NCBI GenBank assembly: GCA_025774805.1
Contig: JALGZR010000025.1
Span: 1-64,000 of the forward strand
Source of the DNA: a bacterium
GTDB taxonomy: Bacteria > ARS69
DNA length: 64,000 bases
Direction of reading: 5' to 3'
Positions 1 through 64,000 of the stretch are shown here, piece after piece. Positions within the stretch are counted from its first letter, which is position 1. Each line of letters begins with the position of its first letter. The notes below the pieces were generated by a model. That model made no database searches. It was given only the letters and a program-made list of their open reading frames with translations, and was not told where the DNA came from. The translations under genes were made by a program, and so were the position numbers.

Positions 1-970
1 GCGGGCCGACTACGAAGGGGCGCGGCTTTCCCTCGCGGCCCAGACGCTCAAGGCGTGGTTCACCTGTATGGAGGCGGAGCGCCAGATGCGCCTCGCGGAG
101 GAGACCCTGGAGAGCTACCGGCGGACCGTGGACCGGGTGGGGGCGCGGTACCGAGCCGGTGTGCGTCCGGCGCTCGATCTCCGCCTGGCCCGCGTCGACC
201 GGGCGGGGGCACAGGTGACGCTCGAAGTGCGGCGCGCCGCCCTCGATCGGGCGCGACGCCAGCTCGAGCTCCTGCTCGGCCGCTACCCTTCCGCGTCGAT
301 CCGCGTCGATGGAGATCTCGATCCGCCCGCCGGCGAAGTCCCCGCCGGTCTCCCTCTCGACCTGCTCCGCCGGCGTCCCGATCTCGTGGCCGCGGAACGC
401 CGCCTGGCCGCCGCCGGAAGCCGGACGTGGGAGGCGAAAGCGAATCTCCTGCCGCGCCTCACCCTCACCGGGTCCGGGGGACGCACGAGCTCGGAGCTCT
501 CGGATCTCCTCGACGGCGACTTCACCGTCTGGAGCCTCGCAGCGAACCTCTTCCAGCCCGTGTTCCAGGGAGGTCGACTTCGCGCCCGGGTCGCGAACGC
601 CTCTGCGCGCGAGGACGCGGCCCTCGCCGACTGGGCGGACCGCGTGCTGACCGCCTGTGCCGAGGTCGAACGCGCGCTCGCCGCCGAGCGCTTCCTCGCC
701 GACCAGGAGGCCGCGGCGAGGACCGCTCACCAGGAGGCCCGGGGCGCCTACGAGCTCGCGCTCTCCCGCTACGTATCGGGCCTCGACGACATCGTCACAC
801 TGCTCGCGGCCCAGCGTGCGGCCGTTCGAGCCGAGAGCGGACTGCTCGAGATCCGCCGCCGCCGGCTCGACTCCCGGGTCGATCTGCATCTCGCCCTCGG
901 CGGCGGGTTCGTCCTGGAAGAGAACCCCACTCTCCGTTCCGCGAACGGGTCCGAAGAGGAGTCCTCATGA
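1..970 (+). CDS. RND outer-membrane factor, TolC/NodT family (5' truncated by window edge)
   Basis: This is the C-terminal part of an outer-membrane efflux duct of the TolC/NodT type. The reading frame is open from the first bases of the window (RADYEGARLSLAAQ..), so the track's ATG at 68 is internal and the true start lies upstream. The visible 323 residues show two long amphipathic helical hairpins ('LDLRLARVDRAGAQ', 'YELALSRYVSGLDDIVTLLAAQ') and a mid-region 'GLPLDLLRRRPDL', which is diagnostic of NodT-like proteins. The stop overlaps the ATG of the adaptor gene (ATGA), so the three efflux genes form one translationally coupled operon. The substrate cannot be read from the sequence. Confidence 0.9.
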   Translation, partial: RADYEGARLSLAAQTLKAWFTCMEAERQMRLAEETLESYRRTVDRVGARYRAGVRPALDLRLARVDRAGAQVTLEVRRAALDRARRQLELLLGRYPSASIRVDGDLDPPAGEVPAGLPLDLLRRRPDLVAAERRLAAAGSRTWEAKANLLPRLTLTGSGGRTSSELSDLLDGDFTVWSLAANLFQPVFQGGRLRARVANASAREDAALADWADRVLTACAEVERALAAERFLADQEAAARTAHQEARGAYELALSRYVSGLDDIVTLLAAQRAAVRAESGLLEIRRRRLDSRVDLHLALGGGFVLEENPTLRSANGSEEESS

Positions 971-2199
971 TCGACCGCATCCCGAGACCGAAGATCGTCC
1001 TGCCGCTGCTCGCCCTGGCGCTCGGCGTCGTCGGCCTCCTCGGTCTCGGTCGGGCGAAGCGCACTCCCGAACGGCGCCCTCCCGAGATTCCTCCGCCCCT
1101 CGTGCGCGTGCTGGAGGTCTCGGCCCAGACGATCCGCCTCGACGTGAAGTCGCAGGGGCAGGTCGCCCCGGTCACCGCGAGCGACCTGGTCGCGGAGGTG
1201 CCGGGCCGCGTCGTGGAGGTGTCTCCGAAGCTCGCCGCCGGCGCGTTTTTCGAGGCGGGGGAGATCCTCGCGGTGATCGACCGACGCGACCACGAAATCG
1301 CGGTCACCCGCGCCGAGGCGGCGGTGGCGCGGGCCGAAGTCCGGCTCGCCCGCGAGGAGGGGGAGGCTCGCATCGCGCGGCGCGACTGGGAGACGCTCGG
1401 CGAGGGAGATCCCGATCCGCTCGTTCTCCGGGAGCCCCAGCTCGCCGAGGCGCGCGCCGACCTCGCCGCCGCCCGGGCCGATCTCGCGAAGGCCGGACTC
1501 GATCTCGAGCGCACCCGCATTCGAGCTCCTTACGACGGAAGGGTGCGGGCGAAGACGGTCGATCTCGGGCAGTACGTCCTTCCCGGAACCCCGATCGCCC
1601 GGGTCTACGGCATCGAGGGTGCCGAGATCCGCCTCCTGATTACGACCGAAGAGCTCGCGTTTCTCGACCTGCCTCTCGATCCTGCCGGCCAACCCGCCGG
1701 CCCTCCGGGGGGAAGAGGTCCGGAGGTCACCCTCGAGGCCCAGCTCGGGGGGGAGAGGGCGCGATGGGTCGGCCGGATCGTCCGAACCGAGGGCGAGATC
1801 GACCCCGTCACCCGGATGCTTCCGCTCGTCGCGCGGGTCGACGATCCCTACGGTCGCGACTCCGACCGGGACGGTCCTCCCCTGACCGTCGGGCTCTTCG
1901 TCGAGGCGCGCATCGCCGGCCGCGTCGTCGAAGACGTGTTCCGTGTCCCGCGCTCCGCGCTGCGGGGCCCGCGCCGTCTCCTCGTTCTCGACGACGGGGA
2001 TCGCCTCCGGTTCCGGCACGTGGAGGTTCTTCGGCTCGACGGTGAGACCGCGATCCTCGAGGCGGGCCTCGAGGAGGGCGAGCGCATCTGTCTCTCCCCG
2101 ATCGAGGTCCCCGTGGACGGCATGTCGGTCCGCGTCGAGCGGCCGGATCCGGAGAGCACCGACCGACGCCTCGACGCCGCGGAGGAAGACGCCTCGTGA
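967..2199 (+). CDS. RND efflux periplasmic adaptor (membrane fusion protein)
   Basis: The 410-residue adaptor would link the inner-membrane RND pump to the outer-membrane duct. I start it at ATG 967, which overlaps the upstream stop, rather than at the track's 55. This gives a proper N-terminal membrane anchor (KIVLPLLALALGVVGLLGLG). A barrel-sandwich/lipoyl half follows (VAEVPGRVVEVSPKLAAG), then a coiled-coil hairpin rich in Ala, Glu and Arg (about residues 105-180), the second lipoyl half (RIRAPYDGRVRAKTVDLGQYV) and beta-barrel and membrane-proximal domains. Its stop overlaps the GTG start of the permease by 4 nt. Family assignment is firm; substrate is unknown. Confidence 0.92.
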   Translation: MIDRIPRPKIVLPLLALALGVVGLLGLGRAKRTPERRPPEIPPPLVRVLEVSAQTIRLDVKSQGQVAPVTASDLVAEVPGRVVEVSPKLAAGAFFEAGEILAVIDRRDHEIAVTRAEAAVARAEVRLAREEGEARIARRDWETLGEGDPDPLVLREPQLAEARADLAAARADLAKAGLDLERTRIRAPYDGRVRAKTVDLGQYVLPGTPIARVYGIEGAEIRLLITTEELAFLDLPLDPAGQPAGPPGGRGPEVTLEAQLGGERARWVGRIVRTEGEIDPVTRMLPLVARVDDPYGRDSDRDGPPLTVGLFVEARIAGRVVEDVFRVPRSALRGPRRLLVLDDGDRLRFRHVEVLRLDGETAILEAGLEEGERICLSPIEVPVDGMSVRVERPDPESTDRRLDAAEEDAS

Positions 2200-5100
2200 A
2201 CCGCCCGATTCGATGGTTCGCCGGCCACCACGTCGCCGCGAACCTCCTGATGTTCCTGATCGTGGTCGGCGGATTGATGGCCACGACCACGATCAAGCGT
2301 GAGTTCTTTCCGGAGATCCGACCCGATCTGATCACCGTGACGGTGATCTATCCCGGCGCCGCGCCCGAGGAGGTCGAGACCGGGATCTGCATCAAAATCG
2401 AAGAGGAGGTGCAGTCGGTCGAGGGGGTGGATCGGATCACCTCGTCCTCGGCCGAGGGCGCGGGGGCGGTGACGATCGAGCTGCTCCGGGGCACGGACGT
2501 CTCCCGGGCTCTCGACGAGGTCAAGAATCTCGTCGACGGGGTCACCACGTTTCCCGACGAGGCGGAGGAGCCGATCGTCCAGGAGGTCGTCAACCGACGA
2601 CAGGTGATCGACGTGGTCATCGCCGGGGACGCCGACGAGCGGGCGCTCCGGTCTCTGGGCGAGCGGGTCCGCGACGACATCACCGCTCTCCCGGGAATCA
2701 CCCACGTCGATCTCGTGATCGCCCGACCCTACGAGGTCTCGATCGAGGTCTCGGAGACCGCGCTCCGGGAGTACGGGGTCACGTTCGACGAGGTCGCGAA
2801 CGCGGTCCGACGCTCCTCGCTCGACCTCCCCGGGGGCTCGGTCAAGACGCGCGGAGGGGAGATCCTTCTCCGCTCGATCGGTCAGGCCTACGACGGGGTC
2901 GACTTCGAGAGGCTCGTGCTGCGCTCCCGCCCCGACGGAACCCGCCTCGTCCTCGGGGGCGTCGCGACGGTCATCGACGGGTTCGAGGAGACGGGACAGG
3001 AGTCCTACTTCGACGCGAAGCCGGCGGTCATGGTCCAGGTCTTCCGGGTCGGAGATCAGAACGTCAACGACGTCTCCCGGAAAGTCCACGAGTACATCGA
3101 GCGCACGAACCGCGGGCTGCCCGAGGGCGTGTCGCTCACCGCCTGGAACGACGACGCCCGGATCCTGAAGAGCCGACTGAACCTCCTGGTCCGGAACGGG
3201 ACCGCCGGATTCTTCCTCGTCTTCGTGATCCTGGCGCTCTTCCTGAAGCTCCGGCTGGCGTTCTGGGTGTCGCTCGGCATCCCGATCTCCTTTCTCGGCG
3301 GAATCTGGATGATGCCGGTGCTCGGAGTCTCGGTGAACATGATCTCGCTCTTCGCGTTCATCGTGGTTCTCGGTCTCGCCGTCGACGACGCGATCGTCGT
3401 GGGAGAGAGCATCTACTGGAAAATGGAGCGCGGGAAGCGCAAGACCGAGGCGGCGGCGGAGGGAACGCTGCGGGTGCTCACTCCGGTCGTCTTCGCCGTG
3501 CTGACGACGGTCACGGCGTTCACGCCGCTCCTCTTCATTCCCGGAACCATGGGCCAGGTCTGGCGGCAGATCCCGCTCATCGTCATCCCGGTCATTCTCT
3601 TCTCCCTGATCGAGTGTCTGTTCGTTCTCCCGGCCCACATCTCCCGGATCGACCCCGGCAAGCAGGCGCGGGGTGGGGTGCGGGCGGCCTGGCAGGGGTT
3701 CCAGACGCGGTTCGACGAGGGCTTCAAGGGGTTTCTCCGCAGGGCCTACGAGCCGAGCCTCGACTTCGCGCTTCGGTGGCGCTACCTCACGATCGCAGTC
3801 GGCGTCGCGACGTTCCTGCTGACGGTGGGTCTCGTGAGAGGAGGGTGGATCAAGTTCACGTTCTTCCCCCAGGTGCAGGCCGAGAGCGTCGTCGCCGCCC
3901 TCACCATGCCCCTGGGCACGCCGCGCGAGGTGACCGCGTCGTCGGTTCTGCGAATCCAGAACGCCGCGGTCGCCCTGCGCGAGGAGGTCGAGGAGGAATA
4001 CGGCGCGGGAGCGGTCCGGCACGTCCTGACCTCGGTCGGCGAGCAGCCCTTCGGCGCCCGGCAGGCCCATGGGCCCCGGGGTCAGGGCGGCACGTTCGTC
4101 GGAGAGCACCTCGGTGAGGTGCACCTCGAGCTCGCGCGCGGCGAGGAGATCGAGATCGATGCGCGAGCCGTCGCCCGCCGCTGGCGGGAGCTCGCGGGAC
4201 CGATTCCCGACGCCGTCGAGCTCACCTACTCCTCCTCGCTCTTCCGGTCGGGGGATCCCCTGCACTTCGATCTGGCGTCGAACGATCTCGGCGCGCTCCG
4301 TTCGGCAACGGAACGTCTCAAGGCGGTGCTGGCCGACTTTCCCGGCGTCTTCGACATTCGCGACTCGTTCCGAAGCGGGAAGTCGCAGGTCGAGCTCAAG
4401 GTGAAGCCGGAGGCCGAGGCGCTCGGCATCGGGCAGATCGACCTGGCCCGGCAGGTGCGACAGGCGTTCTACGGAGAGGAGGCGCAGCGAATCCAACGGG
4501 GCCGGGACGACGTCAAGGTCATGGTCCGCTATCCGGAGGCGGAGCGCCGTTCACTCGGGAATCTGGAGGGGCTGCGAATCCGGGGTCCCGGCGGCGTGGA
4601 GGTTCCGTTCGCCACGGTGGCGTCGGTGGAGATGGGGCGCGGATTCTCGACGATCCGCCGGGTCGACCGGCAGCGCGTGATCAGCGTGACGGCCGACCTC
4701 GACACCGACGTCGCGAACGCGAACGAGATCATCGCCCAGGTCCGGGCCAACGAGCTGCCCGGGATCCTCGCCGATCACCCGGGGGTGTCCTACTCGCTCG
4801 AGGGAGAGCAGCGCCAGCAGACCGAGGCGATGTCGGCGATGCGGCGCGGATTCCTGGTGGCCCTGTTCGTCATCTTCGCCCTCCTCGCCGTCCCGCTTCG
4901 GTCCTACGCCCAGCCCCTCATCATCATGGGCTCGATCCCGCTCGGTTTCGTGGGGGCGGTCTGGGGACACATGCTCATCGGGATGGATCTCACGATGCTC
5001 TCGGCCGCGGGCTTCGTCGCGCTCTCGGGAGTCGTCGTGAACGACAGCCTCGTGATGGTCGACTTCATCAACCGGTCCCGGCGGAAGGGAATGGCGGTGC

Positions 5101-5402
5101 TGGAGGCGGCGCGCACCGCCGGCGTCGTGCGCTTCCGGGCGATCCTCCTGACCTCGGTGTCCACGTTCGCGGGGGTGACGCCCCTGCTGCTGGAGCGCAG
5201 CCTCCAGGCGCAGTTCCTGAAGCCGCTCGCGGTTTCGCTCGGATTCGGGGTCTTGTTCGCCACCTTCCTCATCCTCGTGATCCTCCCGAGCTCGTACCTG
5301 GTGCTCCACGATCTGCAGAGCCGGATCGGGCGCCGTCCGGCGACGGATGAAGGCGGCCCGGAGCCGGTTCCCCTCGGTGCGGTTCCGGAGTCGGAGCCGT
5401 AA
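2196..5402 (+). CDS. RND efflux permease, AcrB/MdtB-like
   Basis: This 1068-residue protein has the usual length for a hydrophobe/amphiphile RND pump. The first transmembrane helix is followed by a large periplasmic loop. A central block of membrane helices contains the paired acidic residues of the proton relay (LGLAVDDAIVVGES). A second periplasmic loop follows, then the last helix bundle (..VVVNDSLVMVDFINRSRRKG..). The start is a GTG in the GTGA overlap with the adaptor stop. Nothing in the sequence points to heavy-metal specificity, since no CusA-type methionine cluster is evident. Drug, bile-salt or lipid export is therefore more likely, but this is inference. Confidence 0.93.
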   Translation: MNRPIRWFAGHHVAANLLMFLIVVGGLMATTTIKREFFPEIRPDLITVTVIYPGAAPEEVETGICIKIEEEVQSVEGVDRITSSSAEGAGAVTIELLRGTDVSRALDEVKNLVDGVTTFPDEAEEPIVQEVVNRRQVIDVVIAGDADERALRSLGERVRDDITALPGITHVDLVIARPYEVSIEVSETALREYGVTFDEVANAVRRSSLDLPGGSVKTRGGEILLRSIGQAYDGVDFERLVLRSRPDGTRLVLGGVATVIDGFEETGQESYFDAKPAVMVQVFRVGDQNVNDVSRKVHEYIERTNRGLPEGVSLTAWNDDARILKSRLNLLVRNGTAGFFLVFVILALFLKLRLAFWVSLGIPISFLGGIWMMPVLGVSVNMISLFAFIVVLGLAVDDAIVVGESIYWKMERGKRKTEAAAEGTLRVLTPVVFAVLTTVTAFTPLLFIPGTMGQVWRQIPLIVIPVILFSLIECLFVLPAHISRIDPGKQARGGVRAAWQGFQTRFDEGFKGFLRRAYEPSLDFALRWRYLTIAVGVATFLLTVGLVRGGWIKFTFFPQVQAESVVAALTMPLGTPREVTASSVLRIQNAAVALREEVEEEYGAGAVRHVLTSVGEQPFGARQAHGPRGQGGTFVGEHLGEVHLELARGEEIEIDARAVARRWRELAGPIPDAVELTYSSSLFRSGDPLHFDLASNDLGALRSATERLKAVLADFPGVFDIRDSFRSGKSQVELKVKPEAEALGIGQIDLARQVRQAFYGEEAQRIQRGRDDVKVMVRYPEAERRSLGNLEGLRIRGPGGVEVPFATVASVEMGRGFSTIRRVDRQRVISVTADLDTDVANANEIIAQVRANELPGILADHPGVSYSLEGEQRQQTEAMSAMRRGFLVALFVIFALLAVPLRSYAQPLIIMGSIPLGFVGAVWGHMLIGMDLTMLSAAGFVALSGVVVNDSLVMVDFINRSRRKGMAVLEAARTAGVVRFRAILLTSVSTFAGVTPLLLERSLQAQFLKPLAVSLGFGVLFATFLILVILPSSYLVLHDLQSRIGRRPATDEGGPEPVPLGAVPESEP

Positions 5403-5435
5403 ACCCTCGACCCGTTTCCGATTCGGGAGGTGCCC

Positions 5436-6035
5436 GTGAGAATCCGAGAACTCGCCCCGACCGCGGCCCCCGACCCGTCGAACGGCCGGATCGCGGCGAC
5501 CACGACGATCGCCGCCGCCCTCGTGGGCGTGCTGCTTCCGTTGGCATTCCCCCGAGGAGTCGGCGCCGTCGAGCCGCTCGATCTCGGCGGCTTCACGTTC
5601 GAAGTCGAGACGACCGTTCCCGGGGATCCCGTCGAGATCTTCGACGCGTTCACCGGAGACGTCTCCGGATGGTGGGATCACCACCACTCCGAGAGCCCGA
5701 AGGAGTTGAGGATCGAGGCCCGGCCCGGGGGGGGCTTCTGGGAGATCTTCGATGACGAGGGGAACGGCGCGAAGCTCGCCGACGTGATCTACTCCCATCG
5801 CGGCGAGCTGCTCATCCTGCGCGGGCCCCTCGGCCTCGTCGGAAACGCCACGGACTTCGTCTACCGACTGGCGTTCGAAGCGTCGGAGGGGGACTCCGCG
5901 CGCGTCCACCTCACCGCCCGGGCCGCCGGTCAGATCGAGGAGGGCTGGGGCCCGACCGTCGAGAGAGTCTGGAACCACTTCCTCGTCGAGCAGTTCCGGG
6001 AGTGGGTGGTCGCGGGAAAGCACCGCGAGGAGTAG
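5436..6035 (+). CDS. SRPBCC/AHSA1-fold protein with signal peptide
   Basis: A START/SRPBCC-like ligand-binding domain (VETTVPGDPVEIFDAFTG..WWDHH) follows a leader containing a hydrophobic stretch (IAAALVGVLLPLAFPRGVGA), so the protein is probably exported. The track starts at GTG 5430, but the GGGAGG motif lies immediately against that codon. The second GTG, 6 nt downstream, has normal Shine-Dalgarno spacing, so I use 5436. The conserved 'GWGPTVERVWNHFLVEQF' end fits the AHSA1 group. No catalytic residue can be named. The stop codon TAG is also the first bases of a repeat-element copy. The gene lies 30 nt after the RND permease and could be its last operon member. Confidence 0.75.
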   Translation: MRIRELAPTAAPDPSNGRIAATTTIAAALVGVLLPLAFPRGVGAVEPLDLGGFTFEVETTVPGDPVEIFDAFTGDVSGWWDHHHSESPKELRIEARPGGGFWEIFDDEGNGAKLADVIYSHRGELLILRGPLGLVGNATDFVYRLAFEASEGDSARVHLTARAAGQIEEGWGPTVERVWNHFLVEQFREWVVAGKHREE

Positions 6036-6069
6036 CCCGCCCATCTCACCGGCCTCTGCTGCGGCAGAG
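6033..6069 (+). repeat. Palindromic element family, half copy 1 (left arm type A)
   Basis: The sequence TAGCCCGCCCATCTCACCGG followed by CCTCTGCTGCGGCAG matches the left arm of the full-length elements at 17003 and 56168. Its first three bases are the stop codon of the SRPBCC gene. Confidence 0.7.
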
Positions 6070-6116
6070 GCAGGCCGCGCCCGGGCCGGTCACGGTAGTG
6101 CCGTGCCGGCGCTCTC

Positions 6117-6881
6117 TCACCCGCCCAGCAGATCGGGCAGATCGCGAATCGAGTCGATCACGTGATGGGGGGCGCGCTCCGGCGGGGTCGCGGCGAGACG
6201 GTCCGCGTCGAACTTCCCGGTGCGGACGAGAACGGTCGTGAGGGCGGCATCGAGACCGCCGCCGACGTCGGCCTCGAGGTCGTCCCCGACCATGACGAGG
6301 GATCCCGCCTCCTCGCCGAGAAGGTGCGCGGCCATTCGGAAGAAGCCGGGCGAGGGCTTTCCGATGACCTCGGCCTCGACCTCCGCAGCGAATTCGAGCG
6401 CCACGACGAACGCGCCCGCGTCGAGACACCAGCCGTCCGCCGTCCTCCACCGGCGGCCCTTCTGCGTCGCGATCAGGCGCGCTCCCCCGCGCAGACTTCG
6501 AAACGCCGCATTCAGGACGCTCCACGTGAACTCCTCGCCCATGTCGCCGACCACCACCGCCTCCGGGCTCTCGTCGACGATGTCGAACCTGGTGAAATCG
6601 GTGATCGCTCTCGGGGAGAGGAGAAGCTGGGCCCGCTCGACTCCCTCCTCCCGGAGACGGGCGGCGGCCGCGAAAGCCGCGCTCAGGATCTCGTGATCCT
6701 CAACGGAGAGGCCGGCGACCCGAAGCGATTCCGCGATATCGCGCCGGGACTTGCGGCTCGTGTTCGTGGCGAACAGAAGGCGGGCACCCCGCGCACGCAG
6801 CGACTAGATGGCCTCCACCGCTCCGTCGATGAGGCGGCCGCCGGTGAGAACGGTCCCGTCGATGTCGAGGAGCACGCCCAC
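6117..6881 (-). pseudogene. HAD-IIA phosphatase (LHPP/HDHD2-like), interrupted by in-frame TAG
   Basis: The frame encodes a HAD-superfamily phosphatase of the NagD/LHPP type. Motif I (LLDIDGTV) starts just after GTG 6881. Motif II is 'LLFATNTSRKS', the GKP lysine motif is 'VIGKPSPGFF', and the MVGDD acidic motif and LVRTGKF tail are all present. However, codon 25 is TAG (GAVEAI-stop-SLRARG), so the track shows only the 146-residue tail from 6557. A CAG-to-TAG transition (AIQSLRARG) would explain it. Both sides of the stop align in the same frame, so there is no frameshift. It is either a recent pseudogene or a base error. It is divergent from the O-methyltransferase gene. Confidence 0.8.
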
Positions 6882-7042
6882 GCGGGAATTCCGTTTTGCC
6901 GAAGGACATGGAGAGGACGTTGATCCGTGCGGGCGCGAGGGTGCGGCCGAGATCCCGCCCTGTCAAGACGGCCGCGAATCCGGGATAATCCGGAGCGATC
7001 CGCGCGGGGCCGACCTGTCCGAATCCCCGGGAGAAGCTCACG

Positions 7043-8113
7043 ATGCCGTCGCCGACCGACCCACGCTCGACCCGTTCGCGCCACCGGCCCGACGCCCCGA
7101 ATCCGGTCGGGTTTCCCCAAGACGACCGGCGCATCTACGACTACTACATCGCCGGCCGACAGAGTGCAGCCCTTGCCGTCGCGGTCCGGGCCGGTCTGTT
7201 CGATCTCCTCGACGTCTCCCCGCGCCCCGAAACCGAGATCCGAGAGCACCTCGGTTGCGCGGCCCGGCCGCTGCGGGCGCTCCTCGCGGCTCTGATCGCG
7301 ATGGACATCGTGCGCCGGGACGGGGATCGGTACGAGCTCACCCCCGACGCCTCGAGCTATCTCGTGGAGGGGAAGCCGGGATGGCTGGGGGGACTCATCG
7401 ACCTCGAGGTGGAGCACTTCCTGAGTCCCCGGGCCCTGCTCGATGCGCTCCAGCGCGACGAGTCCTCGGTCTACCGGGGCCAGGATCCGTGGGAGGCGCA
7501 CGCCGAGGACCCGGAGAAGGCCCGGCGCTTCACGCGCGCGATGCACAGCATCAGCGAGCGACCGGCCGCCGGACTGGCGGAGGTCGTCGACTTCTCCGGA
7601 GTCACGAATCTGCTCGACGTCGGCGGGGGATCGGGGGCGATCTCGCTCGCGATCGCCCGCGTCTGGCCGAACGTCCGGTGCACGGTTTGGGATCTGGAGG
7701 TCGTCTGTGCCGTGGCGCGCGAGTACGCCGATGCCGCCGGTCTGGCGGAACGCGTGATCGCGAGGCCGGGCGACATGTTCGCCGAGCCCTTTCCGCTCCG
7801 CCACGACGCCGTTCTACTCTCGCAGATCCTCCACGACTGGCCGCCCGAGAAGGGCGCGCTTCTTCTCGAAAAGGCGCACGCCGCGCTTCCCGACGGGGGG
7901 ATCGTCCTGATCCACGAGAAGCTCGTCGCCGACGACGGGCGGGGTCCCCTCGCGAACGCCCTCGTGAACCTCGACATGCTCGTGTGGACGGAGGGCCAGC
8001 AGTACGACGAGAGGACGCTCGCCGCCATGCTCGCGAACGCGGGCTTCGCCGCGGCGGAGACCCGCCGCACGGCCGGCTACTGGAGCGTCGTCACGGCCCG
8101 GAAGGGGGGGTGA
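7043..8113 (+). CDS. SAM-dependent O-methyltransferase, COMT/CrtF-like (dimerisation + methyltransferase_2)
   Basis: The N-terminal winged-helix dimerisation domain (residues about 25-115; 'LFDLLDVSPRPETEIREHL') precedes a Rossmann methyltransferase domain. The SAM-binding glycine motif DVGGGSG is near residue 192, and 'SQILHDWPPEKG' is typical of small-molecule O-methyltransferases of this family, where the histidine acts as general base. The length of 356 residues is normal. GGGAGAAG lies 9 nt before the ATG. The natural substrate (a quinone, carotenoid or polyketide phenol in relatives) cannot be inferred because no biosynthetic partner is adjacent. Confidence 0.88.
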   Translation: MPSPTDPRSTRSRHRPDAPNPVGFPQDDRRIYDYYIAGRQSAALAVAVRAGLFDLLDVSPRPETEIREHLGCAARPLRALLAALIAMDIVRRDGDRYELTPDASSYLVEGKPGWLGGLIDLEVEHFLSPRALLDALQRDESSVYRGQDPWEAHAEDPEKARRFTRAMHSISERPAAGLAEVVDFSGVTNLLDVGGGSGAISLAIARVWPNVRCTVWDLEVVCAVAREYADAAGLAERVIARPGDMFAEPFPLRHDAVLLSQILHDWPPEKGALLLEKAHAALPDGGIVLIHEKLVADDGRGPLANALVNLDMLVWTEGQQYDERTLAAMLANAGFAAAETRRTAGYWSVVTARKGG

Positions 8114-8196
8114 AGGGTTCGTTCTGCCCGCTCGATCGCCGGCCCGCGCGTCAATCCGGGAGACGTCGAGGGACCGGTCCGACGAAACCGCTCGAG

Positions 8197-9726
8197 CTAT
8201 CTCAACAGCACCGCACGTCCGCCTCGGACTCCGGCGTTCGTCTGCAGTCGATAGAAGTAGACTCCCGCGGGGACGGGTCGCCCGGCCTCGTCCGTGCCGT
8301 CCCAGGGGAGGCTCCGGTAGCCGGTCCCCACCCGGCCGGTGAACAGCTCCCGGACCCGATGCCCCCGGACGTCGAAGATGCCCAGCCTGACGTTCGCCCA
8401 TTCGGGGGCGGAGAATCCGATCGTGGTCCCTTCCCGAAACGGATTCGGGAACGCCGGATGCAGCGCGATCTTCCGTGACGACGCGCTCGGGTCGAAGAGA
8501 GGCACGTCGACGACCGGCGTCCGCTTCGTGACCGAGTCGATCACGGTGCCGTTCGGCTCCACCGCGGCCAGGGTGAGCCATGTACCGTCGATCTCCACCC
8601 TGCAGAAGTCGATCACGGTGCCGTCCGGCGTCACTGCGGTCAGTGTGAGCCAATCCCCGTCGATGTCCACCTTGCAGAAATGGTGCGCCGCAGCGGCGGC
8701 CCGGACCCGGGGGGCATTCGGATTCGGGGTGTAGAGAGGGGCGCCGCCCCCGCCGGTCGTGACGTGCTGCACGTGGTTGCTGACCGCACGCGCGTAGTAG
8801 TGATTGTGGCCCGCGAACACGAACCTGACGCCGTACTGCACGCACAGCGGCTGGATGTAGTTCTGGACGTCGGCATTGTTGGCGTGACCGCCCGCGGACC
8901 ATCCCGGCTCGTGCAGGTAGATGAACCGCCAGGGCTTGCTCGTGGCCGCCAGGTCGGCCTCGATCCACTCGAGTTGGGCGGATCCCGGCCCGTAGGGCAC
9001 GTACTGATCGACGACCACGAAGTGCGCGGGCCCGTAGTCGAAGGACCAGTATCGACCGCCCACGTGGGGGTAGGGGAAGTACTTCTGGAACAGGATGCCG
9101 TTTCCTTCGTGATTCCCCATGCAGGCCTGGTAGGGAAGGCCCCCGAGCATGGTCCGGATGTTCGTGTAGAAGGGATCGAAGAACTGATTGTGCCAATCGA
9201 GCTCGCTGTTGCCGTTGTTGACGAGATCTCCCACGGAGATGATCAGCGACTGGAATCCCTCGTCGGCGGTGTACGTGGCGATGATGCCCTCGGCGACGCT
9301 GTCGTGCACGGCGGGGAACGACCGCGTGTCGCCGTAGGCGAGAAACTTGACCGCGGTGGCGTCGGCGGCCGGCGCCGTGCGGAACGATCCGGCGGCGGTG
9401 TCTTCCGACGCGATGACCCGGTAGTAGTACCTCGTCACGGGGGCCAGATCCGCGATGGTGTGCGTGTGCTGATGGTCGGTTCCGTACTCGACCGTCCGGG
9501 TGCTTCCCAGGGAATACGACGTGTGCTCGCCCCACTCGATCGTGCAGGTCTCGGGCTGATCGAGCTGCCACAGCACCTGCATTTCCGTGTGGACGCCCGG
9601 GTAGATCAGGTAGGGGCCCTTGATGAGGGGATTGGACGCTCGCGCGGGCTCGGACCCGATGCTCAGAACGGCGAGAGAGAGGGAGAGAAAGACAGTAGCG
9701 GAAGGGGCCGAAGGAGATCGATGCAT
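8197..9726 (-). CDS. Secreted purple-acid-phosphatase-like metallophosphoesterase with FlgD-type C-terminus
   Basis: Starting at ATG 9726 (GGGAGA 9 nt upstream) gives a signal peptide (ATVFLSLSLAVLSIGSEPARA); the track's 9969 start adds an implausible leader. A fibronectin-III-like domain comes first. The calcineurin-like core follows with YGDTR, SVGDLVNNG, GNHE and a 'FAGHNHYYAR' metal-ligand set, so a dinuclear-metal phosphoesterase is expected. The C-terminus is a FlgD-like domain (AFPNPFREGTTIGF..GVYFYRLQ) thought to serve export or surface sorting in FCB bacteria. A 24-residue stretch before it is tandemly duplicated (see repeat 8536-8679). Total length is 509 residues. Confidence 0.88.
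   Translation of the reverse strand: MHRSPSAPSATVFLSLSLAVLSIGSEPARASNPLIKGPYLIYPGVHTEMQVLWQLDQPETCTIEWGEHTSYSLGSTRTVEYGTDHQHTHTIADLAPVTRYYYRVIASEDTAAGSFRTAPAADATAVKFLAYGDTRSFPAVHDSVAEGIIATYTADEGFQSLIISVGDLVNNGNSELDWHNQFFDPFYTNIRTMLGGLPYQACMGNHEGNGILFQKYFPYPHVGGRYWSFDYGPAHFVVVDQYVPYGPGSAQLEWIEADLAATSKPWRFIYLHEPGWSAGGHANNADVQNYIQPLCVQYGVRFVFAGHNHYYARAVSNHVQHVTTGGGGAPLYTPNPNAPRVRAAAAAHHFCKVDIDGDWLTLTAVTPDGTVIDFCRVEIDGTWLTLAAVEPNGTVIDSVTKRTPVVDVPLFDPSASSRKIALHPAFPNPFREGTTIGFSAPEWANVRLGIFDVRGHRVRELFTGRVGTGYRSLPWDGTDEAGRPVPAGVYFYRLQTNAGVRGGRAVLLR
8536..8679 (-). repeat. 72-bp x2 tandem duplication inside the metallophosphatase
   Basis: Two adjacent 72-bp units (8536-8607 and 8608-8679) encode FCKVDIDGDWLTLTAV and FCRVEIDGTWLTLAAV, each followed by a variant of 'PDGTVID'. 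The frame is kept. Related enzymes normally carry this beta-hairpin unit once, so this looks like a lineage-specific duplication. Confidence 0.85.
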
Positions 9727-10210
9727 GGTCGGTGTCTCCCGTCGATGTGCGTTCGTACCCGTTCGCTCCGGCCGGAAAGTCCCGCGAGGAATCCGGGGGT
9801 CGGGCGCGTCGCGCCAGGTCGCGAATGGGGGGGCCGTCCGGCGGTCTCCTGCACCCATTATACCCAGGCGAGTGGGGCGGCGCCCGGAGTACGCGCCGCA
9901 GGCGCGAGCGAGGTGCCGGGCGGGCCGGCGGCCGTCCTGCCCGTCGACCGCACCCGCCCGGGAGCACACCCATTCCGGGGGGACCGGGGTCGAGGGCCCC
10001 TCGCCCGGCTCTCGGATGCGCTGTCTCGAAACCGGACACTCTCACCCGGGGCAGCGCCCGCGCCGGCCGGAGACCGAGGTGGATTCAAGGGTGATATAGG
10101 GATAAAATGGGAAGGTCTGTCCCCCCCAACCCGAAGGTCGACCAACTGGGCTTGCCGGGCGGGATATACCCTTGTCCCGGTTCTCCCACAGCGAACTCCC
10201 GGAGCCAGAG
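9727..10210 (+). promoter_or_regulatory. 484-bp divergent intergenic region between two secreted-enzyme genes
   Basis: No credible ORF lies here. The A/T-rich patch GATATAGGGATAAAATGGG (about 10091-10109) is striking in this G+C-rich context and offers -10-like hexamers (TATAGG, TAAAAT) about 100 nt before the M36 protease start. I find no convincing -35 element. The rest is featureless G+C-rich sequence. Confidence 0.3.
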
Positions 10211-13186
10211 ATGCGTATTCGTCTTTGTCACTACCTACTGACCGCAGGGATCCTGATGCTGGCGGCGGGCTCGGCTCATGCCTTCGCCCCCGATCCGCAG
10301 GTGGAGACCCTCGAATTCCCGCTGGCCTTCGAGGCCAACACCCCGGTACTCGAGACGCAGCCGCTCGAGACCCTCGGAATGGGCCGATCGGGATTCCTCG
10401 GATCCGGATGGCTGGCCCAGCTTGATCGTCGCACCGGCTACGTGCACATGGCGTACGGCGGCGACCTCTCCCTGCCGTCGGGCGTCGCGGATCAGGAAGC
10501 CGCGGCAACGGCGGTGCGTGACTTCCTGCTGATGAACGAGGACCTGCTCGGCACCCGTCCCGACAACATCGAGCTGCGAAACGTGGCGTTTCACCGCGGC
10601 AAGTACGCGGTCCACTACCGGCAGGTCGTCGGGGGCGTCCCCGTGTACCGTTCGAGCTCGTTCGCGGTGCTCGGCGAGAACGGCCGGTTCATGGCGTTCG
10701 GCTCGAGCTTCTTCCCCGATCATCACGAAATGCCGTCGAGCCCGGGGCTGTCCGAGTCCGACGCGATCGCCACCGCGGCGAGTGCTCTCGGCGCGGCGCC
10801 GCGCACCGACCGCCCGATCGCGACGGATCTCTACCTCGTCCCGGCGGAGTCCGGCGAGCTGATGACTCTCCAGTCGGCGTACCGTGTGGTCTTCGAGGCG
10901 GAGGAGCCCCTCGGCAAGTGGGAGAGCTTCGTTCACGCGTCGACCGGAGAGATCCTCTCCCGGCAGAATCTCTACCGGATGGTCAACGTGACCGGCAACG
11001 TCTCGGCCGACGTTCAATTCTACGGATACTGCGACGGGCACAGCGACCTTCCGATGGAGCACCTCCAGGTGAACGTCTCGGGCGGCAACAGCGACCTCAC
11101 CGACGAGAACGGGGACTACGACATCCCCCACGGCGGCACCTCGCCCGTGACCGTGACGGCGGAGCTGCGGGGACCGTACTTCAACGTGAACCGGGCCGCG
11201 GGCCTCGGACCCGATGCGAACTACAGCAACACGGCCACTCCCGGCACGCCACACGACATCTACTGGAGCGGCGTGAACTCCCGGCAGGACGAACGGGACT
11301 GCTTCTACAACGGGAACTACATCCACGACCTCCTGCTGGCGGTCGATCCCACGTTCACCCAGCTCGACTACTCGATGCCCACCGTGGTCGGGCGCACCGA
11401 CTTCTACTGCCCCGGCAACGCCTGGTGGGACGGAGTCGCCATCAACTTCTGCGCGGCGGGGGGGGCTTACGCCAACACCGGCGAGATCGGCAACGTGGTC
11501 TACCACGAGTGGGGTCACGGAGTGACCCAGGAGCTCTACGGGCGGAACGGCGCTCCCGAGCCGCCGAGCGGGCTCCACGAGGGGAACTCCGACGTCATGT
11601 CGAACTTCGGCGAGCGGGTCTCCGTGATCGGGTACGGGTTCTACCAGGGCAACTGCTCGTCCGGAATCCGCAACTCGGACAACGGCATGCAGTATCCGGC
11701 CTACGACGAGAACGGCGGCCACACCGCCGGCCAGGTGATCGCCGGATTCCACTGGGACGCCTGGCAGTCGATGCTCGCGAGCATGCCGCAGGAGGAAGCC
11801 GACGCGGCGGCGCTGAACGCGTGGCACTTCGGCCGGGACATGGGCACGCCGCAGACGTTCGTGGACCAGGTGCTCTGGACGTTCATCGCGGACGATGACG
11901 ACGCCAACCTGGACAACGGGACGCCGAACCACGTGCACTTCTGCCTCGGCGCCACGAATCACGGGTTCACGTGTCCCGAGATCGTCGTGGGCGTGAACAT
12001 CACGCACGAGAAGCTGCCTCACACGACCGAAGGGCTCGACGGCTTCGACGTGGCCGCCACGATCGTCTCGACCGAGGGCGCGGTCGATCCGACGCAGCTC
12101 AAGGTCCACTACCGGATGAACGGCGGCCCGTTCTTTACCCGTCTCATGACCGCGACCGCGAATCCGGACGAGTACAGCGCCCACCTCCCGTCCATCCTCG
12201 GCAATGCGTCGGAGGTCGAGTACTACATCTACGCCAAGGACATGCTCGGCAACGAGCGCACCCATCCCACGAACGCGCCGGCCGATCTGCACGGGTTCGA
12301 CGTCTGTCAATGGTACGATGATCTCGAGAGCGGGATCGCCGGATGGACCGTGGGTCTTCCCAGCGACAACGCGACCACCGGGGAGTGGGAGCTGATCGAT
12401 CCGATCGGGACCGCAGCTCAACCCGATGACGACTCCACGCCGGCTCCCGGGGTCCTGGCGTTCATCACCGGTCAGTGCGGGGGCCCGAATTGTTCCGGCG
12501 GGTGCACCCTCGGGTGCAACGATGTCGACGGCGGTACGACGACCCTGGTGAGCCCGGTGTACGATCTCAGGAACATCGCCGGGGCGCGTCTCAAGTACGA
12601 TCGCTGGTACTCCAATAACACCGGCTCCGATCCGAACAACGACGACTGGGTGGTCGACGTATCGAACGACGGCGGGACGAACTGGACGAACGTGGAGAAC
12701 ACGACGGACTCCGACGCCCGCTGGGTCTCCCACACGATCGACCTGGATGCGCTCTTCGGAGAGGCCGGTCAGGTCCAGGTGCGGTTCATCGCGAGCGATC
12801 TCGGCAGCGGTTCTCTCGTGGAAGCGGGGGTCGACGAGATCCGGGTGCTCGGCACGTTCGCTCCGCCGGATCCGACGGACGCTCCGTCCGTCGACGCGCG
12901 GGTCCCGATCTCTTTCGCGCTCGAGCAGAACCAGCCCAACCCGTTCGAGCCGCAGACGAGGATCGCCTACTCGGTCCCCGAGCAGTCCGAGGTCGAGCTG
13001 GTCGTCTTCAACGTCCACGGTCAGACGGTTCGCACCCTCGCGAACGGAATCCGCGAAGCGGGCCGCTACGAGGTCGACTGGAACGGCCGGGACGCGTCCG
13101 GACAGCGCGTCTCCGCGGGCGTCTACTTCTACCGGCTCACGGCCGGGGAGCGGGTGCTCACGAAGAAGATGACCGTGATGAAATGA
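10211..13186 (+). CDS. Secreted M36 (fungalysin-like) metalloprotease with FlgD-type C-terminus
   Basis: This 991-residue exported protease starts at ATG 10211 (GGAG 6 nt upstream), not the track's 10172, giving a clean signal peptide (CHYLLTAGILMLAAGSAHA). A fungalysin/thermolysin propeptide (FTP) domain covers about residues 85-260. The zinc site is YHEWGH (His432, Glu433, His436 by my count), with the third ligand Glu457 in 'HEGNSDVMSN'. A beta-sandwich region follows (about 715-870). The end is a FlgD-like domain (NQPNPFEPQTRIAY..GVYFYRLTAGE). The family acts extracellularly on proteins after propeptide removal. A strong hairpin plus T-run lies about 60 nt after the stop. Confidence 0.93.
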   Translation: MRIRLCHYLLTAGILMLAAGSAHAFAPDPQVETLEFPLAFEANTPVLETQPLETLGMGRSGFLGSGWLAQLDRRTGYVHMAYGGDLSLPSGVADQEAAATAVRDFLLMNEDLLGTRPDNIELRNVAFHRGKYAVHYRQVVGGVPVYRSSSFAVLGENGRFMAFGSSFFPDHHEMPSSPGLSESDAIATAASALGAAPRTDRPIATDLYLVPAESGELMTLQSAYRVVFEAEEPLGKWESFVHASTGEILSRQNLYRMVNVTGNVSADVQFYGYCDGHSDLPMEHLQVNVSGGNSDLTDENGDYDIPHGGTSPVTVTAELRGPYFNVNRAAGLGPDANYSNTATPGTPHDIYWSGVNSRQDERDCFYNGNYIHDLLLAVDPTFTQLDYSMPTVVGRTDFYCPGNAWWDGVAINFCAAGGAYANTGEIGNVVYHEWGHGVTQELYGRNGAPEPPSGLHEGNSDVMSNFGERVSVIGYGFYQGNCSSGIRNSDNGMQYPAYDENGGHTAGQVIAGFHWDAWQSMLASMPQEEADAAALNAWHFGRDMGTPQTFVDQVLWTFIADDDDANLDNGTPNHVHFCLGATNHGFTCPEIVVGVNITHEKLPHTTEGLDGFDVAATIVSTEGAVDPTQLKVHYRMNGGPFFTRLMTATANPDEYSAHLPSILGNASEVEYYIYAKDMLGNERTHPTNAPADLHGFDVCQWYDDLESGIAGWTVGLPSDNATTGEWELIDPIGTAAQPDDDSTPAPGVLAFITGQCGGPNCSGGCTLGCNDVDGGTTTLVSPVYDLRNIAGARLKYDRWYSNNTGSDPNNDDWVVDVSNDGGTNWTNVENTTDSDARWVSHTIDLDALFGEAGQVQVRFIASDLGSGSLVEAGVDEIRVLGTFAPPDPTDAPSVDARVPISFALEQNQPNPFEPQTRIAYSVPEQSEVELVVFNVHGQTVRTLANGIREAGRYEVDWNGRDASGQRVSAGVYFYRLTAGERVLTKKMTVMK

Positions 13187-13249
13187 CGGCGGCGGAGTGA
13201 GCGGCGGCGGAGCTCTTCCCGCCGCACTCCCGTCGCGGAGATGCGACGA

Positions 13250-13279
13250 CGCCCGGGGCCGGGAGGCTCCGGGCGTTTT
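13250..13279 (+). terminator. Rho-independent terminator after the M36 protease
   Basis: CGCCCGG (13250-13256) pairs with CCGGGCG (13269-13275) and is followed directly by TTTT. This is the clearest intrinsic terminator in the window. Confidence 0.75.
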
Positions 13280-13404
13280 CGTGGGGCGGATTCGCCGTCG
13301 CCGACGGCTCCGCCGCGGTCCGTCCGCACGCCGCCGTCGAGAACGGCGTCCCCGGCCGTGCTTTCCCTGGAGACGGACGAGGAGAGGGTCCCTATTCTCG
13401 TCCT

Positions 13405-13462
13405 CTAGCCTGCGTTTCTCACCAGGCTCGTCGCGAGGCTGCGGACAGTCGTGTCTGGCGAG
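13405..13462 (+). repeat. Palindromic element family, half copy 2 (type B arm)
   Basis: CTAGCCTGCGTTTCTCACC..AGGCTCGTCGCGAGGCTGCGGACAG..GTCTGGCGAG is the reverse complement of the right arm of the full-length copies, here alone. It ends 8 nt before the glycosyltransferase start codon and probably forms part of that gene's leader. Confidence 0.8.
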
Positions 13463-13470
13463 GGGGCCCC

Positions 13471-14625
13471 ATGGTGATCTCGCTTCTCTGTTCCGATGTC
13501 GGACGGGGACATCCGTTCTACCTCGACGGAGTCCGGCGGGCGCTCGAGGGAGGGGGCCGCGGAGGACTGATCGCGCGCGAGGCGACGGTCTTCGAGGTCT
13601 CGCGGGGGACCTCGCTCCTTGCCTGGCGGGCCGTCCGATGGTCGTACCGGATCGCAGGTCGCGGCGGCCCGATCGGCGCCCTCTACCAGCGATTCCGAAG
13701 CGAGATGGACTACGATCGGGACTCCGCGGTCCTGAGGATCCTCGGCCGGGATCTGCGATCGTGGGCGGGCGACGAGGGACTCCTTCTCGTGGACCATCCC
13801 GCGATCGTGGGAGCGCTGGGAGGCCGACCCCGGGTGTGGTACGTCCACGGGGAGATGGTGGCGCCCCCGGAGGCGATCGTGCGCGGTGCAGCCGGGATCC
13901 TCGTTCCGACTCCGAAGGTGGCGGATCGATTCGCGGACGGCGGCGTTCCCCGGGAGCGGATCCACATCACGGGGATCTGCGTCGAGAACGAGCTTCTGCC
14001 GATCGCCCAGGCCGCGCTCGAGGAGCGTCGCCGCCGACTCGCGGCGGGAGGGCCGCTGACGCTTGGCTTCTACAGCTCGGGGGCCGAGCCGGGGGCCCAC
14101 GTCGCGTCCCTGGCCGCCGGGGTCGCCGCGGCGATTCGCGGGGGGCACGCGGCGATCGTCGTGGCCCGGAGGGGAGGAAGGCTGGACCGCAGCGTGGGCT
14201 CCTCGCGGCTCGACCTCGGAGGAAAGGGACCGGAGATCGTCCGGTTCTCGACTCGGCGGGAGCTCGATCAGCGGACGGCCGAGATCTTTCCCCGTCTCGA
14301 TGTCGTCGTCTCGCCTCCCCACGAGCGATCGAACTGGGCGGTCGGACTGGGCCTGCCCTTTCTCCTGGTCGGGCCCGACTTCGGGCCCTTCGCGCCCCGG
14401 AACCGCGATCTGTTGCTGCGGGCGGGGGTGGCGATCGAGATCCACACTCCGACCGACGCCGAACGCCTGGCGGAGATCCTCGGTGAGCTGCAGTCGCGTC
14501 ACCTGCTCGAGAGGATGTGTGAGAGCGGTACGGGACGGCCGATCGACGGGTTCGCGCAGGCGGCGAGGATTCTGGTGGAGGAGATCGAGGGACGCGGGGA
14601 CCTCACGCGAGGGCGGACCGCGTGA
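13471..14625 (+). CDS. GT-B-fold glycosyltransferase-like protein (MurG/MGDG-synthase superfamily)
   Basis: The 384-residue protein has the layout of a GT-B glycosyltransferase. The N-terminus reads 'LLCSDVGRGHPFYLDGV', resembling the acceptor-binding start of MurG/MGDG-synthase relatives. A linker region (RIHITGICVENELL) leads into the C-terminal nucleotide-sugar half, where 'SPPHERSNWAVGLGLPFLLVGPD' resembles the donor-binding segment. No signal peptide is seen, so it is probably cytoplasmic or membrane-associated. Donor and acceptor are unknown. Start ATG 13471 follows a purine/GC-rich stretch right after a repeat copy. Assignment to the fold is moderate, and I would not name a reaction. 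Confidence 0.6.
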   Translation: MVISLLCSDVGRGHPFYLDGVRRALEGGGRGGLIAREATVFEVSRGTSLLAWRAVRWSYRIAGRGGPIGALYQRFRSEMDYDRDSAVLRILGRDLRSWAGDEGLLLVDHPAIVGALGGRPRVWYVHGEMVAPPEAIVRGAAGILVPTPKVADRFADGGVPRERIHITGICVENELLPIAQAALEERRRRLAAGGPLTLGFYSSGAEPGAHVASLAAGVAAAIRGGHAAIVVARRGGRLDRSVGSSRLDLGGKGPEIVRFSTRRELDQRTAEIFPRLDVVVSPPHERSNWAVGLGLPFLLVGPDFGPFAPRNRDLLLRAGVAIEIHTPTDAERLAEILGELQSRHLLERMCESGTGRPIDGFAQAARILVEEIEGRGDLTRGRTA

Positions 14626-14634
14626 ACGGCGACG

Positions 14635-14704
14635 CTAGCCTGCATTTCTCACCAGGCTCGGCGAGCTGCTGCCGTAGCAGAGTCCGGTGATATATGCAGG
14701 CTAG
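14635..14704 (+). repeat. Palindromic element family, complete 70-bp palindrome (copy 3)
   Basis: The unit begins CTAGCCTGCATTTCTCACC and ends GATATATGCAGGCTAG, so both terminal inverted repeats are present with a short central part (GGCGAGCTGCTGCCGTAGCAG). It would fold into one long hairpin. Its right end contains the ATG of the M28 peptidase gene. Confidence 0.85.
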
Positions 14705-15929
14705 GCCTCTCCTCGAAATCGCCTCCCGCTTCGCCTTTCCCCGCTTCCCGGGCACCCCGGAGGAGGGGCAGGCTGCGGACTCGATGACCCGGCACTTCGA
14801 GGAGAGCGGTCTCGAGGTCGAGGTCGAGCCGTTCGAGGCGAATCCCGACGTCGTCCCCCGCCTGCGCCGGCGCATCCACGGGGCGGTTTCGTTCGCGATT
14901 CTCCTGATGGGCGCGCTCGGATGCGTCGCGCCCCCCGGCGCGGCCGTCGTGGGGCTCGCGATCCTCGCCTTCGTCGTGACCACGGCGCGATGGTCGGTCC
15001 GTGTCGAGCGCGAGTACGATCGCGCGCCGAGGATCACGAGTCGGAACGTCTCTGGACGCCGGTCGGCCGCCGACGGCGGGGCGCCCCAGCTCGTCTTCCT
15101 GGCCCACCTGGACAGCAAGTCGGCGCGCTTTCCCACCGCGGTTCCGGTCGGACTCATCCTGTTCGCAGTGGCGGTCGTCGTCGGGATCACGCTGTGGGCG
15201 ACGGGCACGGTGATCCGCGGGGGCGACCCGGGTCCCGCCGGGGTGCTGCTTCCGCTGTCGATCGCGGGGGCGGCCGGCCTCGTCGCCGCCCTCTTCAATC
15301 CGGCGGGCAACGAGTCCCCCGGCGCCATGGACAACGCCTCCGGCCTCGCGATCCTCCACGAGGCCGCGCGGGTGTTTCCCTCCGACCCGACGCTCGCCGG
15401 GGCGGAGCTCGTCTTCCTCGCGACGGGCGCCGAGGAGATCGGACTGGCCGGCGCGGTCCGGTGGATCCAGGCCCACGCCGATGCGTACGACCGGGATCGA
15501 GCCGTGTTCGTCAACGTCGACTCGGTGGGCGTCGGAACGGGAATGGTGGGCGTGGACGTCCGCGGCGTAGCACCCGGCGGTCGCCCGATGGATCGGGTCG
15601 TCCGGGCGGCGGCGCGGGCCGCGGGAGTCCGGCTCCGCCTGCTGCCGTTTCTCCCCGGGGTGGGGGTCGACACGATGCCGATCGGCGCCCGTGGCTTCTC
15701 GACCGTCTCGCTTCTCGGAGACGTGCTGGGAGCTCCCGGGGCGCGCATTCACTCACCCGCCGACGAGATGCTGTACCTGACGGAAGAGGCCCTCGAATCG
15801 GCGATGGCCCTCGTCACCGAGGTCGCCCGGGACGTGGCGCGGGCTAGGCCCGAGGCGCGGGCGTCGCCTCCGGAGGAGCGCACCGATCGTCGGGGGCGGG
15901 GGAGAGCAGCGCCCCCAACTCGGGCATGA
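14694..15929 (+). CDS. Membrane M28-family metallopeptidase
   Basis: The M28 zinc-site residues occur in order: AHLDSKS (His, Asp), MDNASG (Asp), TGAEEIGL (Glu-Glu), NVDSVG (Asp) and IHSPADE (His). The fold is interrupted by unusual hydrophobic insertions. One pair of segments lies near residues 60-100 and others near 145-205 (VGLILFAVAVVVGITLW; GVLLPLSIAGAAGLVAAL). The peptidase is therefore probably anchored in the inner membrane, with the active site on one face. The start ATG lies inside the right end of a repeat element, so the element forms the 5' end of the mRNA. The basic tail overlaps the convergent small gene at 15844 by 86 bp. Confidence 0.8.
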   Translation: MQARPLLEIASRFAFPRFPGTPEEGQAADSMTRHFEESGLEVEVEPFEANPDVVPRLRRRIHGAVSFAILLMGALGCVAPPGAAVVGLAILAFVVTTARWSVRVEREYDRAPRITSRNVSGRRSAADGGAPQLVFLAHLDSKSARFPTAVPVGLILFAVAVVVGITLWATGTVIRGGDPGPAGVLLPLSIAGAAGLVAALFNPAGNESPGAMDNASGLAILHEAARVFPSDPTLAGAELVFLATGAEEIGLAGAVRWIQAHADAYDRDRAVFVNVDSVGVGTGMVGVDVRGVAPGGRPMDRVVRAAARAAGVRLRLLPFLPGVGVDTMPIGARGFSTVSLLGDVLGAPGARIHSPADEMLYLTEEALESAMALVTEVARDVARARPEARASPPEERTDRRGRGRAAPPTRA

Positions 15930-16080
15930 GCACCACGGTTCCGTAGCAGGGTCCGGCCCCGCCCGTCGAGTCGGCCGGGGCGGGCCGATCCTCGTCCGAG
16001 GACGGCGTCACGAGAGCCACGAACGCCAGAATCGCGACCTTCAGCAGCTTTGCGACCGCGATCAGGATCCACTCGAGCAC
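15844..16080 (-). CDS. Small membrane protein of unknown function (78 aa)
   Basis: I do not recognise a family. The protein has one N-terminal hydrophobic helix (WILIAVAKLLKVAILAFVALV), then a Pro/Asp/Ala-rich tail with two cysteines. The start is a GTG preceded by a near-perfect AGGAGGG at 5 nt, the main argument that it is real. It lies 51 nt downstream of the VanY-like gene on the same strand and may be cotranscribed. Its 3' end overlaps the M28 peptidase gene convergently. Confidence 0.55.
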   Translation of the reverse strand: MLEWILIAVAKLLKVAILAFVALVTPSSDEDRPAPADSTGGAGPCYGTVVLMPELGALLSPAPDDRCAPPEATPAPRA

Positions 16081-16131
16081 GGCGTCCCTCCTGCAGCTGA
16101 GACGGACGAGCGGCTCGAAACGTTCAAACGC

Positions 16132-16962
16132 TCACCAGGCGCTCTCGTCCTCGACGGCCTCCCCGACCCACCGGAGATGCCACGGCTCGTGGGCGACGTC
16201 CCGGCCCGCGCACCGCTCCCGGGAGAAGGGGACCACGATTCCGTGCTCCTCTCCGTGCTCCGCGATCCAGATCCCGGCCGGGTCGCTCGCGAGGGCCTCG
16301 GAGAGGGTGGGGACTCCGGAGACCGCCACGTCGACCGCGGTTCCGAGCCGGTGATCGCTGCGGCCCGGGGCCGCGGAGTGGATCTGACCGGGATCCCGGG
16401 CGATCGCCCGCAGATAGAGGCGCCTCTGATAGGCCGCGCTCCGGTGCGCGGAGAAGATGCGGATCTCGTGACCCTTCGTGGCCGCGGCCTCGATCAGCGA
16501 CCGGAAGGCCGCGACCGCCCCCGCCCGGAGCCGCATTCTCCGCCCCTCGTAGCCGGGGGCCCGGAACGCGACGGGGACCCTGACGAGATCTCCGGGAACA
16601 TACTCCTCGGGAAGGACCCGGCCGGCGGCGAGCCCCTCCCGGCCGACCGGCAGATCGCCCGAGACCGGCTCGGGAGGACGATCGAGCCGGCAGGCCTCCA
16701 CGTATCCACCGCTCGAGATCTCGATCCATTCGCGCCCTTCCGTGGTCAGGAGGCGCGCCGCCGTGACCTCGTCTCCGGTCCGGTGGCGGGCCCGAATCAC
16801 CGCTTCGGGGCTCGGCTCCGTCCGGACGACCCCGTCCACGACGAATCGGAGGGTCTCGCCCTCGCGCAACGGCTCCGGATGGAGCGTTCGGGCCCCGCCG
16901 TCCGGTCCGAGGACGAGCAGCAGGAGGGTCGCTCCGAGGAATCGAAGGGATCGCCGGTTCAC
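16132..16962 (-). CDS. VanY-like D-alanyl-D-alanine carboxypeptidase (M15B)
   Basis: The C-terminal half carries the M15 zinc signature: 'FSAHRSAAYQRRLY', 'SDHRLGTAVDV' (SxHxxGxAxD) and 'EPWHLRWVG' (ExWHxR). It should therefore cleave D-Ala-D-Ala ends of peptidoglycan peptides in the periplasm. The start is GTG 16962, and the N-terminus (RFLGATLLLLVLGPDGGA) looks like a signal peptide or anchor. The first 110 residues form an extra beta-rich domain with 'GREWIEISSGGYVEA', SH3-like in style, perhaps for wall binding. No van regulators or ligases are nearby, so a housekeeping wall-trimming role is more likely than glycopeptide resistance. Confidence 0.85.
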   Translation of the reverse strand: MNRRSLRFLGATLLLLVLGPDGGARTLHPEPLREGETLRFVVDGVVRTEPSPEAVIRARHRTGDEVTAARLLTTEGREWIEISSGGYVEACRLDRPPEPVSGDLPVGREGLAAGRVLPEEYVPGDLVRVPVAFRAPGYEGRRMRLRAGAVAAFRSLIEAAATKGHEIRIFSAHRSAAYQRRLYLRAIARDPGQIHSAAPGRSDHRLGTAVDVAVSGVPTLSEALASDPAGIWIAEHGEEHGIVVPFSRERCAGRDVAHEPWHLRWVGEAVEDESAW

Positions 16963-17002
16963 GGAACCGTTGTACCGCGGGACGGCGGGCGGACGCGAGG
17001 GT

Positions 17003-17184
17003 CTAGCCTACATATCTCACCAGGCTCTGCTGCGGCAGCGGCGAAGCCGCGTCTGGCTTCGTCGTCGTGGCACTTCCGCCCTGCGACGGGGCTACGGCCC
17101 CGCCTCGGGCGAAAGCACCCCATCTCCTTGCCAGCCACGACTATCCGCAGCCTCACGACGAGCCTGGTGAGAAATGCAGGCTAG
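17003..17184 (+). repeat. Palindromic element family, full-length 182-bp copy (copy 4)
   Basis: The element runs from CTAGCCTACATATCTCACC to GGTGAGAAATGCAGGCTAG, with imperfect terminal inverted repeats of about 25 bp. An internal hairpin (CGGGGC-TAC-GGCCCCG) lies near the middle. By eye it differs from the copy at 56168 at about 15 of 182 positions. Its right-hand CTAG contains the TAG stop codon of the subtilisin gene (17181-17183, minus strand). It encodes no transposase. Confidence 0.9.
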
Positions 17185-18995
17185 CGGATTCGGACGATGC
17201 GGGCCGTCGCCTTCCCGCGCCCCCCCTCCAGGCGGGCGAAGTAGAGGCCGGAGGGAACACGCCTCCCCGCATCGTCCCGGCCGTCCCAGGCGAGCTCGCC
17301 CTTGCCGTCGGCCCGGACCCGGCCCAGGTCTCGCACGAGCCGGCCGCCGACGTCGTAGATGGCAAGCCGGGCTCGCCCCTCCGCTCCCGCCGCGAGGGAG
17401 TACCGAAGGACGGCGGCTCCCGTCGAGGGGTTCGGGGAGACCCGCATCGCCGTCTCGCTCGGGGACGGCGGCCCGAAGGAGGGGGCCGTCGTCGAGTAGC
17501 CGGCGGCATCCGCGGCCCGGATCACGCCCCAGCCGTAGTCGTTGTCGGGGCTGGCGGCGTGCGTTGCCGTGCTTCGCAGTGCCTCGCGCACGTGCATCGG
17601 CGTCCACGTCGGGTGGACCTCGAGGAGAAGCGCCCCGACCCCGGCCGTGATCGGACAGGAGAACGACGTGCCGTCCGCGCGCACGTACCCATGATCGTCC
17701 CACGCGACGCCGACCAGGACGTCCTCGCCCATCGCGCAGACGTCGGGCTTGATGCGACCGTCGGCGGTGGGGCCGGGTGAGCTGAACCACGTCACGACGC
17801 CCGTCGAGTCGACCGCTCCGACGGTGATGACGCTGTCCCCGTCCGCCGGCGCGGCGATATGGCCCCATTCATTGGCCCGGTAGTTTCCCGCCGAGTTGAA
17901 CACCGCGATTCCATTCGCGACGGCAAGGTCGGCGGCAATCGTGATCGTTGCCGTGTTTCCGTCCATGTCCGCGAAGTCGTACCAATCATAGTAGGTCAGC
18001 GAGGTCGAGAAGACGTCCGCCCCGAGGCTGTCGCCCCACTCGGCCGCCGCGACCCAGTAGTCCTCTTCGACCGGGGTCTCGCTCGTGATGTCCTCCGTCT
18101 TCGCGAGAAGGTACGTCGCCCCGTAGGCCGGACCGATCAGGGTGCCGGGATCCCATCCCCCGATCGACGAGAGAACCATCGTTCCGTGATTGTGCTGATT
18201 CGGGTCGTCGCTCCCCTCGTTCGCCGTGTTTCCGTCTCCGTTGACGAAGTCCCGTTCCGCCATCACGTCGACCCCGACCAGCGCGTCGTGGGTTCGGAGG
18301 AACCCGGTGTCCATCAAGGTGACGAGCACTCCCGCCCCCGAGTAACCCTGATCGTGGAGTTGATCGACCTGGATCGGCACGATCTGGGACGCGCACTCTC
18401 CGTAGTCCAGCACGGAGCGGGCTGGGGGCGGCGACGGCCGGGGGGACGGCGTCACGGGCGCGACCTCCACCGGATCCCTCCGAGTGCGGGCCACCGGCCG
18501 CACCGCCGCGACGAACGGCAGCGCCTCGACGGCCTCCGCCCGCTCGGGAGTCGCGTCCACCGAGATCGCGTTGAGCCACCGGGATCGCGTGCGGAGCTCG
18601 ACCCCCGCGGCGAGAACCCGCGTCACGTAGGGCTCGTGGACGGGCACGTCGAGGAGATCCACGGTCGCCGTTCCCCGCGCCTTCGCCCGGCGCTCGAGAC
18701 AGCGCGGGGTGAGCGCATCGCGAGCGCGCTCGATCGCAACCCGCTCGGTCTCCCGCGAATCGAGGCCCTTGTCGACGAAGTGGATCCAGTAGGGAGCGGT
18801 GGCCTCGGCCTCCGGGTTCTCCGAGGCGGGGGCGGTCGCCGGAGCCGCGACGACGAGAACCCCGAGGAGGATCCCGAGCGCGACCCCGCCCCGGCGGGCG
18901 CGGCTCGGGAGCCGGCGGGCGCGACCGGCGGCACGACGAGGGCCCCGGAGGGGGGAGGAGGGACTCGGGGCCGGGGACGCCAGGGAGGCGGGCAT
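17181..18995 (-). CDS. Secreted S8 subtilisin-like protease with FlgD-type C-terminus
   Basis: The 604-residue protease starts at ATG 18995 with AAGGAG 6 nt upstream. A long basic leader ends in a hydrophobic signal (GVALGILLGVLVVAAPATAPA). An I9-like pro-region follows (YWIHFVDKG..). The catalytic triad is Asp229 (LMDTGF), His270 (HNHGTMV) and Ser444 (DGTSFSCP) by my count. The oxyanion Asn is in 'NSAGN'. The C-terminus is a short FlgD-like domain (SPNPSTGAAVLRYSL..GLYFARLEG). This is a typical exported FCB subtilase. Its stop codon is formed by the end of a repeat element. Confidence 0.92.
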   Translation of the reverse strand: MPASLASPAPSPSSPLRGPRRAAGRARRLPSRARRGGVALGILLGVLVVAAPATAPASENPEAEATAPYWIHFVDKGLDSRETERVAIERARDALTPRCLERRAKARGTATVDLLDVPVHEPYVTRVLAAGVELRTRSRWLNAISVDATPERAEAVEALPFVAAVRPVARTRRDPVEVAPVTPSPRPSPPPARSVLDYGECASQIVPIQVDQLHDQGYSGAGVLVTLMDTGFLRTHDALVGVDVMAERDFVNGDGNTANEGSDDPNQHNHGTMVLSSIGGWDPGTLIGPAYGATYLLAKTEDITSETPVEEDYWVAAAEWGDSLGADVFSTSLTYYDWYDFADMDGNTATITIAADLAVANGIAVFNSAGNYRANEWGHIAAPADGDSVITVGAVDSTGVVTWFSSPGPTADGRIKPDVCAMGEDVLVGVAWDDHGYVRADGTSFSCPITAGVGALLLEVHPTWTPMHVREALRSTATHAASPDNDYGWGVIRAADAAGYSTTAPSFGPPSPSETAMRVSPNPSTGAAVLRYSLAAGAEGRARLAIYDVGGRLVRDLGRVRADGKGELAWDGRDDAGRRVPSGLYFARLEGGRGKATARIVRIR

Positions 18996-19366
18996 GGGGG
19001 ACTCCTTCCGACGCGACCCGGGCGTCGAGCGAGATGCGGTTTCGGGGGGCGACGGCCGAACCGATCCGGGAGGACCGGGCCCCGGGACGAGTCCATTCTA
19101 CCACCGCCGTCCCGGGCTCTCCGCCGCCCCCACCCGGGGTGCCGGTGCGCCGCCGCTCCGCGGACCCTCCGCCCGCCGGGCCTCGGTGGGCCCACGGCCC
19201 CATCGGATTGCCGTTCGCCGGGTCACGAATCCCGCTCCGGCCCGTAGTCCCCGGAAACGGGCCCGTTCCCGGGCCATCGGGGACGCCGGAGCCGGAGGAG
19301 GGTGGGTCGGAGCGCGTCGTGTACACTGGCGGCCGATTTGACCTGTCCGTAACCCGGGGTGTATCC

Positions 19367-19702
19367 ATGGCTGAGACCTACTACGATCCCGCCGACCTCT
19401 CGCGCTTCGCCGAGATGGCGGAGGGAAGTCCGGAGCTTTGGAAGAAGTTCATCGCGTACTACGGTGCGGTTTTCGAGGAGGGCGAGCTCTCCGAGCGGGA
19501 GAAGGCCCTCATCGCGCTCGCCGTAGCGTCCGCCGTTCAGTGTCCCTACTGCATCGATGCCTACACCCAGGCCGCCCTGGAGAAGGGCTCCAGTCTCGAA
19601 CAGATGACCGAGGCCATTCACGTCGCCAACGCGATCCGGGGCGGGGCCTCCCTCGTCCACGGTGTCCAGATGAAGAACGTGGCCGCGAAGGTATCCATGT
19701 AG
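19367..19702 (+). CDS. Carboxymuconolactone-decarboxylase/AhpD-family protein of the arsenosugar-associated type
   Basis: The track's 223-residue ORF contains a 111-residue protein starting at ATG 19367 (MAETYYDPADLSRF). The redox motif CPYC sits in 'ASAVQCPYCIDAYTQAALEKG', as in the AhpD/CMD fold, where the Cys pair reduces peroxides or supports thiol chemistry. Families of this kind are annotated as arsenosugar-biosynthesis-associated peroxidase-like proteins because they sit next to arsS. Here arsS follows by 85 nt on the same strand, which supports the assignment. The biochemical function of this family member is not established, so I give role by context only. Confidence 0.85.
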   Translation: MAETYYDPADLSRFAEMAEGSPELWKKFIAYYGAVFEEGELSEREKALIALAVASAVQCPYCIDAYTQAALEKGSSLEQMTEAIHVANAIRGGASLVHGVQMKNVAAKVSM

Positions 19703-19787
19703 GCCGCGATTCGAGGGCGCCTCCCGCCGCCGTCTCGAGGAGGGAGCGCGCATTCGCAGCCCGGGTCCACCGCATCACGAGGATTCC

Positions 19788-20831
19788 ATGACCGTCACGA
19801 CATCGACACTGCTGCGACGGGGAGACCCGCTGGCCTCCTCGGAGCATCAACGCGACATCCTGGAGCGGGAGGACGGGCTGGCCCGCTTCGAGGAGAAGCT
19901 CCGCGAATCGAATCTCCATCCGATGAGCGCTACGGAGATCAAGGTGCTCCAGATCAACGTCGGTAAGCTCTGCAACCAGACGTGCCGGCACTGTCACGTC
20001 GACGCGGGTCCCGATCGGACGGAGGTCATGACTCGAAGGACGGCGGACGCGTGCCTGCGGGCCCTGGAAAGCTACTCGGTGGAGATCGTGGACATCACGG
20101 GGGGGGCCCCCGAGATCCACCCCGTGTTCCGACACCTCGTCACCGGGGCCCGAGGACTCGGCCGGCACGTGATCGACCGGTGCAATCTCACCGTGCTCAA
20201 TCTCCGGTCGCAGGAGGATCTGGTCGACTTTCTCGCGGAGCACCAAGTCGAGGTCGTCGCGAGTCTCCCGTACTACCGCGCGCGACAGACCGACGCGCAG
20301 CGGGGCAACGGCGTCTTCGACGCGTCGCTTCGAGCCCTCCGGAAGCTGAACCGGGCGGGCTACGGGAAGGGCACCGGGCGCCGGCTCTCCCTCGTCTACA
20401 ACCCCGTGGGCGCGTTTTTGCCTCCGAGCCAGGCGGCGATCCAGCGTGACTTCAAGACCGAGCTGAAGCGACGCCACGACGTCGACGTCGATTCGGTCTT
20501 CACGATCACGAACATGCCGATCAGCCGATTCCTCGAGTTTCTTCTCGCCAGCGGCAACTACGAGAGCTATCTCTGCAAGCTCATCGAGGCATACAACCCG
20601 ATGGCCGTGGAGGGGGCGATGTGCCGGTCGATGGTGTCCGTAGGATGGGACGGAACGCTGTACGACTGCGACTTCAATCAGATGCTCTCCCTTCCGGTCG
20701 AGGAGCGGGTCGGCCGGAACATCCGTGACGTGGACCTCGCCCGACACGAAGGGCGCCGCATCGTGACCGGTCGCCACTGCTTCGGCTGCGCGGCGGGAGC
20801 CGGATCGAGCTGCGGGGGCGAGACCGTTTGA
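19788..20831 (+). CDS. arsS: Arsenosugar biosynthesis radical SAM protein ArsS
   Basis: The radical SAM cluster motif CNQTCRHCHVDAGP (CxxxCxxC) lies near residues 63-76. The C-terminal DUF3641-type region ends in 'CFGCAAGAGSSCGG', which would bind further iron-sulfur clusters. This arrangement and the 347-residue length are diagnostic of ArsS, which transfers a 5'-deoxyadenosyl group to methylated arsenic on the way to arsenosugars. GAGGA stands 4-5 nt before the ATG. The upstream neighbour is the matching CMD-family protein. The arsenite methyltransferase ArsM, expected upstream in the pathway, is not in this window. The stop overlaps the TTG start of the M19 gene. Confidence 0.92.
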   Translation: MTVTTSTLLRRGDPLASSEHQRDILEREDGLARFEEKLRESNLHPMSATEIKVLQINVGKLCNQTCRHCHVDAGPDRTEVMTRRTADACLRALESYSVEIVDITGGAPEIHPVFRHLVTGARGLGRHVIDRCNLTVLNLRSQEDLVDFLAEHQVEVVASLPYYRARQTDAQRGNGVFDASLRALRKLNRAGYGKGTGRRLSLVYNPVGAFLPPSQAAIQRDFKTELKRRHDVDVDSVFTITNMPISRFLEFLLASGNYESYLCKLIEAYNPMAVEGAMCRSMVSVGWDGTLYDCDFNQMLSLPVEERVGRNIRDVDLARHEGRRIVTGRHCFGCAAGAGSSCGGETV

Positions 20832-21901
20832 TCCTCGTCGACGGGCACCTCGACATCGCGTTCAATGCGCTCTGCTTCGACCGCGACCCCCGGGTGTCGG
20901 CGCTCGAGACGCGCGCGCGGGAGGGGGATCGAGCGGAGGAGCCCCTGCGGGGCCGCTGCATGGTGGGGCTTCCCGAATTGCGCGGGGGACGGGTCGCCGT
21001 GGCCTTCGGGACGCTGTTTCTCGGGCCTCGCGACCGCTGGAGCGGTTCCGGAAACTCCGAGCGCGTCACGTACGCGAGCGCGGAGGAAGCGGAACGGGGC
21101 GCGCTCGCGCAGCTCGACTTCTACCGTGAGCTGACGAACGAGGAGGGAAGCGGCTTTCGTCTCGTGGAGAGCCGGTCCGACCTCGAGGCGGTACTCGAGG
21201 GCTGGGAGGACGGCGCGACGGGCGACGTCGGAATCGTGCCGCTCATGGAGGGGGCGGATCCGATCCGGGATCCCGCCGACGCTCCCGGGTGGTTCGATCG
21301 CGGGGTGCGGATCGTCGGACTTGCCTGGGGTCGGACGCGGTACGCCGGCGGCACGGGAGCCCCCGGTCCGCTGTCGGCGGGCGGTCGGAAGCTGGTGCCG
21401 GCGCTCGAGCGGGCCGGGCTGGGGCTCGACCTCTCCCACGCGAGCGAGGAATCCTTCCACGAGGCCCTCGATCTCTTCGACGGGCCGGCGATCGCCTCAC
21501 ACTCGAATCCGCGGAGAATCTGTCCCGGGGACCGCCAGATCTCCGGCGCCATGATCCGGAGGATCGCCGAGCGGGGAGGGGTCGTCGGCACCGCTCTCTG
21601 CAGCAGAATGCTCCGGAAGGGATGGCTCGAGGAGGGAAAGCCGGAAATTCCGCTGCGGCGCGTCGCGGAATCGGTCCACCACGTCGCGCAGGTGGCGGGG
21701 ACCCACCGGGCCGCCGGGGTGGGGAGCGACTTCGACGGTGGTTTCGGGGCGGAGGCGGCGCCCCGGGGACTCGACACGATCGCGGATCTCCCCCACCTGG
21801 CGGACGCGCTGAGCGATCTCGACTTCTCGGATGAGGCGATCGAGGACGTTCTCGGGAAGAACTGGCTGCGCTATCTCGAGGGACTTCTGCCCGCGGCGTA
21901 G
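20828..21901 (+). CDS. M19 (renal dipeptidase-like) membrane dipeptidase
   Basis: The protein begins with DGHLDIAF, the HxD metal pair of amidohydrolase-fold M19 peptidases. The core motifs follow: 'VPLMEGADP', 'LDLSHASEESF', 'ASHSNPRRI' and 'VGSDFDGGFG'. The 357-residue length is normal for the bacterial family, which hydrolyses dipeptides, often with D-residues, at a dinuclear zinc site. The start codon is TTG in a 4-nt overlap with the arsS stop, so translation is probably coupled to ArsS. This raises the possibility that the enzyme acts on an arsenosugar-related or thiol conjugate such as a Cys-Gly type peptide; that is speculation. The stop TAG is the start of a decayed repeat copy. Confidence 0.85.
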   Translation: MILVDGHLDIAFNALCFDRDPRVSALETRAREGDRAEEPLRGRCMVGLPELRGGRVAVAFGTLFLGPRDRWSGSGNSERVTYASAEEAERGALAQLDFYRELTNEEGSGFRLVESRSDLEAVLEGWEDGATGDVGIVPLMEGADPIRDPADAPGWFDRGVRIVGLAWGRTRYAGGTGAPGPLSAGGRKLVPALERAGLGLDLSHASEESFHEALDLFDGPAIASHSNPRRICPGDRQISGAMIRRIAERGGVVGTALCSRMLRKGWLEEGKPEIPLRRVAESVHHVAQVAGTHRAAGVGSDFDGGFGAEAAPRGLDTIADLPHLADALSDLDFSDEAIEDVLGKNWLRYLEGLLPAA

Positions 21902-21923
21902 CCCGCACGTCCCGCCAGGCCCG
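21899..21923 (+). repeat. Palindromic element family, decayed half copy 5
   Basis: TAGCCCGCACGTCCCGCCAGG aligns to the family left end with 19 of 25 matches by eye and begins with the stop codon of the M19 gene. Confidence 0.5.
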
Positions 21924-21950
21924 TTCCGAGACCGTGGCTCACCGCGCCCG

Positions 21951-22517
21951 TCACGCCCTCCCCTTCGACTCCCCCATCACCAGGGCCGCCCCGATGAGAT
22001 GGGCGATGCGCAGCGGCTCGGGCAGGCGCGCGCGTCCGATCGACGCCCGGAGAATCGCGTCGGCGTCCTCGTCGTCCGTGCCCGCCGACGCGAGCCAGAT
22101 CCCCTCACCCCACCGTCGGGCGGGCGGGAGGCGATCGAGGAGGGGAACCCGCTCGGGCACTCCGGCCGTCCGCAGGGCGTGCGCCAGAGCGTCCGGGCGG
22201 GGCTCGCGCCGGGTCACGGCGAGCACGGGGAATCCGAGTCGCGTGGTCAGGTCTTCGAGGTCCACGAGTCCGAGCCCGGCGATCGAGACGCCGCCCAGCA
22301 GGAGCGCCTGCAGGACCTCGCTCCAGCGAAGAGCCCCGATCCAGTCCGCGAGGAAGCCCGTGGCGCCGTCGCCGTCCACCGGGAACGTCCGGATCGTGAC
22401 GCCTTCGACCTGGGTCGTTCCCGCCATCACGACGCCGACGAGGGGGACCTCGCCGTCCTGTCCCTTCCGGAAGGGCGCATCGTCGATGCCGAGCACGTGC
22501 GGATGGCGGCGCCTCAC
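21951..22517 (-). CDS. DUF99 (UPF0215) family protein, endonuclease V-like fold
   Basis: The 188-residue sequence follows the DUF99 pattern: 'VLGIDDAPF' near the N-terminus, 'VPLVGVVMAGTTQVEGV' and 'LLGGVSIAGLGLVDLEDL', a hydrophobic strand with an acidic pair. DUF99 proteins are mostly archaeal, are related in fold to endonuclease V and have no settled function. The start is GTG 22517 with GGGAG about 7 nt upstream. It lies 69 nt after the sulfatase gene on the same strand, but no functional link is evident. Confidence 0.8.
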   Translation of the reverse strand: MRRRHPHVLGIDDAPFRKGQDGEVPLVGVVMAGTTQVEGVTIRTFPVDGDGATGFLADWIGALRWSEVLQALLLGGVSIAGLGLVDLEDLTTRLGFPVLAVTRREPRPDALAHALRTAGVPERVPLLDRLPPARRWGEGIWLASAGTDDEDADAILRASIGRARLPEPLRIAHLIGAALVMGESKGRA

Positions 22518-22586
22518 GGCATTTCTCCCCGTGTGGGTTGCCTCGTACGGCGGCCACCGCGAAGCGGACGCGTCACCGCCCGTCTC

Positions 22587-24326
22587 TCACGGCGCGGATT
22601 CGCGGGGGCGGACCTCGTCGTACGGGAGCACTCTGCACCGCGCGGCCCACTCTTCGTATGCGCCGGCCATCGCCCGCACGCGTTCCGGGTGCCGGTACGC
22701 GACGTCGAGCTGCTCGGTGCGGTCGGTCTCGAGGTCGTAGAGCTCCCAGCCCCCTCCGTCGGGACCGACCGCCTTCCACCGTCCCTCCCGGGCGGCGCGG
22801 TTCCCCTGGTGCTCCCAGAACAGGGTCTCCCTCTCTCGCGACTCTCCCCGGAAGACGGGGACGAGACTCTCTCCCTCGAGCGGGAGGACGCGCCGTCCTC
22901 CGAAGGTCTCGCCGAAGTCGATCCCGGCCAGTTCCAGACAGGTCGGCATCACGTCCATCACGTGGCCGGGACGGGACTCCCACTCCCCACTCCTCCGGAT
23001 TCCCTCCGGCCAATATGCGATGAGGGGCGTCGCGATTCCCCCTTCGTAGACCGAGCCCTTCGTCCCCCGAAACGGAGTGTTCGAGACGATCGCCCAGCCC
23101 TCGCCGTAGCTCGCCCAGGAATCGGCGGTGCCGGTCCGGGCTCCAGGTTCCCCCTCCGTGAATCCGAGCGCTCCCCCCTCCGCCGTGCCGCCGTTGTCCG
23201 AAAGGAAGAGAACGAGCGTGTTCCGCTCTCGACCGAGGTCCGTGATCTTCTCGAGAAGGCGGCCGATCTCGCGATCCATCGCCTCGACCTGGGCCGCGTA
23301 GACGGTCATGCGCAGCTCCATCTCCTCCCGGTTTGCGAGCTCCGCCCAGATCTCCCTCTGGCGCTCGCTCGAGCCGGGGGACCAGCGCGGATCGGCGATT
23401 CCGAGCCCGATCGCGCGGCGGTGTCGCTCCTCCCGGACCGCGGCCCATCCCTCCGCGTACCGCCCGCGGCAGCGGTCGATGTCCGCATCGCGGGCCTGGA
23501 GCGGCCAGTGCGGGGCGATGTGCGGCACGTAGAGGAAGAACGGCCGATCATCGTCGCGCATCGTCTCGAGGAGCTCGAGCGCGTGATCGGTGATGAGCTC
23601 GGTGATGTACCAGTTGTCCGGTGGATCGTAGGGCTCGGTGCCCATCACCAGCGTGCGGTTCTCTCGCGTCCGGAAGTAGAAGCCTCCGCCCTGGGGACAT
23701 CCGAAGAAGTCCTGGAAGCCGCGGTCCGTGGGCCAGAACGGACGGACCTTCCCCAGGTGCCACTTTCCGGACATCAGCGTGCGGTAGCCGGCGCTCGCCA
23801 GCGCCTCCGCGATCGTCACGCACCGATCGTTGAGACGACCACGGTAGCCGTCGAATCCGTCGTCCTGGGCCATGTTCCCGACCCCCGCCTGGTGGGGGTA
23901 GAGACCGGTGAGAAGGGACGCCCGGGTCGGCGGGCAGCGGGTCACGTTGTAGAAATCGGTGAACCGCAGCCCCCGCCGCGCCAGGTCGTCCAGCACCGGA
24001 GTGCGGATCTCGCCCCCGTAGCATCCCAGGTCGCTGAAGCCGAGGTCGTCGGCCAGGATGAGGAGGATGTTCGGGCGCGGATCCGACCCCGCCGTTCGGG
24101 GGGAAGCCGAGTCCCTCTCCGCCGTGCATCCGTTCGCGCCGGGCCCGAGAGGGAGAAGGGCGGCGGTGACGATCAGCGGCCGCGCGAAACCCCGGAAACC
24201 GGACAGCGGATCACCTCGCGGGAGTCGGGAAGCGGGGACCGGAAAGCGCCAGAATACCGCGGCCGAAAACAGAGGGGAAAGCGGGAAACCGGCTCGGGAA
24301 ACCCTTTCCCGGGAACGCGCATCCAA
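22587..24326 (-). CDS. Formylglycine-dependent sulfatase (arylsulfatase family)
   Basis: The core begins 'PNILLILADDLGFSDLGCYGG', with the metal-binding Asp pair. The sulfatase signature is CPPTRASLLTG, whose Cys (about residue 131) should be converted to formylglycine. 'SGKWHLG', 'GTEPYDPP' and the late 'LSDNGG' and 'GTKGSVYEGG' motifs complete a type I sulfatase active site. The N-terminus up to residue 65 is hydrophobic and ends near 'PGANGC', a poor lipobox, so export is likely but the anchor is unsure. The start ATG 24326 is the only canonical start upstream of the signal-like segment. The substrate is probably a sulfated sugar or aryl ester. Confidence 0.9.
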   Translation of the reverse strand: MDARSRERVSRAGFPLSPLFSAAVFWRFPVPASRLPRGDPLSGFRGFARPLIVTAALLPLGPGANGCTAERDSASPRTAGSDPRPNILLILADDLGFSDLGCYGGEIRTPVLDDLARRGLRFTDFYNVTRCPPTRASLLTGLYPHQAGVGNMAQDDGFDGYRGRLNDRCVTIAEALASAGYRTLMSGKWHLGKVRPFWPTDRGFQDFFGCPQGGGFYFRTRENRTLVMGTEPYDPPDNWYITELITDHALELLETMRDDDRPFFLYVPHIAPHWPLQARDADIDRCRGRYAEGWAAVREERHRRAIGLGIADPRWSPGSSERQREIWAELANREEMELRMTVYAAQVEAMDREIGRLLEKITDLGRERNTLVLFLSDNGGTAEGGALGFTEGEPGARTGTADSWASYGEGWAIVSNTPFRGTKGSVYEGGIATPLIAYWPEGIRRSGEWESRPGHVMDVMPTCLELAGIDFGETFGGRRVLPLEGESLVPVFRGESRERETLFWEHQGNRAAREGRWKAVGPDGGGWELYDLETDRTEQLDVAYRHPERVRAMAGAYEEWAARCRVLPYDEVRPRESAP

Positions 24327-24355
24327 CGAGAATCGAGGAGGGATTCCTCAACCCC

Positions 24356-24383
24356 GCGACGAGCCTGGTGAGAGATGCAGGCG
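24356..24383 (-). repeat. Palindromic element family, right-end copy 6
   Basis: GCGACGAGCCTGGTGAGAGATGCAGGC matches the right end of the full-length elements. The ATG inside it is the copA start codon. Confidence 0.75.
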
Positions 24384-26711
24384 AAGGCCCGACTGATCGT
24401 CCTCGGAATGCACTGCGCGAGCTGTGTCCACAACGTCGAGCGGGCTCTGCGAGCCGTCGACGGCGTCACGTCGGCGAGCGTCGATCTCATGGGCGGGCGG
24501 GCGGAGGTCGAGTTCGACGACGCTCGCGGCGACGTGTCCCAACTGATCGAAGCGGTGAAGTCGGCCGGTTTCGAGGCCCGCGTGCATGAGCGCGCCGCCC
24601 CGGGCGCGGTCCCCGACGACGGGGCCGACTCCACGGCGCGACTCGGTCTCCGCTTCGCCTACTCGTTCGTCACCGCGTGGGCGGCGATGTTCCTCTCGAT
24701 GCCGCTGATGCACGCCACTCTCGGAGCCTCTCCGGCGGAGGGCGGGGCGCCGGCGTCCACCGGCCTCCCCGGCGCGTTCGGCTTCCTCACCGAGCCGATC
24801 CATCGTGGGACCGATCTGCTCTTTCCCGGACTCGCCTCCGTTCCCGCGCCGACGCTCCACTGGATCCTGTTCGCGATCACCGTCCCGATTCTCCTCTGGT
24901 CGGGGAGCCATTTCTACGTCCGCACCCTCCGGGGGATTCGACGTCGCGTCCTCGACATGGACACCCTCGTCGCCGTCGGAACGGGGACCGCCTTTCTCTG
25001 GTCCGCCGCCGTGACGATCACCCCGAGTCGGATCGCCGCCCTCGGGCTTCCGACGCACGTCTACTACGAGGCGATTCCATGGGTGATCTCACTCGTCACC
25101 CTCGGAAGACTCCTCGAGGAGCGGGCGAAACGGCGCGCGACCGAGGCCGTCCGGCGCCTGGCCGAGCGGGCGCCGCAGTCGGCCTGCGTGATCCGAAACG
25201 GCCGCGACGTGAGCGTGCGGGTCGAGAATGTGGTCGTCGGAGACGTGCTCCGGCTGCGAGCGGGGGAGCGGGTGCCGGTCGACGGAGAGGTGCTCACCGG
25301 AGACACGGCGATCGACGAATCGATGCTGACCGGAGAGTCGATGCCGGTGGAAAAGACTCTCGGTGATCGTGTTGCCGCGGGGACGGTCAACGGAACCGGG
25401 ACGATCACGTTTCGGACGACGGGCGTCGGTGAGGACACGGCGTTCGGGCGCATCCTCCGGCTGCTGGAGGACGCGATGGCCGCGAAGCCGCGCATCCAGC
25501 GCATCGCCGATCGGGTGGCCGCGGTGTTCGTTCCGACGGTGCTGGGGATCGCCCTCCTCTCGCTCCTCGCCTGGACCTTCCTCGGGCGGGGCTTCGCGTT
25601 CGGGCTCCACACCTTCGTCACGGTCCTGATCATCGCGTGTCCCTGCGCGATGGGTCTGGCGGTGCCCGCCGCGGTCGCCGTCGCCACCGGCCGGGCGGCC
25701 CGACTCGGCATCCTCATCCGCAACGGGGTCGTTCTCGAGACCGCGCACCGGGTCGATCGCGTCGTGCTCGACAAGACGGGCACGGTGACAGCGGGCATGC
25801 CGGCGGTGGAGTCCCTCGAGATCACGGCCGGGGCTCTTCCCGAGGAGGAGCTGCTACGGCTCGTCGCCTCCGTCGAGGTCGGATCGGATCATCCCCTCGC
25901 GGGAGCGATTCTCGAGTTCGCGCGCGATCGGGGAATCGAGCCGGAGGAGGCCGATCGCTCGGTGACGCGCCCGGGGCGCGGTGTCCTCGGCCGCGTGGCC
26001 GACCGGCCCGTCCACTGCGGAACCGCGATGTTCCTCGAAGAGCGGGGGATCGATCCGTCGCCTCTGGCGGAGTTCGCCTCCCGCCTCGAGGAGGACGGAG
26101 CGACGCCGGTTCTCGTCGCGGTCGACGAGCGGGCGGTCGCCGCGTTCGGCGTCCGCGATCCCGCAGTCCCCGGGGTCGAGCGCGTCCTCGCCGCGCTCCG
26201 GGATCTGGGACTGACGGTCGAGGTTCTCACCGGGGATCGGACCCGACCCGCCGCCGCGCTCGGGCGAAGGATCGGAGTCGATCGGATCGTGGCCGAGGCC
26301 CTTCCCGAAGACAAGGTCCACCACGTCGTCACGATGCGTGAAGCCGGGCACGTCGTCGCGATGGTGGGAGACGGAATCAACGACGCCCCCGCGCTCTCCG
26401 CGGCCGATCTGGGAATCGCGATGGGTGGAGGCACCGACGTCGCCCGGGAGGCGGCGGACATGATCCTCGTGGGCGGCCGACTCGAATCGCTGCCGTCCGC
26501 GATCCGCCTGTCGCGCCGCGCCATCCGGATCATTCGACAGAATCTCGCGTGGGCCTTCGGTTACAATGTGATCGGAATCCCCCTGGCGGCGGGCGTTCTC
26601 TACCCCTGGACCGGGTGGCTTCTCTCCCCGGTCTTCGCCAGCGCGGCGATGGCAATGAGCTCCGTCTCGGTCGTGACGAACTCCCTCCGGTTGAGGCGGT
26701 TCTCGGGCTAG
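24375..26711 (+). CDS. copA: Copper-translocating P1B-type ATPase
   Basis: This 778-residue protein has one N-terminal heavy-metal-associated domain with the copper motif MHCASC (Cys14, Cys17). Eight predicted membrane helices follow, with the intramembrane CPC motif at 422-424. The phosphorylated aspartate is Asp466 (DKTGTVTAG), HP is in 'SDHPLAGA', and the GDGINDAPAL hinge is present. The late 'YNVIGIPLAAGVLYP' and 'MAMSSVSVV' helices are typical for Cu+ exporters, which move copper out of the cytoplasm. The start ATG lies within a repeat-element end, and the TAG stop is provided by another copy at the other end, so the gene is bracketed by the repeat family. Confidence 0.95.
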   Translation: MQAKARLIVLGMHCASCVHNVERALRAVDGVTSASVDLMGGRAEVEFDDARGDVSQLIEAVKSAGFEARVHERAAPGAVPDDGADSTARLGLRFAYSFVTAWAAMFLSMPLMHATLGASPAEGGAPASTGLPGAFGFLTEPIHRGTDLLFPGLASVPAPTLHWILFAITVPILLWSGSHFYVRTLRGIRRRVLDMDTLVAVGTGTAFLWSAAVTITPSRIAALGLPTHVYYEAIPWVISLVTLGRLLEERAKRRATEAVRRLAERAPQSACVIRNGRDVSVRVENVVVGDVLRLRAGERVPVDGEVLTGDTAIDESMLTGESMPVEKTLGDRVAAGTVNGTGTITFRTTGVGEDTAFGRILRLLEDAMAAKPRIQRIADRVAAVFVPTVLGIALLSLLAWTFLGRGFAFGLHTFVTVLIIACPCAMGLAVPAAVAVATGRAARLGILIRNGVVLETAHRVDRVVLDKTGTVTAGMPAVESLEITAGALPEEELLRLVASVEVGSDHPLAGAILEFARDRGIEPEEADRSVTRPGRGVLGRVADRPVHCGTAMFLEERGIDPSPLAEFASRLEEDGATPVLVAVDERAVAAFGVRDPAVPGVERVLAALRDLGLTVEVLTGDRTRPAAALGRRIGVDRIVAEALPEDKVHHVVTMREAGHVVAMVGDGINDAPALSAADLGIAMGGGTDVAREAADMILVGGRLESLPSAIRLSRRAIRIIRQNLAWAFGYNVIGIPLAAGVLYPWTGWLLSPVFASAAMAMSSVSVVTNSLRLRRFSG

Positions 26712-26751
26712 CCTGCATTCCTCACCGGCCTCTGCTGCGGCAGGAGCTCGG
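26708..26751 (+). repeat. Palindromic element family, half copy 7 (type A)
   Basis: CTAGCCTGCATTCCTCACCGG followed by CCTCTGCTGCGGCAGGAGCTCGG matches the left arm closely. Its TAG (26709-26711) is the copA stop codon. Confidence 0.8.
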
Positions 26752-27027
26752 GATCGTGGGCCGGGGACGTCATCGGAGGCGGCCACCGGAGGCCGCGGCG
26801 GGAGGCCGGAGGCAGCCGCCGGAAGCCCGCTCGCCCCGGACCCGTCCCGAGGCCCGGCCGGCCCTCGCGCGCCGCGATCCGGCCCGCCCCCCTTCCCCGC
26901 GCGGGATCGATGGGGCTATCGTGAGGGGGCTGGCCTGCGTCTCGCGCCGGGTCCGTCGCGGACCTCTGCCGCAGGAGAGGCGGGGGAGACGCGGCGGCCA
27001 GGACGCCCGCCGAGGAGAGCGACCCGC
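26712..27027. other. 316-bp gene-free region holding two repeat copies
   Basis: No credible ORF is seen. It holds half copies 7 and 8 of the palindromic family and, between them, very G+C-rich sequence with repeated GGAGGC/GGAGGCC runs. GAGGAGAG at about 27012 is the ribosome-binding site of the histidine kinase gene. Confidence 0.6.
26930..26978 (+). repeat. Palindromic element family, decayed half copy 8
   Basis: CTGGCCTGCGTCTCGCGCCGG, then GTCCGTCGCGGACCTCTGCCGCAGG, resembles the family left end with several changes. Confidence 0.5.
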
Positions 27028-28182
27028 ATGTCCGGTTCCCCCGCTCCGACACCGAACCTCTCGGTCCGATCCCCCCTCGGGCGTCGCCTGGTTCCCGTGA
27101 TCGTCGGTTGGACGCTGGTCTGGCTCTTCTTCTCCCAGCGCCTGTACTACGCGTACCAGATGTCGGAGCACCCGATCACCTGGGGGCAGGCGCTGACGTG
27201 GTCGTTTCTCGACTGGTCCCTCTGGGCGGCACTGAGCCCTCTCATCTTCCGGTGGTCGCGGCGCTGGGGACTCGTGCGGGCCAACCGGGTGCGCAACTTT
27301 CTCCGTCACTTCGGTCTCAGCGTCCTGTTGGCCACGCTGCACACGCTCGTCTACGGAACCGCCGTCTGGATCGCGAAACCTGTTCCCCAGGAGAACCTCT
27401 CGATACCCACGTTCGCCAAGCTCCTCCTGATGGGGAAGTTCCACATCGGGGTGATCACGTACTGGGTGCTCGTCCTCCTGCGCTACTCCCTGGACTACTA
27501 CCGCCGGTACCGGAGGGAAGAGCTGCGCGTCTCCCGCATCGAGACGCAGCTCGCGCAGGCCGAGCTCCAGGCCCTTCGCATGCAGGTCCATCCCCACTTC
27601 CTTTTCAACACGTTGAACGCGATCTCGGCGCTCATGCACCGCGACGTCGAGGCGGCCGAGCGAATGCTGGCCCGCCTGAGCGACTTCCTCCGGCTCACCC
27701 TCGAGACGAACGGTCTGCAGGAGGTCTCGCTCCGGCAGGAGCTCGACTTCCTCCGGCGCTACCTGGAGATCGAGCAGACCCGCTTTGCCGACCGGCTGCG
27801 GGTGGAGATGAACATCGATCCGGGCACCCTCGATGCGCGGGTGCCGAACCTCATCCTCCAACCGCTGGTGGAGAACGCGATCCGACACGGGATCGCCCCG
27901 TCGTCCTCGGCGGGGACGGTCGCGATCGCCGCGCACCGGGAGAACGGAACGCTCCGCCTCGAGGTGCGCGACGACGGGCCCGGACTGCCGGAGGGGAGCC
28001 CGGTTCCGCACCGGGAGGGAGTGGGTCTCTCCAACACGCGGGCGCGACTGCATCAGCTCTACGGAAACGCGAGCCGTCTCGACTTGACGAATGCGCGATC
28101 CGGGGGATTGATCGTGAGCGTGGACATTCCGTTTCGGAGCGCTGCGTCCGGGACGGACGCCGGGGAAGGTCGAGGAGCATGA
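27028..28182 (+). CDS. LytS/YehU-type sensor histidine kinase
   Basis: Four hydrophobic segments occupy the first about 155 residues (VIVGWTLVWLFF; FLDWSLWAALSPLIF; LSVLLATLHTLVYG; VITYWVLVLLRYSL). They are followed by a coiled coil and the PF06580 kinase domain with the phospho-accepting His188 in 'VHPHFLFNTLNAISAL'. The ATPase motifs are 'LILQPLVENAIRHG' and 'VRDDGPGLPEG'. Such kinases pair with LytTR response regulators. The partner gene begins in the ATGA overlap with this stop. The signal is unknown. Confidence 0.92.
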   Translation: MSGSPAPTPNLSVRSPLGRRLVPVIVGWTLVWLFFSQRLYYAYQMSEHPITWGQALTWSFLDWSLWAALSPLIFRWSRRWGLVRANRVRNFLRHFGLSVLLATLHTLVYGTAVWIAKPVPQENLSIPTFAKLLLMGKFHIGVITYWVLVLLRYSLDYYRRYRREELRVSRIETQLAQAELQALRMQVHPHFLFNTLNAISALMHRDVEAAERMLARLSDFLRLTLETNGLQEVSLRQELDFLRRYLEIEQTRFADRLRVEMNIDPGTLDARVPNLILQPLVENAIRHGIAPSSSAGTVAIAAHRENGTLRLEVRDDGPGLPEGSPVPHREGVGLSNTRARLHQLYGNASRLDLTNARSGGLIVSVDIPFRSAASGTDAGEGRGA

Positions 28183-28933
28183 ATTCCCTTCGGGTCCTGA
28201 TCGTCGACGACGAGCCGCTGGCCCGGGAACGGATCCGTGATCTGCTCTCCTCCCGACCGGAGATCGAGATCGTCGGGGAGTGCTCGAACGGAAAGGAGGC
28301 GGTGACCGCCCTCCGACGCGACCGGCCCGATCTCGTCTTTCTCGACGTCCAGATGCCGGATCTCGACGGATTCGGCGTGCTGGAGGAGATCGATCCCGAC
28401 ACGATGCCGGCGGTGATCTTCGTGACCGCCTACGACGAATACGCCGTCCGGGCGTTCGAGGTGCACGCTTCGATCGGGACCGGTTCCGGGCCGCTCTCGA
28501 CCGCGCGAGAAGCCAGCTGGATCGGGAGGACCGTGACCCCGATCGTCGGGATCTCGATCAGCGGATTCTCTCCCTGCTCGAGGACCTGCAGCGGCGCAAA
28601 GAAAGGCTCGGCCGCATCGTCGTGAAGTCGGGGGGTCGGGTTTCCTTTCTGCGGACGCAGGACGTGGACTGGATCGAGGCCGCCGGCAACTATGTAGAAA
28701 TCCACGTCGGCAAGGAGTCCCATCTGCTGCGGGAGACGATGAACAACCTCGAGAGCCGGCTCGACCCGAATCGGTTCTTGAGGATCCACCGCCGGATCAT
28801 CGTGAACCTCGAGCGGATCAAGCGGCTCGAGGGGATCTCCCACGGCGAATACGTCGTCGTACTGAAGGACGGAACCCGTCTCAGCTCGAGTCGCGGTTTC
28901 CGCGAGGGGCTCCAAAAGCTGCTGGAGACCTGA
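28179..28933 (+). pseudogene. LytTR-family response regulator, frameshifted by an internal deletion
   Basis: The receiver domain is intact to about residue 99 (VLIVDDEP, Asp56 in LVFLDVQMPD, VTAYDEYAVRAFEVHA). The frame then breaks. The next frame resumes at FDRDRFRAALDRARS and continues through the LytTR DNA-binding domain (IVVKSGGRVSFLRTQDVDWIEAAGNYVEIH..). Family members read 'HALDYLLKPFDRDRF' at this junction, so about 22 nt encoding LDYLLKP are missing, including the conserved receiver lysine. The track therefore shows two overlapping ORFs (27108-28625 and 28280-28933). Either the regulator is dead or the assembly lost 22 nt. It is coupled to the upstream kinase. Confidence 0.85.
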
Positions 28934-29122
28934 TCTCTCGTCGGGTTCCCGCCCTCCCGTCTCTCCTGGGCGATGGCGCCCTCCGCTGCTATGCTCCGTC
29001 CGCCGGACGACGACACACCGGTCTCGCTCCGTCCCGTGAAACGGATGGACTCGATTTCGATGACACGTGCGAGTGGGGTTTGCTTCCGATCGCGCATCCT
29101 CGCCCAGAGAGAGGAGAGCGAA

Positions 29123-29308
29123 ATGTCGATGACCTCGAAGATCCTCATCGGACTGGCCGGTCTGGCGTTCCTGTTGGCGGTGTTCTCGGCCAAGTTCTGG
29201 CCGGTTCTCAACGTTCCGGCCGAAGGCTACTCGCGCGCGGCCAACAACCTGGCCCTGATTGCCATCGCACTGACCGTCTGTTCAAATCCGGGATCGAAGG
29301 GAAGCTGA
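29123..29308 (+). CDS. Small membrane protein of unknown function (61 aa)
   Basis: Starting at ATG 29123 with GAGGAGAG upstream, the protein has two hydrophobic segments (ILIGLAGLAFLLAVFSAKF and NNLALIAIALTVC) joined by a short polar loop, so a two-helix hairpin in the inner membrane is likely. I recognise no family. It follows the two-component pair by 189 nt. Its TGA stop is the first three bases of repeat copy 9. Confidence 0.6.
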   Translation: MSMTSKILIGLAGLAFLLAVFSAKFWPVLNVPAEGYSRAANNLALIAIALTVCSNPGSKGS

Positions 29309-29350
29309 CGCATCTCTCATCAGGCGGGGCGACCCGCTGCCGCAGAGGAC
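29306..29350 (+). repeat. Palindromic element family, decayed half copy 9
   Basis: TGACGCATCTCTCATCAGG, then CGGGGCGACCCGCTGCCGCAGAGG, keeps the family layout; its TGA closes the small membrane protein gene. Confidence 0.55.
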
Positions 29351-29357
29351 CCGATCC

Positions 29358-30799
29358 TCAGCCCGCCCTCTTCACCGACTCTTCTTTCTGGGTCGGGATC
29401 GGCTCGGGTGTCCCGGGTGCGTTCTCGCCCGTCATGTAGCGGTGCATGCTGCGGGCGGCGATCTTGGCCTGGCCCATCGCGCTGATCACCGTCGCCGCGC
29501 CCGAGACGACGTCGCCTCCCGCGAAGACGCCGGGGATCGACGTCTCGAGGGACCGATGGCGACGACCACCGTGTCGGCGTCGATGACGAAGTTGCTGCCC
29601 TCGACCGGAACCGGACGGCGCCGGCCCGAGTCGTCGGGCTCGCCGAGCTCCATGCGAATGCACTCCACCGCGGTGACCCGATTGTCCCCGTCGGTGAGAA
29701 CGCGCACCGGATTCGTGAGCAGGTTCATCACCACGCCCTCCTCCTCGGCGTGGTGGATCTCCTCCGCGCGGGCGGGCATCTGCTCCCGGGCCCGTCGGTA
29801 GACGATCGTCGACTCGGAGCCCAGGCGGAGGGCACAGCGGGCGGAGTCCATGGCCACGTTTCCCCCGCCGACCGTGATCACGTGGCGCGCCGCCGGCGGC
29901 GAGGTCGGATTGCGCGGGAAGTCGTACGCCTTCATCAGGTTGATTCGCGTCAGGTACTCGTTGGCCGAGTAGACGCCGATGGCGTTCTCGCCCGGAACCC
30001 CCATGAACGTGGGCAGCCCGGCCCCCGTTCCGACGAACACGGAGTCGAAACCGCCGTCGTTCAGGAGCTGCTCGATGTTCTCCGTCTTGCCGATCACGTA
30101 GTCGGTGTGGAGCTCCACGCCCATCCTCTTCAGCGCGTCGATCTCGTACTGCACGATCTCCTTGGGCAGCCGGAACTCGGGGATGCCGTACATTAACACC
30201 CCGCCCGGCTGGTGCAGCGCCTCGTACATCACCACGTCGTGGCCCCAGCGCGCCAGATCGCCGGCGACGGTGATCCCCGCCGGTCCCGACCCGATGATCG
30301 CCACCCGCTTGCCCGTGGGTGGAGCGATATCGGGCGGAGGCTCGCCGCCGCGGACCCGCACGTAGTCGGCGACAAAGCGCTCCAGCCGGCCGATGGCCAC
30401 CGGGTCGTGCTTCTTGCCCAGGACGCACCTCTCCTCGCACTGCGTCTCCTGCGGGCAGACGCGGCCGCACACGGCCGGCAGGGCGGTCTGGGTCTTGAGG
30501 CTCTTCGCCGCGGCCTTGAAGTCGCCGTCGGCGATCAGGCCGACGAACGAGGGGATGTCGATCTCCACCGGGCAGCCCTTCATGCAGAGCGGCTTCTTGC
30601 AGTGCAAACAGCGCGAGGCCTCGAGCATCGCCGTCTCCGGCGAGTAGCCCTTGGGCACCTCCTCGAAGTTCTGCGCCCGTCGCCGCGGGGCCTGCTCGGG
30701 CATGGGCTGTCGCGGAAGCACGGGTCTCTTCGGTCTCTTCTTGGCCGTTTTTCTCTTGGGGCTCACGGGATCGCCCGACACCGGCTTCTCCTCCTTCAT
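29358..30799 (-). pseudogene. NfnB/GltD-like NAD(P)H-dependent flavoprotein, frameshifted near the C-terminus
   Basis: The protein resembles NfnB and the glutamate synthase small subunit. Iron-sulfur cysteines occur near the N-terminus (ASRCLHCKKPLCMKGCPVEIDIP; CGRVCPQETQCEERC), then an FAD motif (VAIIGSGPAGITVAGDLA) and an NAD(P) motif (ITVGGGNVAMDSARCALRLG). After 'ADTVVVAIG' the frame is lost. The next frame gives LETSIPGVFAGGDVVSGAATVI, the normal family ending. About 30 residues usually found between these points are missing, so a deletion of roughly 80-90 bp with frame change near 29550 is implied. The start is ATG 30799, overlapping the NuoG-NfnA stop by 4 nt. It would be the third subunit of this fused flavin complex. 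Confidence 0.8.
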
Positions 30800-33300
30800 T
30801 TGCACTTCAGCGTCGCGAGGGCGCCGTGCGAGTCGACATCCTCGAGAGCCTCCTGGGGCATGGCCTGAACCTCCAGCCGGACGAAGGCGCGCCGGCGGGC
30901 GAAGAGCTCGTCCCAGTCGACGGCGTGGCCGTCGAAGAACGGTCCGTCCACACATGCAAACTGGGTCTCACCGTCGACGGAGACCCGGCACGCGCCGCAC
31001 ATGCCCGTGCCGTCGATCATGATCGGGTTCAGCGCGACCTGCAGCGGGACTCCGAGCTCCTTTGTCTTCTCCGAGACCATGCGCATCATGAACGTGCAGC
31101 CGATGGCCACGAACAGATCCGGTTTCGGTCCCGCGCGGTCGAGCTCGACGAAGATCTCCTGCACACCTCCTTTGGTCCCGGCGCTGCCGTCCTTGGTGGC
31201 GAGCCGCAGATCGTCGCACACGGCGCGGAGCTCGTCCTCCATGTGGAGAAGGTAGCTGCTGCACGCCTCGATCACGGCGATCACCCGGTTGCCCGCCTCC
31301 TTCATCGCCCGGGCGAGGGGATAGATCGCGCCGACGCCGTAACACCCGCCCCCGAGCACGACCGTGCCGTACTTCTCGATCGGAAGCGGCAGTCCCAAGG
31401 GACCCGTGACGTGGGCCACGGAGTCGCCCTCGTCCAGGTCGGCGAGCTCGCGGGTCGTTCGGCCGAGCTCCTCGATCAGCAGGGTGATCGTCTCCTCCTC
31501 GGCGCTCCAGTCGACCAAGGTGAACGGCGTGCGCTCGGAGGATTCGTTCGGCATGAGGATGATGAACTGTCCCGGCTTGGCGTGTCTCGCGATGGCGGGC
31601 GCCTTGATCTTGAAGCGGTGGAAGTTGGGCACGACCTCGGACTTCTCGACGATGGCGAAGCCGTCCTTGGGCCGGACGCGCGGCGGCTTCGGGGTCGCCG
31701 GGAGTCCCATCGCCTCCAACGCGGGAACGGTGTCGGCGAGAGGGTGGCCCCGGAAGCGCGCCGGCAGCTCGCGCAGCGAGTCGCGCGGGCTTCCTCGGAA
31801 CGGTCTTGCCGGGCCGTCCCCGTTCAATCCGGCGGTGATCTCGCCCACGGAACCGTCCGCGAAGCTCTCGTCGGCTCCCATGGCGAGAGCCAGATCCCCG
31901 ATGATCGACCACTCGGAACGCGCCAGGCCGGGCGGTCCGCTGACCGGGACCGTTCGCCTCACCTCTCCGTCGCTCGCGCGGAACGTGCCCTCGACCTCGG
32001 AGAGCACCGACACGGGAAAGACCGCGTCGGCGATCTCGCCCGCCGCGGGCGACAGGAAGTCGGCGAGCACCAGGTACTCGATCTTCTCGGCGGTCTCCCG
32101 GTCGAGATAGTCCCCGGTCACGAGCGCCGCGCGGACCCGACCTTCGGCGAAGTCGCGGCGCAGCCGCGGGGGGCGCAGGTCGTCGAAGCCGCCTCCGGCG
32201 GGCACCCAGGCGATACGCCCCTTCATCACCTCCTTGACGAAGCGCTCGTAGACGGCACGCGTCTCTCGCGACTCCGCCTCGTTGGCCACGAGCACGAACC
32301 GCCGGCGCACGTAGCGGCACAGGCGCTCGGCGACGGCCGGAATCGCCTCGTCCCAGTCGGCGGGGACGAGCTCGTCCTCGCTGCGCACCATCGGCCGTTG
32401 CAGTCGGTGGGTCGCGTTGACGAGTTGCGGATAGGCGAAGCGACCGAGAGCGCAGAGGCGCGCGTCCCGCTCGTTGCTCACCATGCGGGTGGAGACCAGG
32501 CGCCCGTCGTTGACTCTGGTCCGGAACGTGCAGCCCTCGGGGCAGAGGGTGCAGGCGGAGATCGGACCGTCCACGGAGTGCCCGTACCAGCGCGCGTATC
32601 GGTCGGTGAGCGTGCCGGTGGGGCAGATGTCGACGCAGGCCCCGCAGAACGTGCACCCCGAGTTCACGTAGCTCCGGCCGAACGCGGGACCGATCTTGGC
32701 CCAGCGGCCGCGGCGCACCGCGCTGATCGCCGGGGCGCCGTGGATCTTCTCGCAGATGCGCCAGCACAGGCCGCAGAGGATGCAGAGGTTGTGATCCCGA
32801 TCCATGAACGGATCGTCCCGCTCCAAGTTGTGGTGCGAGTAGAGGGTGGGCAGGTTGAGGCGGTCGGTGGCCGCGCGAAGCGCGATCTCCCGCACCCCGC
32901 ACCCGTCGCGGTTGCTGCAGAAGCCGCAGCGCGTGGTCGCGCCGGCCTTGGAGGAGCGGGGCCGGTACTTCTCGCAGTCGACTCGGTGGTCGCAGACCAG
33001 GCAGGCGTTCGGGTGACCGCTCATCATCAGCTCCATCACCCGGTCGCGCTGCTTTTGCAGCTCCGGAGTCTTCGTCTGCACGCGCATGTTCTCGCGGGCC
33101 GGCGTCGTGCACGACGTGGGGTAGCCGCGCACGCCGTCGATTTCCACGATGCACATGCGGCACGCGCCGTAGTCGGGCAGATCGGGGTGGGCGCAGACGG
33201 TGGGGATGTCGATGCCCGCTCCGCGAGCCGCTTCGAGCACCGTGCTGCCTTCCGCCGCGGTGACCTTGAGTCCGTCGATGGTCAGCGTGATCGTCTTCAC
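30796..33300 (-). CDS. Fusion: NuoG-like iron-sulfur subunit + NfnA/PyrK-like FAD/NAD(P) domain
   Basis: I start at GTG 33300 (GAGGAAG upstream) instead of the track's 33342, giving 834 residues. Residues 1-80 hold a [2Fe-2S] domain (DYGACRMCIVEIDG). Next come a His-Cys3 region, two [4Fe-4S] sites (CILCGLCWRICEK; CTFCGACVDICPTG) and a shortened molybdopterin-like domain without an evident metal-ligand residue (about 215-540). From about 560 to the end it is an NfnA/dihydroorotate-dehydrogenase-K-like module with FAD and NAD motifs (GGGCYGVGAIYPLARAMKE) and a terminal [2Fe-2S] set (MCGACRVSVDGETQFACVDGPFFDG). The fusion joins a NADH-dehydrogenase-like wire to a bifurcating-transhydrogenase subunit. 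It sits between NuoEF and NfnB in one operon. Confidence 0.9.
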   Translation of the reverse strand: MKTITLTIDGLKVTAAEGSTVLEAARGAGIDIPTVCAHPDLPDYGACRMCIVEIDGVRGYPTSCTTPARENMRVQTKTPELQKQRDRVMELMMSGHPNACLVCDHRVDCEKYRPRSSKAGATTRCGFCSNRDGCGVREIALRAATDRLNLPTLYSHHNLERDDPFMDRDHNLCILCGLCWRICEKIHGAPAISAVRRGRWAKIGPAFGRSYVNSGCTFCGACVDICPTGTLTDRYARWYGHSVDGPISACTLCPEGCTFRTRVNDGRLVSTRMVSNERDARLCALGRFAYPQLVNATHRLQRPMVRSEDELVPADWDEAIPAVAERLCRYVRRRFVLVANEAESRETRAVYERFVKEVMKGRIAWVPAGGGFDDLRPPRLRRDFAEGRVRAALVTGDYLDRETAEKIEYLVLADFLSPAAGEIADAVFPVSVLSEVEGTFRASDGEVRRTVPVSGPPGLARSEWSIIGDLALAMGADESFADGSVGEITAGLNGDGPARPFRGSPRDSLRELPARFRGHPLADTVPALEAMGLPATPKPPRVRPKDGFAIVEKSEVVPNFHRFKIKAPAIARHAKPGQFIILMPNESSERTPFTLVDWSAEEETITLLIEELGRTTRELADLDEGDSVAHVTGPLGLPLPIEKYGTVVLGGGCYGVGAIYPLARAMKEAGNRVIAVIEACSSYLLHMEDELRAVCDDLRLATKDGSAGTKGGVQEIFVELDRAGPKPDLFVAIGCTFMMRMVSEKTKELGVPLQVALNPIMIDGTGMCGACRVSVDGETQFACVDGPFFDGHAVDWDELFARRRAFVRLEVQAMPQEALEDVDSHGALATLKCK

Positions 33301-33311
33301 GGCCGCTTCCT

Positions 33312-35735
33312 CTACTCCACCAGCACGGCATCGAACTTGCACGCGTCACGGCACGATCCGCAGCGAATGCAGTTGTCGACGTCGATCCGGTGGGGTTGTT
33401 TCTTCTCTCCGGCGATGGCGTCGACGGGACATGCGCGCACGCACATGGCGCAGCCCTCGCAGGCCTCCCCGTCGATGCAGAACGTGACCAGCTCGCGGCA
33501 GACGCCGGCCGGGCACTCATGGTCCTCGATGTGCGCCCGGTACTCCTCGGCGAAGTAGCGCAGGGTGGTGACCACCGGGTTCGGAGCGGTCTGGCCCAGG
33601 CCGCAGAGTGAGCCCTTGAACATCGCGTCGGCAATGCCCTGAAGCCGGTCCAGATCCTCCTGCCGCCCGCGGCCTTCGCAGATCTCGGTCAGCGTGCTCA
33701 GCAGGTGCTGGGTTCCGATCCGGCAGGGCACGCACTTGCCGCACGACTCGCTCTCCGTGAACTCCAGGAAGTAGCGCGCCACGTCGACCATGCACGAGCG
33801 CTCGTCCATGACGACCATGCCGCCCGAGCCCATGATCGAGCCGAGCTCCTGCAGGTGCTCGAAGTCCACCGGGACGTCCAGGTGCGGGCCGGGGATGCAG
33901 CCCCCCGAAGGGCCGCCGGTCTGCACGGCCTTGAACTCGCGGCCGTCGGGGCAGCCGCCGCCGATCTCCTCGACGATCGTGCGCAGCGGCGTGCCCATCG
34001 GCACCTCGATCAGGCCCGAGTTGTTGATCTTGCCCACCAGGCTGAACACCTTGGTGCCCTTGCTCTTCTCCGTGCCGATGCCGGCGTACCAATCGGCGCC
34101 GCCGAGGATGATCCGCGGGACGCTGGCCCAGGTCTCGACGTTGTTGATGTTGGTCGGCTTTCCGAACAGCCCCTGCTCGGCGGGGAACGGAGGCCGGGGC
34201 ATCGGCATCCCGCGGCGCCCCTCGATGCTGGACATCAACGCCGTCTCCTCGCCGCAGACGAAGGCGCCGGCACCCTGCTTGATCTTGACGCGGAAGCCGA
34301 ATCCGGAGCCCAGGATGTCGTCGCCGAGCAATCCCAGCTCCTCGGCCTGCTGGATCGCGGTACGCAGCGTGCGGACGGCCAGCGGATACTCGGAGCGGAT
34401 GTAGACATAGCCTTCGATCGGGCTGACCCCGCCGGCGATGGCGTAGGCGCCGATGATCATTCCCTCCAGCACCGAATGCGGATCGCCCTCGACGATCGAG
34501 CGATCCATGTAGGCGCCGGGGTCGCCCTCGTCGCTGTTGCAGATGAGGTAGCGCATCGTGCGGTCGGCCGCTTCACGACAGAAGCGCCACTTGCGACCCG
34601 TCGTGAAGCCCGCCCCGCCGCGGCCCCTCAGCCCCGAGCGCTCGATCGTGTCCACGATGTCCTCGGGATCCCGGCCCAGCACCTTCCCCAGCGCGGCGTA
34701 GCCGTCCACATCGAGGTAGTCCTCGATCCGCGTCGGGTCGATCTTGCCGTTGTTGCGCAGCACGATGCGGTTCTGCCGGGAGTAGAACGGGATGTCCTCG
34801 TACTTGACGATCTTCTCCTTGGTCCGCGGATCCTTGTACAGCAACCGAGCCACGGGCTCACCCGCCAGCACCGACTGCTCGACGATCTCCTTCGCGTCCC
34901 GTTGCGGGTACCTGCGTCCGACCTCGCGGTAGAAGATCCCGTGGGGCTCGACCGCGACCACCGGCGCCTTCTGGCAGAAGCCGTGGCAACCGCTGATCGT
35001 CAGATCGACCTCGTCGGTCAGATCGCGCTCCCTCAGCTCCTCTCCCAGCGCGTGGGCGGCCTCCATGCTGCCCGCGGCACGGCAACCGGTTCCGCCGCAG
35101 ACGATGATCCGGGGACGGTCGGGATGCCGCGCGGCCATCACCTTCGTTCGCAGGTCGTCGAGCTCCGCGACCGAGGAGAGGTGGCGGTCGCCGTTGCGGG
35201 CCACCCGGACGACCTCGTCGGCGCCGAGATCCTCCAGTCCGGTGGGGGCGGCGACCCCGCCGACCTCGAGCTGGTCCTTCTCCTGGATGAGCCCCTCCGC
35301 CTTCCGCGGAGTCATGCGGTCGTAGACCTTGTCGTTGATCACGATGACCGGGGCGAGGGCGCAGGAGCCGAAGCAGGCCACCCGCTCCAGGCTGAACTCC
35401 CGGTCGGAGGTCGTCTGCCCCGGCGCGATGTTCAGATCGCGCGAGAGCTGATCCAGGATCAGGCCGGCGCCGCGCACGTGACAGGCGGTGCCCTGGCACA
35501 CCTTGATGCTGTGCTTGGCCGGCTCGTCGAACCGGAACTGGGCGTAGAACGTGGCGACGCCGTAGACGTCGTTCTCGGACACCCTCAGGTAGTCGGCGAT
35601 CTCGCCCACCGCTTGCTCGGACAGGTAGTGAAAGCGGGTCTGGGCTTCCTGCAGTATGGGAATCAGGTTCTGCCGCGCCCGGTCGTACCCGGAGAGCAGA
35701 CGCTTGAGCTCGACAGCAGGGTGGGGAACGGCCAT
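33312..35735 (-). CDS. Fusion: NuoE + NuoF (NADH-binding FMN subunit) with C-terminal 2x[4Fe-4S] ferredoxin
   Basis: The 807-residue protein begins with a NuoE module (YLRVSENDVYGVATFYAQF; [2Fe-2S] cysteines in CQGTACHVRG and ACFGSCALAP). A thioredoxin-like [2Fe-2S] domain follows (IIVCGGTGCRAAGS..ISGCHGFC). NuoF comes next with the FMN/NADH site (GLRGRGGAGFTTGRKW; NSDEGDPGAYMDR; CGEETALMSSIEG) and cluster cysteines SCGKCVPCRIG. Two ferredoxin motifs end it (CEGCAMCVRACPVDAI; CIRCGSCRDACKFDA). This is the HydB/HndC-like layout with HydC fused at the N-terminus. It would take electrons from NADH or ferredoxin. GAGGTG lies 5 nt before the ATG. No [FeFe] hydrogenase is next to it. Confidence 0.93.
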   Translation of the reverse strand: MAVPHPAVELKRLLSGYDRARQNLIPILQEAQTRFHYLSEQAVGEIADYLRVSENDVYGVATFYAQFRFDEPAKHSIKVCQGTACHVRGAGLILDQLSRDLNIAPGQTTSDREFSLERVACFGSCALAPVIVINDKVYDRMTPRKAEGLIQEKDQLEVGGVAAPTGLEDLGADEVVRVARNGDRHLSSVAELDDLRTKVMAARHPDRPRIIVCGGTGCRAAGSMEAAHALGEELRERDLTDEVDLTISGCHGFCQKAPVVAVEPHGIFYREVGRRYPQRDAKEIVEQSVLAGEPVARLLYKDPRTKEKIVKYEDIPFYSRQNRIVLRNNGKIDPTRIEDYLDVDGYAALGKVLGRDPEDIVDTIERSGLRGRGGAGFTTGRKWRFCREAADRTMRYLICNSDEGDPGAYMDRSIVEGDPHSVLEGMIIGAYAIAGGVSPIEGYVYIRSEYPLAVRTLRTAIQQAEELGLLGDDILGSGFGFRVKIKQGAGAFVCGEETALMSSIEGRRGMPMPRPPFPAEQGLFGKPTNINNVETWASVPRIILGGADWYAGIGTEKSKGTKVFSLVGKINNSGLIEVPMGTPLRTIVEEIGGGCPDGREFKAVQTGGPSGGCIPGPHLDVPVDFEHLQELGSIMGSGGMVVMDERSCMVDVARYFLEFTESESCGKCVPCRIGTQHLLSTLTEICEGRGRQEDLDRLQGIADAMFKGSLCGLGQTAPNPVVTTLRYFAEEYRAHIEDHECPAGVCRELVTFCIDGEACEGCAMCVRACPVDAIAGEKKQPHRIDVDNCIRCGSCRDACKFDAVLVE

Positions 35736-36045
35736 CCGAACACCTCAGCGTTGCGCGACGTGATCGACGCGCCGAAGAGGCGGGACGAAGCCGGAGCGGG
35801 CTTCCCCCCGCCAACGGGGACGCCGCCTACGGAACCGGTCTCCCGGTCGGGGTCCGGATCGTCGCTCTCCGCCGGCCGGCTTCCGCCGGGGTAGAGGCCG
35901 AGGTCGGGGCTCCGCCGGGGCACTTCCTCAAATATAGGGGGACGGGGCGACGAGACCACCGTCGCCGCAAGCGAATGCCGGGAGAGGGATTCACCGCGCC
36001 GGACGGGGAGTGATCCCAGCCTCGGGAGATCGGGACCGCGCCCCC
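35736..36045 (-). promoter_or_regulatory. 310-bp upstream region of the NuoEF/NuoG-NfnA/NfnB operon
   Basis: No gene is seen. On the minus strand TATATT (35936-35931) is a possible -10 hexamer about 195 nt before the NuoEF start, but no -35 element is convincing. The rest is G+C-rich and featureless. Confidence 0.25.
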
Positions 36046-37305
36046 TCAGCGGGGGGGCGACCCGGCGGAAAGCCGCAGCCACTCGAGCCCCTCGGAGGCG
36101 CCGCGGTGACGGGGGAGGAACTCGAGGGTCCTCTCATACGCCCGCCGCGCTCCCGGCGCGTCTCCGCTCCGCCACCGGGCGTCGCCGGCCAGACCCCACA
36201 GGAGCGCCGAGTCGGGCGCTCGTTCGATCGCCCAGTCGAGCAAGCGCCGGGCATCGTCGACCCGGCCGCGGCCCAACCACCTCTCGGCCAGGACGGCCAC
36301 CTCGTCCGCCGACACGTCGTACCGGTCCGGCCGGCGGCGCATCGCGGTCTCGAGGCGATTTGCCGCCCCCACCCACCCGACGCTCTCCGCGTGATCCGAC
36401 AGGAAACGGGCGGCCGACTTTTCGGGACGGACGCCTTCGAATCGCTCCCGCGCGAGGCCGCGGAGCCGAACGAGATCGACACGGGTCAGAAAGTCCCCGT
36501 GTCCGGGCACGACGAGGATGTCCTCCGATCCGGTTTCCAGGATCTCGTCGAGCACCGACACGAGACGGGGAGCGTCCGCGAGCGCATGGTGAGAGAAGCA
36601 GAAGCCGTGGCCGGAGCAGAAGACGTCGCCGGTGAACAGGACCCGCTCCTCCGGGACCCACACGAATACGTCGTGGTCGGTGTGCCCCTCCCCGCAGTAG
36701 ATCACCTGGACCGTCACGCCATGCCCGGCGATCTCGGTCCGTTCGGCGAACGTTCGGGTCGGAGGGGTCGGCAGGTAGACTCCGTCCAGATCGGCCACGA
36801 CCGCGCGCTCGATCTCCCGATCGACGCGGATTCTCTCGGCGTCGGGGGAGGTGGGGTCCGAATCCGCGAGCCGCTGCGAAAGACGGGACAGTCGCCGTTC
36901 ATGGCTCCATCGACTGCGGGGCGAACCGAGCGTGCTCGCGGCGACGTACTCCCGGCACCGTACGTGCCCGATCCGGATCGCCTCCGGGAACACCTGATTG
37001 CCGGAGGCGTGGTCCCAGTGTCCGTGCGAGTTCACGACCCAGCGGAAGTCGTCGCGTCCGAGATCGGTCGCGATTCTCTCGGCGAGAGCTCGCATGAGGC
37101 TCGGCGAGCGGTGCGTGTCGACGACGATCAATCCGGCGGCGGTGGCGATGACCCCGACGTTGTTGTTCCCGCAGCGAACCGCGATCACGCGATCCCGGAG
37201 GCGGTGCAATTCCGCGGAGAACTCACCGGCCGCGCCGGCGGCCGGAGGGGCGGCGGACGTCGGCGACCCGACCTGCGCCGTCGTGCCGGACAGGGTGGTG
37301 AGCAC
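36046..37305 (-). CDS. Metallo-beta-lactamase-fold hydrolase with C-terminal TPR-like region
   Basis: The dinuclear-zinc motif is 'NSHGHWDHASGN', with downstream ligands in 'YCGEGHTDHDVFVW', 'FTGDVFCSGHG' and 'VVPGHGDFL'. The last about 100 residues form helical TPR-like repeats (AERWLGRGRVDDARRLLDWAIE..). The only canonical start is GTG 37305, which leaves a short leader (VLTTLSGTTAQVG). The frame stays open upstream and reads RIGAATLRVGAFALAITVLTT, a convincing signal peptide without ATG, GTG or TTG. The real start may therefore be a rare codon near 37355, or the leader is damaged. The protein is probably periplasmic; substrate unknown. Confidence 0.8.
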   Translation of the reverse strand: MLTTLSGTTAQVGSPTSAAPPAAGAAGEFSAELHRLRDRVIAVRCGNNNVGVIATAAGLIVVDTHRSPSLMRALAERIATDLGRDDFRWVVNSHGHWDHASGNQVFPEAIRIGHVRCREYVAASTLGSPRSRWSHERRLSRLSQRLADSDPTSPDAERIRVDREIERAVVADLDGVYLPTPPTRTFAERTEIAGHGVTVQVIYCGEGHTDHDVFVWVPEERVLFTGDVFCSGHGFCFSHHALADAPRLVSVLDEILETGSEDILVVPGHGDFLTRVDLVRLRGLARERFEGVRPEKSAARFLSDHAESVGWVGAANRLETAMRRRPDRYDVSADEVAVLAERWLGRGRVDDARRLLDWAIERAPDSALLWGLAGDARWRSGDAPGARRAYERTLEFLPRHRGASEGLEWLRLSAGSPPR

Positions 37306-37404
37306 TGTGATCGCGAGCGCGAACGCCCCGACTCTCAGGGTCGCTGCCCCGATGCGGCGTTCCCCCGGCTTCTCCTCTCGATCCGTCGAGATGGCGGCTC
37401 CCCC

Positions 37405-39609
37405 TCAGCGCCGATACGGCTCCCCTCGCCGGTAGAGCGCGAGTCGCGCTCCGATCGCCTCGGCGTCTCCTTCGTCACCCGCCGTGAGATCCAGGGCCCT
37501 CTCGGCAATCCCGATCGCCTCGGAAAACCGCCCCGCCTCCGCGTAGGCCGCCGCCAGCGTGTCCAGGAACCTCGCGCTTCGGTGCCCGGTCGCCTCGCAG
37601 ACCGCCTCCGCGAGCTCCGCCGCCCGGGCTCCGTCTCGGATCTCTCCGGACGGACTCGTGGCGAGAAGCCAGGCGAGGTTGTTCATCGACCGGATGTCCG
37701 CCGGGTCGATCTCGATCGCCTTCTCGAACAGATCGGCCGCCTCTTCCGACTGCCCCTCCCCGAGAAGCAGAATGCCGAGATTGCAGTAGGCCATCGGATC
37801 CGGCCCTCCTCGAATGGCCTCACGGTAGTGGTGAATGGCCTCCTCGGTTCTCCCCTGCCGCTCCAGCAGATTGGCCAGCCCGAATCGGGCCCGGGGAAGG
37901 GTCGGGTCCAGTTCGACGGCGCGGGAAAGCTCCTCGATCGCATCCTCGAACCGGCCCATTCGGGCCAGGACCCTGGCCAGGTTGTTGTGGGCCTCCGGGA
38001 AGTGCGGGTTCTCCCGAATGGCATGCCGGTACTCGGTCACCGCGTTCGCGGACTGGCGGTCCAGAGCATGGGCGAGACCTCGATCGAACCGCCATTTGGC
38101 ATGCTCCGGCTCGTACTCGATCAGAGGAATCCGCAGCAGGACGTACAGGACGACACCGGCCAGCACCCCGACACCGACGGGTCGAAAGGCGCGTTCCCTC
38201 AGGCGACGACCCAGGCGCCATAGGGCGTGGGCGGCGAAGAGGAGAAGGAACGGGATGACCGGTGCGCGGTAGACGGCGGTCACGAAGAAGGGAAGGAACG
38301 ACAGGCACGAGGCGAGGACAAAGAGGAGAATCGCGATGGAGCCCTCGTGTGCGGCGTCGGGCGGGATCGAACGGGAGCGACCGGCGGGCGATGTCCTCCA
38401 CCCGGTCCTGAACACCAGGATGGCCCCCAGTATCGCGAGCGCGAGAACCATGGAGAAGTCACCCGGAAGACGGCGCAGAGTCGGCGAGGACTCCCGGTCG
38501 AGCTGGACGACCCGGTTCAGGGTGATCTCGTGCGGACCCCAGAAGAGATAGAGCTTTCGAATCACCCTCCGCAGGAGCTCCCCCGGGTGCTCCACCACGT
38601 AGGCGAGCGCCTCGTTCCGGTAGAACTCCGAGACCTCCGCGTAACGAATCGTCCGGCCCAGACGGTCCTCGAGCTCCGAGACGATTCTCGGGTACTCGAA
38701 GCAGTTCACGAAGCGATGGAGGTACGGGGCCGAGGCGACGAACGTTCCGTCGGAGTGGCGGTTGTTCCCGATGTAGAGGTTGATTCCTCCATTGGAGGAG
38801 ACCGGGATGAAATCGCCGGACACCAGGAAGTTCCGGACGGTCACCGGCGCGATCACGATCACCAGGCCGGCGAGCAGGCCCGCGGCGAATCCCCCGAACC
38901 GGCGGACGGCGGAGGCCCGTCGCGTCAGCCACCATCCCCACCCGAGGGCGAAGGGCACGAAGAGAAGCAGGTTCACGCGCACCAACGCACACGCCCCGAG
39001 AAGGACTCCGGCCGCGATCGACCGCGAGTACGTCCATCGACGTGTGAGCATGACGAGGTTCGAGACCGAAGCGAGGCTGAGGAAGATCAAGAGCGCCGGT
39101 TCGAGAAGCTGTCCCTCGAAGTAGATGAGAATCCAGTAGACGCTCATCAGGGCGGCGGAGACGAGACCCGTTCCCGGTCCGAAGAGAGCGCGTCCGAGAA
39201 GAAACGCCAGCAGAGCGTTCACCAGGCCGAGGCCCATGTGGACGACGCGCGGCGCCAAATAGCCGGGTCCGAAGACCTTGTAGATGGCGGCAAGAAAGAA
39301 AGGGTATCCGGGAGGCCGGAAGTAGGCATGTTTTCCGATATCCAGGGGGGCGTCGTAGGCCTGTTCGATCTGCGGAGAAGTCCACACGCCGCTGGCAAGG
39401 CCTCGCGCCCAGTAGTCGTTGAAGAGGGCATCCACGGTCGGGAAACGGAACTCCGGCGAGCCCGTGACCTCGTGGAGATAGGACCACCGCAGGAGAACCC
39501 CGACGGCAGCGATGAGGACGAGCCACCCGAGCTCGGTCCGGGAAAGCCCGCCGGCGGCACGTCGGTTCGTTGCAGTCGGAGAAGGATCTCGGGTGGCGGT
39601 TTCTTCCAT
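37405..39609 (-). CDS. GT39/ArnT-like membrane glycosyltransferase fused to TPR repeats
   Basis: I start at ATG 39609 (MEETATRD..), giving 734 residues; the track's start at 39945 lacks support and overlaps the bactofilin gene. The N-terminal about 420 residues form a polytopic PMT/ArnT-type domain. Its first helix (LGWLVLIAAVGVLLRWSYL) is followed by an acidic luminal loop ('FPTVDALFNDYWARGLA') and 'YFRPPGYPFFLAAIYKVFG'. The C-terminal 250 residues are tandem TPRs (ENPHFPEAHNNLARVLARMG; LPRARFGLANLLERQG). Such enzymes use polyprenyl-phosphate sugars on the outer face of the membrane. TPR fusions of this type are found in O-glycosylation-like systems of FCB and delta-type bacteria. Confidence 0.82.
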   Translation of the reverse strand: MEETATRDPSPTATNRRAAGGLSRTELGWLVLIAAVGVLLRWSYLHEVTGSPEFRFPTVDALFNDYWARGLASGVWTSPQIEQAYDAPLDIGKHAYFRPPGYPFFLAAIYKVFGPGYLAPRVVHMGLGLVNALLAFLLGRALFGPGTGLVSAALMSVYWILIYFEGQLLEPALLIFLSLASVSNLVMLTRRWTYSRSIAAGVLLGACALVRVNLLLFVPFALGWGWWLTRRASAVRRFGGFAAGLLAGLVIVIAPVTVRNFLVSGDFIPVSSNGGINLYIGNNRHSDGTFVASAPYLHRFVNCFEYPRIVSELEDRLGRTIRYAEVSEFYRNEALAYVVEHPGELLRRVIRKLYLFWGPHEITLNRVVQLDRESSPTLRRLPGDFSMVLALAILGAILVFRTGWRTSPAGRSRSIPPDAAHEGSIAILLFVLASCLSFLPFFVTAVYRAPVIPFLLLFAAHALWRLGRRLRERAFRPVGVGVLAGVVLYVLLRIPLIEYEPEHAKWRFDRGLAHALDRQSANAVTEYRHAIRENPHFPEAHNNLARVLARMGRFEDAIEELSRAVELDPTLPRARFGLANLLERQGRTEEAIHHYREAIRGGPDPMAYCNLGILLLGEGQSEEAADLFEKAIEIDPADIRSMNNLAWLLATSPSGEIRDGARAAELAEAVCEATGHRSARFLDTLAAAYAEAGRFSEAIGIAERALDLTAGDEGDAEAIGARLALYRRGEPYRR

Positions 39610-39760
39610 TCGCGAAGCATCGGTGGGGGGGGAGTGGCGGTGGCGTCCAGTGTCATCGTATCCGGGGCGAAATGGGGGTTCAACCCAGAAGGGAGCACAT
39701 CTCTCCGTGATGCCGATGACGGAGCGGGAAGCGTCGCGGGCCGCCGCGCCTTCCTCCCCC

Positions 39761-39790
39761 TTGACATCCGCGGCGGTCGTCCGATAGGGT
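39761..39790 (+). promoter_or_regulatory. Probable sigma-70 promoter of the bactofilin gene
   Basis: TTGACA (39761-39766) and TAGGGT (39785-39790) are separated by 18 bp and lie 55 nt before the bactofilin start. The -35 box is a perfect match; the -10 box is weak. Confidence 0.55.
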
Positions 39791-39844
39791 CCAGCCCCTT
39801 CCGGAGATCTCGAGAATCCCAGTCGGACTCCCAGGAGGCGCGAC

Positions 39845-40300
39845 ATGATCGGCAAGAAGCCAGGGCCGGCACCGGAGAGTGGCCAGGCCGCCTCGGTGAT
39901 CGGAGAGGGATCGGTGCTCGAGGGAACCTTCGAGGTCCAAGGCAATCTGCGGGTCGACGGCCGGTTTCAGGGGAAGATCGACGTGAGCGGGACGCTCGTG
40001 ATCGGAAAGAGCGGTCTCGTCGACGCCGATGTAAACGCGAGAAGTGCCGTCGTCGCGGGAACGATCCGGGGAGACGTTCACACGTCCGAGAAGATCACCC
40101 TGCAGAGCGGGTCCCGCCTCGAAGGCGACATGATCACGTCGAAGCTCGTGATCGAGGAGGGCGTCACGTTTCAGGGGAGCTGCAGCACCGCGCGGGGGCC
40201 CGAAGCGGGGAAGGCTCCGGCGTCCGCCTCGGCGTCGAAAAAGGACGACGCGGCGGGACCTCGTGACATGAAAGAGGTCATCGAGAAGATCGCGAAGTAG
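39845..40300 (+). CDS. Bactofilin-family cytoskeletal protein
   Basis: The 151-residue protein is the repetitive beta-helix of bactofilins (DUF583). The order is 'GEGSVLEGTFEVQGNLRVDG', 'FQGKIDVSGTLVIGKSGLVD', 'ADVNARSAVVAGTIRGDVH' and 'KITLQSGSRLEGDMITSKL', with flexible tails on both sides. Bactofilins polymerise without nucleotide into filaments that position envelope enzymes. AGGAGG lies 5 nt before the ATG, and a good promoter is seen upstream. It is divergent from the GT39-TPR gene and followed after 225 nt by the OPT transporter. No peptidoglycan hydrolase partner is adjacent. Confidence 0.92.
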   Translation: MIGKKPGPAPESGQAASVIGEGSVLEGTFEVQGNLRVDGRFQGKIDVSGTLVIGKSGLVDADVNARSAVVAGTIRGDVHTSEKITLQSGSRLEGDMITSKLVIEEGVTFQGSCSTARGPEAGKAPASASASKKDDAAGPRDMKEVIEKIAK

Positions 40301-40411
40301 GGCCGTCGCGCCCGTCTCTCTCCGGATCGGCCCCGGGCAACCGTCTCCGAGGGCGCGAAGCCGGGGGTCCGCCCTCCCGGGATCCTCCTGCGGCACCTTC
40401 CGAATCCACGT

Positions 40412-40439
40412 TTCCACCCGTCGAGAATCGCGATACATT
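40412..40439 (+). promoter_or_regulatory. Possible promoter of the OPT transporter gene
   Basis: TTCCAC (40412-40417) and TACATT (40434-40439) with a 16-bp spacer lie about 87 nt before the start codon. Confidence 0.35.
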
Positions 40440-40525
40440 GGGGTCCCGGACCCGATTCGATCGATTCCGCGCGGCCCGAGGGGTCGCGGGATTCGACTTC
40501 TGCGCCACCGCGGAAGGGGGCATGA

Positions 40526-42433
40526 ATGGCCATCAAGCACCTGAGCGAGGAGCAGGTCCGCACCTGGTCTCTGGAAGAGAAGGACAAGTGGTGGGCCCGG
40601 GAGGTCTTTCGGGGCGACATGCCCCAGCTCACCATTCGCTCCGCGATCACCGGGATGATGCTGGGCGGAATCCTCTCTCTCACGAATCTCTACGTCGGGG
40701 TCCGGACGGGCTGGACGCTGGGGGTGGGGATCACGTCGGTGATCCTCGCGTTCTCCATGTACAAGATTCTCGCGAAGGCCGGGCTGGGGAAGGAGTTCTT
40801 CATCCTGGAGAACGTGCAGATGCAGTCCATCGCGACCTCGGCCGGCTACATGACCGCCCCTCTGATCTCGAGCCTGCCCGCCTACATGATGGTCACGGGG
40901 AAGGTCATCCCCCTCATGCACACGTTGCCGTGGATCATCGTACTCGGAGTCCTCGGCGTGCTCTTCGCGTTCCCACTGAAACGGCGTTTCATCAACGACG
41001 AGCAGTATCCCTTTCCCGAGGGGAGGGCGGCCGGGGTCGTCATGGACGCGCTGCACACGAGCAGCGGAGCGAAGGGACTCCTCCAGGGCAAGCTGCTGGC
41101 CGGCTGGGCGGGGATCTCCGCCGCCATCAACTTCGTGCGCGACGGCGAGCTGCTGACGTTCCTGCGACTGCCTCAGATCGGCGCGTTCATGAACACGTAC
41201 TGGCAGCACTGGGACGATTTCCTCTACCGGATCGTGACGCCGAGAATCCTCGGCACCCCTCTAAGCGATCTCACCATTCGCTTCGACACTGAAATCGTGA
41301 TGATCGGCGCGGGGGGCCTCATGGGAATCCGCACCGGCCTCTCGCTGATCGTGGGGGCCGTGATCAACTACTTCATCCTCGCTCCGATCCTGATCCAGAA
41401 GGGGATCATCACCGAGGTCGGATTTCGGGGCATCACGATGTGGTCGCTCTGGGGCGGCGTGGCGATGATGACGACGTCTTCGCTCTTCGCCTTCTTCTCC
41501 AAGCCGCGGGCCATCTTGAGCGCCTTCACGAGCCTGCGCCCCTCCCGGGACGCCGAGGGGAAGCTCACCGAGGACCCCCTGCGCGACGTCGAGCTTCCCA
41601 TGAAGGTGTTCGTGATCGGGATCCCCATCGTCGGGGCGCTCGTCGTCTGGATGGCGAGCGCGTTCTTCGACGTGGCGATCTGGCTCGGCATCATCGCGAT
41701 TCCGCTGGTCTTCGTCTTCACGCTCATCGCGGCTCACTCCACGGCGCTGACCGCAATCACGCCGACGGGGGCCCTCGGCAAGCTCACGCAGCTCACCTAC
41801 GCCGCGCTCGCTCCCGGGAACACCCCGACGAACCTCATGACGGCGGGGATCACGGGCGAGGTGGCGTCGAACGCGTCGAACCTCCTGATGGACATCAAAC
41901 CGGGCTACATGCTCGGGGCGAAGCCGCGCCAGCAGGCGTTCGGTCACTGTCTGGGAATCCTCGCGGGAGGGCTCGTCTGCACGCCGATCTTCTACTTCGC
42001 GCTCTTTCGCGGGAACATCGACATGTTCGGCACCGACCGCCTCCCCATGATCGCGTCGATGATCTGGAAGGCGGTGGCCGAGGTCCTCACGGAGGGCTTC
42101 GGGATCCTCGATCCGACGGCGTTGACCGCGGTCGTGATCGGGGCGTTCCTCGGCATCATCTTCGAAGTGCTGAAGATCACGACCGGGAACCGGTGGCCGC
42201 TGTCCGGCGTCGGCATGGGACTCGCGTTCGTGCTCCGTTTCTCCGACGCGTGGGCGATGTTCCTCGGCGCGTTTCTGTTCTGGGTGGCGAGCAAGCGCTA
42301 TCGAGATCCCGCTTCGCGCGGACATCAGATCTACGTCCAGAACCAGGAGACGATCTGCGCCGGGGTGATCGCCGGTGGGGCCCTCATGGGCATCATCATC
42401 ATGATCTTGAAGGTCGGGGTCTTCGGCGCGTAG
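40526..42433 (+). CDS. OPT-family oligopeptide/metal-complex transporter
   Basis: The 635-residue protein has many hydrophobic segments across its full length, as expected for OPT transporters, and the family-typical region 'LTIRSAITGMMLGGILSLTNLYVGVRTGW' near the N-terminus. Further family blocks are 'FPLKRRFINDEQYPFPEGRAA', an NPxG-like 'TPTGALGKLTQL' and 'GVGMGLAFVLRFSDAWAM'. Bacterial members import peptides or metal-chelate complexes by proton symport. GGAAGGGGG precedes the ATG, with another ATG out of frame 4 nt earlier. A perfect 13-bp hairpin follows the gene. The substrate is not readable. Confidence 0.92.
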   Translation: MAIKHLSEEQVRTWSLEEKDKWWAREVFRGDMPQLTIRSAITGMMLGGILSLTNLYVGVRTGWTLGVGITSVILAFSMYKILAKAGLGKEFFILENVQMQSIATSAGYMTAPLISSLPAYMMVTGKVIPLMHTLPWIIVLGVLGVLFAFPLKRRFINDEQYPFPEGRAAGVVMDALHTSSGAKGLLQGKLLAGWAGISAAINFVRDGELLTFLRLPQIGAFMNTYWQHWDDFLYRIVTPRILGTPLSDLTIRFDTEIVMIGAGGLMGIRTGLSLIVGAVINYFILAPILIQKGIITEVGFRGITMWSLWGGVAMMTTSSLFAFFSKPRAILSAFTSLRPSRDAEGKLTEDPLRDVELPMKVFVIGIPIVGALVVWMASAFFDVAIWLGIIAIPLVFVFTLIAAHSTALTAITPTGALGKLTQLTYAALAPGNTPTNLMTAGITGEVASNASNLLMDIKPGYMLGAKPRQQAFGHCLGILAGGLVCTPIFYFALFRGNIDMFGTDRLPMIASMIWKAVAEVLTEGFGILDPTALTAVVIGAFLGIIFEVLKITTGNRWPLSGVGMGLAFVLRFSDAWAMFLGAFLFWVASKRYRDPASRGHQIYVQNQETICAGVIAGGALMGIIIMILKVGVFGA

Positions 42434-42452
42434 ACGCCCGACGACCGAGCGG

Positions 42453-42483
42453 GCCGGCGGGAGCGGTCGGCGCTCCCGCCGGC
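42453..42483. terminator. Bidirectional terminator-like hairpin between convergent genes
   Basis: GCCGGCGGGAGCG pairs perfectly with CGCTCCCGCCGGC (13 bp, 5-nt loop). It lies between the OPT stop and the stop of the molybdopterin-desulfurase gene and overlaps the latter's TAG by one base. No T-run follows, so Rho-independent action is uncertain. Confidence 0.55.
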
Positions 42484-45400
42484 TAGCGGCAGCCGACGAA
42501 TCGGACCGCGTTCAGGGACTCCCGCACGACGCTCGCCATCGCGTCCAGCGTGTAGTCGATGTCGTCGTCGGTGGTCGAGCTCCCCAGAGAGAAGCGCACG
42601 GCGCAGTGTGCCTGCTCCTCGCTGAGCCCCATCGCCAGGAGGGCGTGGGAGGGATCGGGGTTGCCCGCCTTGCACGCGGAGCCGGACGACAGGCAGACCC
42701 CGTGGCGATCGAGGAAGAGCACCATCGACTCGCCGCGGATGGCGGGCAGACTCACGTTGAGCGTGTTCGGCAGCCGTCGCTCGACCGGGCCGTTCCGCCG
42801 CGCGTCCGGAAGCAGTTCGAGGATGCCCGCCTCGAGACGGTCGCGCAGCGCGGCCAGCCGCGGGCCCTCCCCCGCCAGGAGCCGTTGCTCGGCCAGCTCG
42901 CAGGCGGCTCCGAAGCCCACGATGCCCGCGACGTTCTCCGTGCCGGCGCGCAGGCCGCCCTCCTGATCGCCGCCGTGCACCAACGGCGTGAGCTCGACCC
43001 CCTTTCGAACGTAGAGCGCGCCGACGCCTTTGGGGCCGCCCAGCTTGTGGGCGGAAACGGTGAGCAGGTCCACGTCGAGCGCGCCGACGTCGAGCGGGAC
43101 CTTGCCGAGCGCCTGAACGGCGTCGCAGTGGAACCGCGCGCCGTGGTCCCGGACGAGGGCGGCGAGCTCTTCGATCGGCTGCAGCGCCCCGACCTCGTTG
43201 TTGGCGGCCATGATGCTGACGAGGCGCGTGTCTACGCGCAGCACCGCCCGGAGATTCGCCGGCGAGACCAGGCCCTCGCCGTTCACCGGGAGCACCGTCA
43301 GGTCGAATCCTCTCCTCTCGAGCGCCCGGCACGTGGCGAGCACCGCGGGGTGCTCGACGGCCGAGCAGACGATGTGACCGCCGGGATCGGAGAGGCTGCC
43401 CTTGAGGGCCAGGTTGTTGGCCTCGGACCCGCTGCCCGTGAAGACCACACGTCGGGCGGTGCAGCCGAGCAGGTGCGCGACCTGCCGCCGGGCGGCCTCG
43501 ACCGCGGCGCGCGCCCGACTCCCCGGCTCGTGAATGCTCGAAGGGTTGGCGCAGGCCCCCTCGAGCCAGGGACGCATGGCCTCGAAGACCGCCGGGTCGA
43601 GGGGCGCGGTCGCGTTGTTGTCGAGGTAGACCGCGCGCGAGACGACGGGGCCCGCGATCGCGTCCTCTGCCGCGGCGTCCCGAACGTCCGGCCGGTCCAC
43701 GGCGTGTCCTTCGGCCCTCCGGACCTCGCACAACAGCGCCTTGTAGACCGGGAAGCCCGAGACCGGATCGAAACGGGCGGGATCGGTGAGAGTGTTCACG
43801 TTGCACTGCCGCCAGGTCTCGGGGCCGTTGGGACCCCCGCCGCCCATCTGCGGATCCACGCAACCGCGAACGATGTCATCGGTGAGTCGGGCGTGGTAGC
43901 GGACGCGCCCGCGCGCGGTCTCGACCCACACGGGATCGCCGTCCCCGATCCCCCGGGCCTCCGCATCGGCGACGTGCATGAGCACGGTGGGGCTCGGCTG
44001 GGACTCGCGCAGACCCTCGACGTTGTGGTGCTGGGAACGGAAGTCGTACGCGGTGCGGGTGCCCGACGTGAGCACCAGGGGGTACCGATTGGCGAGACCC
44101 GGTCGCGCCAGAGGTCCCTCGCCCGGCTCCGTGTAGACGGGAAGCGCATCGTAGCCGTGCTCCGCGAGGGTGCTCGACGCGATCTCGAGCCGTCCGGAGG
44201 GCGTGTCGAAGCCGGGACGCCCGTCGGGCCGAAGCCGGCCCTTCTCCCATTTGCGGTACTCCATGGCGACCGCCGGGATCTGCACGGAACCGCCCGCCGC
44301 CCGAACCTGCTCCAGCGTGAACCCGCTGCCCTCGAGAGCGAAGCGCAGAATCTCCTCCTCGCTCTGCGGAAAGAGCTCACCGTATCCCAGCCTCCGGGCC
44401 AGCTCGCCCAGGATGAGGAAATCGCCGCGCGCCTCGCCCTGAGGCTCGATCATGCGCTCGCGGATCTTGAACATCCCCCCGTAGCGCATGTAGGAGACGT
44501 TCTCGTAGTAGGTGGTCGCGGGGAGCACGATGTCGGCGTAGGCGGAGTCGGCGGTGTGGTAGCGATCGATACAGACGAGGAACTCCAGCGCTCCCAGCGT
44601 TCGTCGCCAGAGACCGGGATCGGGCCACGCGGTGATGAGCGAGCCGCCGAGCACGAGGAGCGCGGTGATGGGGTAGGGGCGTCCCTCGAGCACCGCCTCG
44701 GGCAGCGCGATGGCGTGCGACTCGCCGCGGTACGCGCTGTACACGGGGAAGCGGTCGCGGCCCAGAGCCCGTGCCGGGTTCGGGTTCGCGATCAAGCCGG
44801 AGCGATTCTGCGGGAAGGCGTTTTCGCGCATCCGGATCACGAGCCCGCCCGGAACGTCGAGCTGACCGGCCAGGGCCCAGAGCACCAAGACCGCGCGGAT
44901 GGCCTGGACACCGCTGTCCGAATACTCGAGGCCGCTGTACATGACGGGGCAGGCGCCCCGCGCGGTGGCGATGCGCCGCGCCCACTCCCGGATCCGCTCG
45001 GCCGGGACGCCCGTGATGCCCTCGGCCACCTCGGGTCGGTAGTGCTGCGTCAGTTGCGCGAGCTCGTCGAAGCCCACCGTCCACTCGCGGACGAAGGCCT
45101 CGTCGTAGAGCTCCTCCTCGATGAGGACGTCGATCATGGAGAGCGCCAGGGCGCCGTCGGTGCCCGGCCGAACTCCGAGCCATTCGGCCCCGGCCTGACG
45201 GGCCGTGCCGTTGCGGCGCGGGTCGATGGAGACGACCTCGGCGCCGCGGGCGCGAGCCTCGAGGATCTTGCGGTGCAGGAGCGGAGGAGAGTCGGTGGCG
45301 GGATTCGCGCCCCAGAGAACCACGAGCTCGGACTGCTCGATGTCCACGTCCATCGTGATGTAGAGCTCTCCGAGTGTGGTGTGCGGGGCGATCATGGCGA

Positions 45401-45863
45401 ACGAGACGTAACAGAGCGCCCCGACCCCCAGCGTGTTGGGTGACCCGAACGGGAAGAGGACGCTGGAAGCCGAGGAGACCGCGGTGTCCGCCGGCTGGAA
45501 CAGGTCGCAGAGCGCCATGTCGAATGCGCCTCGTCCCGTGTAGATGGCCGTGGCCTCGGCCCCTCGCTCGGCCTTCGTGCGCTCGAGCTCGGCGACGATG
45601 ATCTCGAACGCGTCGTCCCAGGAGATTGCCTCGAAATCGTGGGTTCCCTTGGATCCCCTGCGCCGCAGGGGCGTCTTCAGCCGATCGGGGTCGTGGACCA
45701 CCCGGGGCGAGTGGCGACCGATCGTGCAGATCATGCCGAGGGGGTGGTCGGGCAGAGGCTCCACGCGGGCCATGCGGCCGTTCTCCGAGCCCACGCGGAC
45801 CCAGCAGCCCGCCGGGCAGATCCCGCAGAGGCCTTCGCGCCACGACAGCTGGCCAACGGTCAC
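42483..45863 (-). CDS. Fusion: molybdopterin (DMSO reductase family) oxidoreductase + cysteine desulfurase; candidate metallopterin-dependent ergothioneine synthase
   Basis: I start at GTG 45863 in a GTGA overlap with the egtD stop (the track starts at 46007); this gives 1126 residues. Residues 1-60 bind [4Fe-4S] (CGICPAGC..C). The molybdopterin-binding region covers about 60-720, with a probable metal-ligand cysteine Cys151 in 'FGSPNTLGVGALCYVSF'. From about 742 to the end it is a NifS/IscS-like cysteine desulfurase with 'YLDNNATAPLDP', PLP-binding Lys940 (SAHKLGGPKG) and catalytic Cys1064 (LSSGSACKAG). From memory, this architecture beside an EgtD homologue was described for the oxygen-independent ergothioneine synthase of Caldithrix abyssi. 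There sulfur from cysteine is inserted into the imidazole of trimethylhistidine. All key residues are intact here. Confidence 0.88.
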   Translation of the reverse strand: MTVGQLSWREGLCGICPAGCWVRVGSENGRMARVEPLPDHPLGMICTIGRHSPRVVHDPDRLKTPLRRRGSKGTHDFEAISWDDAFEIIVAELERTKAERGAEATAIYTGRGAFDMALCDLFQPADTAVSSASSVLFPFGSPNTLGVGALCYVSFAMIAPHTTLGELYITMDVDIEQSELVVLWGANPATDSPPLLHRKILEARARGAEVVSIDPRRNGTARQAGAEWLGVRPGTDGALALSMIDVLIEEELYDEAFVREWTVGFDELAQLTQHYRPEVAEGITGVPAERIREWARRIATARGACPVMYSGLEYSDSGVQAIRAVLVLWALAGQLDVPGGLVIRMRENAFPQNRSGLIANPNPARALGRDRFPVYSAYRGESHAIALPEAVLEGRPYPITALLVLGGSLITAWPDPGLWRRTLGALEFLVCIDRYHTADSAYADIVLPATTYYENVSYMRYGGMFKIRERMIEPQGEARGDFLILGELARRLGYGELFPQSEEEILRFALEGSGFTLEQVRAAGGSVQIPAVAMEYRKWEKGRLRPDGRPGFDTPSGRLEIASSTLAEHGYDALPVYTEPGEGPLARPGLANRYPLVLTSGTRTAYDFRSQHHNVEGLRESQPSPTVLMHVADAEARGIGDGDPVWVETARGRVRYHARLTDDIVRGCVDPQMGGGGPNGPETWRQCNVNTLTDPARFDPVSGFPVYKALLCEVRRAEGHAVDRPDVRDAAAEDAIAGPVVSRAVYLDNNATAPLDPAVFEAMRPWLEGACANPSSIHEPGSRARAAVEAARRQVAHLLGCTARRVVFTGSGSEANNLALKGSLSDPGGHIVCSAVEHPAVLATCRALERRGFDLTVLPVNGEGLVSPANLRAVLRVDTRLVSIMAANNEVGALQPIEELAALVRDHGARFHCDAVQALGKVPLDVGALDVDLLTVSAHKLGGPKGVGALYVRKGVELTPLVHGGDQEGGLRAGTENVAGIVGFGAACELAEQRLLAGEGPRLAALRDRLEAGILELLPDARRNGPVERRLPNTLNVSLPAIRGESMVLFLDRHGVCLSSGSACKAGNPDPSHALLAMGLSEEQAHCAVRFSLGSSTTDDDIDYTLDAMASVVRESLNAVRFVGCR

Positions 45864-46861
45864 CGGGCAATCTTCCAGAGAGCATCGCAGAACCAGCGTC
45901 GCTTGTCGTAGAAACGGCCCTCCTCGACGAAGTTCGCGTGGGCACAGAGGTCGTCGATATCGCTGTCGAAGTACTTGTAGCTGTACTCGGTGTGAAGGGC
46001 CTCCCACGCCTCGAAGTGGAATTCGTCGCGAAGCTGATCGATGCGCACCCTCTGGTCCCGAACACTCACCAGGTAGCTCTTCATGGCGCTGGTGTGGACG
46101 TCGTAGGCGGCGAAGTGGCGGAAGGAAGAGACGTCGAAGTGGCCGCCCAACTCCCGGTTGATCCGTTCGAGGAGATTCAAGTTGAAGCGCGCGGTCACGC
46201 CCTTCGGGTCGTTGTAGGCGCGCATCAGGATCTCGATGTCCTTCTTGAGATCGAAGCCCACGAGAACCCGGTCGCCGGGAGACAGGGCATTGTGAAGGCG
46301 CCGCAGAAACGCCCGCACTCTCGGGCGCGTGAAGTTGCCGATGTTCGAGCCGAGAAAGAGGACCAGCTTGTGTCGCCGGCTCTGCTCGCCGAGCCGACGA
46401 AGGCTGTCGAAGTACTCCCCGACGAGACCCGCGATGGTCAGGGTCTCGTAGCGGCGACCCATCGCTCTGACCAAGCGTTCCATGCTCTTCTCGGAGATGT
46501 CGATGGGCACATAGCGGACGTCGTTGCCGGCGGCCACCAGAGGTTCGAGCAGGATCGCGGTCTTGTTTCCGTCGCCGGAGCCGAGATCCACCACGTCGAC
46601 CGGGCCGCTGCGCACCGAGGCCAGCATGCGTTCACCGTGGCTCTCGAAGATCTGGCGCTCCGAGGCCGTCAGGTAGTACACATCCTGCTCGGTGATTTGC
46701 TCGAAGAGGCGGCTGCCGGTGTCGTCGTAAAACCACTGAGAGGCGATGTGCTTGGGTCGCTCCGACAGGCCGATCAGCACATCGTCGGCGAACGCCTGCA
46801 GTGACGCCGCCTCATCGGACCGTCCGTCGACCGAGAGAGCTCGGTAGCCTTGGTGGGACAC
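45860..46861 (-). CDS. egtD: EgtD-like histidine N-alpha-methyltransferase
   Basis: The 333-residue protein is a SAM-dependent methyltransferase of the EgtD (DUF2260) family, which trimethylates the alpha-amino group of L-histidine to hercynine. Features are 'YDDTGSRLFEQITEQDVYYLTASE' at the N-terminus, SAM motif VDLGSGDGNKT, 'LFLGSNIGNFTRP', 'DLKKDIEILMRAYND' and 'FNLNLLERINRELGG'. These are all family hallmarks. The start is GTG 46861; no Shine-Dalgarno is evident, but TATGAT sits 8 nt upstream. The stop overlaps the molybdopterin-desulfurase start, indicating coupled synthesis of the two ergothioneine enzymes. No aerobic EgtB or EgtC is present in the window. Confidence 0.9.
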   Translation of the reverse strand: MSHQGYRALSVDGRSDEAASLQAFADDVLIGLSERPKHIASQWFYDDTGSRLFEQITEQDVYYLTASERQIFESHGERMLASVRSGPVDVVDLGSGDGNKTAILLEPLVAAGNDVRYVPIDISEKSMERLVRAMGRRYETLTIAGLVGEYFDSLRRLGEQSRRHKLVLFLGSNIGNFTRPRVRAFLRRLHNALSPGDRVLVGFDLKKDIEILMRAYNDPKGVTARFNLNLLERINRELGGHFDVSSFRHFAAYDVHTSAMKSYLVSVRDQRVRIDQLRDEFHFEAWEALHTEYSYKYFDSDIDDLCAHANFVEEGRFYDKRRWFCDALWKIAR

Positions 46862-46869
46862 GACGGGGC

Positions 46870-46875
46870 ATCATA
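46870..46875 (-). promoter_or_regulatory. Possible -10 box for a leaderless egtD transcript
   Basis: TATGAT on the minus strand ends 8 nt before the GTG start, so transcription could begin at or next to the start codon. No -35 box matches well. Confidence 0.3.
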
Positions 46876-46944
46876 GCACCTTTGCGGGGGACCGAGACGT
46901 TCGATCCGCCGAGGGCCTCTCGATTCAGGGGACTCCGGGCTCAC

Positions 46945-47109
46945 CTTGAAGCGGCCGCCGCCACGGTCGTCACCATGAAACGCGAGGCGGTGTCCCGATC
47001 GGCCCTCTTCCGAGCCGACCACCCCTTCCTCTTCCTGATCCGCGACCGGGAGACGGGCAGTCTCCTGTTCCTGGGGCGAGTGATGGATCCGGGGATCGGG
47101 GAGGCGTGA
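46945..47109 (+). pseudogene. Serpin 3' remnant (reactive-centre hinge to C-terminus)
   Basis: The end of the track ORF 46801-47109 reads 'LEAAAATVVTMKR' and then 'FRADHPFLFLIRDRETGSLLFLGRVMDP'. The first part matches the reactive-centre-loop hinge (..EAAAAT..) and the second the C-terminal signature of serpins. Upstream residues do not resemble a serpin, so about 330 residues of the usual 380 are missing. I read it as the 3' end of a serpin gene whose body was deleted. It is short but highly specific. A hairpin follows 30 nt later. Confidence 0.75.
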
Positions 47110-47141
47110 GAGGAGGGGCATCGCCCGCGCGGCCGACGAAG

Positions 47142-47169
47142 ACGGGGCGGGAGCTCGGTCCCGCCCCGT
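47142..47169. terminator. Terminator-like hairpin between convergent units
   Basis: ACGGGGCGGGA pairs perfectly with TCCCGCCCCGT (11 bp, 6-nt loop) between the serpin remnant and the DUF2914 gene stop. No strong T-run. Confidence 0.5.
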
Positions 47170-47216
47170 TCTCGATCATCGGTCGATCTCTCGAGGTCTT
47201 CCCCTTGCGGCCGGGG

Positions 47217-47810
47217 TCAGCCGGAGGAGGCGGTCCCGGCCTTCGGCTCGGGCGCGGGAGCCTTCGTCCCTCCATCGAGGGCAAAGGCCGAGGTTCCGAT
47301 CACGTCCCCCTCTTCCGTCACGATCTCGACGCGGCAGTCCCCGCTCCATCCGGGCCAGATCGTCTTTTGACTCCAGCACCTCCAACGGGGTCCCTTCACG
47401 GTGATCGGGATCTCGTTGACCAGGGTGTCCCCGACGTACCAGCGGTGAAAGATTTGGGTGGGGGTCCGGGCGTTCCGCACGTCCGTGAAGCAGAACAGCA
47501 TACCGACGTCCGTCGTGAAGGAGGTCCCGCCCCCGACGGGCTGACGGTCCTCGACGTCCTTGCAGACGGCGACCGCGGCAAGCTCGAGCACGGGCGCGAT
47601 CTCCGCCTTCCGGGCCGTGATCTCCTTGGCTTCCGCCGGCGACTCCACGCCCTCCACCTCTCGCACCGGCTCCGGAGCCGCCTTGCGGGCGGGGGTGGCC
47701 TTCGCGTCCTCTTCGGCGGCGGGTTGCGCGCTGTCGTCCGCGAGCACGGTGAAGACCGACCCGACGGCGACGATCAACGCGAGCAACAGAAACGGCTTCA
47801 GAGCTCTCAT
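47217..47810 (-). CDS. Exported DUF2914-domain protein
   Basis: The 197-residue protein starts at ATG 47810 with a membrane or signal segment (FLLLALIVAVGSVFTVLA). A Glu/Ala/Pro-rich linker to about residue 75 leads into a DUF2914 domain, recognised by 'CKDVEDRQPVGGGTSFTTDVG', 'FHRWYVGDTLVNEIPITVKG' and 'RWRCWSQKTIWPGWSGDCRV'. The domain is a small beta-fold of unknown function, often at the C-terminus of envelope proteins. No operon partner is evident, so it is probably monocistronic. Confidence 0.82.
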   Translation of the reverse strand: MRALKPFLLLALIVAVGSVFTVLADDSAQPAAEEDAKATPARKAAPEPVREVEGVESPAEAKEITARKAEIAPVLELAAVAVCKDVEDRQPVGGGTSFTTDVGMLFCFTDVRNARTPTQIFHRWYVGDTLVNEIPITVKGPRWRCWSQKTIWPGWSGDCRVEIVTEEGDVIGTSAFALDGGTKAPAPEPKAGTASSG

Positions 47811-48175
47811 GTTCCCTTCTCCCAGATTGGTGATCTTCCCGGCCTCACGACCCCTTCCGAGGAGATCCCCCGGGAAGGAGGCCGATCATACGACCCATCG
47901 GCGGCCAGGAAGGTCGAATCAAGGCAAAAGTCGGCCAAGGAAGGCCCGAATCCCCCGGACGATCGGCGAACGCCGTCGCCCGATCCGGGGGTGGGGGGGG
48001 TCCGCGCCCGAGAGACCCCGCCGGAGCGGTGACGGGCCGATCTCCCGTGTGGAACGCCCCCGCCCCGCCCTCTATACTCCCCGCGTCGTGTCACCGCGTT
48101 CAGGAGCCCCTCGGCCAGTCCGGGCACCACCGGAGCGGTCCGCCGAGGGCCGGACCGGGACGGGAGGGATCGACC
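47811..48175 (+). promoter_or_regulatory. 365-bp divergent region upstream of DUF2914 and M29 genes
   Basis: No gene is seen. TATACT (48073-48078) in an otherwise G+C-only stretch is a plausible -10 box for the M29 aminopeptidase gene about 98 nt downstream; the -35 region (GTGGAA) is poor. Confidence 0.35.
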
Positions 48176-49414
48176 GTGTCGGACTCGTTCGAAACGAAAC
48201 TGGAGAAGTATGCCGATCTGGCGGTCCGCGTGGGAGTCGGTCTTCAGAGCGGCCAGCGGCTCATTGTCCGGGCTCCCGTCGAAACGGCCCCCTTCGCACG
48301 TCTCCTGGTCAAGAAGGCGTACCAGGCGGGGGCGCGTTTGGTCGAGGTGCTCTGGGTGGACGACGCGACCAACCTCGCTCGCTTCCAGCACGCCCCGGCG
48401 GACTCCTTCGATGAGCTGCCCACGTCCTTGGCCGACGCCCTGTTGAGATGCGGAGAGCGAGGGGACGCCGTCATCACGGTCTATGCGACCGATCCGTCCC
48501 TCCTGAAGGATCAGGACCCCGAGCTCGTCGCGAAGACTCAGAAGGACTTGCAGGCCTATCTTCTGCCCTTCTCGAAGCGGATCGTCAGCAAGAAGCTCAA
48601 CTGGTGCGTGGTCTCCGCTCCGATCCCGAGCTGGGCCGCCCACGTCTTTCCCGATGCGGCTCCCGAAGAGGGGACCGATCGGCTCTGGGACCGGATCTTC
48701 CGGATCTGTCGCATCGATCAGGCGGACCCGTTCCGGGCGTGGAAGGATCACATTGCCGGGCTGGCCCGCCGCCGGGAGTATCTCGATCAGAGGCAGTTCT
48801 CGGCCCTGCGGTTTCGGGGACCGGGAACGGATCTGACGGTCGGTCTTCCCGAACGTCACCTGTGGCTGGGGGGAGAGAGCAAGACCGCCGGGAAGAAGAT
48901 CCCCTTCGTCGCGAACCTGCCGACGGAAGAGGTCTTCACGGCTCCTCACAGGGATCGCGTGGACGGAGTCGTACGATCCACGAAACCTCTCAGCTATGCG
49001 GGAGCGGTGATCGAAGGTTTCGAGTTCCGATTCGAGAACGGACGCGTCGTCCACGTCGAGGCGGAACGGAACGCCGCCGTTCTCCGGCAGCTGATCGACA
49101 CCGATGACGGCGCGGCGCGCCTCGGCGAGGTCGCGCTCGTTCCTCACAGCTCCCCGATCTCCCAATCCGGCATTCTCTTCTACAACACGCTCCTCGACGA
49201 GAACGCCTCGTGCCATCTCGCCGTCGGGAAGTCGTACCGCGTCTGCATCGCGGGGGGAGGCGAGATGTCCGACCAGGACTACGCGCGCGCGGGAGGGAAC
49301 GAGAGCTTGGTCCACGTCGACTTCATGATCGGATCGGGGGAAATGGACGTCGACGGCGCGGGCTCCGACGGATCGACGCAGGCCCTGATGCGGAGCGGCG
49401 AGTGGGTCGACTAG
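48176..49414 (+). CDS. M29-family aminopeptidase (AmpS/AmpT-like)
   Basis: The start is GTG 48176 with GGGAGGG about 7 nt upstream, giving 412 residues; the track's 48029 start adds a leader with no support. Family blocks are 'VRVGVGLQSGQRLIVRAPVE', 'RPGTDLTVGL'-like 'GPGTDLTVGLPERHLW', 'PTEEVFTAPHRDRVDG', 'NTLLDENASCHLAVG' and 'LVHVDFMIGS', the last three carrying the metal ligands (Glu, His, His, Asp). M29 enzymes are cytosolic, cobalt- or zinc-dependent aminopeptidases of broad specificity. The PHP phosphatase gene follows 14 nt after the stop and is probably cotranscribed. Confidence 0.9.
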   Translation: MSDSFETKLEKYADLAVRVGVGLQSGQRLIVRAPVETAPFARLLVKKAYQAGARLVEVLWVDDATNLARFQHAPADSFDELPTSLADALLRCGERGDAVITVYATDPSLLKDQDPELVAKTQKDLQAYLLPFSKRIVSKKLNWCVVSAPIPSWAAHVFPDAAPEEGTDRLWDRIFRICRIDQADPFRAWKDHIAGLARRREYLDQRQFSALRFRGPGTDLTVGLPERHLWLGGESKTAGKKIPFVANLPTEEVFTAPHRDRVDGVVRSTKPLSYAGAVIEGFEFRFENGRVVHVEAERNAAVLRQLIDTDDGAARLGEVALVPHSSPISQSGILFYNTLLDENASCHLAVGKSYRVCIAGGGEMSDQDYARAGGNESLVHVDFMIGSGEMDVDGAGSDGSTQALMRSGEWVD

Positions 49415-49428
49415 GTTCCGCCGCCACG

Positions 49429-50223
49429 ATGAGCGTGGCCACCTACCACAACCACACGAGCTGGAGCGACGGATCGGTGTCCGTCGCGGAGCTCGTGGAG
49501 CGCGCGGGCCGTCTCGGTGTCGACGAGCTGGGGATCTCAGATCACTACGTGCTGCACCCGTCCGGGCGGACGCCGCCCTGGGGAATGCCCGTGGATCGTC
49601 TCGCCGACTACGTCGAGGACGTGCGCACTCACGCGGGCGGGACGTCGCCGGTCGTCCGCCTCGGGCTCGAGGTCGATTGGTTTCCGGGCCAGGAGGAGGC
49701 AATTCGCGACGGCCTGGACGGTTTTCCATTCGACTTCGTCATCGGGTCGGTGCACGAAGTGGACGGGTTCCGGGTCGACGCGTCGGCACTCGACTGGGAC
49801 GAGCTTCGACCTGAAGAGCGGAACGAGCGGTTTCGGCTCTATTGGGTGAAGGTCCGCGCGATGGCGGAGAGTCGTCTCTTCGACATCGTCGGTCATGCCG
49901 ATCTGCCGAAGAAGTTCGGCCATCATCCCACGACCGATCTCGGCGCGGTCATCGACGAGGCGCTGGACGCGGTCGGCCGGGCGGGAATGATCGTCGAGCT
50001 GAACACGGCCGGATGGCACAAGCCGTGCGCGGACGGCTACCCGGCGCTCGAGCTCCTGAGGGAATGTCATCGACGGAAGATCGGCGTGACCCTCGCGGCG
50101 GACGCCCACGATCCCGCTCACCTTCTGCGCGATTTCCCCCGAGGCATCGAGCGGATTCGCCGGGCCGGCTACTCACGGATCGCGCGATTCCGTTGCCGAG
50201 AGATCGTTTACGAGAGCTTCTGA
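49429..50223 (+). CDS. PHP-domain phosphatase, histidinol-phosphatase (HisK) type
   Basis: From ATG 49429 the 264-residue protein reads as a PHP domain. HNHTSWSDG carries the first metal pair, 'ISDHYVLHP' the next, followed by 'LGLEVDWFPG', 'IGSVHEVDGF', 'DIVGHADLPKKFG' and 'LAADAHDPAHL'. This order matches HisK-type histidinol-phosphate phosphatases. The trinuclear metal site looks complete. A role in histidine synthesis is likely but not certain, because PHP proteins also act on other phosphomonoesters and no his genes are adjacent. The ORF in the track starts far upstream inside the M29 gene. Confidence 0.82.
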   Translation: MSVATYHNHTSWSDGSVSVAELVERAGRLGVDELGISDHYVLHPSGRTPPWGMPVDRLADYVEDVRTHAGGTSPVVRLGLEVDWFPGQEEAIRDGLDGFPFDFVIGSVHEVDGFRVDASALDWDELRPEERNERFRLYWVKVRAMAESRLFDIVGHADLPKKFGHHPTTDLGAVIDEALDAVGRAGMIVELNTAGWHKPCADGYPALELLRECHRRKIGVTLAADAHDPAHLLRDFPRGIERIRRAGYSRIARFRCREIVYESF

Positions 50224-50361
50224 CCCGGGCGGCGGACCGCCCACGGGCGGCCGTCTTCGGGGCCTGGGAGGTCGGCTCTCATTGTGGTATTCTGAGGAAG
50301 AACGGTCGAGGTTCATTCCCCTCCCTCCGAACCTGCCTCACTCACATCCCGGAGTCGCATC

Positions 50362-51813
50362 ATGAGGTGGATAGGTCTCGTCGTGGGGGTGCTCACGGGG
50401 CTCTGGCCGCGGGGCGGCACCGCGGATCCGGCTCTTCGCGCCGATCCCGACACCATACCGCCCACGATCGCTTCGGCTCGCGTCGTCTACGATCCGGCGA
50501 ATCCCGAGGAGACCGCCCTCCTGGAATTCGTCTACAGCGAGCCCGTCGACTGGTTCGCGGCGGTCCACTTCACCAGCTACATCGACGTGAACACGGGTCA
50601 AAACCCGATTCAGGGTTTCTGGTATCCGCCGAACCGCACGGAGATCCGGTTCCCGAGCGGGTTCTACGGCTTCGGAACCTGCGAGCAGGTCAAGGTGATC
50701 AACGTTCAGGACCTCGCGGGAAACGTGATCGTCGACGACGGTGTCGGAAACGTCTTCACGTTTCACCTCGAGCAGCTGCTCGTGAAGGGACGGATGAGCG
50801 AGCGCATGAAGAGCCACGACACCCCTCCTCACACCTTTGCGCTCGAGGGGAGCATGGAGCCGCTCACGTGGTCCCCCCTCTGCGACGTCCAGCTCGAGGA
50901 CGCGGACGGGGACTCGACCTGGGCCCAGAAGGTCTTCTTCTGCGTGCCCTGCACGAGTGCGACCGGCGGCCCCGAGACCGCGGACGTCGAGTTCCGGTTC
51001 TCCCACCAGTGCAGCGATCTCGAGACGCTGCCCGGGAATCGCATGGTTACGCTCGATTCCGCGGCTCATCCCGATGGCCGGGACACGCTCGATCTCTGGT
51101 GGGAGGACGCGGCGCCGGTGAACCATACGAGCCACGACATCGACGTGATCTTCCGGGTCCAGGCCGCACCGATGGACCCCCCCTTCGGCCCGGGCGACTC
51201 GCTCGGCCTCGGCGGCAGCGAGCTTCCGCTGGCCTGGGACGTGCCGCCCGGGACACGCCTTCTGGATGACGGGGTCCCGCCGGACGGGATCGCGGGCGAC
51301 GGTATCTACGCGACCCGGTTGACGTTTCCGACCGGCACGTTCCGCAATCTGCAGTTCCGCTTCTTCCGGCGAGCGGCGGCGGAAACGGCATTCGCGCCCG
51401 AGTGTCCGGGAGATCCCAACCGATCGGCCTTCCTCGACGACTCCCTCTACTCGACGTCGGTTCCGCTCGAGCTGGACCTCCTCTTCGACGACTGCCCCTC
51501 CGCGACGGGTGCGGGCGAGCTTCCGCAAGGCGCGACGCGATCCCTGCTCGGCTCCATCTTCCCGAACCCGGCCCGGTCGGAGGCGACGGTTCCCTTCGCC
51601 GTTCCCTCTCGAACCCGCATCTCCCTCGAAGTGGTCGATGTGCGGGGCCGCCTCGTGCGCCGTCTCCTGAGCGAGGATCGGCCTGCGGGGAGCCATCGAG
51701 TGACCTGGGACGGCCGCACGGAGCGCGGACGAAACGCGCCCTCCGGGGTCTACTTCGTGAGGCTCGTCGCCGGAGACCGGGCGGAGAGCCGCCGGTTCGT
51801 GCTCACCCGCTGA
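50362..51813 (+). CDS. Secreted multi-domain protein with Ig-like, choice-of-anchor-type and FlgD-type domains
   Basis: The 483-residue protein begins with a signal peptide (MRWIGLVVGVLTGLWPRGGTA; GGAG upstream). An Ig-like domain follows at about 30-145 (TIASARVVYDPANPEE..VYSEPVDWF). A beta-domain comes next, and then a block at about 255-360 ('AGDGIYATRLTFPTGTFRNLQFRF') like choice-of-anchor domains that position starch-binding-like modules. It ends in a FlgD-like domain (IFPNPARSEATVPFAV..GVYFVRLVAGD). No catalytic residues are recognised. A surface-binding or structural role is likely. It is convergent with the C25 protease gene; a GGACCCCGG/CCGGAGTCC hairpin lies between them. Confidence 0.75.
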   Translation: MRWIGLVVGVLTGLWPRGGTADPALRADPDTIPPTIASARVVYDPANPEETALLEFVYSEPVDWFAAVHFTSYIDVNTGQNPIQGFWYPPNRTEIRFPSGFYGFGTCEQVKVINVQDLAGNVIVDDGVGNVFTFHLEQLLVKGRMSERMKSHDTPPHTFALEGSMEPLTWSPLCDVQLEDADGDSTWAQKVFFCVPCTSATGGPETADVEFRFSHQCSDLETLPGNRMVTLDSAAHPDGRDTLDLWWEDAAPVNHTSHDIDVIFRVQAAPMDPPFGPGDSLGLGGSELPLAWDVPPGTRLLDDGVPPDGIAGDGIYATRLTFPTGTFRNLQFRFFRRAAAETAFAPECPGDPNRSAFLDDSLYSTSVPLELDLLFDDCPSATGAGELPQGATRSLLGSIFPNPARSEATVPFAVPSRTRISLEVVDVRGRLVRRLLSEDRPAGSHRVTWDGRTERGRNAPSGVYFVRLVAGDRAESRRFVLTR

Positions 51814-51840
51814 AACAGCGACGGGCCTCGATCGGGAGAG

Positions 51841-51859
51841 GACCCCGGACCGGAGTCCC
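51841..51859. terminator. Hairpin between convergent secreted-protein genes
   Basis: GGACCCCGG and CCGGAGTCC pair with one mismatch around a single-base centre, between the stops at 51813 and 51871. Confidence 0.35.
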
Positions 51860-51870
51860 CGGCCCGACGC

Positions 51871-54168
51871 CTACCTCAGAAGGACCATGCTCCGGGAGAC
51901 GGTGCGCTCACCGGCCTGGAGACGGAAGAAGTAGATCCCCGAGGGACACTCCGCTCCTTCCCGATTCCGGCCGTCCCAGGGGACACTCTTTGAGCCGACC
52001 TTCTGGTGCTCGTTCACGAGCTCCGCGACGGTCCTCCCGTGAACGTCGAAGATCTCCAGACGGACCCGGCCGTCCGCCGCCAGGTCGTACTCGATTCGCG
52101 TACCGGGACCGAAGGGATTCGGGAAGTTGGCGGGCGAGGTCCCCCGCTCGACGAACGTGTCCAGCGACGAAACGTCGACCGCGCTCGAAACTCCCTCCCA
52201 CACCAGGGCCGGATCTCCGTACAGGTTGTAGTCGTACAGGTTCCAGTACTCGAAGTAGTGGTCCCACCCGTAGTTCACGTGGCAATAGTGCTTGGCGTCG
52301 TACAGGGCATCGCCGACCCTCCCGGCGCCGGACGGACCCGCGATCAGGTACCGGTTGAACTCGCAGCAGATCGACTCGGCTCCCCCTGGAGACGTGGGCC
52401 AATCTGCGGAGACCGCCGCGACTCGGGAGGAGCTGACCACCCCCGCGGAGGCGCCGAAGGAGGGAAGGGTCAACAGGTCGACCCCGAGACGTCCCTGGGC
52501 GTTCGGCTCCGGGTAGCCGACGTTGCAGGAGACGGCGAACACGATCGAGGGGTGATCGTCTTCCAGACTGACCCAATCCGCGACGAAAGCCTCGTGGCTG
52601 AAACCGTCCGAGCCGTCCGTCTCGGGCACGCCGTCCCCGTCGTCCCAATCCCAGATCACTCGCCACGCGCCGTTCGGCGATCCGTGGCCCGCCCAGTTCA
52701 CGATTCCGTACTTGCCGTTGCGCCACTCGCTCGTGAATGAGGCCTGGGTCAGGGCCAACCAGGGATAGGTCGACGGGCTCAGACCCTCGTGCTCACAGTA
52801 CCGGGCCATGGGCCATCCTCTCATGAAGCCGGTCTCGATCAGGTTCAGGCAGTCGGCCCCGTCGCGAAACGGAATGCCCATGTAATCCTGGTTCTCGTAG
52901 AACAGGATCGCCGCGCCGTGGAGCGCACAGTTCTTCCAGGCGCCGGTGTCCTGCTCGAACTGGACCAGCTTGTCGAGGGCGTACGTGATCTTGGTCAGGT
53001 TGTTCGTCGGAATCCGGCCGACGGAGATCTCCGCCAGGAAGTCGGGCGTGTCCTGACCGTACTCTCCGTAGTAGCCGTCCCCATCGGAGTCCCAGGACAC
53101 GTCGTCCGGAAACGACAGGTCCGCATAGTAGTAGTCGGTCGGAACGGATCCACCCGGGTTGGACGGGTTGGACGGGTTGTGCGCGTGATTCGTCGGATCG
53201 GCGAAGCAGTAGCGCATGGGGACGCGGGCGTAGTTGCCGATCAGCAGGACGTACTCGATGCCCCAAGGGCCGTAGGAGGCGCGAAGGAAGTTCCGGATCC
53301 TCTCGGCGAAGTCACCGCCGGGCTGATCGCCGATCTCGGGTCCGTTGCTCAGAACGATCCGGACATCGTGCCCGAGACCCGTCTTCCAGCTCACGAAATC
53401 GGAGGAGGTCACGGCGCTCACCATGTCGTCCCGCGCGATGATCACGTAGTCGTGGGTGTCGGGATTCGGCGGGGAGGGCGAGCCGCTCGGTTCGTACAGA
53501 GACGCCATCTGCGCGTAGTTCACGAACAGCCCCTCCGCCCGGTCGTCGGCGACGGTGTCCCGGAGAAGCCGGGCGACGGCCTGCCCTTCGGGGCCGGCGG
53601 GATCCGGAAGCGCGAATCGAATCCGAGCCCGCACCGATTCGTGGTGCGTCAGACGGCCCGAGGCGGCGCGATAGGTGAACGGACAGAACGAGATCGAGAC
53701 GTAGGAGTACTTCCGCAGCGTGCCCGATCCCGTGATCCGCGCGACCACCGGCGGATAGGCTCGATTCGAGCCGAAGACCTCGTCGTGGTTGCGGTTCCAC
53801 TCCCGCCGCATCTCCTCCATGACTTCCGGAGAATGCGTCAGGGGCACCAGGAGGGGAGTCGCGACGATCCGGTGGGTTCCCGGTACGTCGCGGGCACCGG
53901 TCTCCTGCACGTCCAGAGACAGGACGCGCGCGCCGGGGGGCAGGAGAACCGAGAAGTTCCGCGCCGGGAGCATGGGTCTCCCCGGCGCCATGAGGTGGCC
54001 GAATCCATCCATCTCGATCCGGGTGCCGCAGGGCTCGGTCACGAGACGGAATTCACCGGACGTGAGATCGATCGTCTGCACTTCGATTCGCTCCTCGGCG
54101 GTCGAGACCGACGCGAGGCCCGAGCAGGCCAGGCCCACGACCGCGGCGAGCAGGGCGGGTCTTTTCAC
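51871..54168 (-). CDS. Secreted C25 (gingipain-like) cysteine protease with FlgD-type C-terminus
   Basis: The 765-residue protease starts at GTG 54168 with GAGGAGAGG upstream and carries a signal peptide (ALLAAVVGLACSGLASVSTAEE). A propeptide-like region fills residues 30-235. The C25 catalytic domain begins at 'DYVIIARDDMV' and shows 'WGIEYVLLIGNYARVP', the catalytic His495 in NWAGHGSPNG and Cys548 in 'AVSCNVGYPEP' (my counts). The end is a FlgD-like domain (NFPNPFGPGTRIEYDL..GIYFFRLQAGE). Such proteases are exported and surface-anchored, often by T9SS-like routes. A 9-bp repeat encodes 'NPSNPSNPG' in the catalytic domain. Confidence 0.92.
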   Translation of the reverse strand: MKRPALLAAVVGLACSGLASVSTAEERIEVQTIDLTSGEFRLVTEPCGTRIEMDGFGHLMAPGRPMLPARNFSVLLPPGARVLSLDVQETGARDVPGTHRIVATPLLVPLTHSPEVMEEMRREWNRNHDEVFGSNRAYPPVVARITGSGTLRKYSYVSISFCPFTYRAASGRLTHHESVRARIRFALPDPAGPEGQAVARLLRDTVADDRAEGLFVNYAQMASLYEPSGSPSPPNPDTHDYVIIARDDMVSAVTSSDFVSWKTGLGHDVRIVLSNGPEIGDQPGGDFAERIRNFLRASYGPWGIEYVLLIGNYARVPMRYCFADPTNHAHNPSNPSNPGGSVPTDYYYADLSFPDDVSWDSDGDGYYGEYGQDTPDFLAEISVGRIPTNNLTKITYALDKLVQFEQDTGAWKNCALHGAAILFYENQDYMGIPFRDGADCLNLIETGFMRGWPMARYCEHEGLSPSTYPWLALTQASFTSEWRNGKYGIVNWAGHGSPNGAWRVIWDWDDGDGVPETDGSDGFSHEAFVADWVSLEDDHPSIVFAVSCNVGYPEPNAQGRLGVDLLTLPSFGASAGVVSSSRVAAVSADWPTSPGGAESICCEFNRYLIAGPSGAGRVGDALYDAKHYCHVNYGWDHYFEYWNLYDYNLYGDPALVWEGVSSAVDVSSLDTFVERGTSPANFPNPFGPGTRIEYDLAADGRVRLEIFDVHGRTVAELVNEHQKVGSKSVPWDGRNREGAECPSGIYFFRLQAGERTVSRSMVLLR

Positions 54169-54401
54169 GATCCTCTCCTCGTGTTGATCGACCCGGCGGC
54201 GCCGCGGGGTCCGGGCAACCGGTCCGGCCTCTCGTGCTCGCCGCGGGGGAGTGCGGATCCGCGAAAGGCGGGACGGGTGCCGGCACCGGGATCCACGGGT
54301 CGTGTCATCACCTTACGAACCGGCCGAGCGACCGCCCGGCGATCCCGACTCGATTCTTGCACGAGGCGGGGCTCGGCCGACATGACCTTCGTCGTGCAAA
54401 G

Positions 54402-54419
54402 AACTGATATATGTCAGTT
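54402..54419. promoter_or_regulatory. A/T-rich palindrome, possible operator
   Basis: AACTGA-TATATG-TCAGTT is a perfect 6+6 palindrome, followed by TT on the + strand, in a gene-free 347-bp stretch (54169-54515) upstream of the C25 gene. A regulator site or a weak terminator are both possible; nothing else is seen in this stretch. Confidence 0.35.
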
Positions 54420-54515
54420 TTGGTGCCTCCGGCGCCGCGGCATTCGGTGGACCCGGAGACGGAGGCGGGAACGCCTTTCAGCGCCCCCGCCAAGGCCTTT
54501 CCTCGCGACCGGAGT

Positions 54516-55154
54516 CTACGGGCAGGACACGGTCGAGCAGTCTACGGTCAGACCGCTGGCCCAGAAGCCCAGATCGTACACGTCCACCGTGCCGTCGCAC
54601 GTGTAGTCCATGTAAACGTCGTAGCCCGGCGGAAGGCCACCGGCCCACAGGGCGAGGCTGAACACGTTCGTGACGCCGCTGGGATCCCCGCGGAGGTTCG
54701 TGCTCGTGAACGGGATCCAGGTCTCTCCGCCAATGGGGATGTCGTACGGGCACCGGGCGGTAACGGAGTAGCTCAGGTGCCCCCGGCCCTGGACGAAGGG
54801 AAAGTAGAACTCGACGCGGCCGTTCGCGTCCGTGGTGCCCGTCCCGCGGAAAGCACAGCAGTCCCAGAACGCCTTGCCGCCCAGGCCGTATCCCGAGATC
54901 GTGTCGTCATACTGGAGGTGAGCCGTGGTCAGACATCCGGCGACCGGGTTCGCAAACTCGTCTCGAAGGGTCACGTAGACGATCAGCGTATCTCCGAGGG
55001 ACCCGGGAGAATCGTGATTGGTGAACTTGTGATGACAAGGAGTGCTTCCGACGTTGTTTCCGACGCCGCAGAGAGGCGGGAGGGGGAGGACCGCGAGGGC
55101 AATCGAGCTGCAAGCGAAGAGGATCAGGGGGGAGAGGGCCAAGGATCTGCGCAT
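54516..55154 (-). CDS. Secreted cysteine-rich protein with dockerin-like calcium loop
   Basis: I start at ATG 55154 (GGAGGT 6 nt upstream), not 55172, giving 212 residues with a signal peptide (SLALSPLILFACSSIALAVL). The body is an Ig-like beta-domain with several paired cysteines (CGVGNNVGSTPCHHKF; FWDCCAFRG). The C-terminus 'YMDYTCDGTVDVYDLGFWASG' resembles half of a type I dockerin repeat (DxDxNGxVDVxDL), a calcium-binding segment common in secreted FCB proteins. I do not recognise a named family. It is upstream of, and on the same strand as, the C25 protease. Confidence 0.65.
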   Translation of the reverse strand: MRRSLALSPLILFACSSIALAVLPLPPLCGVGNNVGSTPCHHKFTNHDSPGSLGDTLIVYVTLRDEFANPVAGCLTTAHLQYDDTISGYGLGGKAFWDCCAFRGTGTTDANGRVEFYFPFVQGRGHLSYSVTARCPYDIPIGGETWIPFTSTNLRGDPSGVTNVFSLALWAGGLPPGYDVYMDYTCDGTVDVYDLGFWASGLTVDCSTVSCP

Positions 55155-55776
55155 CAGACACCTCCAATGCAAAAGCGCTCGGCCGGGTGAGGCTCGAACA
55201 CGGACGGCCGCTCACTGAGGGAAGCGAGCTCACTGCAACGGAGTCTGACGATCGTTTCGGTACGCTCCTCCCTTCCTGGCCTGGTCAAGGACAATCCTAC
55301 TATCATCGCCACGGCGGGGTCAATTCGACGCGCCTCCCGGCCCTTCGAGCCATCGTGGGTAGACCGTTCATCCGCATCCGCCGAACCCGGCTTCCAGATG
55401 CCGATCGACCGGATGCGGTCCTTCACGCGCCGGGCGTTACGCTCGTTGGCGGCACGCTTGGTGCACGCACTCGACACCGCCGGTGCGGCCGGACGGCAGT
55501 GAACTCTCGAGCGCCGACTGGAACCGTGGGGAGCGACGATTCACCGAACGGGGAGGCAGGACCCGAGCGGCCGGCTCTGCCCCGCGATTCTCGCCGGTCT
55601 CTGCTGCGGCCGTCCCCGCCCACCGTTCCGAGACGTCGGCCTCGGTATCGTTCCTGCTTGAGGTCCCCTTCCTGACGGGATCAAGCCACCCAGCGGCGGT
55701 GCGCTCTCGCCCGATTGCCCGCCGACCTCGGTTCCGTTGCCAGAAGACCCGCTCCCCCGTGGAGACCGTGAACATC
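55155..55776. other. 622-bp gene-free region with a decayed repeat copy
   Basis: No gene is supported. It is less G+C-rich than its surroundings in places (CCTACTATCATCGCC near 55290). It contains a degenerate palindromic-family copy at about 55576-55613 and no clear promoter. Confidence 0.5.
55576..55613 (+). repeat. Palindromic element family, decayed half copy 12 (type A)
   Basis: CTGCCCCGCGATTCTCGCCGG then TCTCTGCTGCGGC aligns with the left arm; the second half matches 21 of 24 positions by eye. Confidence 0.5.
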
Positions 55777-56034
55777 ATGACCCGACACGCGAAGCTCTCT
55801 CCTCTCCCCGTACGGTATGCCGTCACCGCCCTGCTGGCCGCACTCCTCCTCTCGGCCGCGCTCCTTCCCCCGACCGGTTCTCCGGGAGCGGCGCCGGAGT
55901 CGGTGCCCGAAGAGGCGACCGGAGCGGGGTGGAAGCTCTGCGCGATGGGAATCGCGATGGCCGTTCTGGGATTCGCGAGCAACAACGGGGCGATGGGAAG
56001 CGCGGGATGCGCGATCGCGTCCACCGGCTGCTGA
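55777..56034 (+). CDS. Small exported cysteine-containing peptide (85 aa), unknown family
   Basis: The track's 183-residue ORF ends in an 85-residue protein starting at ATG 55777. It has a basic N-terminus and a strong hydrophobic signal (VTALLAALLLSAALLPPTG), then a polar spacer. The end is a glycine/alanine-rich segment with three cysteines ('WKLCAMGIAMAVLGFASNNG' and 'MGSAGCAIASTGC'). The tail has GxxxG-like spacing and a terminal C-x6-C. The layout resembles secreted small peptides or bacteriocin-like precursors, but no processing enzyme is adjacent and I assign no function. A GGAG lies 12 nt upstream, rather far. Confidence 0.5.
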   Translation: MTRHAKLSPLPVRYAVTALLAALLLSAALLPPTGSPGAAPESVPEEATGAGWKLCAMGIAMAVLGFASNNGAMGSAGCAIASTGC

Positions 56035-56167
56035 GGGCGGCGTTCATCCGGGGCCGGGAGTCGGTGGGGCGCGCCGACTCCCTCCTCGGCGCTCCCCGCG
56101 AAGTCTCCGCGACCGGGACACGCCCGCGCTCGGCCGGGGCGAGAAAGCCGGCCTCCGAGGCCACGAC

Positions 56168-56349
56168 CTGACCTGCATTTCTCACCCGGCTCTGCTGCGG
56201 CAGCGGCGAAGCCGCGCCTGGCTTCGTCGTTGGGGCACTTCCGTCCTGCGACGGGGCTACGGCCCCGCCTCGGGCGAAAGCACCCCATCTCCTCGCCAGA
56301 CACGGCCATCCGCAGCCTCGCGACGAGCCTGGTGAGAAATGCAGGCTAA
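56168..56349 (+). repeat. Palindromic element family, full-length 182-bp copy (copy 10)
   Basis: The element starts CTGACCTGCATTTCTCACC and ends GGTGAGAAATGCAGGCTAA. The central block (CGACGGGGCTACGGCCCCG) is identical to the copy at 17003. The right end contains the TAG stop codon (56346-56348, minus strand) of the adjacent secreted-protein gene. Confidence 0.9.
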
Positions 56350-57446
56350 CGATAGAGATTCTTGATGGCGGACCACGACGCCGAGGGGATTCTCGCCGAC
56401 GTGGAGACCGAGGTCGCGTCTCCCGTGAAGCCGGTAACGGTCAGCACGTAAAGCCGTCCACAGGGGATCCCGGTGAAGACGGAGGGCCCCACCCAGAACC
56501 AGTAGACTCCGGGAGGGAAGGTGTACGAGATCGTCGCGACGTCCGGAAAGACGCCGGCTTCGGCCGACCCCAGGACCTCCGGGGGACCCTCGCAGCCCGC
56601 GTTGGCATCCATCACGACGATCAAGACGGGGAACTGAGCCGTGCACTTGAACGTGATCGTGTTCTCTTCGACCACTTGGAGCTCGTACCAATCCGAGTCC
56701 CGGAAGCTGCTTCCCTCGAAGAGGAAGGTCCCGCTCGTGCCGCAGACGGCGAAAGAGCGGCCGTTCGCTGTTCCATGGAGGGTGCTGAACGCGGGTTGGG
56801 GATACGCCTTGCAGCCGCTGTTGAACTGGTCCTCGTACCCGTCGTAACAGTCCGGCTCCCCCTCGGCGATCGCATCCGCCGGACACTCGAGGGTTTCGAA
56901 GACAACCTCGTCGATCTGCAGGAAGAAGTCGCCGCAGAGCTCGCCGTATCCGTCGACGACGATGTAGTACGTGTTGCCGGCGATCACGGGCAGCGAGAAG
57001 ATCTCGGAGCGATAGCCGTCCGGTCCACATGCGTCGTCGTTGCAGGCGACGAGGTTCGGCCACGCGTTCTCGTAGACGTAGACCTTCGTGTCGTAGGCCG
57101 ACTCGCACAGACTGACGCCGATGTGGGAGTCGTGACCGGGCGTATACGCGTAGACGACATCCGGCGCCGTCGAGCCGTCGAAGGGACAGACTTCGTCATA
57201 GTCGTCGAGGAAACCGCACGTGGTCCCGAAGTCGGCATACGGAAGAACGGCGATGGGGAGAGCGGTGGCGATGTCCTCCCCGGCCACGACCGGCCGGGGG
57301 ACGTCCCGGCCGTGAAGTGCTGCACCGTTCGCGGGGGAGGGTCTCTCGGATTCGACAGGCCGTCGCGCGGTCAGGTCCGAAGCGGACGCTCCGGCGAGTG
57401 AGGTCAGGAGAACGGCCAGCAGTGGAGCGATGAGCGCGTTTCTCAT
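56346..57446 (-). CDS. Secreted cysteine-rich protein, unknown family (366 aa)
   Basis: I start at ATG 57446 (GAGGAC 4 nt upstream), not 57515. A signal peptide (ALIAPLLAVLLTSLAGASA) precedes two beta-sandwich-like domains. The first reads 'PDVVYAYTPGHDSHIGVSLCES' and 'YRSEIFSLPVIAGNTYYIVVDGYGE', the pattern of pre-peptidase-C-like or related binding domains. The second is similar in style (FTFKCTAQFPVLIVVMDANAGC; 'ISYTFPPGVYWFWVGPSVF'). No catalytic motif and no FlgD-type tail are present. The protein probably binds a ligand at the cell surface or is released. The stop codon is formed by the neighbouring repeat element. Confidence 0.7.
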   Translation of the reverse strand: MRNALIAPLLAVLLTSLAGASASDLTARRPVESERPSPANGAALHGRDVPRPVVAGEDIATALPIAVLPYADFGTTCGFLDDYDEVCPFDGSTAPDVVYAYTPGHDSHIGVSLCESAYDTKVYVYENAWPNLVACNDDACGPDGYRSEIFSLPVIAGNTYYIVVDGYGELCGDFFLQIDEVVFETLECPADAIAEGEPDCYDGYEDQFNSGCKAYPQPAFSTLHGTANGRSFAVCGTSGTFLFEGSSFRDSDWYELQVVEENTITFKCTAQFPVLIVVMDANAGCEGPPEVLGSAEAGVFPDVATISYTFPPGVYWFWVGPSVFTGIPCGRLYVLTVTGFTGDATSVSTSARIPSASWSAIKNLYR

Positions 57447-57567
57447 CAGGGTCCTCGCACGTCCATCGTGGCGTCGGGGACCGGAACGCCTCCTACGATT
57501 TCCGACGATACACACACCGGCGTGATGAATGCAAGCGAAGCCGGGCGCGATTTGCCGTTACCGCGGC

Positions 57568-57593
57568 GGAGGCTCGTGAAAAACGCAGGTCAG
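57568..57593 (-). repeat. Palindromic element family, right-end copy 11
   Basis: GGAGGCTCGTGAAAAACGCAGGTCAG matches the family right end; on the minus strand it supplies the TGA stop of the HdrC-HdrB gene. Confidence 0.65.
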
Positions 57594-59086
57594 GCCGACT
57601 TTTCGAACCGCCGCAGGCACTCCGGCTTGAAACGATGCCGCTCCAGCCCGAGCTCGTCGTAGGGAACTCCCTGGGCGAAGGCGAGGAGCTGCATGTAGTA
57701 GATCGAGGGGATGTGGAAGTCCTCCTCGAACCGCTGCGCGATCTTCATCTGCCCGTGATCGAACTGGCCGAAGCAGGTGGGGCAGATGAGGCAGAGAAGC
57801 TCGGCGTCCTCCTCCCGGACGGAGGTGAGCAGGTCGCGCATCATGTTCGCAGGGAGGTCCTCTTCCTGGCAGGCCTTTCCGCAGCAGAGGTGCCAGTTGT
57901 GATGGCGCACGGGCTCGGCGCCGAGGGCACCGACGAGGTCCTCCATCATTCTCGGGTCGTTGGGATCGTCGACGCGCATCACCGCGCTCGGCTTGAGAAG
58001 ATGGCAGCCGTAGTGGATGGCGATCTGGAGACCCTCCAGAGGGCGCACCACCGAATCCCGAATCCGTCCGATTCCGATGCAGTCGCGGAGAACCGTGGCC
58101 ACGTGGCGAACCCGGGTGGTCCCGTGGTACCGGCGTCCGATGCGGCGAAGCCGCCGGTCCACCTTCTCCAGGAGCTCGGAGTCATGCAGCAGGTGCCAGG
58201 CCTCGGAAAGGGTCGCGGTGCAACCCGAGCAGTTCGTTACGACGTCGAGCCCCAGCTCCTCGGCGAGTGAGAGGTTGCGGGCCGCCACGGTCAGCCAGCT
58301 CAGCTTGTCCTTCGACTTGAAGTAGATCGGATCGGGGCAGCACGAGGCCCCCTCCATGTCCACGAGCTTCACGCCGAGGGTCTCGAGGGTGCGGCGGATC
58401 GCCTTCTCCATCGCGGGATAGCGCGCCGGAATCAGGCAGCCGGGGAAGAATGCGAAGCGGTCGGTTCTCGTCACCGGGTGCGGAGAGATCTCCTTCTCCA
58501 CCACCGGGTCCGGCCCGTCCTCCGGCGGCTCCTCCAGGAGCGTACGGATCTCGTCGACCGGGACGGCCGGCATCGGGGAGAGCCCGAACTTCTCGCGCTG
58601 CCGGTCGACCGCGGTGGAGGCCGGCACCGTCCGGCCCGTGGTCTCGAAGGTCTTGATGACCCGCTCCACCCCGGCGGAGATCAACCCCCGATCGGCCAGC
58701 ATGTTCTTGAGGGAGAGGATCACCTCGACCGGTTTGACTTCCTGCGGACAGCGCTCGTGGCAGTTGTAGCAGTTCGTGCAGAGCCAGAGGACGGACTCCT
58801 CGCCCAAGAGCTCCGGCTCCAGCCCGTACAGGACCTGCAACATGATCTCGCGCGGGTTGAACTTGTCGCTGTAAATGGCCGCGGGGCAATCGCCGACGCA
58901 GGCGCCGCACTGGTAGCAGAAGTTGGCGAGGTTTCCCTCCACCTTCTTCGCCAGCTCCCGCCGGAACTCGAAGTCGACGTGGACGACATCGCCCTCGGGT
59001 CTCGCCCCGTCCTCCGACTTCGGCGTGTCCTCGGTCTTCGGTGCGGGCTCGGGTTTCGATGCGGGCTCAGGCTTCGGTGCGGGCAT
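57590..59086 (-). CDS. Fusion: HdrC + HdrB (heterodisulfide reductase-like)
   Basis: The 498-residue protein has a low-complexity Pro/Lys/Glu start (PEPASKPEPAPKTED..). The HdrC module follows with two [4Fe-4S] motifs (CYQCGACVGDCP; CTNCYNCHERCP). The HdrB module carries two CCG domains (FFPGCLIPARYP..GASCCPDP; YGCHLLKPS..HLCCGKAC; CPTCFGQFD) that bind noncubane clusters in HdrB. In methanogens HdrB reduces CoM-S-S-CoB. In bacteria the substrate of this active site is unknown, and a thiol/disulfide pair is the usual suggestion. The gene overlaps the zinc-ribbon gene by 20 nt and is last in the kor-hdr operon. GGGAGA lies 5 nt before the ATG. Confidence 0.93.
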   Translation of the reverse strand: MPAPKPEPASKPEPAPKTEDTPKSEDGARPEGDVVHVDFEFRRELAKKVEGNLANFCYQCGACVGDCPAAIYSDKFNPREIMLQVLYGLEPELLGEESVLWLCTNCYNCHERCPQEVKPVEVILSLKNMLADRGLISAGVERVIKTFETTGRTVPASTAVDRQREKFGLSPMPAVPVDEIRTLLEEPPEDGPDPVVEKEISPHPVTRTDRFAFFPGCLIPARYPAMEKAIRRTLETLGVKLVDMEGASCCPDPIYFKSKDKLSWLTVAARNLSLAEELGLDVVTNCSGCTATLSEAWHLLHDSELLEKVDRRLRRIGRRYHGTTRVRHVATVLRDCIGIGRIRDSVVRPLEGLQIAIHYGCHLLKPSAVMRVDDPNDPRMMEDLVGALGAEPVRHHNWHLCCGKACQEEDLPANMMRDLLTSVREEDAELLCLICPTCFGQFDHGQMKIAQRFEEDFHIPSIYYMQLLAFAQGVPYDELGLERHRFKPECLRRFEKSA

Positions 59087-59243
59087 CGGACTCTCCCTTC
59101 GCCGCCGGCTTTCGCTTCAGTTGACGGATGCTGTTCGATCGGCAGTCGGGGCAGGACCGCTCCTTGTCCTCGTCTTTGCGCACCTCGTTCTCGTACTCGT
59201 GGCCGCACGCCATGCACCGGAACAGCCAGATCGTGGCATCCAT
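59067..59243 (-). CDS. Small zinc-ribbon protein within the hdr operon (58 aa, absent from ORF track)
   Basis: The frame encodes MDATIWLFRCMACGHEYENE, then 'DKERSCPDCRSNSIRQLKRK' and a basic tail. Two CxxC pairs 22 residues apart form a zinc-ribbon or rubredoxin-like knuckle. GAGGA lies 6 nt before the ATG. It sits 18 nt after the hdrA stop and overlaps the hdrCB start by 20 nt, so it is translated within the operon. Similar small zinc-ribbon proteins are known beside Hdr-like clusters, but no role is established; cluster assembly or electron relay are guesses. It was missed by the track only because it is under the length cut-off. Confidence 0.85.
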   Translation of the reverse strand: MDATIWLFRCMACGHEYENEVRKDEDKERSCPDCRSNSIRQLKRKPAAKGESDARTEA

Positions 59244-59261
59244 CGCTTGTCCTCTGTTCGC

Positions 59262-62200
59262 TCAGGACGGGGTCGCCGTCTTCGTCTTCGCCTTTGCCCT
59301 CGTCTTCCGAACTTTGGGTTTCAGCGCCTCCATCGAGTGCTCGATCTCCTCGGGCGCGACGGTCTTCCGGAGCTCTTCCATTCGCCGCATGACCTCCGCG
59401 AACTTCTGGCCCTCGGCCGCGCTGATCCACTCGAGCTGGAGTCGCTCGGGCCGAACACCGGCCCTCTCCAGCTTGCCCCAGAGCTTCTGGACCCGCTTCA
59501 CCGTCTGGCGGTTCGCGTTGATGTAGTGGCAGTCCGAATAGTGGCACCCGGACACCAGCACGACCGGCGCGCCGCACCGGAAGGCCTCCAAGACCATCTC
59601 CTCGGAGACGCGCCCGGAGCACATCGTCCGGATCAGGTGGGCGGTCGCCGGGTACTGGAGACGCGAGATGCCGGCCATGTCGGCGCCGGCGTACGAGCAC
59701 CAGTTGCACGCGAACACCACGACCTTTTCCGCGGGCCGGGACTCCAGCATCGCCCGGACCTGAGCCAGCAGCTGATCGTCGCTGAAGTGCAGCATGGTGA
59801 TCGCGCCGAACTGACACGCGGCCCCGCAGGTGCCGCAGCCGGCGCAGAGGGCCTCCACGATCTCGGGCGTGGTCTTCTTCTCCCATTGGATCGCGCTGTA
59901 GGGGCAGACGCCCGCGCAGATGCCGCACATCTGACACGGATCGGGGTCGAGGCGGGCGATCGCCGGATGTTGTTTCGCCTTTTCGTGGGACAGGAATACC
60001 GCGGCCTTGGCCGCCGCCGCCGACGCCTGCGCGACGGAGTCCACGATGTCCTTCGGTCCCTGGGCCGTTCCGGCGACGAACACGCCTTCGACGGTCGTCT
60101 CCACCGGAGCGAGCTCGGGGTGGCGCTCCATGAAGAAGCCGTCCAGACCCACGCTCGCCTTGAGCATGACGTGGAGTCGATCCGTATCGGGTTGGAGCGG
60201 CCTCATTCCCACGCTCAGGACGACGAGATCGGTTTGGACCTCGATGCGGCGCCGGAGCAGGTCGTCGAAGCAGCGCACCGCGCCGACCCGATCCTCGCCG
60301 ATGATCTCGGGCTTCTCGCCGTCCGGGATCCGCACGAAGAGCACGCCCATGCCGCGGGCCCGGCGGTACATCTCCTCGGCGCCGGAGGAGATCGTCCGGA
60401 TGCCCCGGTGGAAGACGGTGACGTCCACCCCCTGCTCCCGCAGCTGGATGGCCTGCTTGATCGCGGTCGGGCAGCAGTAGCGCGAACAGCCCCGATGGCT
60501 TTCGAGATCGCGCGACCCGACGCAGAGAATGAAGGACGCGCTCTGCGGGCCCTGGCCGTCGGCGTGCGGCAGCTTCTTGTCGAAGAGTGCTTTCTCGAGC
60601 TCCGCGCTCGTGACGACGTTGGGAAGCTCCCCGTAGCCGTACTCACCGGTGGGGTCGTGGAGGTCGGCTCCCAGGGCGAGCACGATCGCTCCCACGCGCA
60701 GCGAGTCGGCCTTTCCGTTCGTCAGGGTGACGTCGAAGTTGCCGACGTATCCGCTGACGTCATCGACCTCGGTTCCCAACAGGATCTTCGCTCCGCTCGC
60801 CTTCAGGCGCTCGATCTTCTCCGCCAGAACCTCGGCTGCGGGGCGCATCGTGGGGTACAGGAGCATCAGGCTCTCTCCCGCCAGCCGCCCGCCGAGCCGG
60901 TCCGTCTTCTCGACGAGCGTCACGGGGAAGCCCTGCTCCGCCAGGTCGGTCGCGGCCTGGATGCCGGCGATGCCGCCGCCGATGACGAGGGCCTCACGGG
61001 TCATGGGAACCTCACGCTCCTCGAGCGGATCGAGACGCGCGGCCCGGGCCACGCCCATGCGCAGCAGGGACTTCGCCTTCTCCTGGGCCTCGGCCGCCTC
61101 CTTGACGTGGACCCACGAGCACTGGTCGCGGATGTTCACCATCTCGAGGAGATAGGGATTCATCCCGATTCGACTCAGCGTCTCGCGGAAGACCGGTTCG
61201 TGGGTGCGGGGGGTGCACGCCGCGACGACCAGACGGTTGAGTCGGTGCTCCCGGACGATCTCCGCGATCTGATCCTGCCCGGTGGACGAGCAGGAGAAGA
61301 GATCCGTGTCGGCGACCACGACGTCGGGAAGTGACTCCGCGTAGGTCGCGAGCTCCTTGACGTCCAGGAGGCCGGCGATGTTCACCCCGCAGTGGCAGAC
61401 CACCACGCCCACCCGGGGCGGGCCCGACACGTCGATCGGCTCGACGGGCTCCGTCTCCTCGGGAGCGCGGTGTCCCGTCAGGTACAGGGCCGCCCGGGAC
61501 GCTGCAGCGGAAGCCTGGGCGACGGCATCGGGAATCACCTGCGGACCCACGGCGCTGCCGCACACGTACACGCCTTCGCGGGAGGTCTCCACGGCCGACA
61601 GGGCCGGATCACTCGGCTGAATGAACCCGTAGGTGTCGGTCTCGATGCCCAGGATCTCCGCGAGGGCGACGGCCTGGTCGCTGGGTGCGGCGGCCACCGA
61701 GAGCACCACGAGATCGGCCGGGATCCGCCTCAGCTCGTGACCGAGCGTGTCCTCCACAAAGACCTCGAGCGTATCGGTCTCGATGTCGCACTCGACCTTC
61801 GCGGGACGGCCGCGGACGTACTGGGCGCTCTTCTCGTCGCGGGAGCGCTGGACGAACTGGTCGAACCCCTTCCCGAACGCGCGGAGATCCGTGTAGAGGA
61901 TCGTCACGTCCTCCACGTCGGGATCGTGCTCACGCAGGAGGAGGGAGTCCTTCACCGCGTTCATGCAGCAGAATCGGCTGCAGTAGGGCCGGCCGCCCTC
62001 TCCCCGGGCGCCCACGCACTGGACGAACACGACGCGTCGTGGCGTGCGCTGATCCGAGGGGCGCACGACGTGACCGCCCGTCGAGCCGGCCGGACTCAAC
62101 ATACGCTCCAGCTCCAGACTGGTCACCACGTTGGGGAAGCGGCCGTAGCCGTAGTTGCCCAGCTTGCGGGCGTCGAACTCCTGGAAGCCGACGGCGACGA

Positions 62201-62807
62201 GAACGGACCCGACGGTCCGTTCCGTCTCCTCACCGGGATCGTCGAAGTCGATCGCGTCGATGTCGCAGACCGCCATGCATCGGTCGCAGACCAGGATCTT
62301 GTCGTTGAGACACAGGTCCCGATCGATGGCGTAGGTGGCGGGAACCGACTGAGGGAAGGGGCGGTAGATCGCTTTCCGGGCTTTGAGCCCGAGATCGAAC
62401 TCGTTTCCCGACACCTGGGGACATGCGTCGACGCAGAGACCACACCCGGTACAGAGGTCTTCCCGCACGTAGCGCGGGTGCCGGCGTACGCGAACCCGAA
62501 AACGTCCGGGCTCTCCTTCGCAGCCCACGACCTCGGCGTTGCTCAGGACCTCGATCAACGGATGCCGACCGGCATCCAGGGCCTTGGGCCCCAGGATTCA
62601 GATCGAACAGTCCATGGTGGGGAACGTCTTGTCGAGCTGGGCCATGCGCCCGCCCAACGACGGAGACTTCTCCACCAGAGTCACCGGGATACGGGCGTTC
62701 GCCAGATCCAGAGCCGCCTGGATGCCCGCGATTCCGCCCCCGATGACGAGGGCCCTGGTCTCGCTCGCCGGATGGGTCGAGCTCTCCCCTCCTTTTCCGG
62801 CGACCAT
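59262..62807 (-). CDS. hdrA: Selenocysteine-containing HdrA (duplicated HdrA core) fused to MvhD
   Basis: The track splits this gene into 62598-62822 and 59262-62558 because of an in-frame TGA at 62600-62598. Read as selenocysteine it gives 1181 residues from ATG 62807 (GGAGGAGGG upstream). Residues 18-75 are an FAD domain ([18 protein letters not shown]) ending MDCSI[16 protein letters not shown], where HdrA normally has MDCSIC. Then come [4Fe-4S] cysteines ([12 protein letters not shown]) and a second, complete HdrA unit ([33 protein letters not shown]). Two ferredoxin motifs follow ([24 protein letters not shown]), and a C-terminal MvhD module ([26 protein letters not shown]). HdrA is the flavin-bifurcating subunit; MvhD links it to electron donors. 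It follows korC by 1 nt. Confidence 0.87.
62560..62577 (-). promoter_or_regulatory. Bacterial SECIS-like hairpin after the hdrA UGA
   Basis: On the mRNA, GGAUGCC-GGUC-GGCAUCC forms a perfect 7-bp stem with a GGUC apical loop. The stem starts 21 nt and the loop 28 nt after the UGA. Bacterial SECIS elements need an apical loop with guanines about 16-37 nt downstream of UGA, and E. coli fdhF also exposes GGUC. A competing GGGCC/GGCCC hairpin could form between UGA and this stem. Confidence 0.7.
62598..62600 (-). other. In-frame UGA read as selenocysteine (residue 70 of HdrA)
   Basis: The codon replaces the second Cys of the conserved CxxC in 'DCSIC'. The frame continues with family sequence on both sides. 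Confidence 0.78.
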
Positions 62808-62808
62808 G

Positions 62809-63432
62809 TCACCCTCCTCCAAGGGTGCGGCCGGCCGCGGACCGGGCGGGTTCCCGCCCGTCCGACAACCATGGCCGCGTCCACGGTTCTCGGTCTCGTT
62901 GCTCCTGCTGATAGTGATCCCAGCCGGCGTCGAAGGCCTTCCGATTCAACTCCACCGTTCCGGCCGGAACGGAGGCTTCCACCGCCGCGCGCATCTGTCC
63001 ACGCGTGACGAATCCCGTGACCGCCGCGAAGAACCCCAGCATCACGATGTTCTGTACGATGGTGCGCCCGAGGTTCTCGGCGATGCGCGTGGACGGGACC
63101 CCGAACTTCGTGCGCGTCTCTCCCGCCGGATCTACGAGGTCCTGCTCGTAGACCAGGATTCCGTCCGAGCGGAGCTCGTGCCGGTACTTGTCGTACCCCT
63201 CCGCCGACATGGCCACGAGCACGTGGGGACGACGCGCGTACGGGTACAGGATCTCGTCCTCGCTCAGGACCAGCGTGGCGCTGCACGAGGACCCCCGGGC
63301 CTCGGGACCGAAGCTCTGGATCATCGTGGCCTGGTGCCCGGCCTCGATCGCGTAGGCGCGCCCGACGACGTAGCCGCACATGACGACGCCCTGTCCGCCG
63401 AAGCCGGTGATCCGAATCTCAGTCCGGGGCAC
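62809..63432 (-). CDS. korC: 2-oxoacid:ferredoxin oxidoreductase gamma subunit
   Basis: The 207-residue protein matches the gamma subunit of 2-oxoglutarate/2-oxoacid:ferredoxin oxidoreductases: '[20 protein letters not shown]', '[21 protein letters not shown]', '[25 protein letters not shown]' and '[21 protein letters not shown]'. The complex makes CO2, acyl-CoA and reduced ferredoxin from a 2-oxoacid and CoA. The start is GTG 63432, overlapping the beta-subunit gene by 14 nt. The next gene, hdrA, starts 1 nt after its stop, so ferredoxin production and Hdr are encoded together. Substrate specificity (2-oxoglutarate versus branched or aryl oxoacids) cannot be read. Confidence 0.9.
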
Positions 63433-64000
63433 GGATCCATCCTCCCTCTTCGGACATGGGAACGTACTTGTCTCCGAGAACGCGTCCGTAGTGATCGTGC
63501 ATCATGTCGAGGAACGTGGGCCGCTCCTCGTCCACGAACTTGCCGCAGACGATCGGACCCTGGAAGTCGATGTCCATGTTCCGTGTGTCGGCGCCGTGTC
63601 GGATCTCCGAGTTCTCGTAGTAGTACTGCAGCAGGTCGTACCCCGAGCCCAGCTTGTTGAGCCGCGCGTAGAGGGTGGAGCAGGGGGCGATGACCTCGAC
63701 GAAGCGGAAACCCTTGCGTTGGATGGCCTCCTGGAACGACTTCGTGAGTCGTCGCACGTGGAGACAGGTCCAGCGCGCCACGTACGTGGCCCCCGAGCTC
63801 GCGGCGAGATAAGGCAGGCTGAACGGCCGCTCGAAGTTTCCGAACGGCATCGTGGACGAGCGGGCGTTCACCGGCGTCGTCGGCGCGTTCTGTCCGCCCG
63901 TCATTCCGTAGATGAAGTTGTTCACCAGGACGATCAGGAGATCCATGTTGCGGCGCGCGGCGTGAATGAAGTGGTTGCCGCCGATACCGACCAGATCGCC
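63419..64000 (-). CDS. korB: 2-oxoacid:ferredoxin oxidoreductase beta subunit (N-terminus beyond window)
   Basis: The frame is open to the window edge (GDLVGIGGNHFIHAARRN then MDLLIVLVNNFIYGMTGGQ), so the track's ATG at 63946 is internal. The visible 193 residues contain the end of the thiamine-pyrophosphate region (NNFIYGMTGGQNAPTTP) and the conserved 'FVEVIAPCSTLYARLNKLGSG'. The N-terminal cluster cysteines and the GDG motif lie outside. The alpha subunit should be encoded further upstream on this strand. With korC it forms the ferredoxin-reducing complex next to Hdr. Confidence 0.9.
   Translation of the reverse strand, partial: GDLVGIGGNHFIHAARRNMDLLIVLVNNFIYGMTGGQNAPTTPVNARSSTMPFGNFERPFSLPYLAASSGATYVARWTCLHVRRLTKSFQEAIQRKGFRFVEVIAPCSTLYARLNKLGSGYDLLQYYYENSEIRHGADTRNMDIDFQGPIVCGKFVDEERPTFLDMMHDHYGRVLGDKYVPMSEEGGWIRAPD

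Follow-up and report, generated by a model that had tools for sequence, protein, structure and literature searches.

A probable oxygen-independent ergothioneine gene pair in a bacterial genome assembly with terminal oxidase genes, and a stand-alone sister family of its synthase

The window, the whole stretch of 64,000 nucleotides analyzed here, carries on its minus strand a pair of overlapping genes predicted to encode a histidine methyltransferase (EgtD) and a metallopterin-dependent ergothioneine synthase (MES), with a serpin remnant beside them. The features are listed below with the corresponding residues of the Caldithrix abyssi enzyme (CaMES) and the number of aligned rows in which each residue was kept.

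45860-46861, minus strand: egtD, histidine N-alpha-methyltransferase (product trimethylhistidine), 333 aa, GTG start
42483-45863, minus strand: MES, metallopterin-dependent ergothioneine synthase, 1126 aa, GTG start
43713-45863, minus strand: N-terminal [4Fe-4S]/bis-MGD module of MES, about residues 1-717, from the Pfam order and the 2e7z match
45726-45827, minus strand: Cys13, Cys16, Cys20, and Cys46, [4Fe-4S] ligands (CaMES Cys14, Cys17, Cys21, and Cys48), 35 of 35 rows
45411-45413, minus strand: Cys151, presumed Mo/W ligand (CaMES Cys153), 35 of 35 rows
42486-43646, minus strand: C-terminal NifS/IscS-type cysteine desulfurase of MES, about residues 740-1126, from an Aminotran_5 match of 264 bits
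43044-43046, minus strand: Lys940, PLP Schiff-base lysine (CaMES Lys952), 35 of 35 rows
42672-42674, minus strand: Cys1064, first persulfide Cys (CaMES Cys1074), 35 of 35 rows
42489-42491, minus strand: Cys1125, next to the last residue and second Cys in the persulfide relay (CaMES Cys1135), 34 of 35 rows
46945-47091, plus strand: C-terminal stump of a serpin immediately upstream of egtD, covering profile positions 322-370 of 370

The first-pass annotation had described egtD as overlapping a 1126-residue fusion protein by 4 nt, the fusion containing a [4Fe-4S] site, a molybdopterin domain with a candidate Cys ligand, and a desulfurase with Lys940 and Cys1064. Both frames were found as described, with the GTG start of MES overlapping the stop of egtD, and the domains and residues were present. 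A longer MES frame, extending to 46007 (1174 aa), also exists, but the added codons fall within egtD and would leave the first Cys of the [4Fe-4S] site well away from where CaMES has it. The G+C content around the gene pair was even (0.64-0.72) and provided no contrast by which a recent import could be recognized. A 115-aa frame (46774-47121, minus strand) had no Pfam match and was regarded as spurious. We also considered a larger conserved operon by testing this frame and the flanking OPT transporter, DUF2914, and M29 peptidase genes across 80 loci. The only conserved neighbor was an OPT gene at a single locus, which matched weakly, and thus the conserved unit is the two genes alone.

Pfam models matched MES in the order Molybdop_Fe4S4 (22.4 bits, just under the cut-off of 22.7), Molybdopterin, Molydop_binding, and Aminotran_5. 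The desulfurase module scored 464.6 bits against the NifS model TIGR03402, below that model's cut-off. The predicted structure of MES had a mean pLDDT of 78.8 and a pTM of 0.60. Residues 740-1122 of the model matched human Nfs1 (8tvt; Z, 52), and E. coli IscS matched in the same place; all 50 VIA-align matches listed were desulfurases or selenocysteine lyases aligned to the C-terminal module, with the molybdopterin part outside their coverage. At residues 1117-1126, the tail that bears Cys1125, pLDDT fell below 50, which would fit, rather than demonstrate, a flexible arm. For the molybdopterin part, sequence comparison with phmmer placed acetylene hydratase (2e7z; 218 bits), the best non-desulfurase PDB sequence match of MES, ahead of polysulfide reductase (2vpw; 191 bits). 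Foldseek searches with the model ranked 2e7z first (E, 2.1e-45) and 2vpw 14th (E, 1.8e-39), with tied TM-scores; fold alone therefore cannot separate the two enzymes, whereas sequence does.

From 103 confirmed MES relatives in genome_contigs, we took the best 80, among which 34 were full-length single-frame fusions 54 to 69% identical to the window MES. These 34 put the fusion far beyond a chance arrangement, rule out an assembly error as its source, and, together with the window protein, form the 35 full-length rows of the conservation counts. Cys119 was kept in all 35 rows, as were the four Fe-S Cys, Cys151, Lys940, and Cys1064. The tail Cys was missing only from L008. Cys1087, the counterpart of CaMES Cys1097, was kept in 33 rows (not in L011 and L018).

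The first-pass annotation had pointed to a metallopterin-dependent ergothioneine synthase of this architecture from C. abyssi. The precedent is real: MES was described by Beliaeva and Seebeck in 2022 (PMC9516567). According to that paper, CaMES needs Cys153, Lys952, Cys1074, and Cys1135, mutation of Cys1097 merely halves its output, and sulfur transfer stays within one chain. CaMES and three homologues (AbMES, EaMES, and hvMES) made ergothioneine in E. coli; the catalytic cycle is given as a proposal (PMC9516567). We compared the window MES with CaMES through these published residue numbers. The Cys-Cys spacings of the Fe-S site were 3, 4, and 26 in the window MES and 3, 4, and 27 in CaMES, followed in both by 105 residues from the last Fe-S Cys to the Mo ligand. 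From the PLP lysine to the first persulfide Cys, the spacing was 124 versus 122, and the next two spacings (23 and 38) were identical. In both proteins, the final relay Cys lies one residue short of the C terminus. Architecture, spacing, and the egtD partner thus all agree with the published enzyme (PMC9516567).

The window EgtD matched Pfam Methyltransf_33 (PF10017) with 342 bits, the sole PF10017 match in the host genome, and scored over the TIGR03438 equivalog cut-off (307.4 versus 290.9 bits). Its PDB matches were EgtD chains (4uy6 and 7scf). We take the histidine-binding residues of MsEgtD to be Tyr39, Tyr56, Gly161, Asn166, Tyr206, Glu282, and Ser284, with Met252 presumably tuning substrate choice. 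The first seven all had their counterparts in the aligned pocket (seven of the eight positions checked), and the eighth, Met252, was replaced by Ser262. EgtDs with this Ser adjoin MES (L022 and L158), EgtB-like FGE proteins (L159, L161, and L166), and a rhodanese protein (L160), and hence all three known kinds of trimethylhistidine sulfurizer. The first-pass annotation had held that loss of the histidine pocket would refute its reading; the retained pocket rules out a degenerate EgtD, and the Ser variant is common to EgtDs beside each of these sulfurizers.

The two genes did not group alike in phylogenetic trees. In the MES tree, the window grouped with L002, L003, L004, L005, and L040 (six rows; SH-aLRT, 99); a more divergent protein, L048, sat on a branch of 3.34 with unsure placement. 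In the EgtD tree, L002, L003, L005, L040, L006, and L041 fell within one strongly supported nine-row group, and the window EgtD lay far from it, among Ser252-type EgtDs. Grouping the window EgtD with these six sequences (seven together) was rejected in a quick tree (p-AU, 2e-68). Its best matches were those of L129/L158 (50%) and L022 (46%), which also adjoin MES genes, and it was 36% identical to the EgtD of L002, the closest MES relative. Because the two window genes group differently and the best EgtD matches also adjoin MES, we conclude that MES and EgtD have recombined and were not inherited as a single unit. The adjacent serpin stump, which covers only the final 49 positions of a 370-position profile, is the sole serpin match in the host genome. 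The simplest reading would be that a serpin gene was cut on arrival or rearrangement of the gene pair, leaving a possible scar at its edge.

The host genome (5.1 Mb; 284 contigs; estimated contamination, 5.06%) contained MoaC, a molybdenum cofactor gene of the kind that the first-pass annotation had proposed surveying. No EgtB was found in it at the cut-off (best, 41 bits). The genome also carried an aa3-type cytochrome c oxidase, with subunit I scoring 674 bits against the NCBI cut-off of 670.75 and a COX3 gene present, and a cbb3-type oxidase encoded as a CcoN-CcoO-type (COX1-FixO) fusion protein. It is important to note that the oxidase genes lie on contigs C33 and C91 and MES on C124 of an assembly estimated to be 5% contaminated, so that linking oxidases and MES in one host needs a closed genome. 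By RpoB, the host was closest to a Candidatus Eisenbacteria genome (L036; 70%), and the second match by score was a Latescibacterota genome (L020; 66%), among 28 genomes tried and 26 matched. In four genomes of the same family, no full-length MES was found among the matches listed, and three of the four carried an EgtD 36 to 38% identical to that of the window. MES is thus patchy within the host lineage.

An EgtD frame was found within the fetched stretch at 22 of 41 MES loci. PF10017 was matched somewhere in 33 of 37 MES genomes; the four without a match include the single-contig chromosome G161, and so EgtD is not universal in MES genomes. The oxidase family PF00115 was matched in 26 of 37 MES genomes other than that of the window host and not in the remaining 11, with at least 200 bits in 24 and at least 440 bits in 20. 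Lower scores need care, since the family presumably holds NO reductases too, and an oxidase gene alone does not make a host an aerobe. Two isolates are among the matching genomes, Pelotalea chapellei DSM 13688 and Thiorhodococcus minor DSM 11518, the latter also with EgtB and a single EgtD. So are the single-contig genomes of L006, L016, and L026; in such genomes, contamination is a lesser concern. The O2-dependent EgtB exceeded its cut-off in three of the 37 (L027, L029, and L031); in the L011 genome, a 409-aa frame matched EgtB in two pieces (197 and 157 bits), below the cut-off. For L027 and L031, the sole EgtD found in each genome adjoins EgtB, with none in the fetched MES stretch, and a single EgtD may therefore supply MES and EgtB alike. 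MES homologues are said in PMC9516567 to be encoded exclusively in anaerobes. At the level of gene content, this rule fails, as MES genomes commonly carry genes for terminal oxidases.

Taken together, the gene order, the architecture, the conservation of essential residues, and the MoCo gene are the basis on which we read the gene pair as, very probably, a complete O2-independent operon for the antioxidant ergothioneine. EgtD would convert histidine and SAM to trimethylhistidine, and the PLP-dependent desulfurase of MES (Lys940) would take sulfur off cysteine. This sulfur would then travel as a persulfide through Cys1064 and the tail Cys1125 until it reaches the metal that bis-MGD and Cys151 hold. 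The metal-sulfido group formed there would sulfurize trimethylhistidine at C2 and so yield ergothioneine in a single step. We infer that the window protein acts in its own host as CaMES does, whether or not that host respires O2. The first-pass annotation had the bacterium making ergothioneine, or a related thiol, anaerobically with cysteine sulfur delivered within one chain. Architecture, spacing, and egtD support this route, but "anaerobically" describes the chemistry and not necessarily the host, given the two terminal oxidases.

The same evidence bears on three other readings. There is a slim chance that the pair makes a related thiol, with EgtD using another amine or reaching another degree of methylation and MES sulfurizing the product. 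The replacement of Met252 by Ser262, at a position we assume to tune substrate choice, and the modest identity to the EgtD of L002 are in its favor. However, the counterparts of Glu282, Ser284, Asn166, Tyr206, Tyr56, and Tyr39 are kept, the equivalog cut-off is exceeded, and Ser-type EgtDs also adjoin MES, EgtB-like FGE, and rhodanese genes. Slightly less improbable, although still unlikely, is a locus that is inactive or foreign to the oxidase-carrying organism through contaminated assembly. The contig count, the estimated contamination, and the lack of a full-length MES among the matches listed for the same-family genomes would fit such a case, whereas both frames are intact, every catalytic residue is kept, and G+C is even around the pair.

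We give very little credence to the fusion as a respiratory thiosulfate/polysulfide reductase or formate dehydrogenase-like enzyme in which the desulfurase merely matures the cofactor. The equal TM-scores to 2vpw are compatible with it, and NCBIfam matches to MES include Fdh-alpha and PhsA, both far below cut-off (for PhsA, 232 versus 694 bits). Against it stand the overlap with egtD and a sequence nearer to acetylene hydratase; the first-pass annotation had held that closer similarity to thiosulfate/polysulfide reductases would refute its reading, and 2e7z was ahead by both sequence and Foldseek E-value. Moreover, in PMC9516567, the class is shown to form the C-S bond and to require its own desulfurase for that.

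Besides the fusions, Thermodesulfobacteriota and kin encode stand-alone MES-like proteins (L042, L043, L045-L047, and L175-L180). The first five are about 740 aa long and 46 to 50% identical to the window molybdopterin module, and they retain the Cys of the Fe-S and Mo sites, with a terminal tail D-P-[ST]-L-G-C-x-G; L048 is a stand-alone protein without the Cys tail. Extending the search to 395 genomes from the phylum to which G183 (Desulfonema magnum) belongs yielded six more stand-alone genomes, with 68 to 77% identity to L042 and the tail D-[PA]-[ST]-L-G-C-V-G, as well as 13 MES of fusion length. The tail and an adjoining homologous methyltransferase were found in all 11 stand-alone genomes, and the one such methyltransferase scanned had Trm112p and Methyltransf_11 domains. 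PF10017 had no match in the five tailed stand-alone genomes tested nor in the L048 genome (0 of 6, versus 33 of 37 MES genomes; Fisher p, 3e-5). Thus, these proteins share with MES the Fe-S and Mo Cys and a Cys near the C-terminal end, but they lack the desulfurase and neighbor a Trm112-type methyltransferase instead of EgtD. By analogy, the tail Cys may be a persulfide carrier that a separate desulfurase charges, and a different substrate may come from the methyltransferase. We offer as a tentative view, with the odds somewhat against it, that MES is not a strict-anaerobe enzyme but, in this host and many others, provides ergothioneine to O2-respiring bacteria, sometimes alongside EgtB. On the same tentative view, MES is one branch of a wider family of C-S-forming Mo enzymes, and the stand-alone sister branch makes a different, as yet undescribed methylated thiol or thione.

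The enzyme class is already known; what is new here are the host oxidases, the reassortment of the two genes, and the sister family. A search of titles and abstract openings, with thin coverage of subscription journals, returned nothing on hosts that combine MES with oxidases and nothing on the stand-alone proteins. The map of MES gains a lineage nearest by RpoB, among the genomes tried, to a Candidatus Eisenbacteria genome. The role of ergothioneine and the choice of synthase in cells living with and without O2 become testable, and the product of the sister enzyme could be a new sulfur metabolite.

Among known systems, acetylene hydratase (2e7z) has its fold, cofactor module, and Cys metal ligand in common with MES but lacks the desulfurase, carries out other chemistry, and is 24% identical to MES in the Foldseek alignment. 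The EgtB and EanB routes start, like MES, from the product of EgtD; EgtB requires O2 and EanB takes polysulfide, and unlike MES, neither depends on molybdenum. The closest likeness is to CaMES, in domain order, length (1126 versus 1136 residues), the spacing of Fe-S, Mo, PLP, and relay residues, and the egtD partner. In contrast to CaMES, AbMES, EaMES, and hvMES (PMC9516567), the window MES belongs to a host assembly with aa3- and cbb3-type oxidases and is paired with an EgtD of the Ser252 subtype.

A Trm112-type methyltransferase adjoins the stand-alone MES-like molybdopterin enzyme, a relative of the metallopterin-dependent ergothioneine synthase (MES), in 11 of 11 genomes (loci L042, L043, L045 to L047, and L175 to L180), and the histidine methyltransferase EgtD was not found in any of the five of these genomes tested. 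The stand-alone enzymes and their methyltransferase may possibly constitute a second molybdenum pathway forming C-S bonds. The enzymes at these loci also share a conserved Cys tail at the C terminus.

Three other genomes (G170, G172, and G174, with loci L027, L029, and L031, respectively) contain both MES and the O2-dependent EgtB. The EgtD-like genes at L162:4721-6978 and L163:4581-6854 have Phe in place of Tyr39 (MsEgtD numbering); each is divergently oriented to a neighbour encoding a haem-oxygenase-like iron protein (PF14518).

Other features of the window were as follows.

10172-13186 (+), FlgD_ig/type IX-like C-terminal sorting domain protein
19788-20831 (+), ArsS, arsenosugar radical SAM protein (TIGR04167, 421 bits; cut-off, 300)
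29486-35735 (-), NuoE-NuoF fusion, NuoG/FAD-NAD-binding fusion, GltA-like subunit
46945-47091 (+), serpin C-terminal stump
50362-51813 (+), sorting domain protein, as at 10172-13186
51871-54168 (-), sorting domain protein, likewise
57590-62558 (-), HdrBC-type fusion, HdrA2-FlpD-type protein

The serpin stump abuts egtD and is the sole serpin match in the genome. An M19 dipeptidase directly follows ArsS, and one of the three sorting domain proteins is a C25 peptidase. The NuoE-NuoF, NuoG, and GltA-like set appears to be a NAD(P)H complex of the electron-bifurcating kind, and the HdrBC-type fusion and HdrA2-FlpD-type protein are notable given the terminal oxidases encoded in the same genome.
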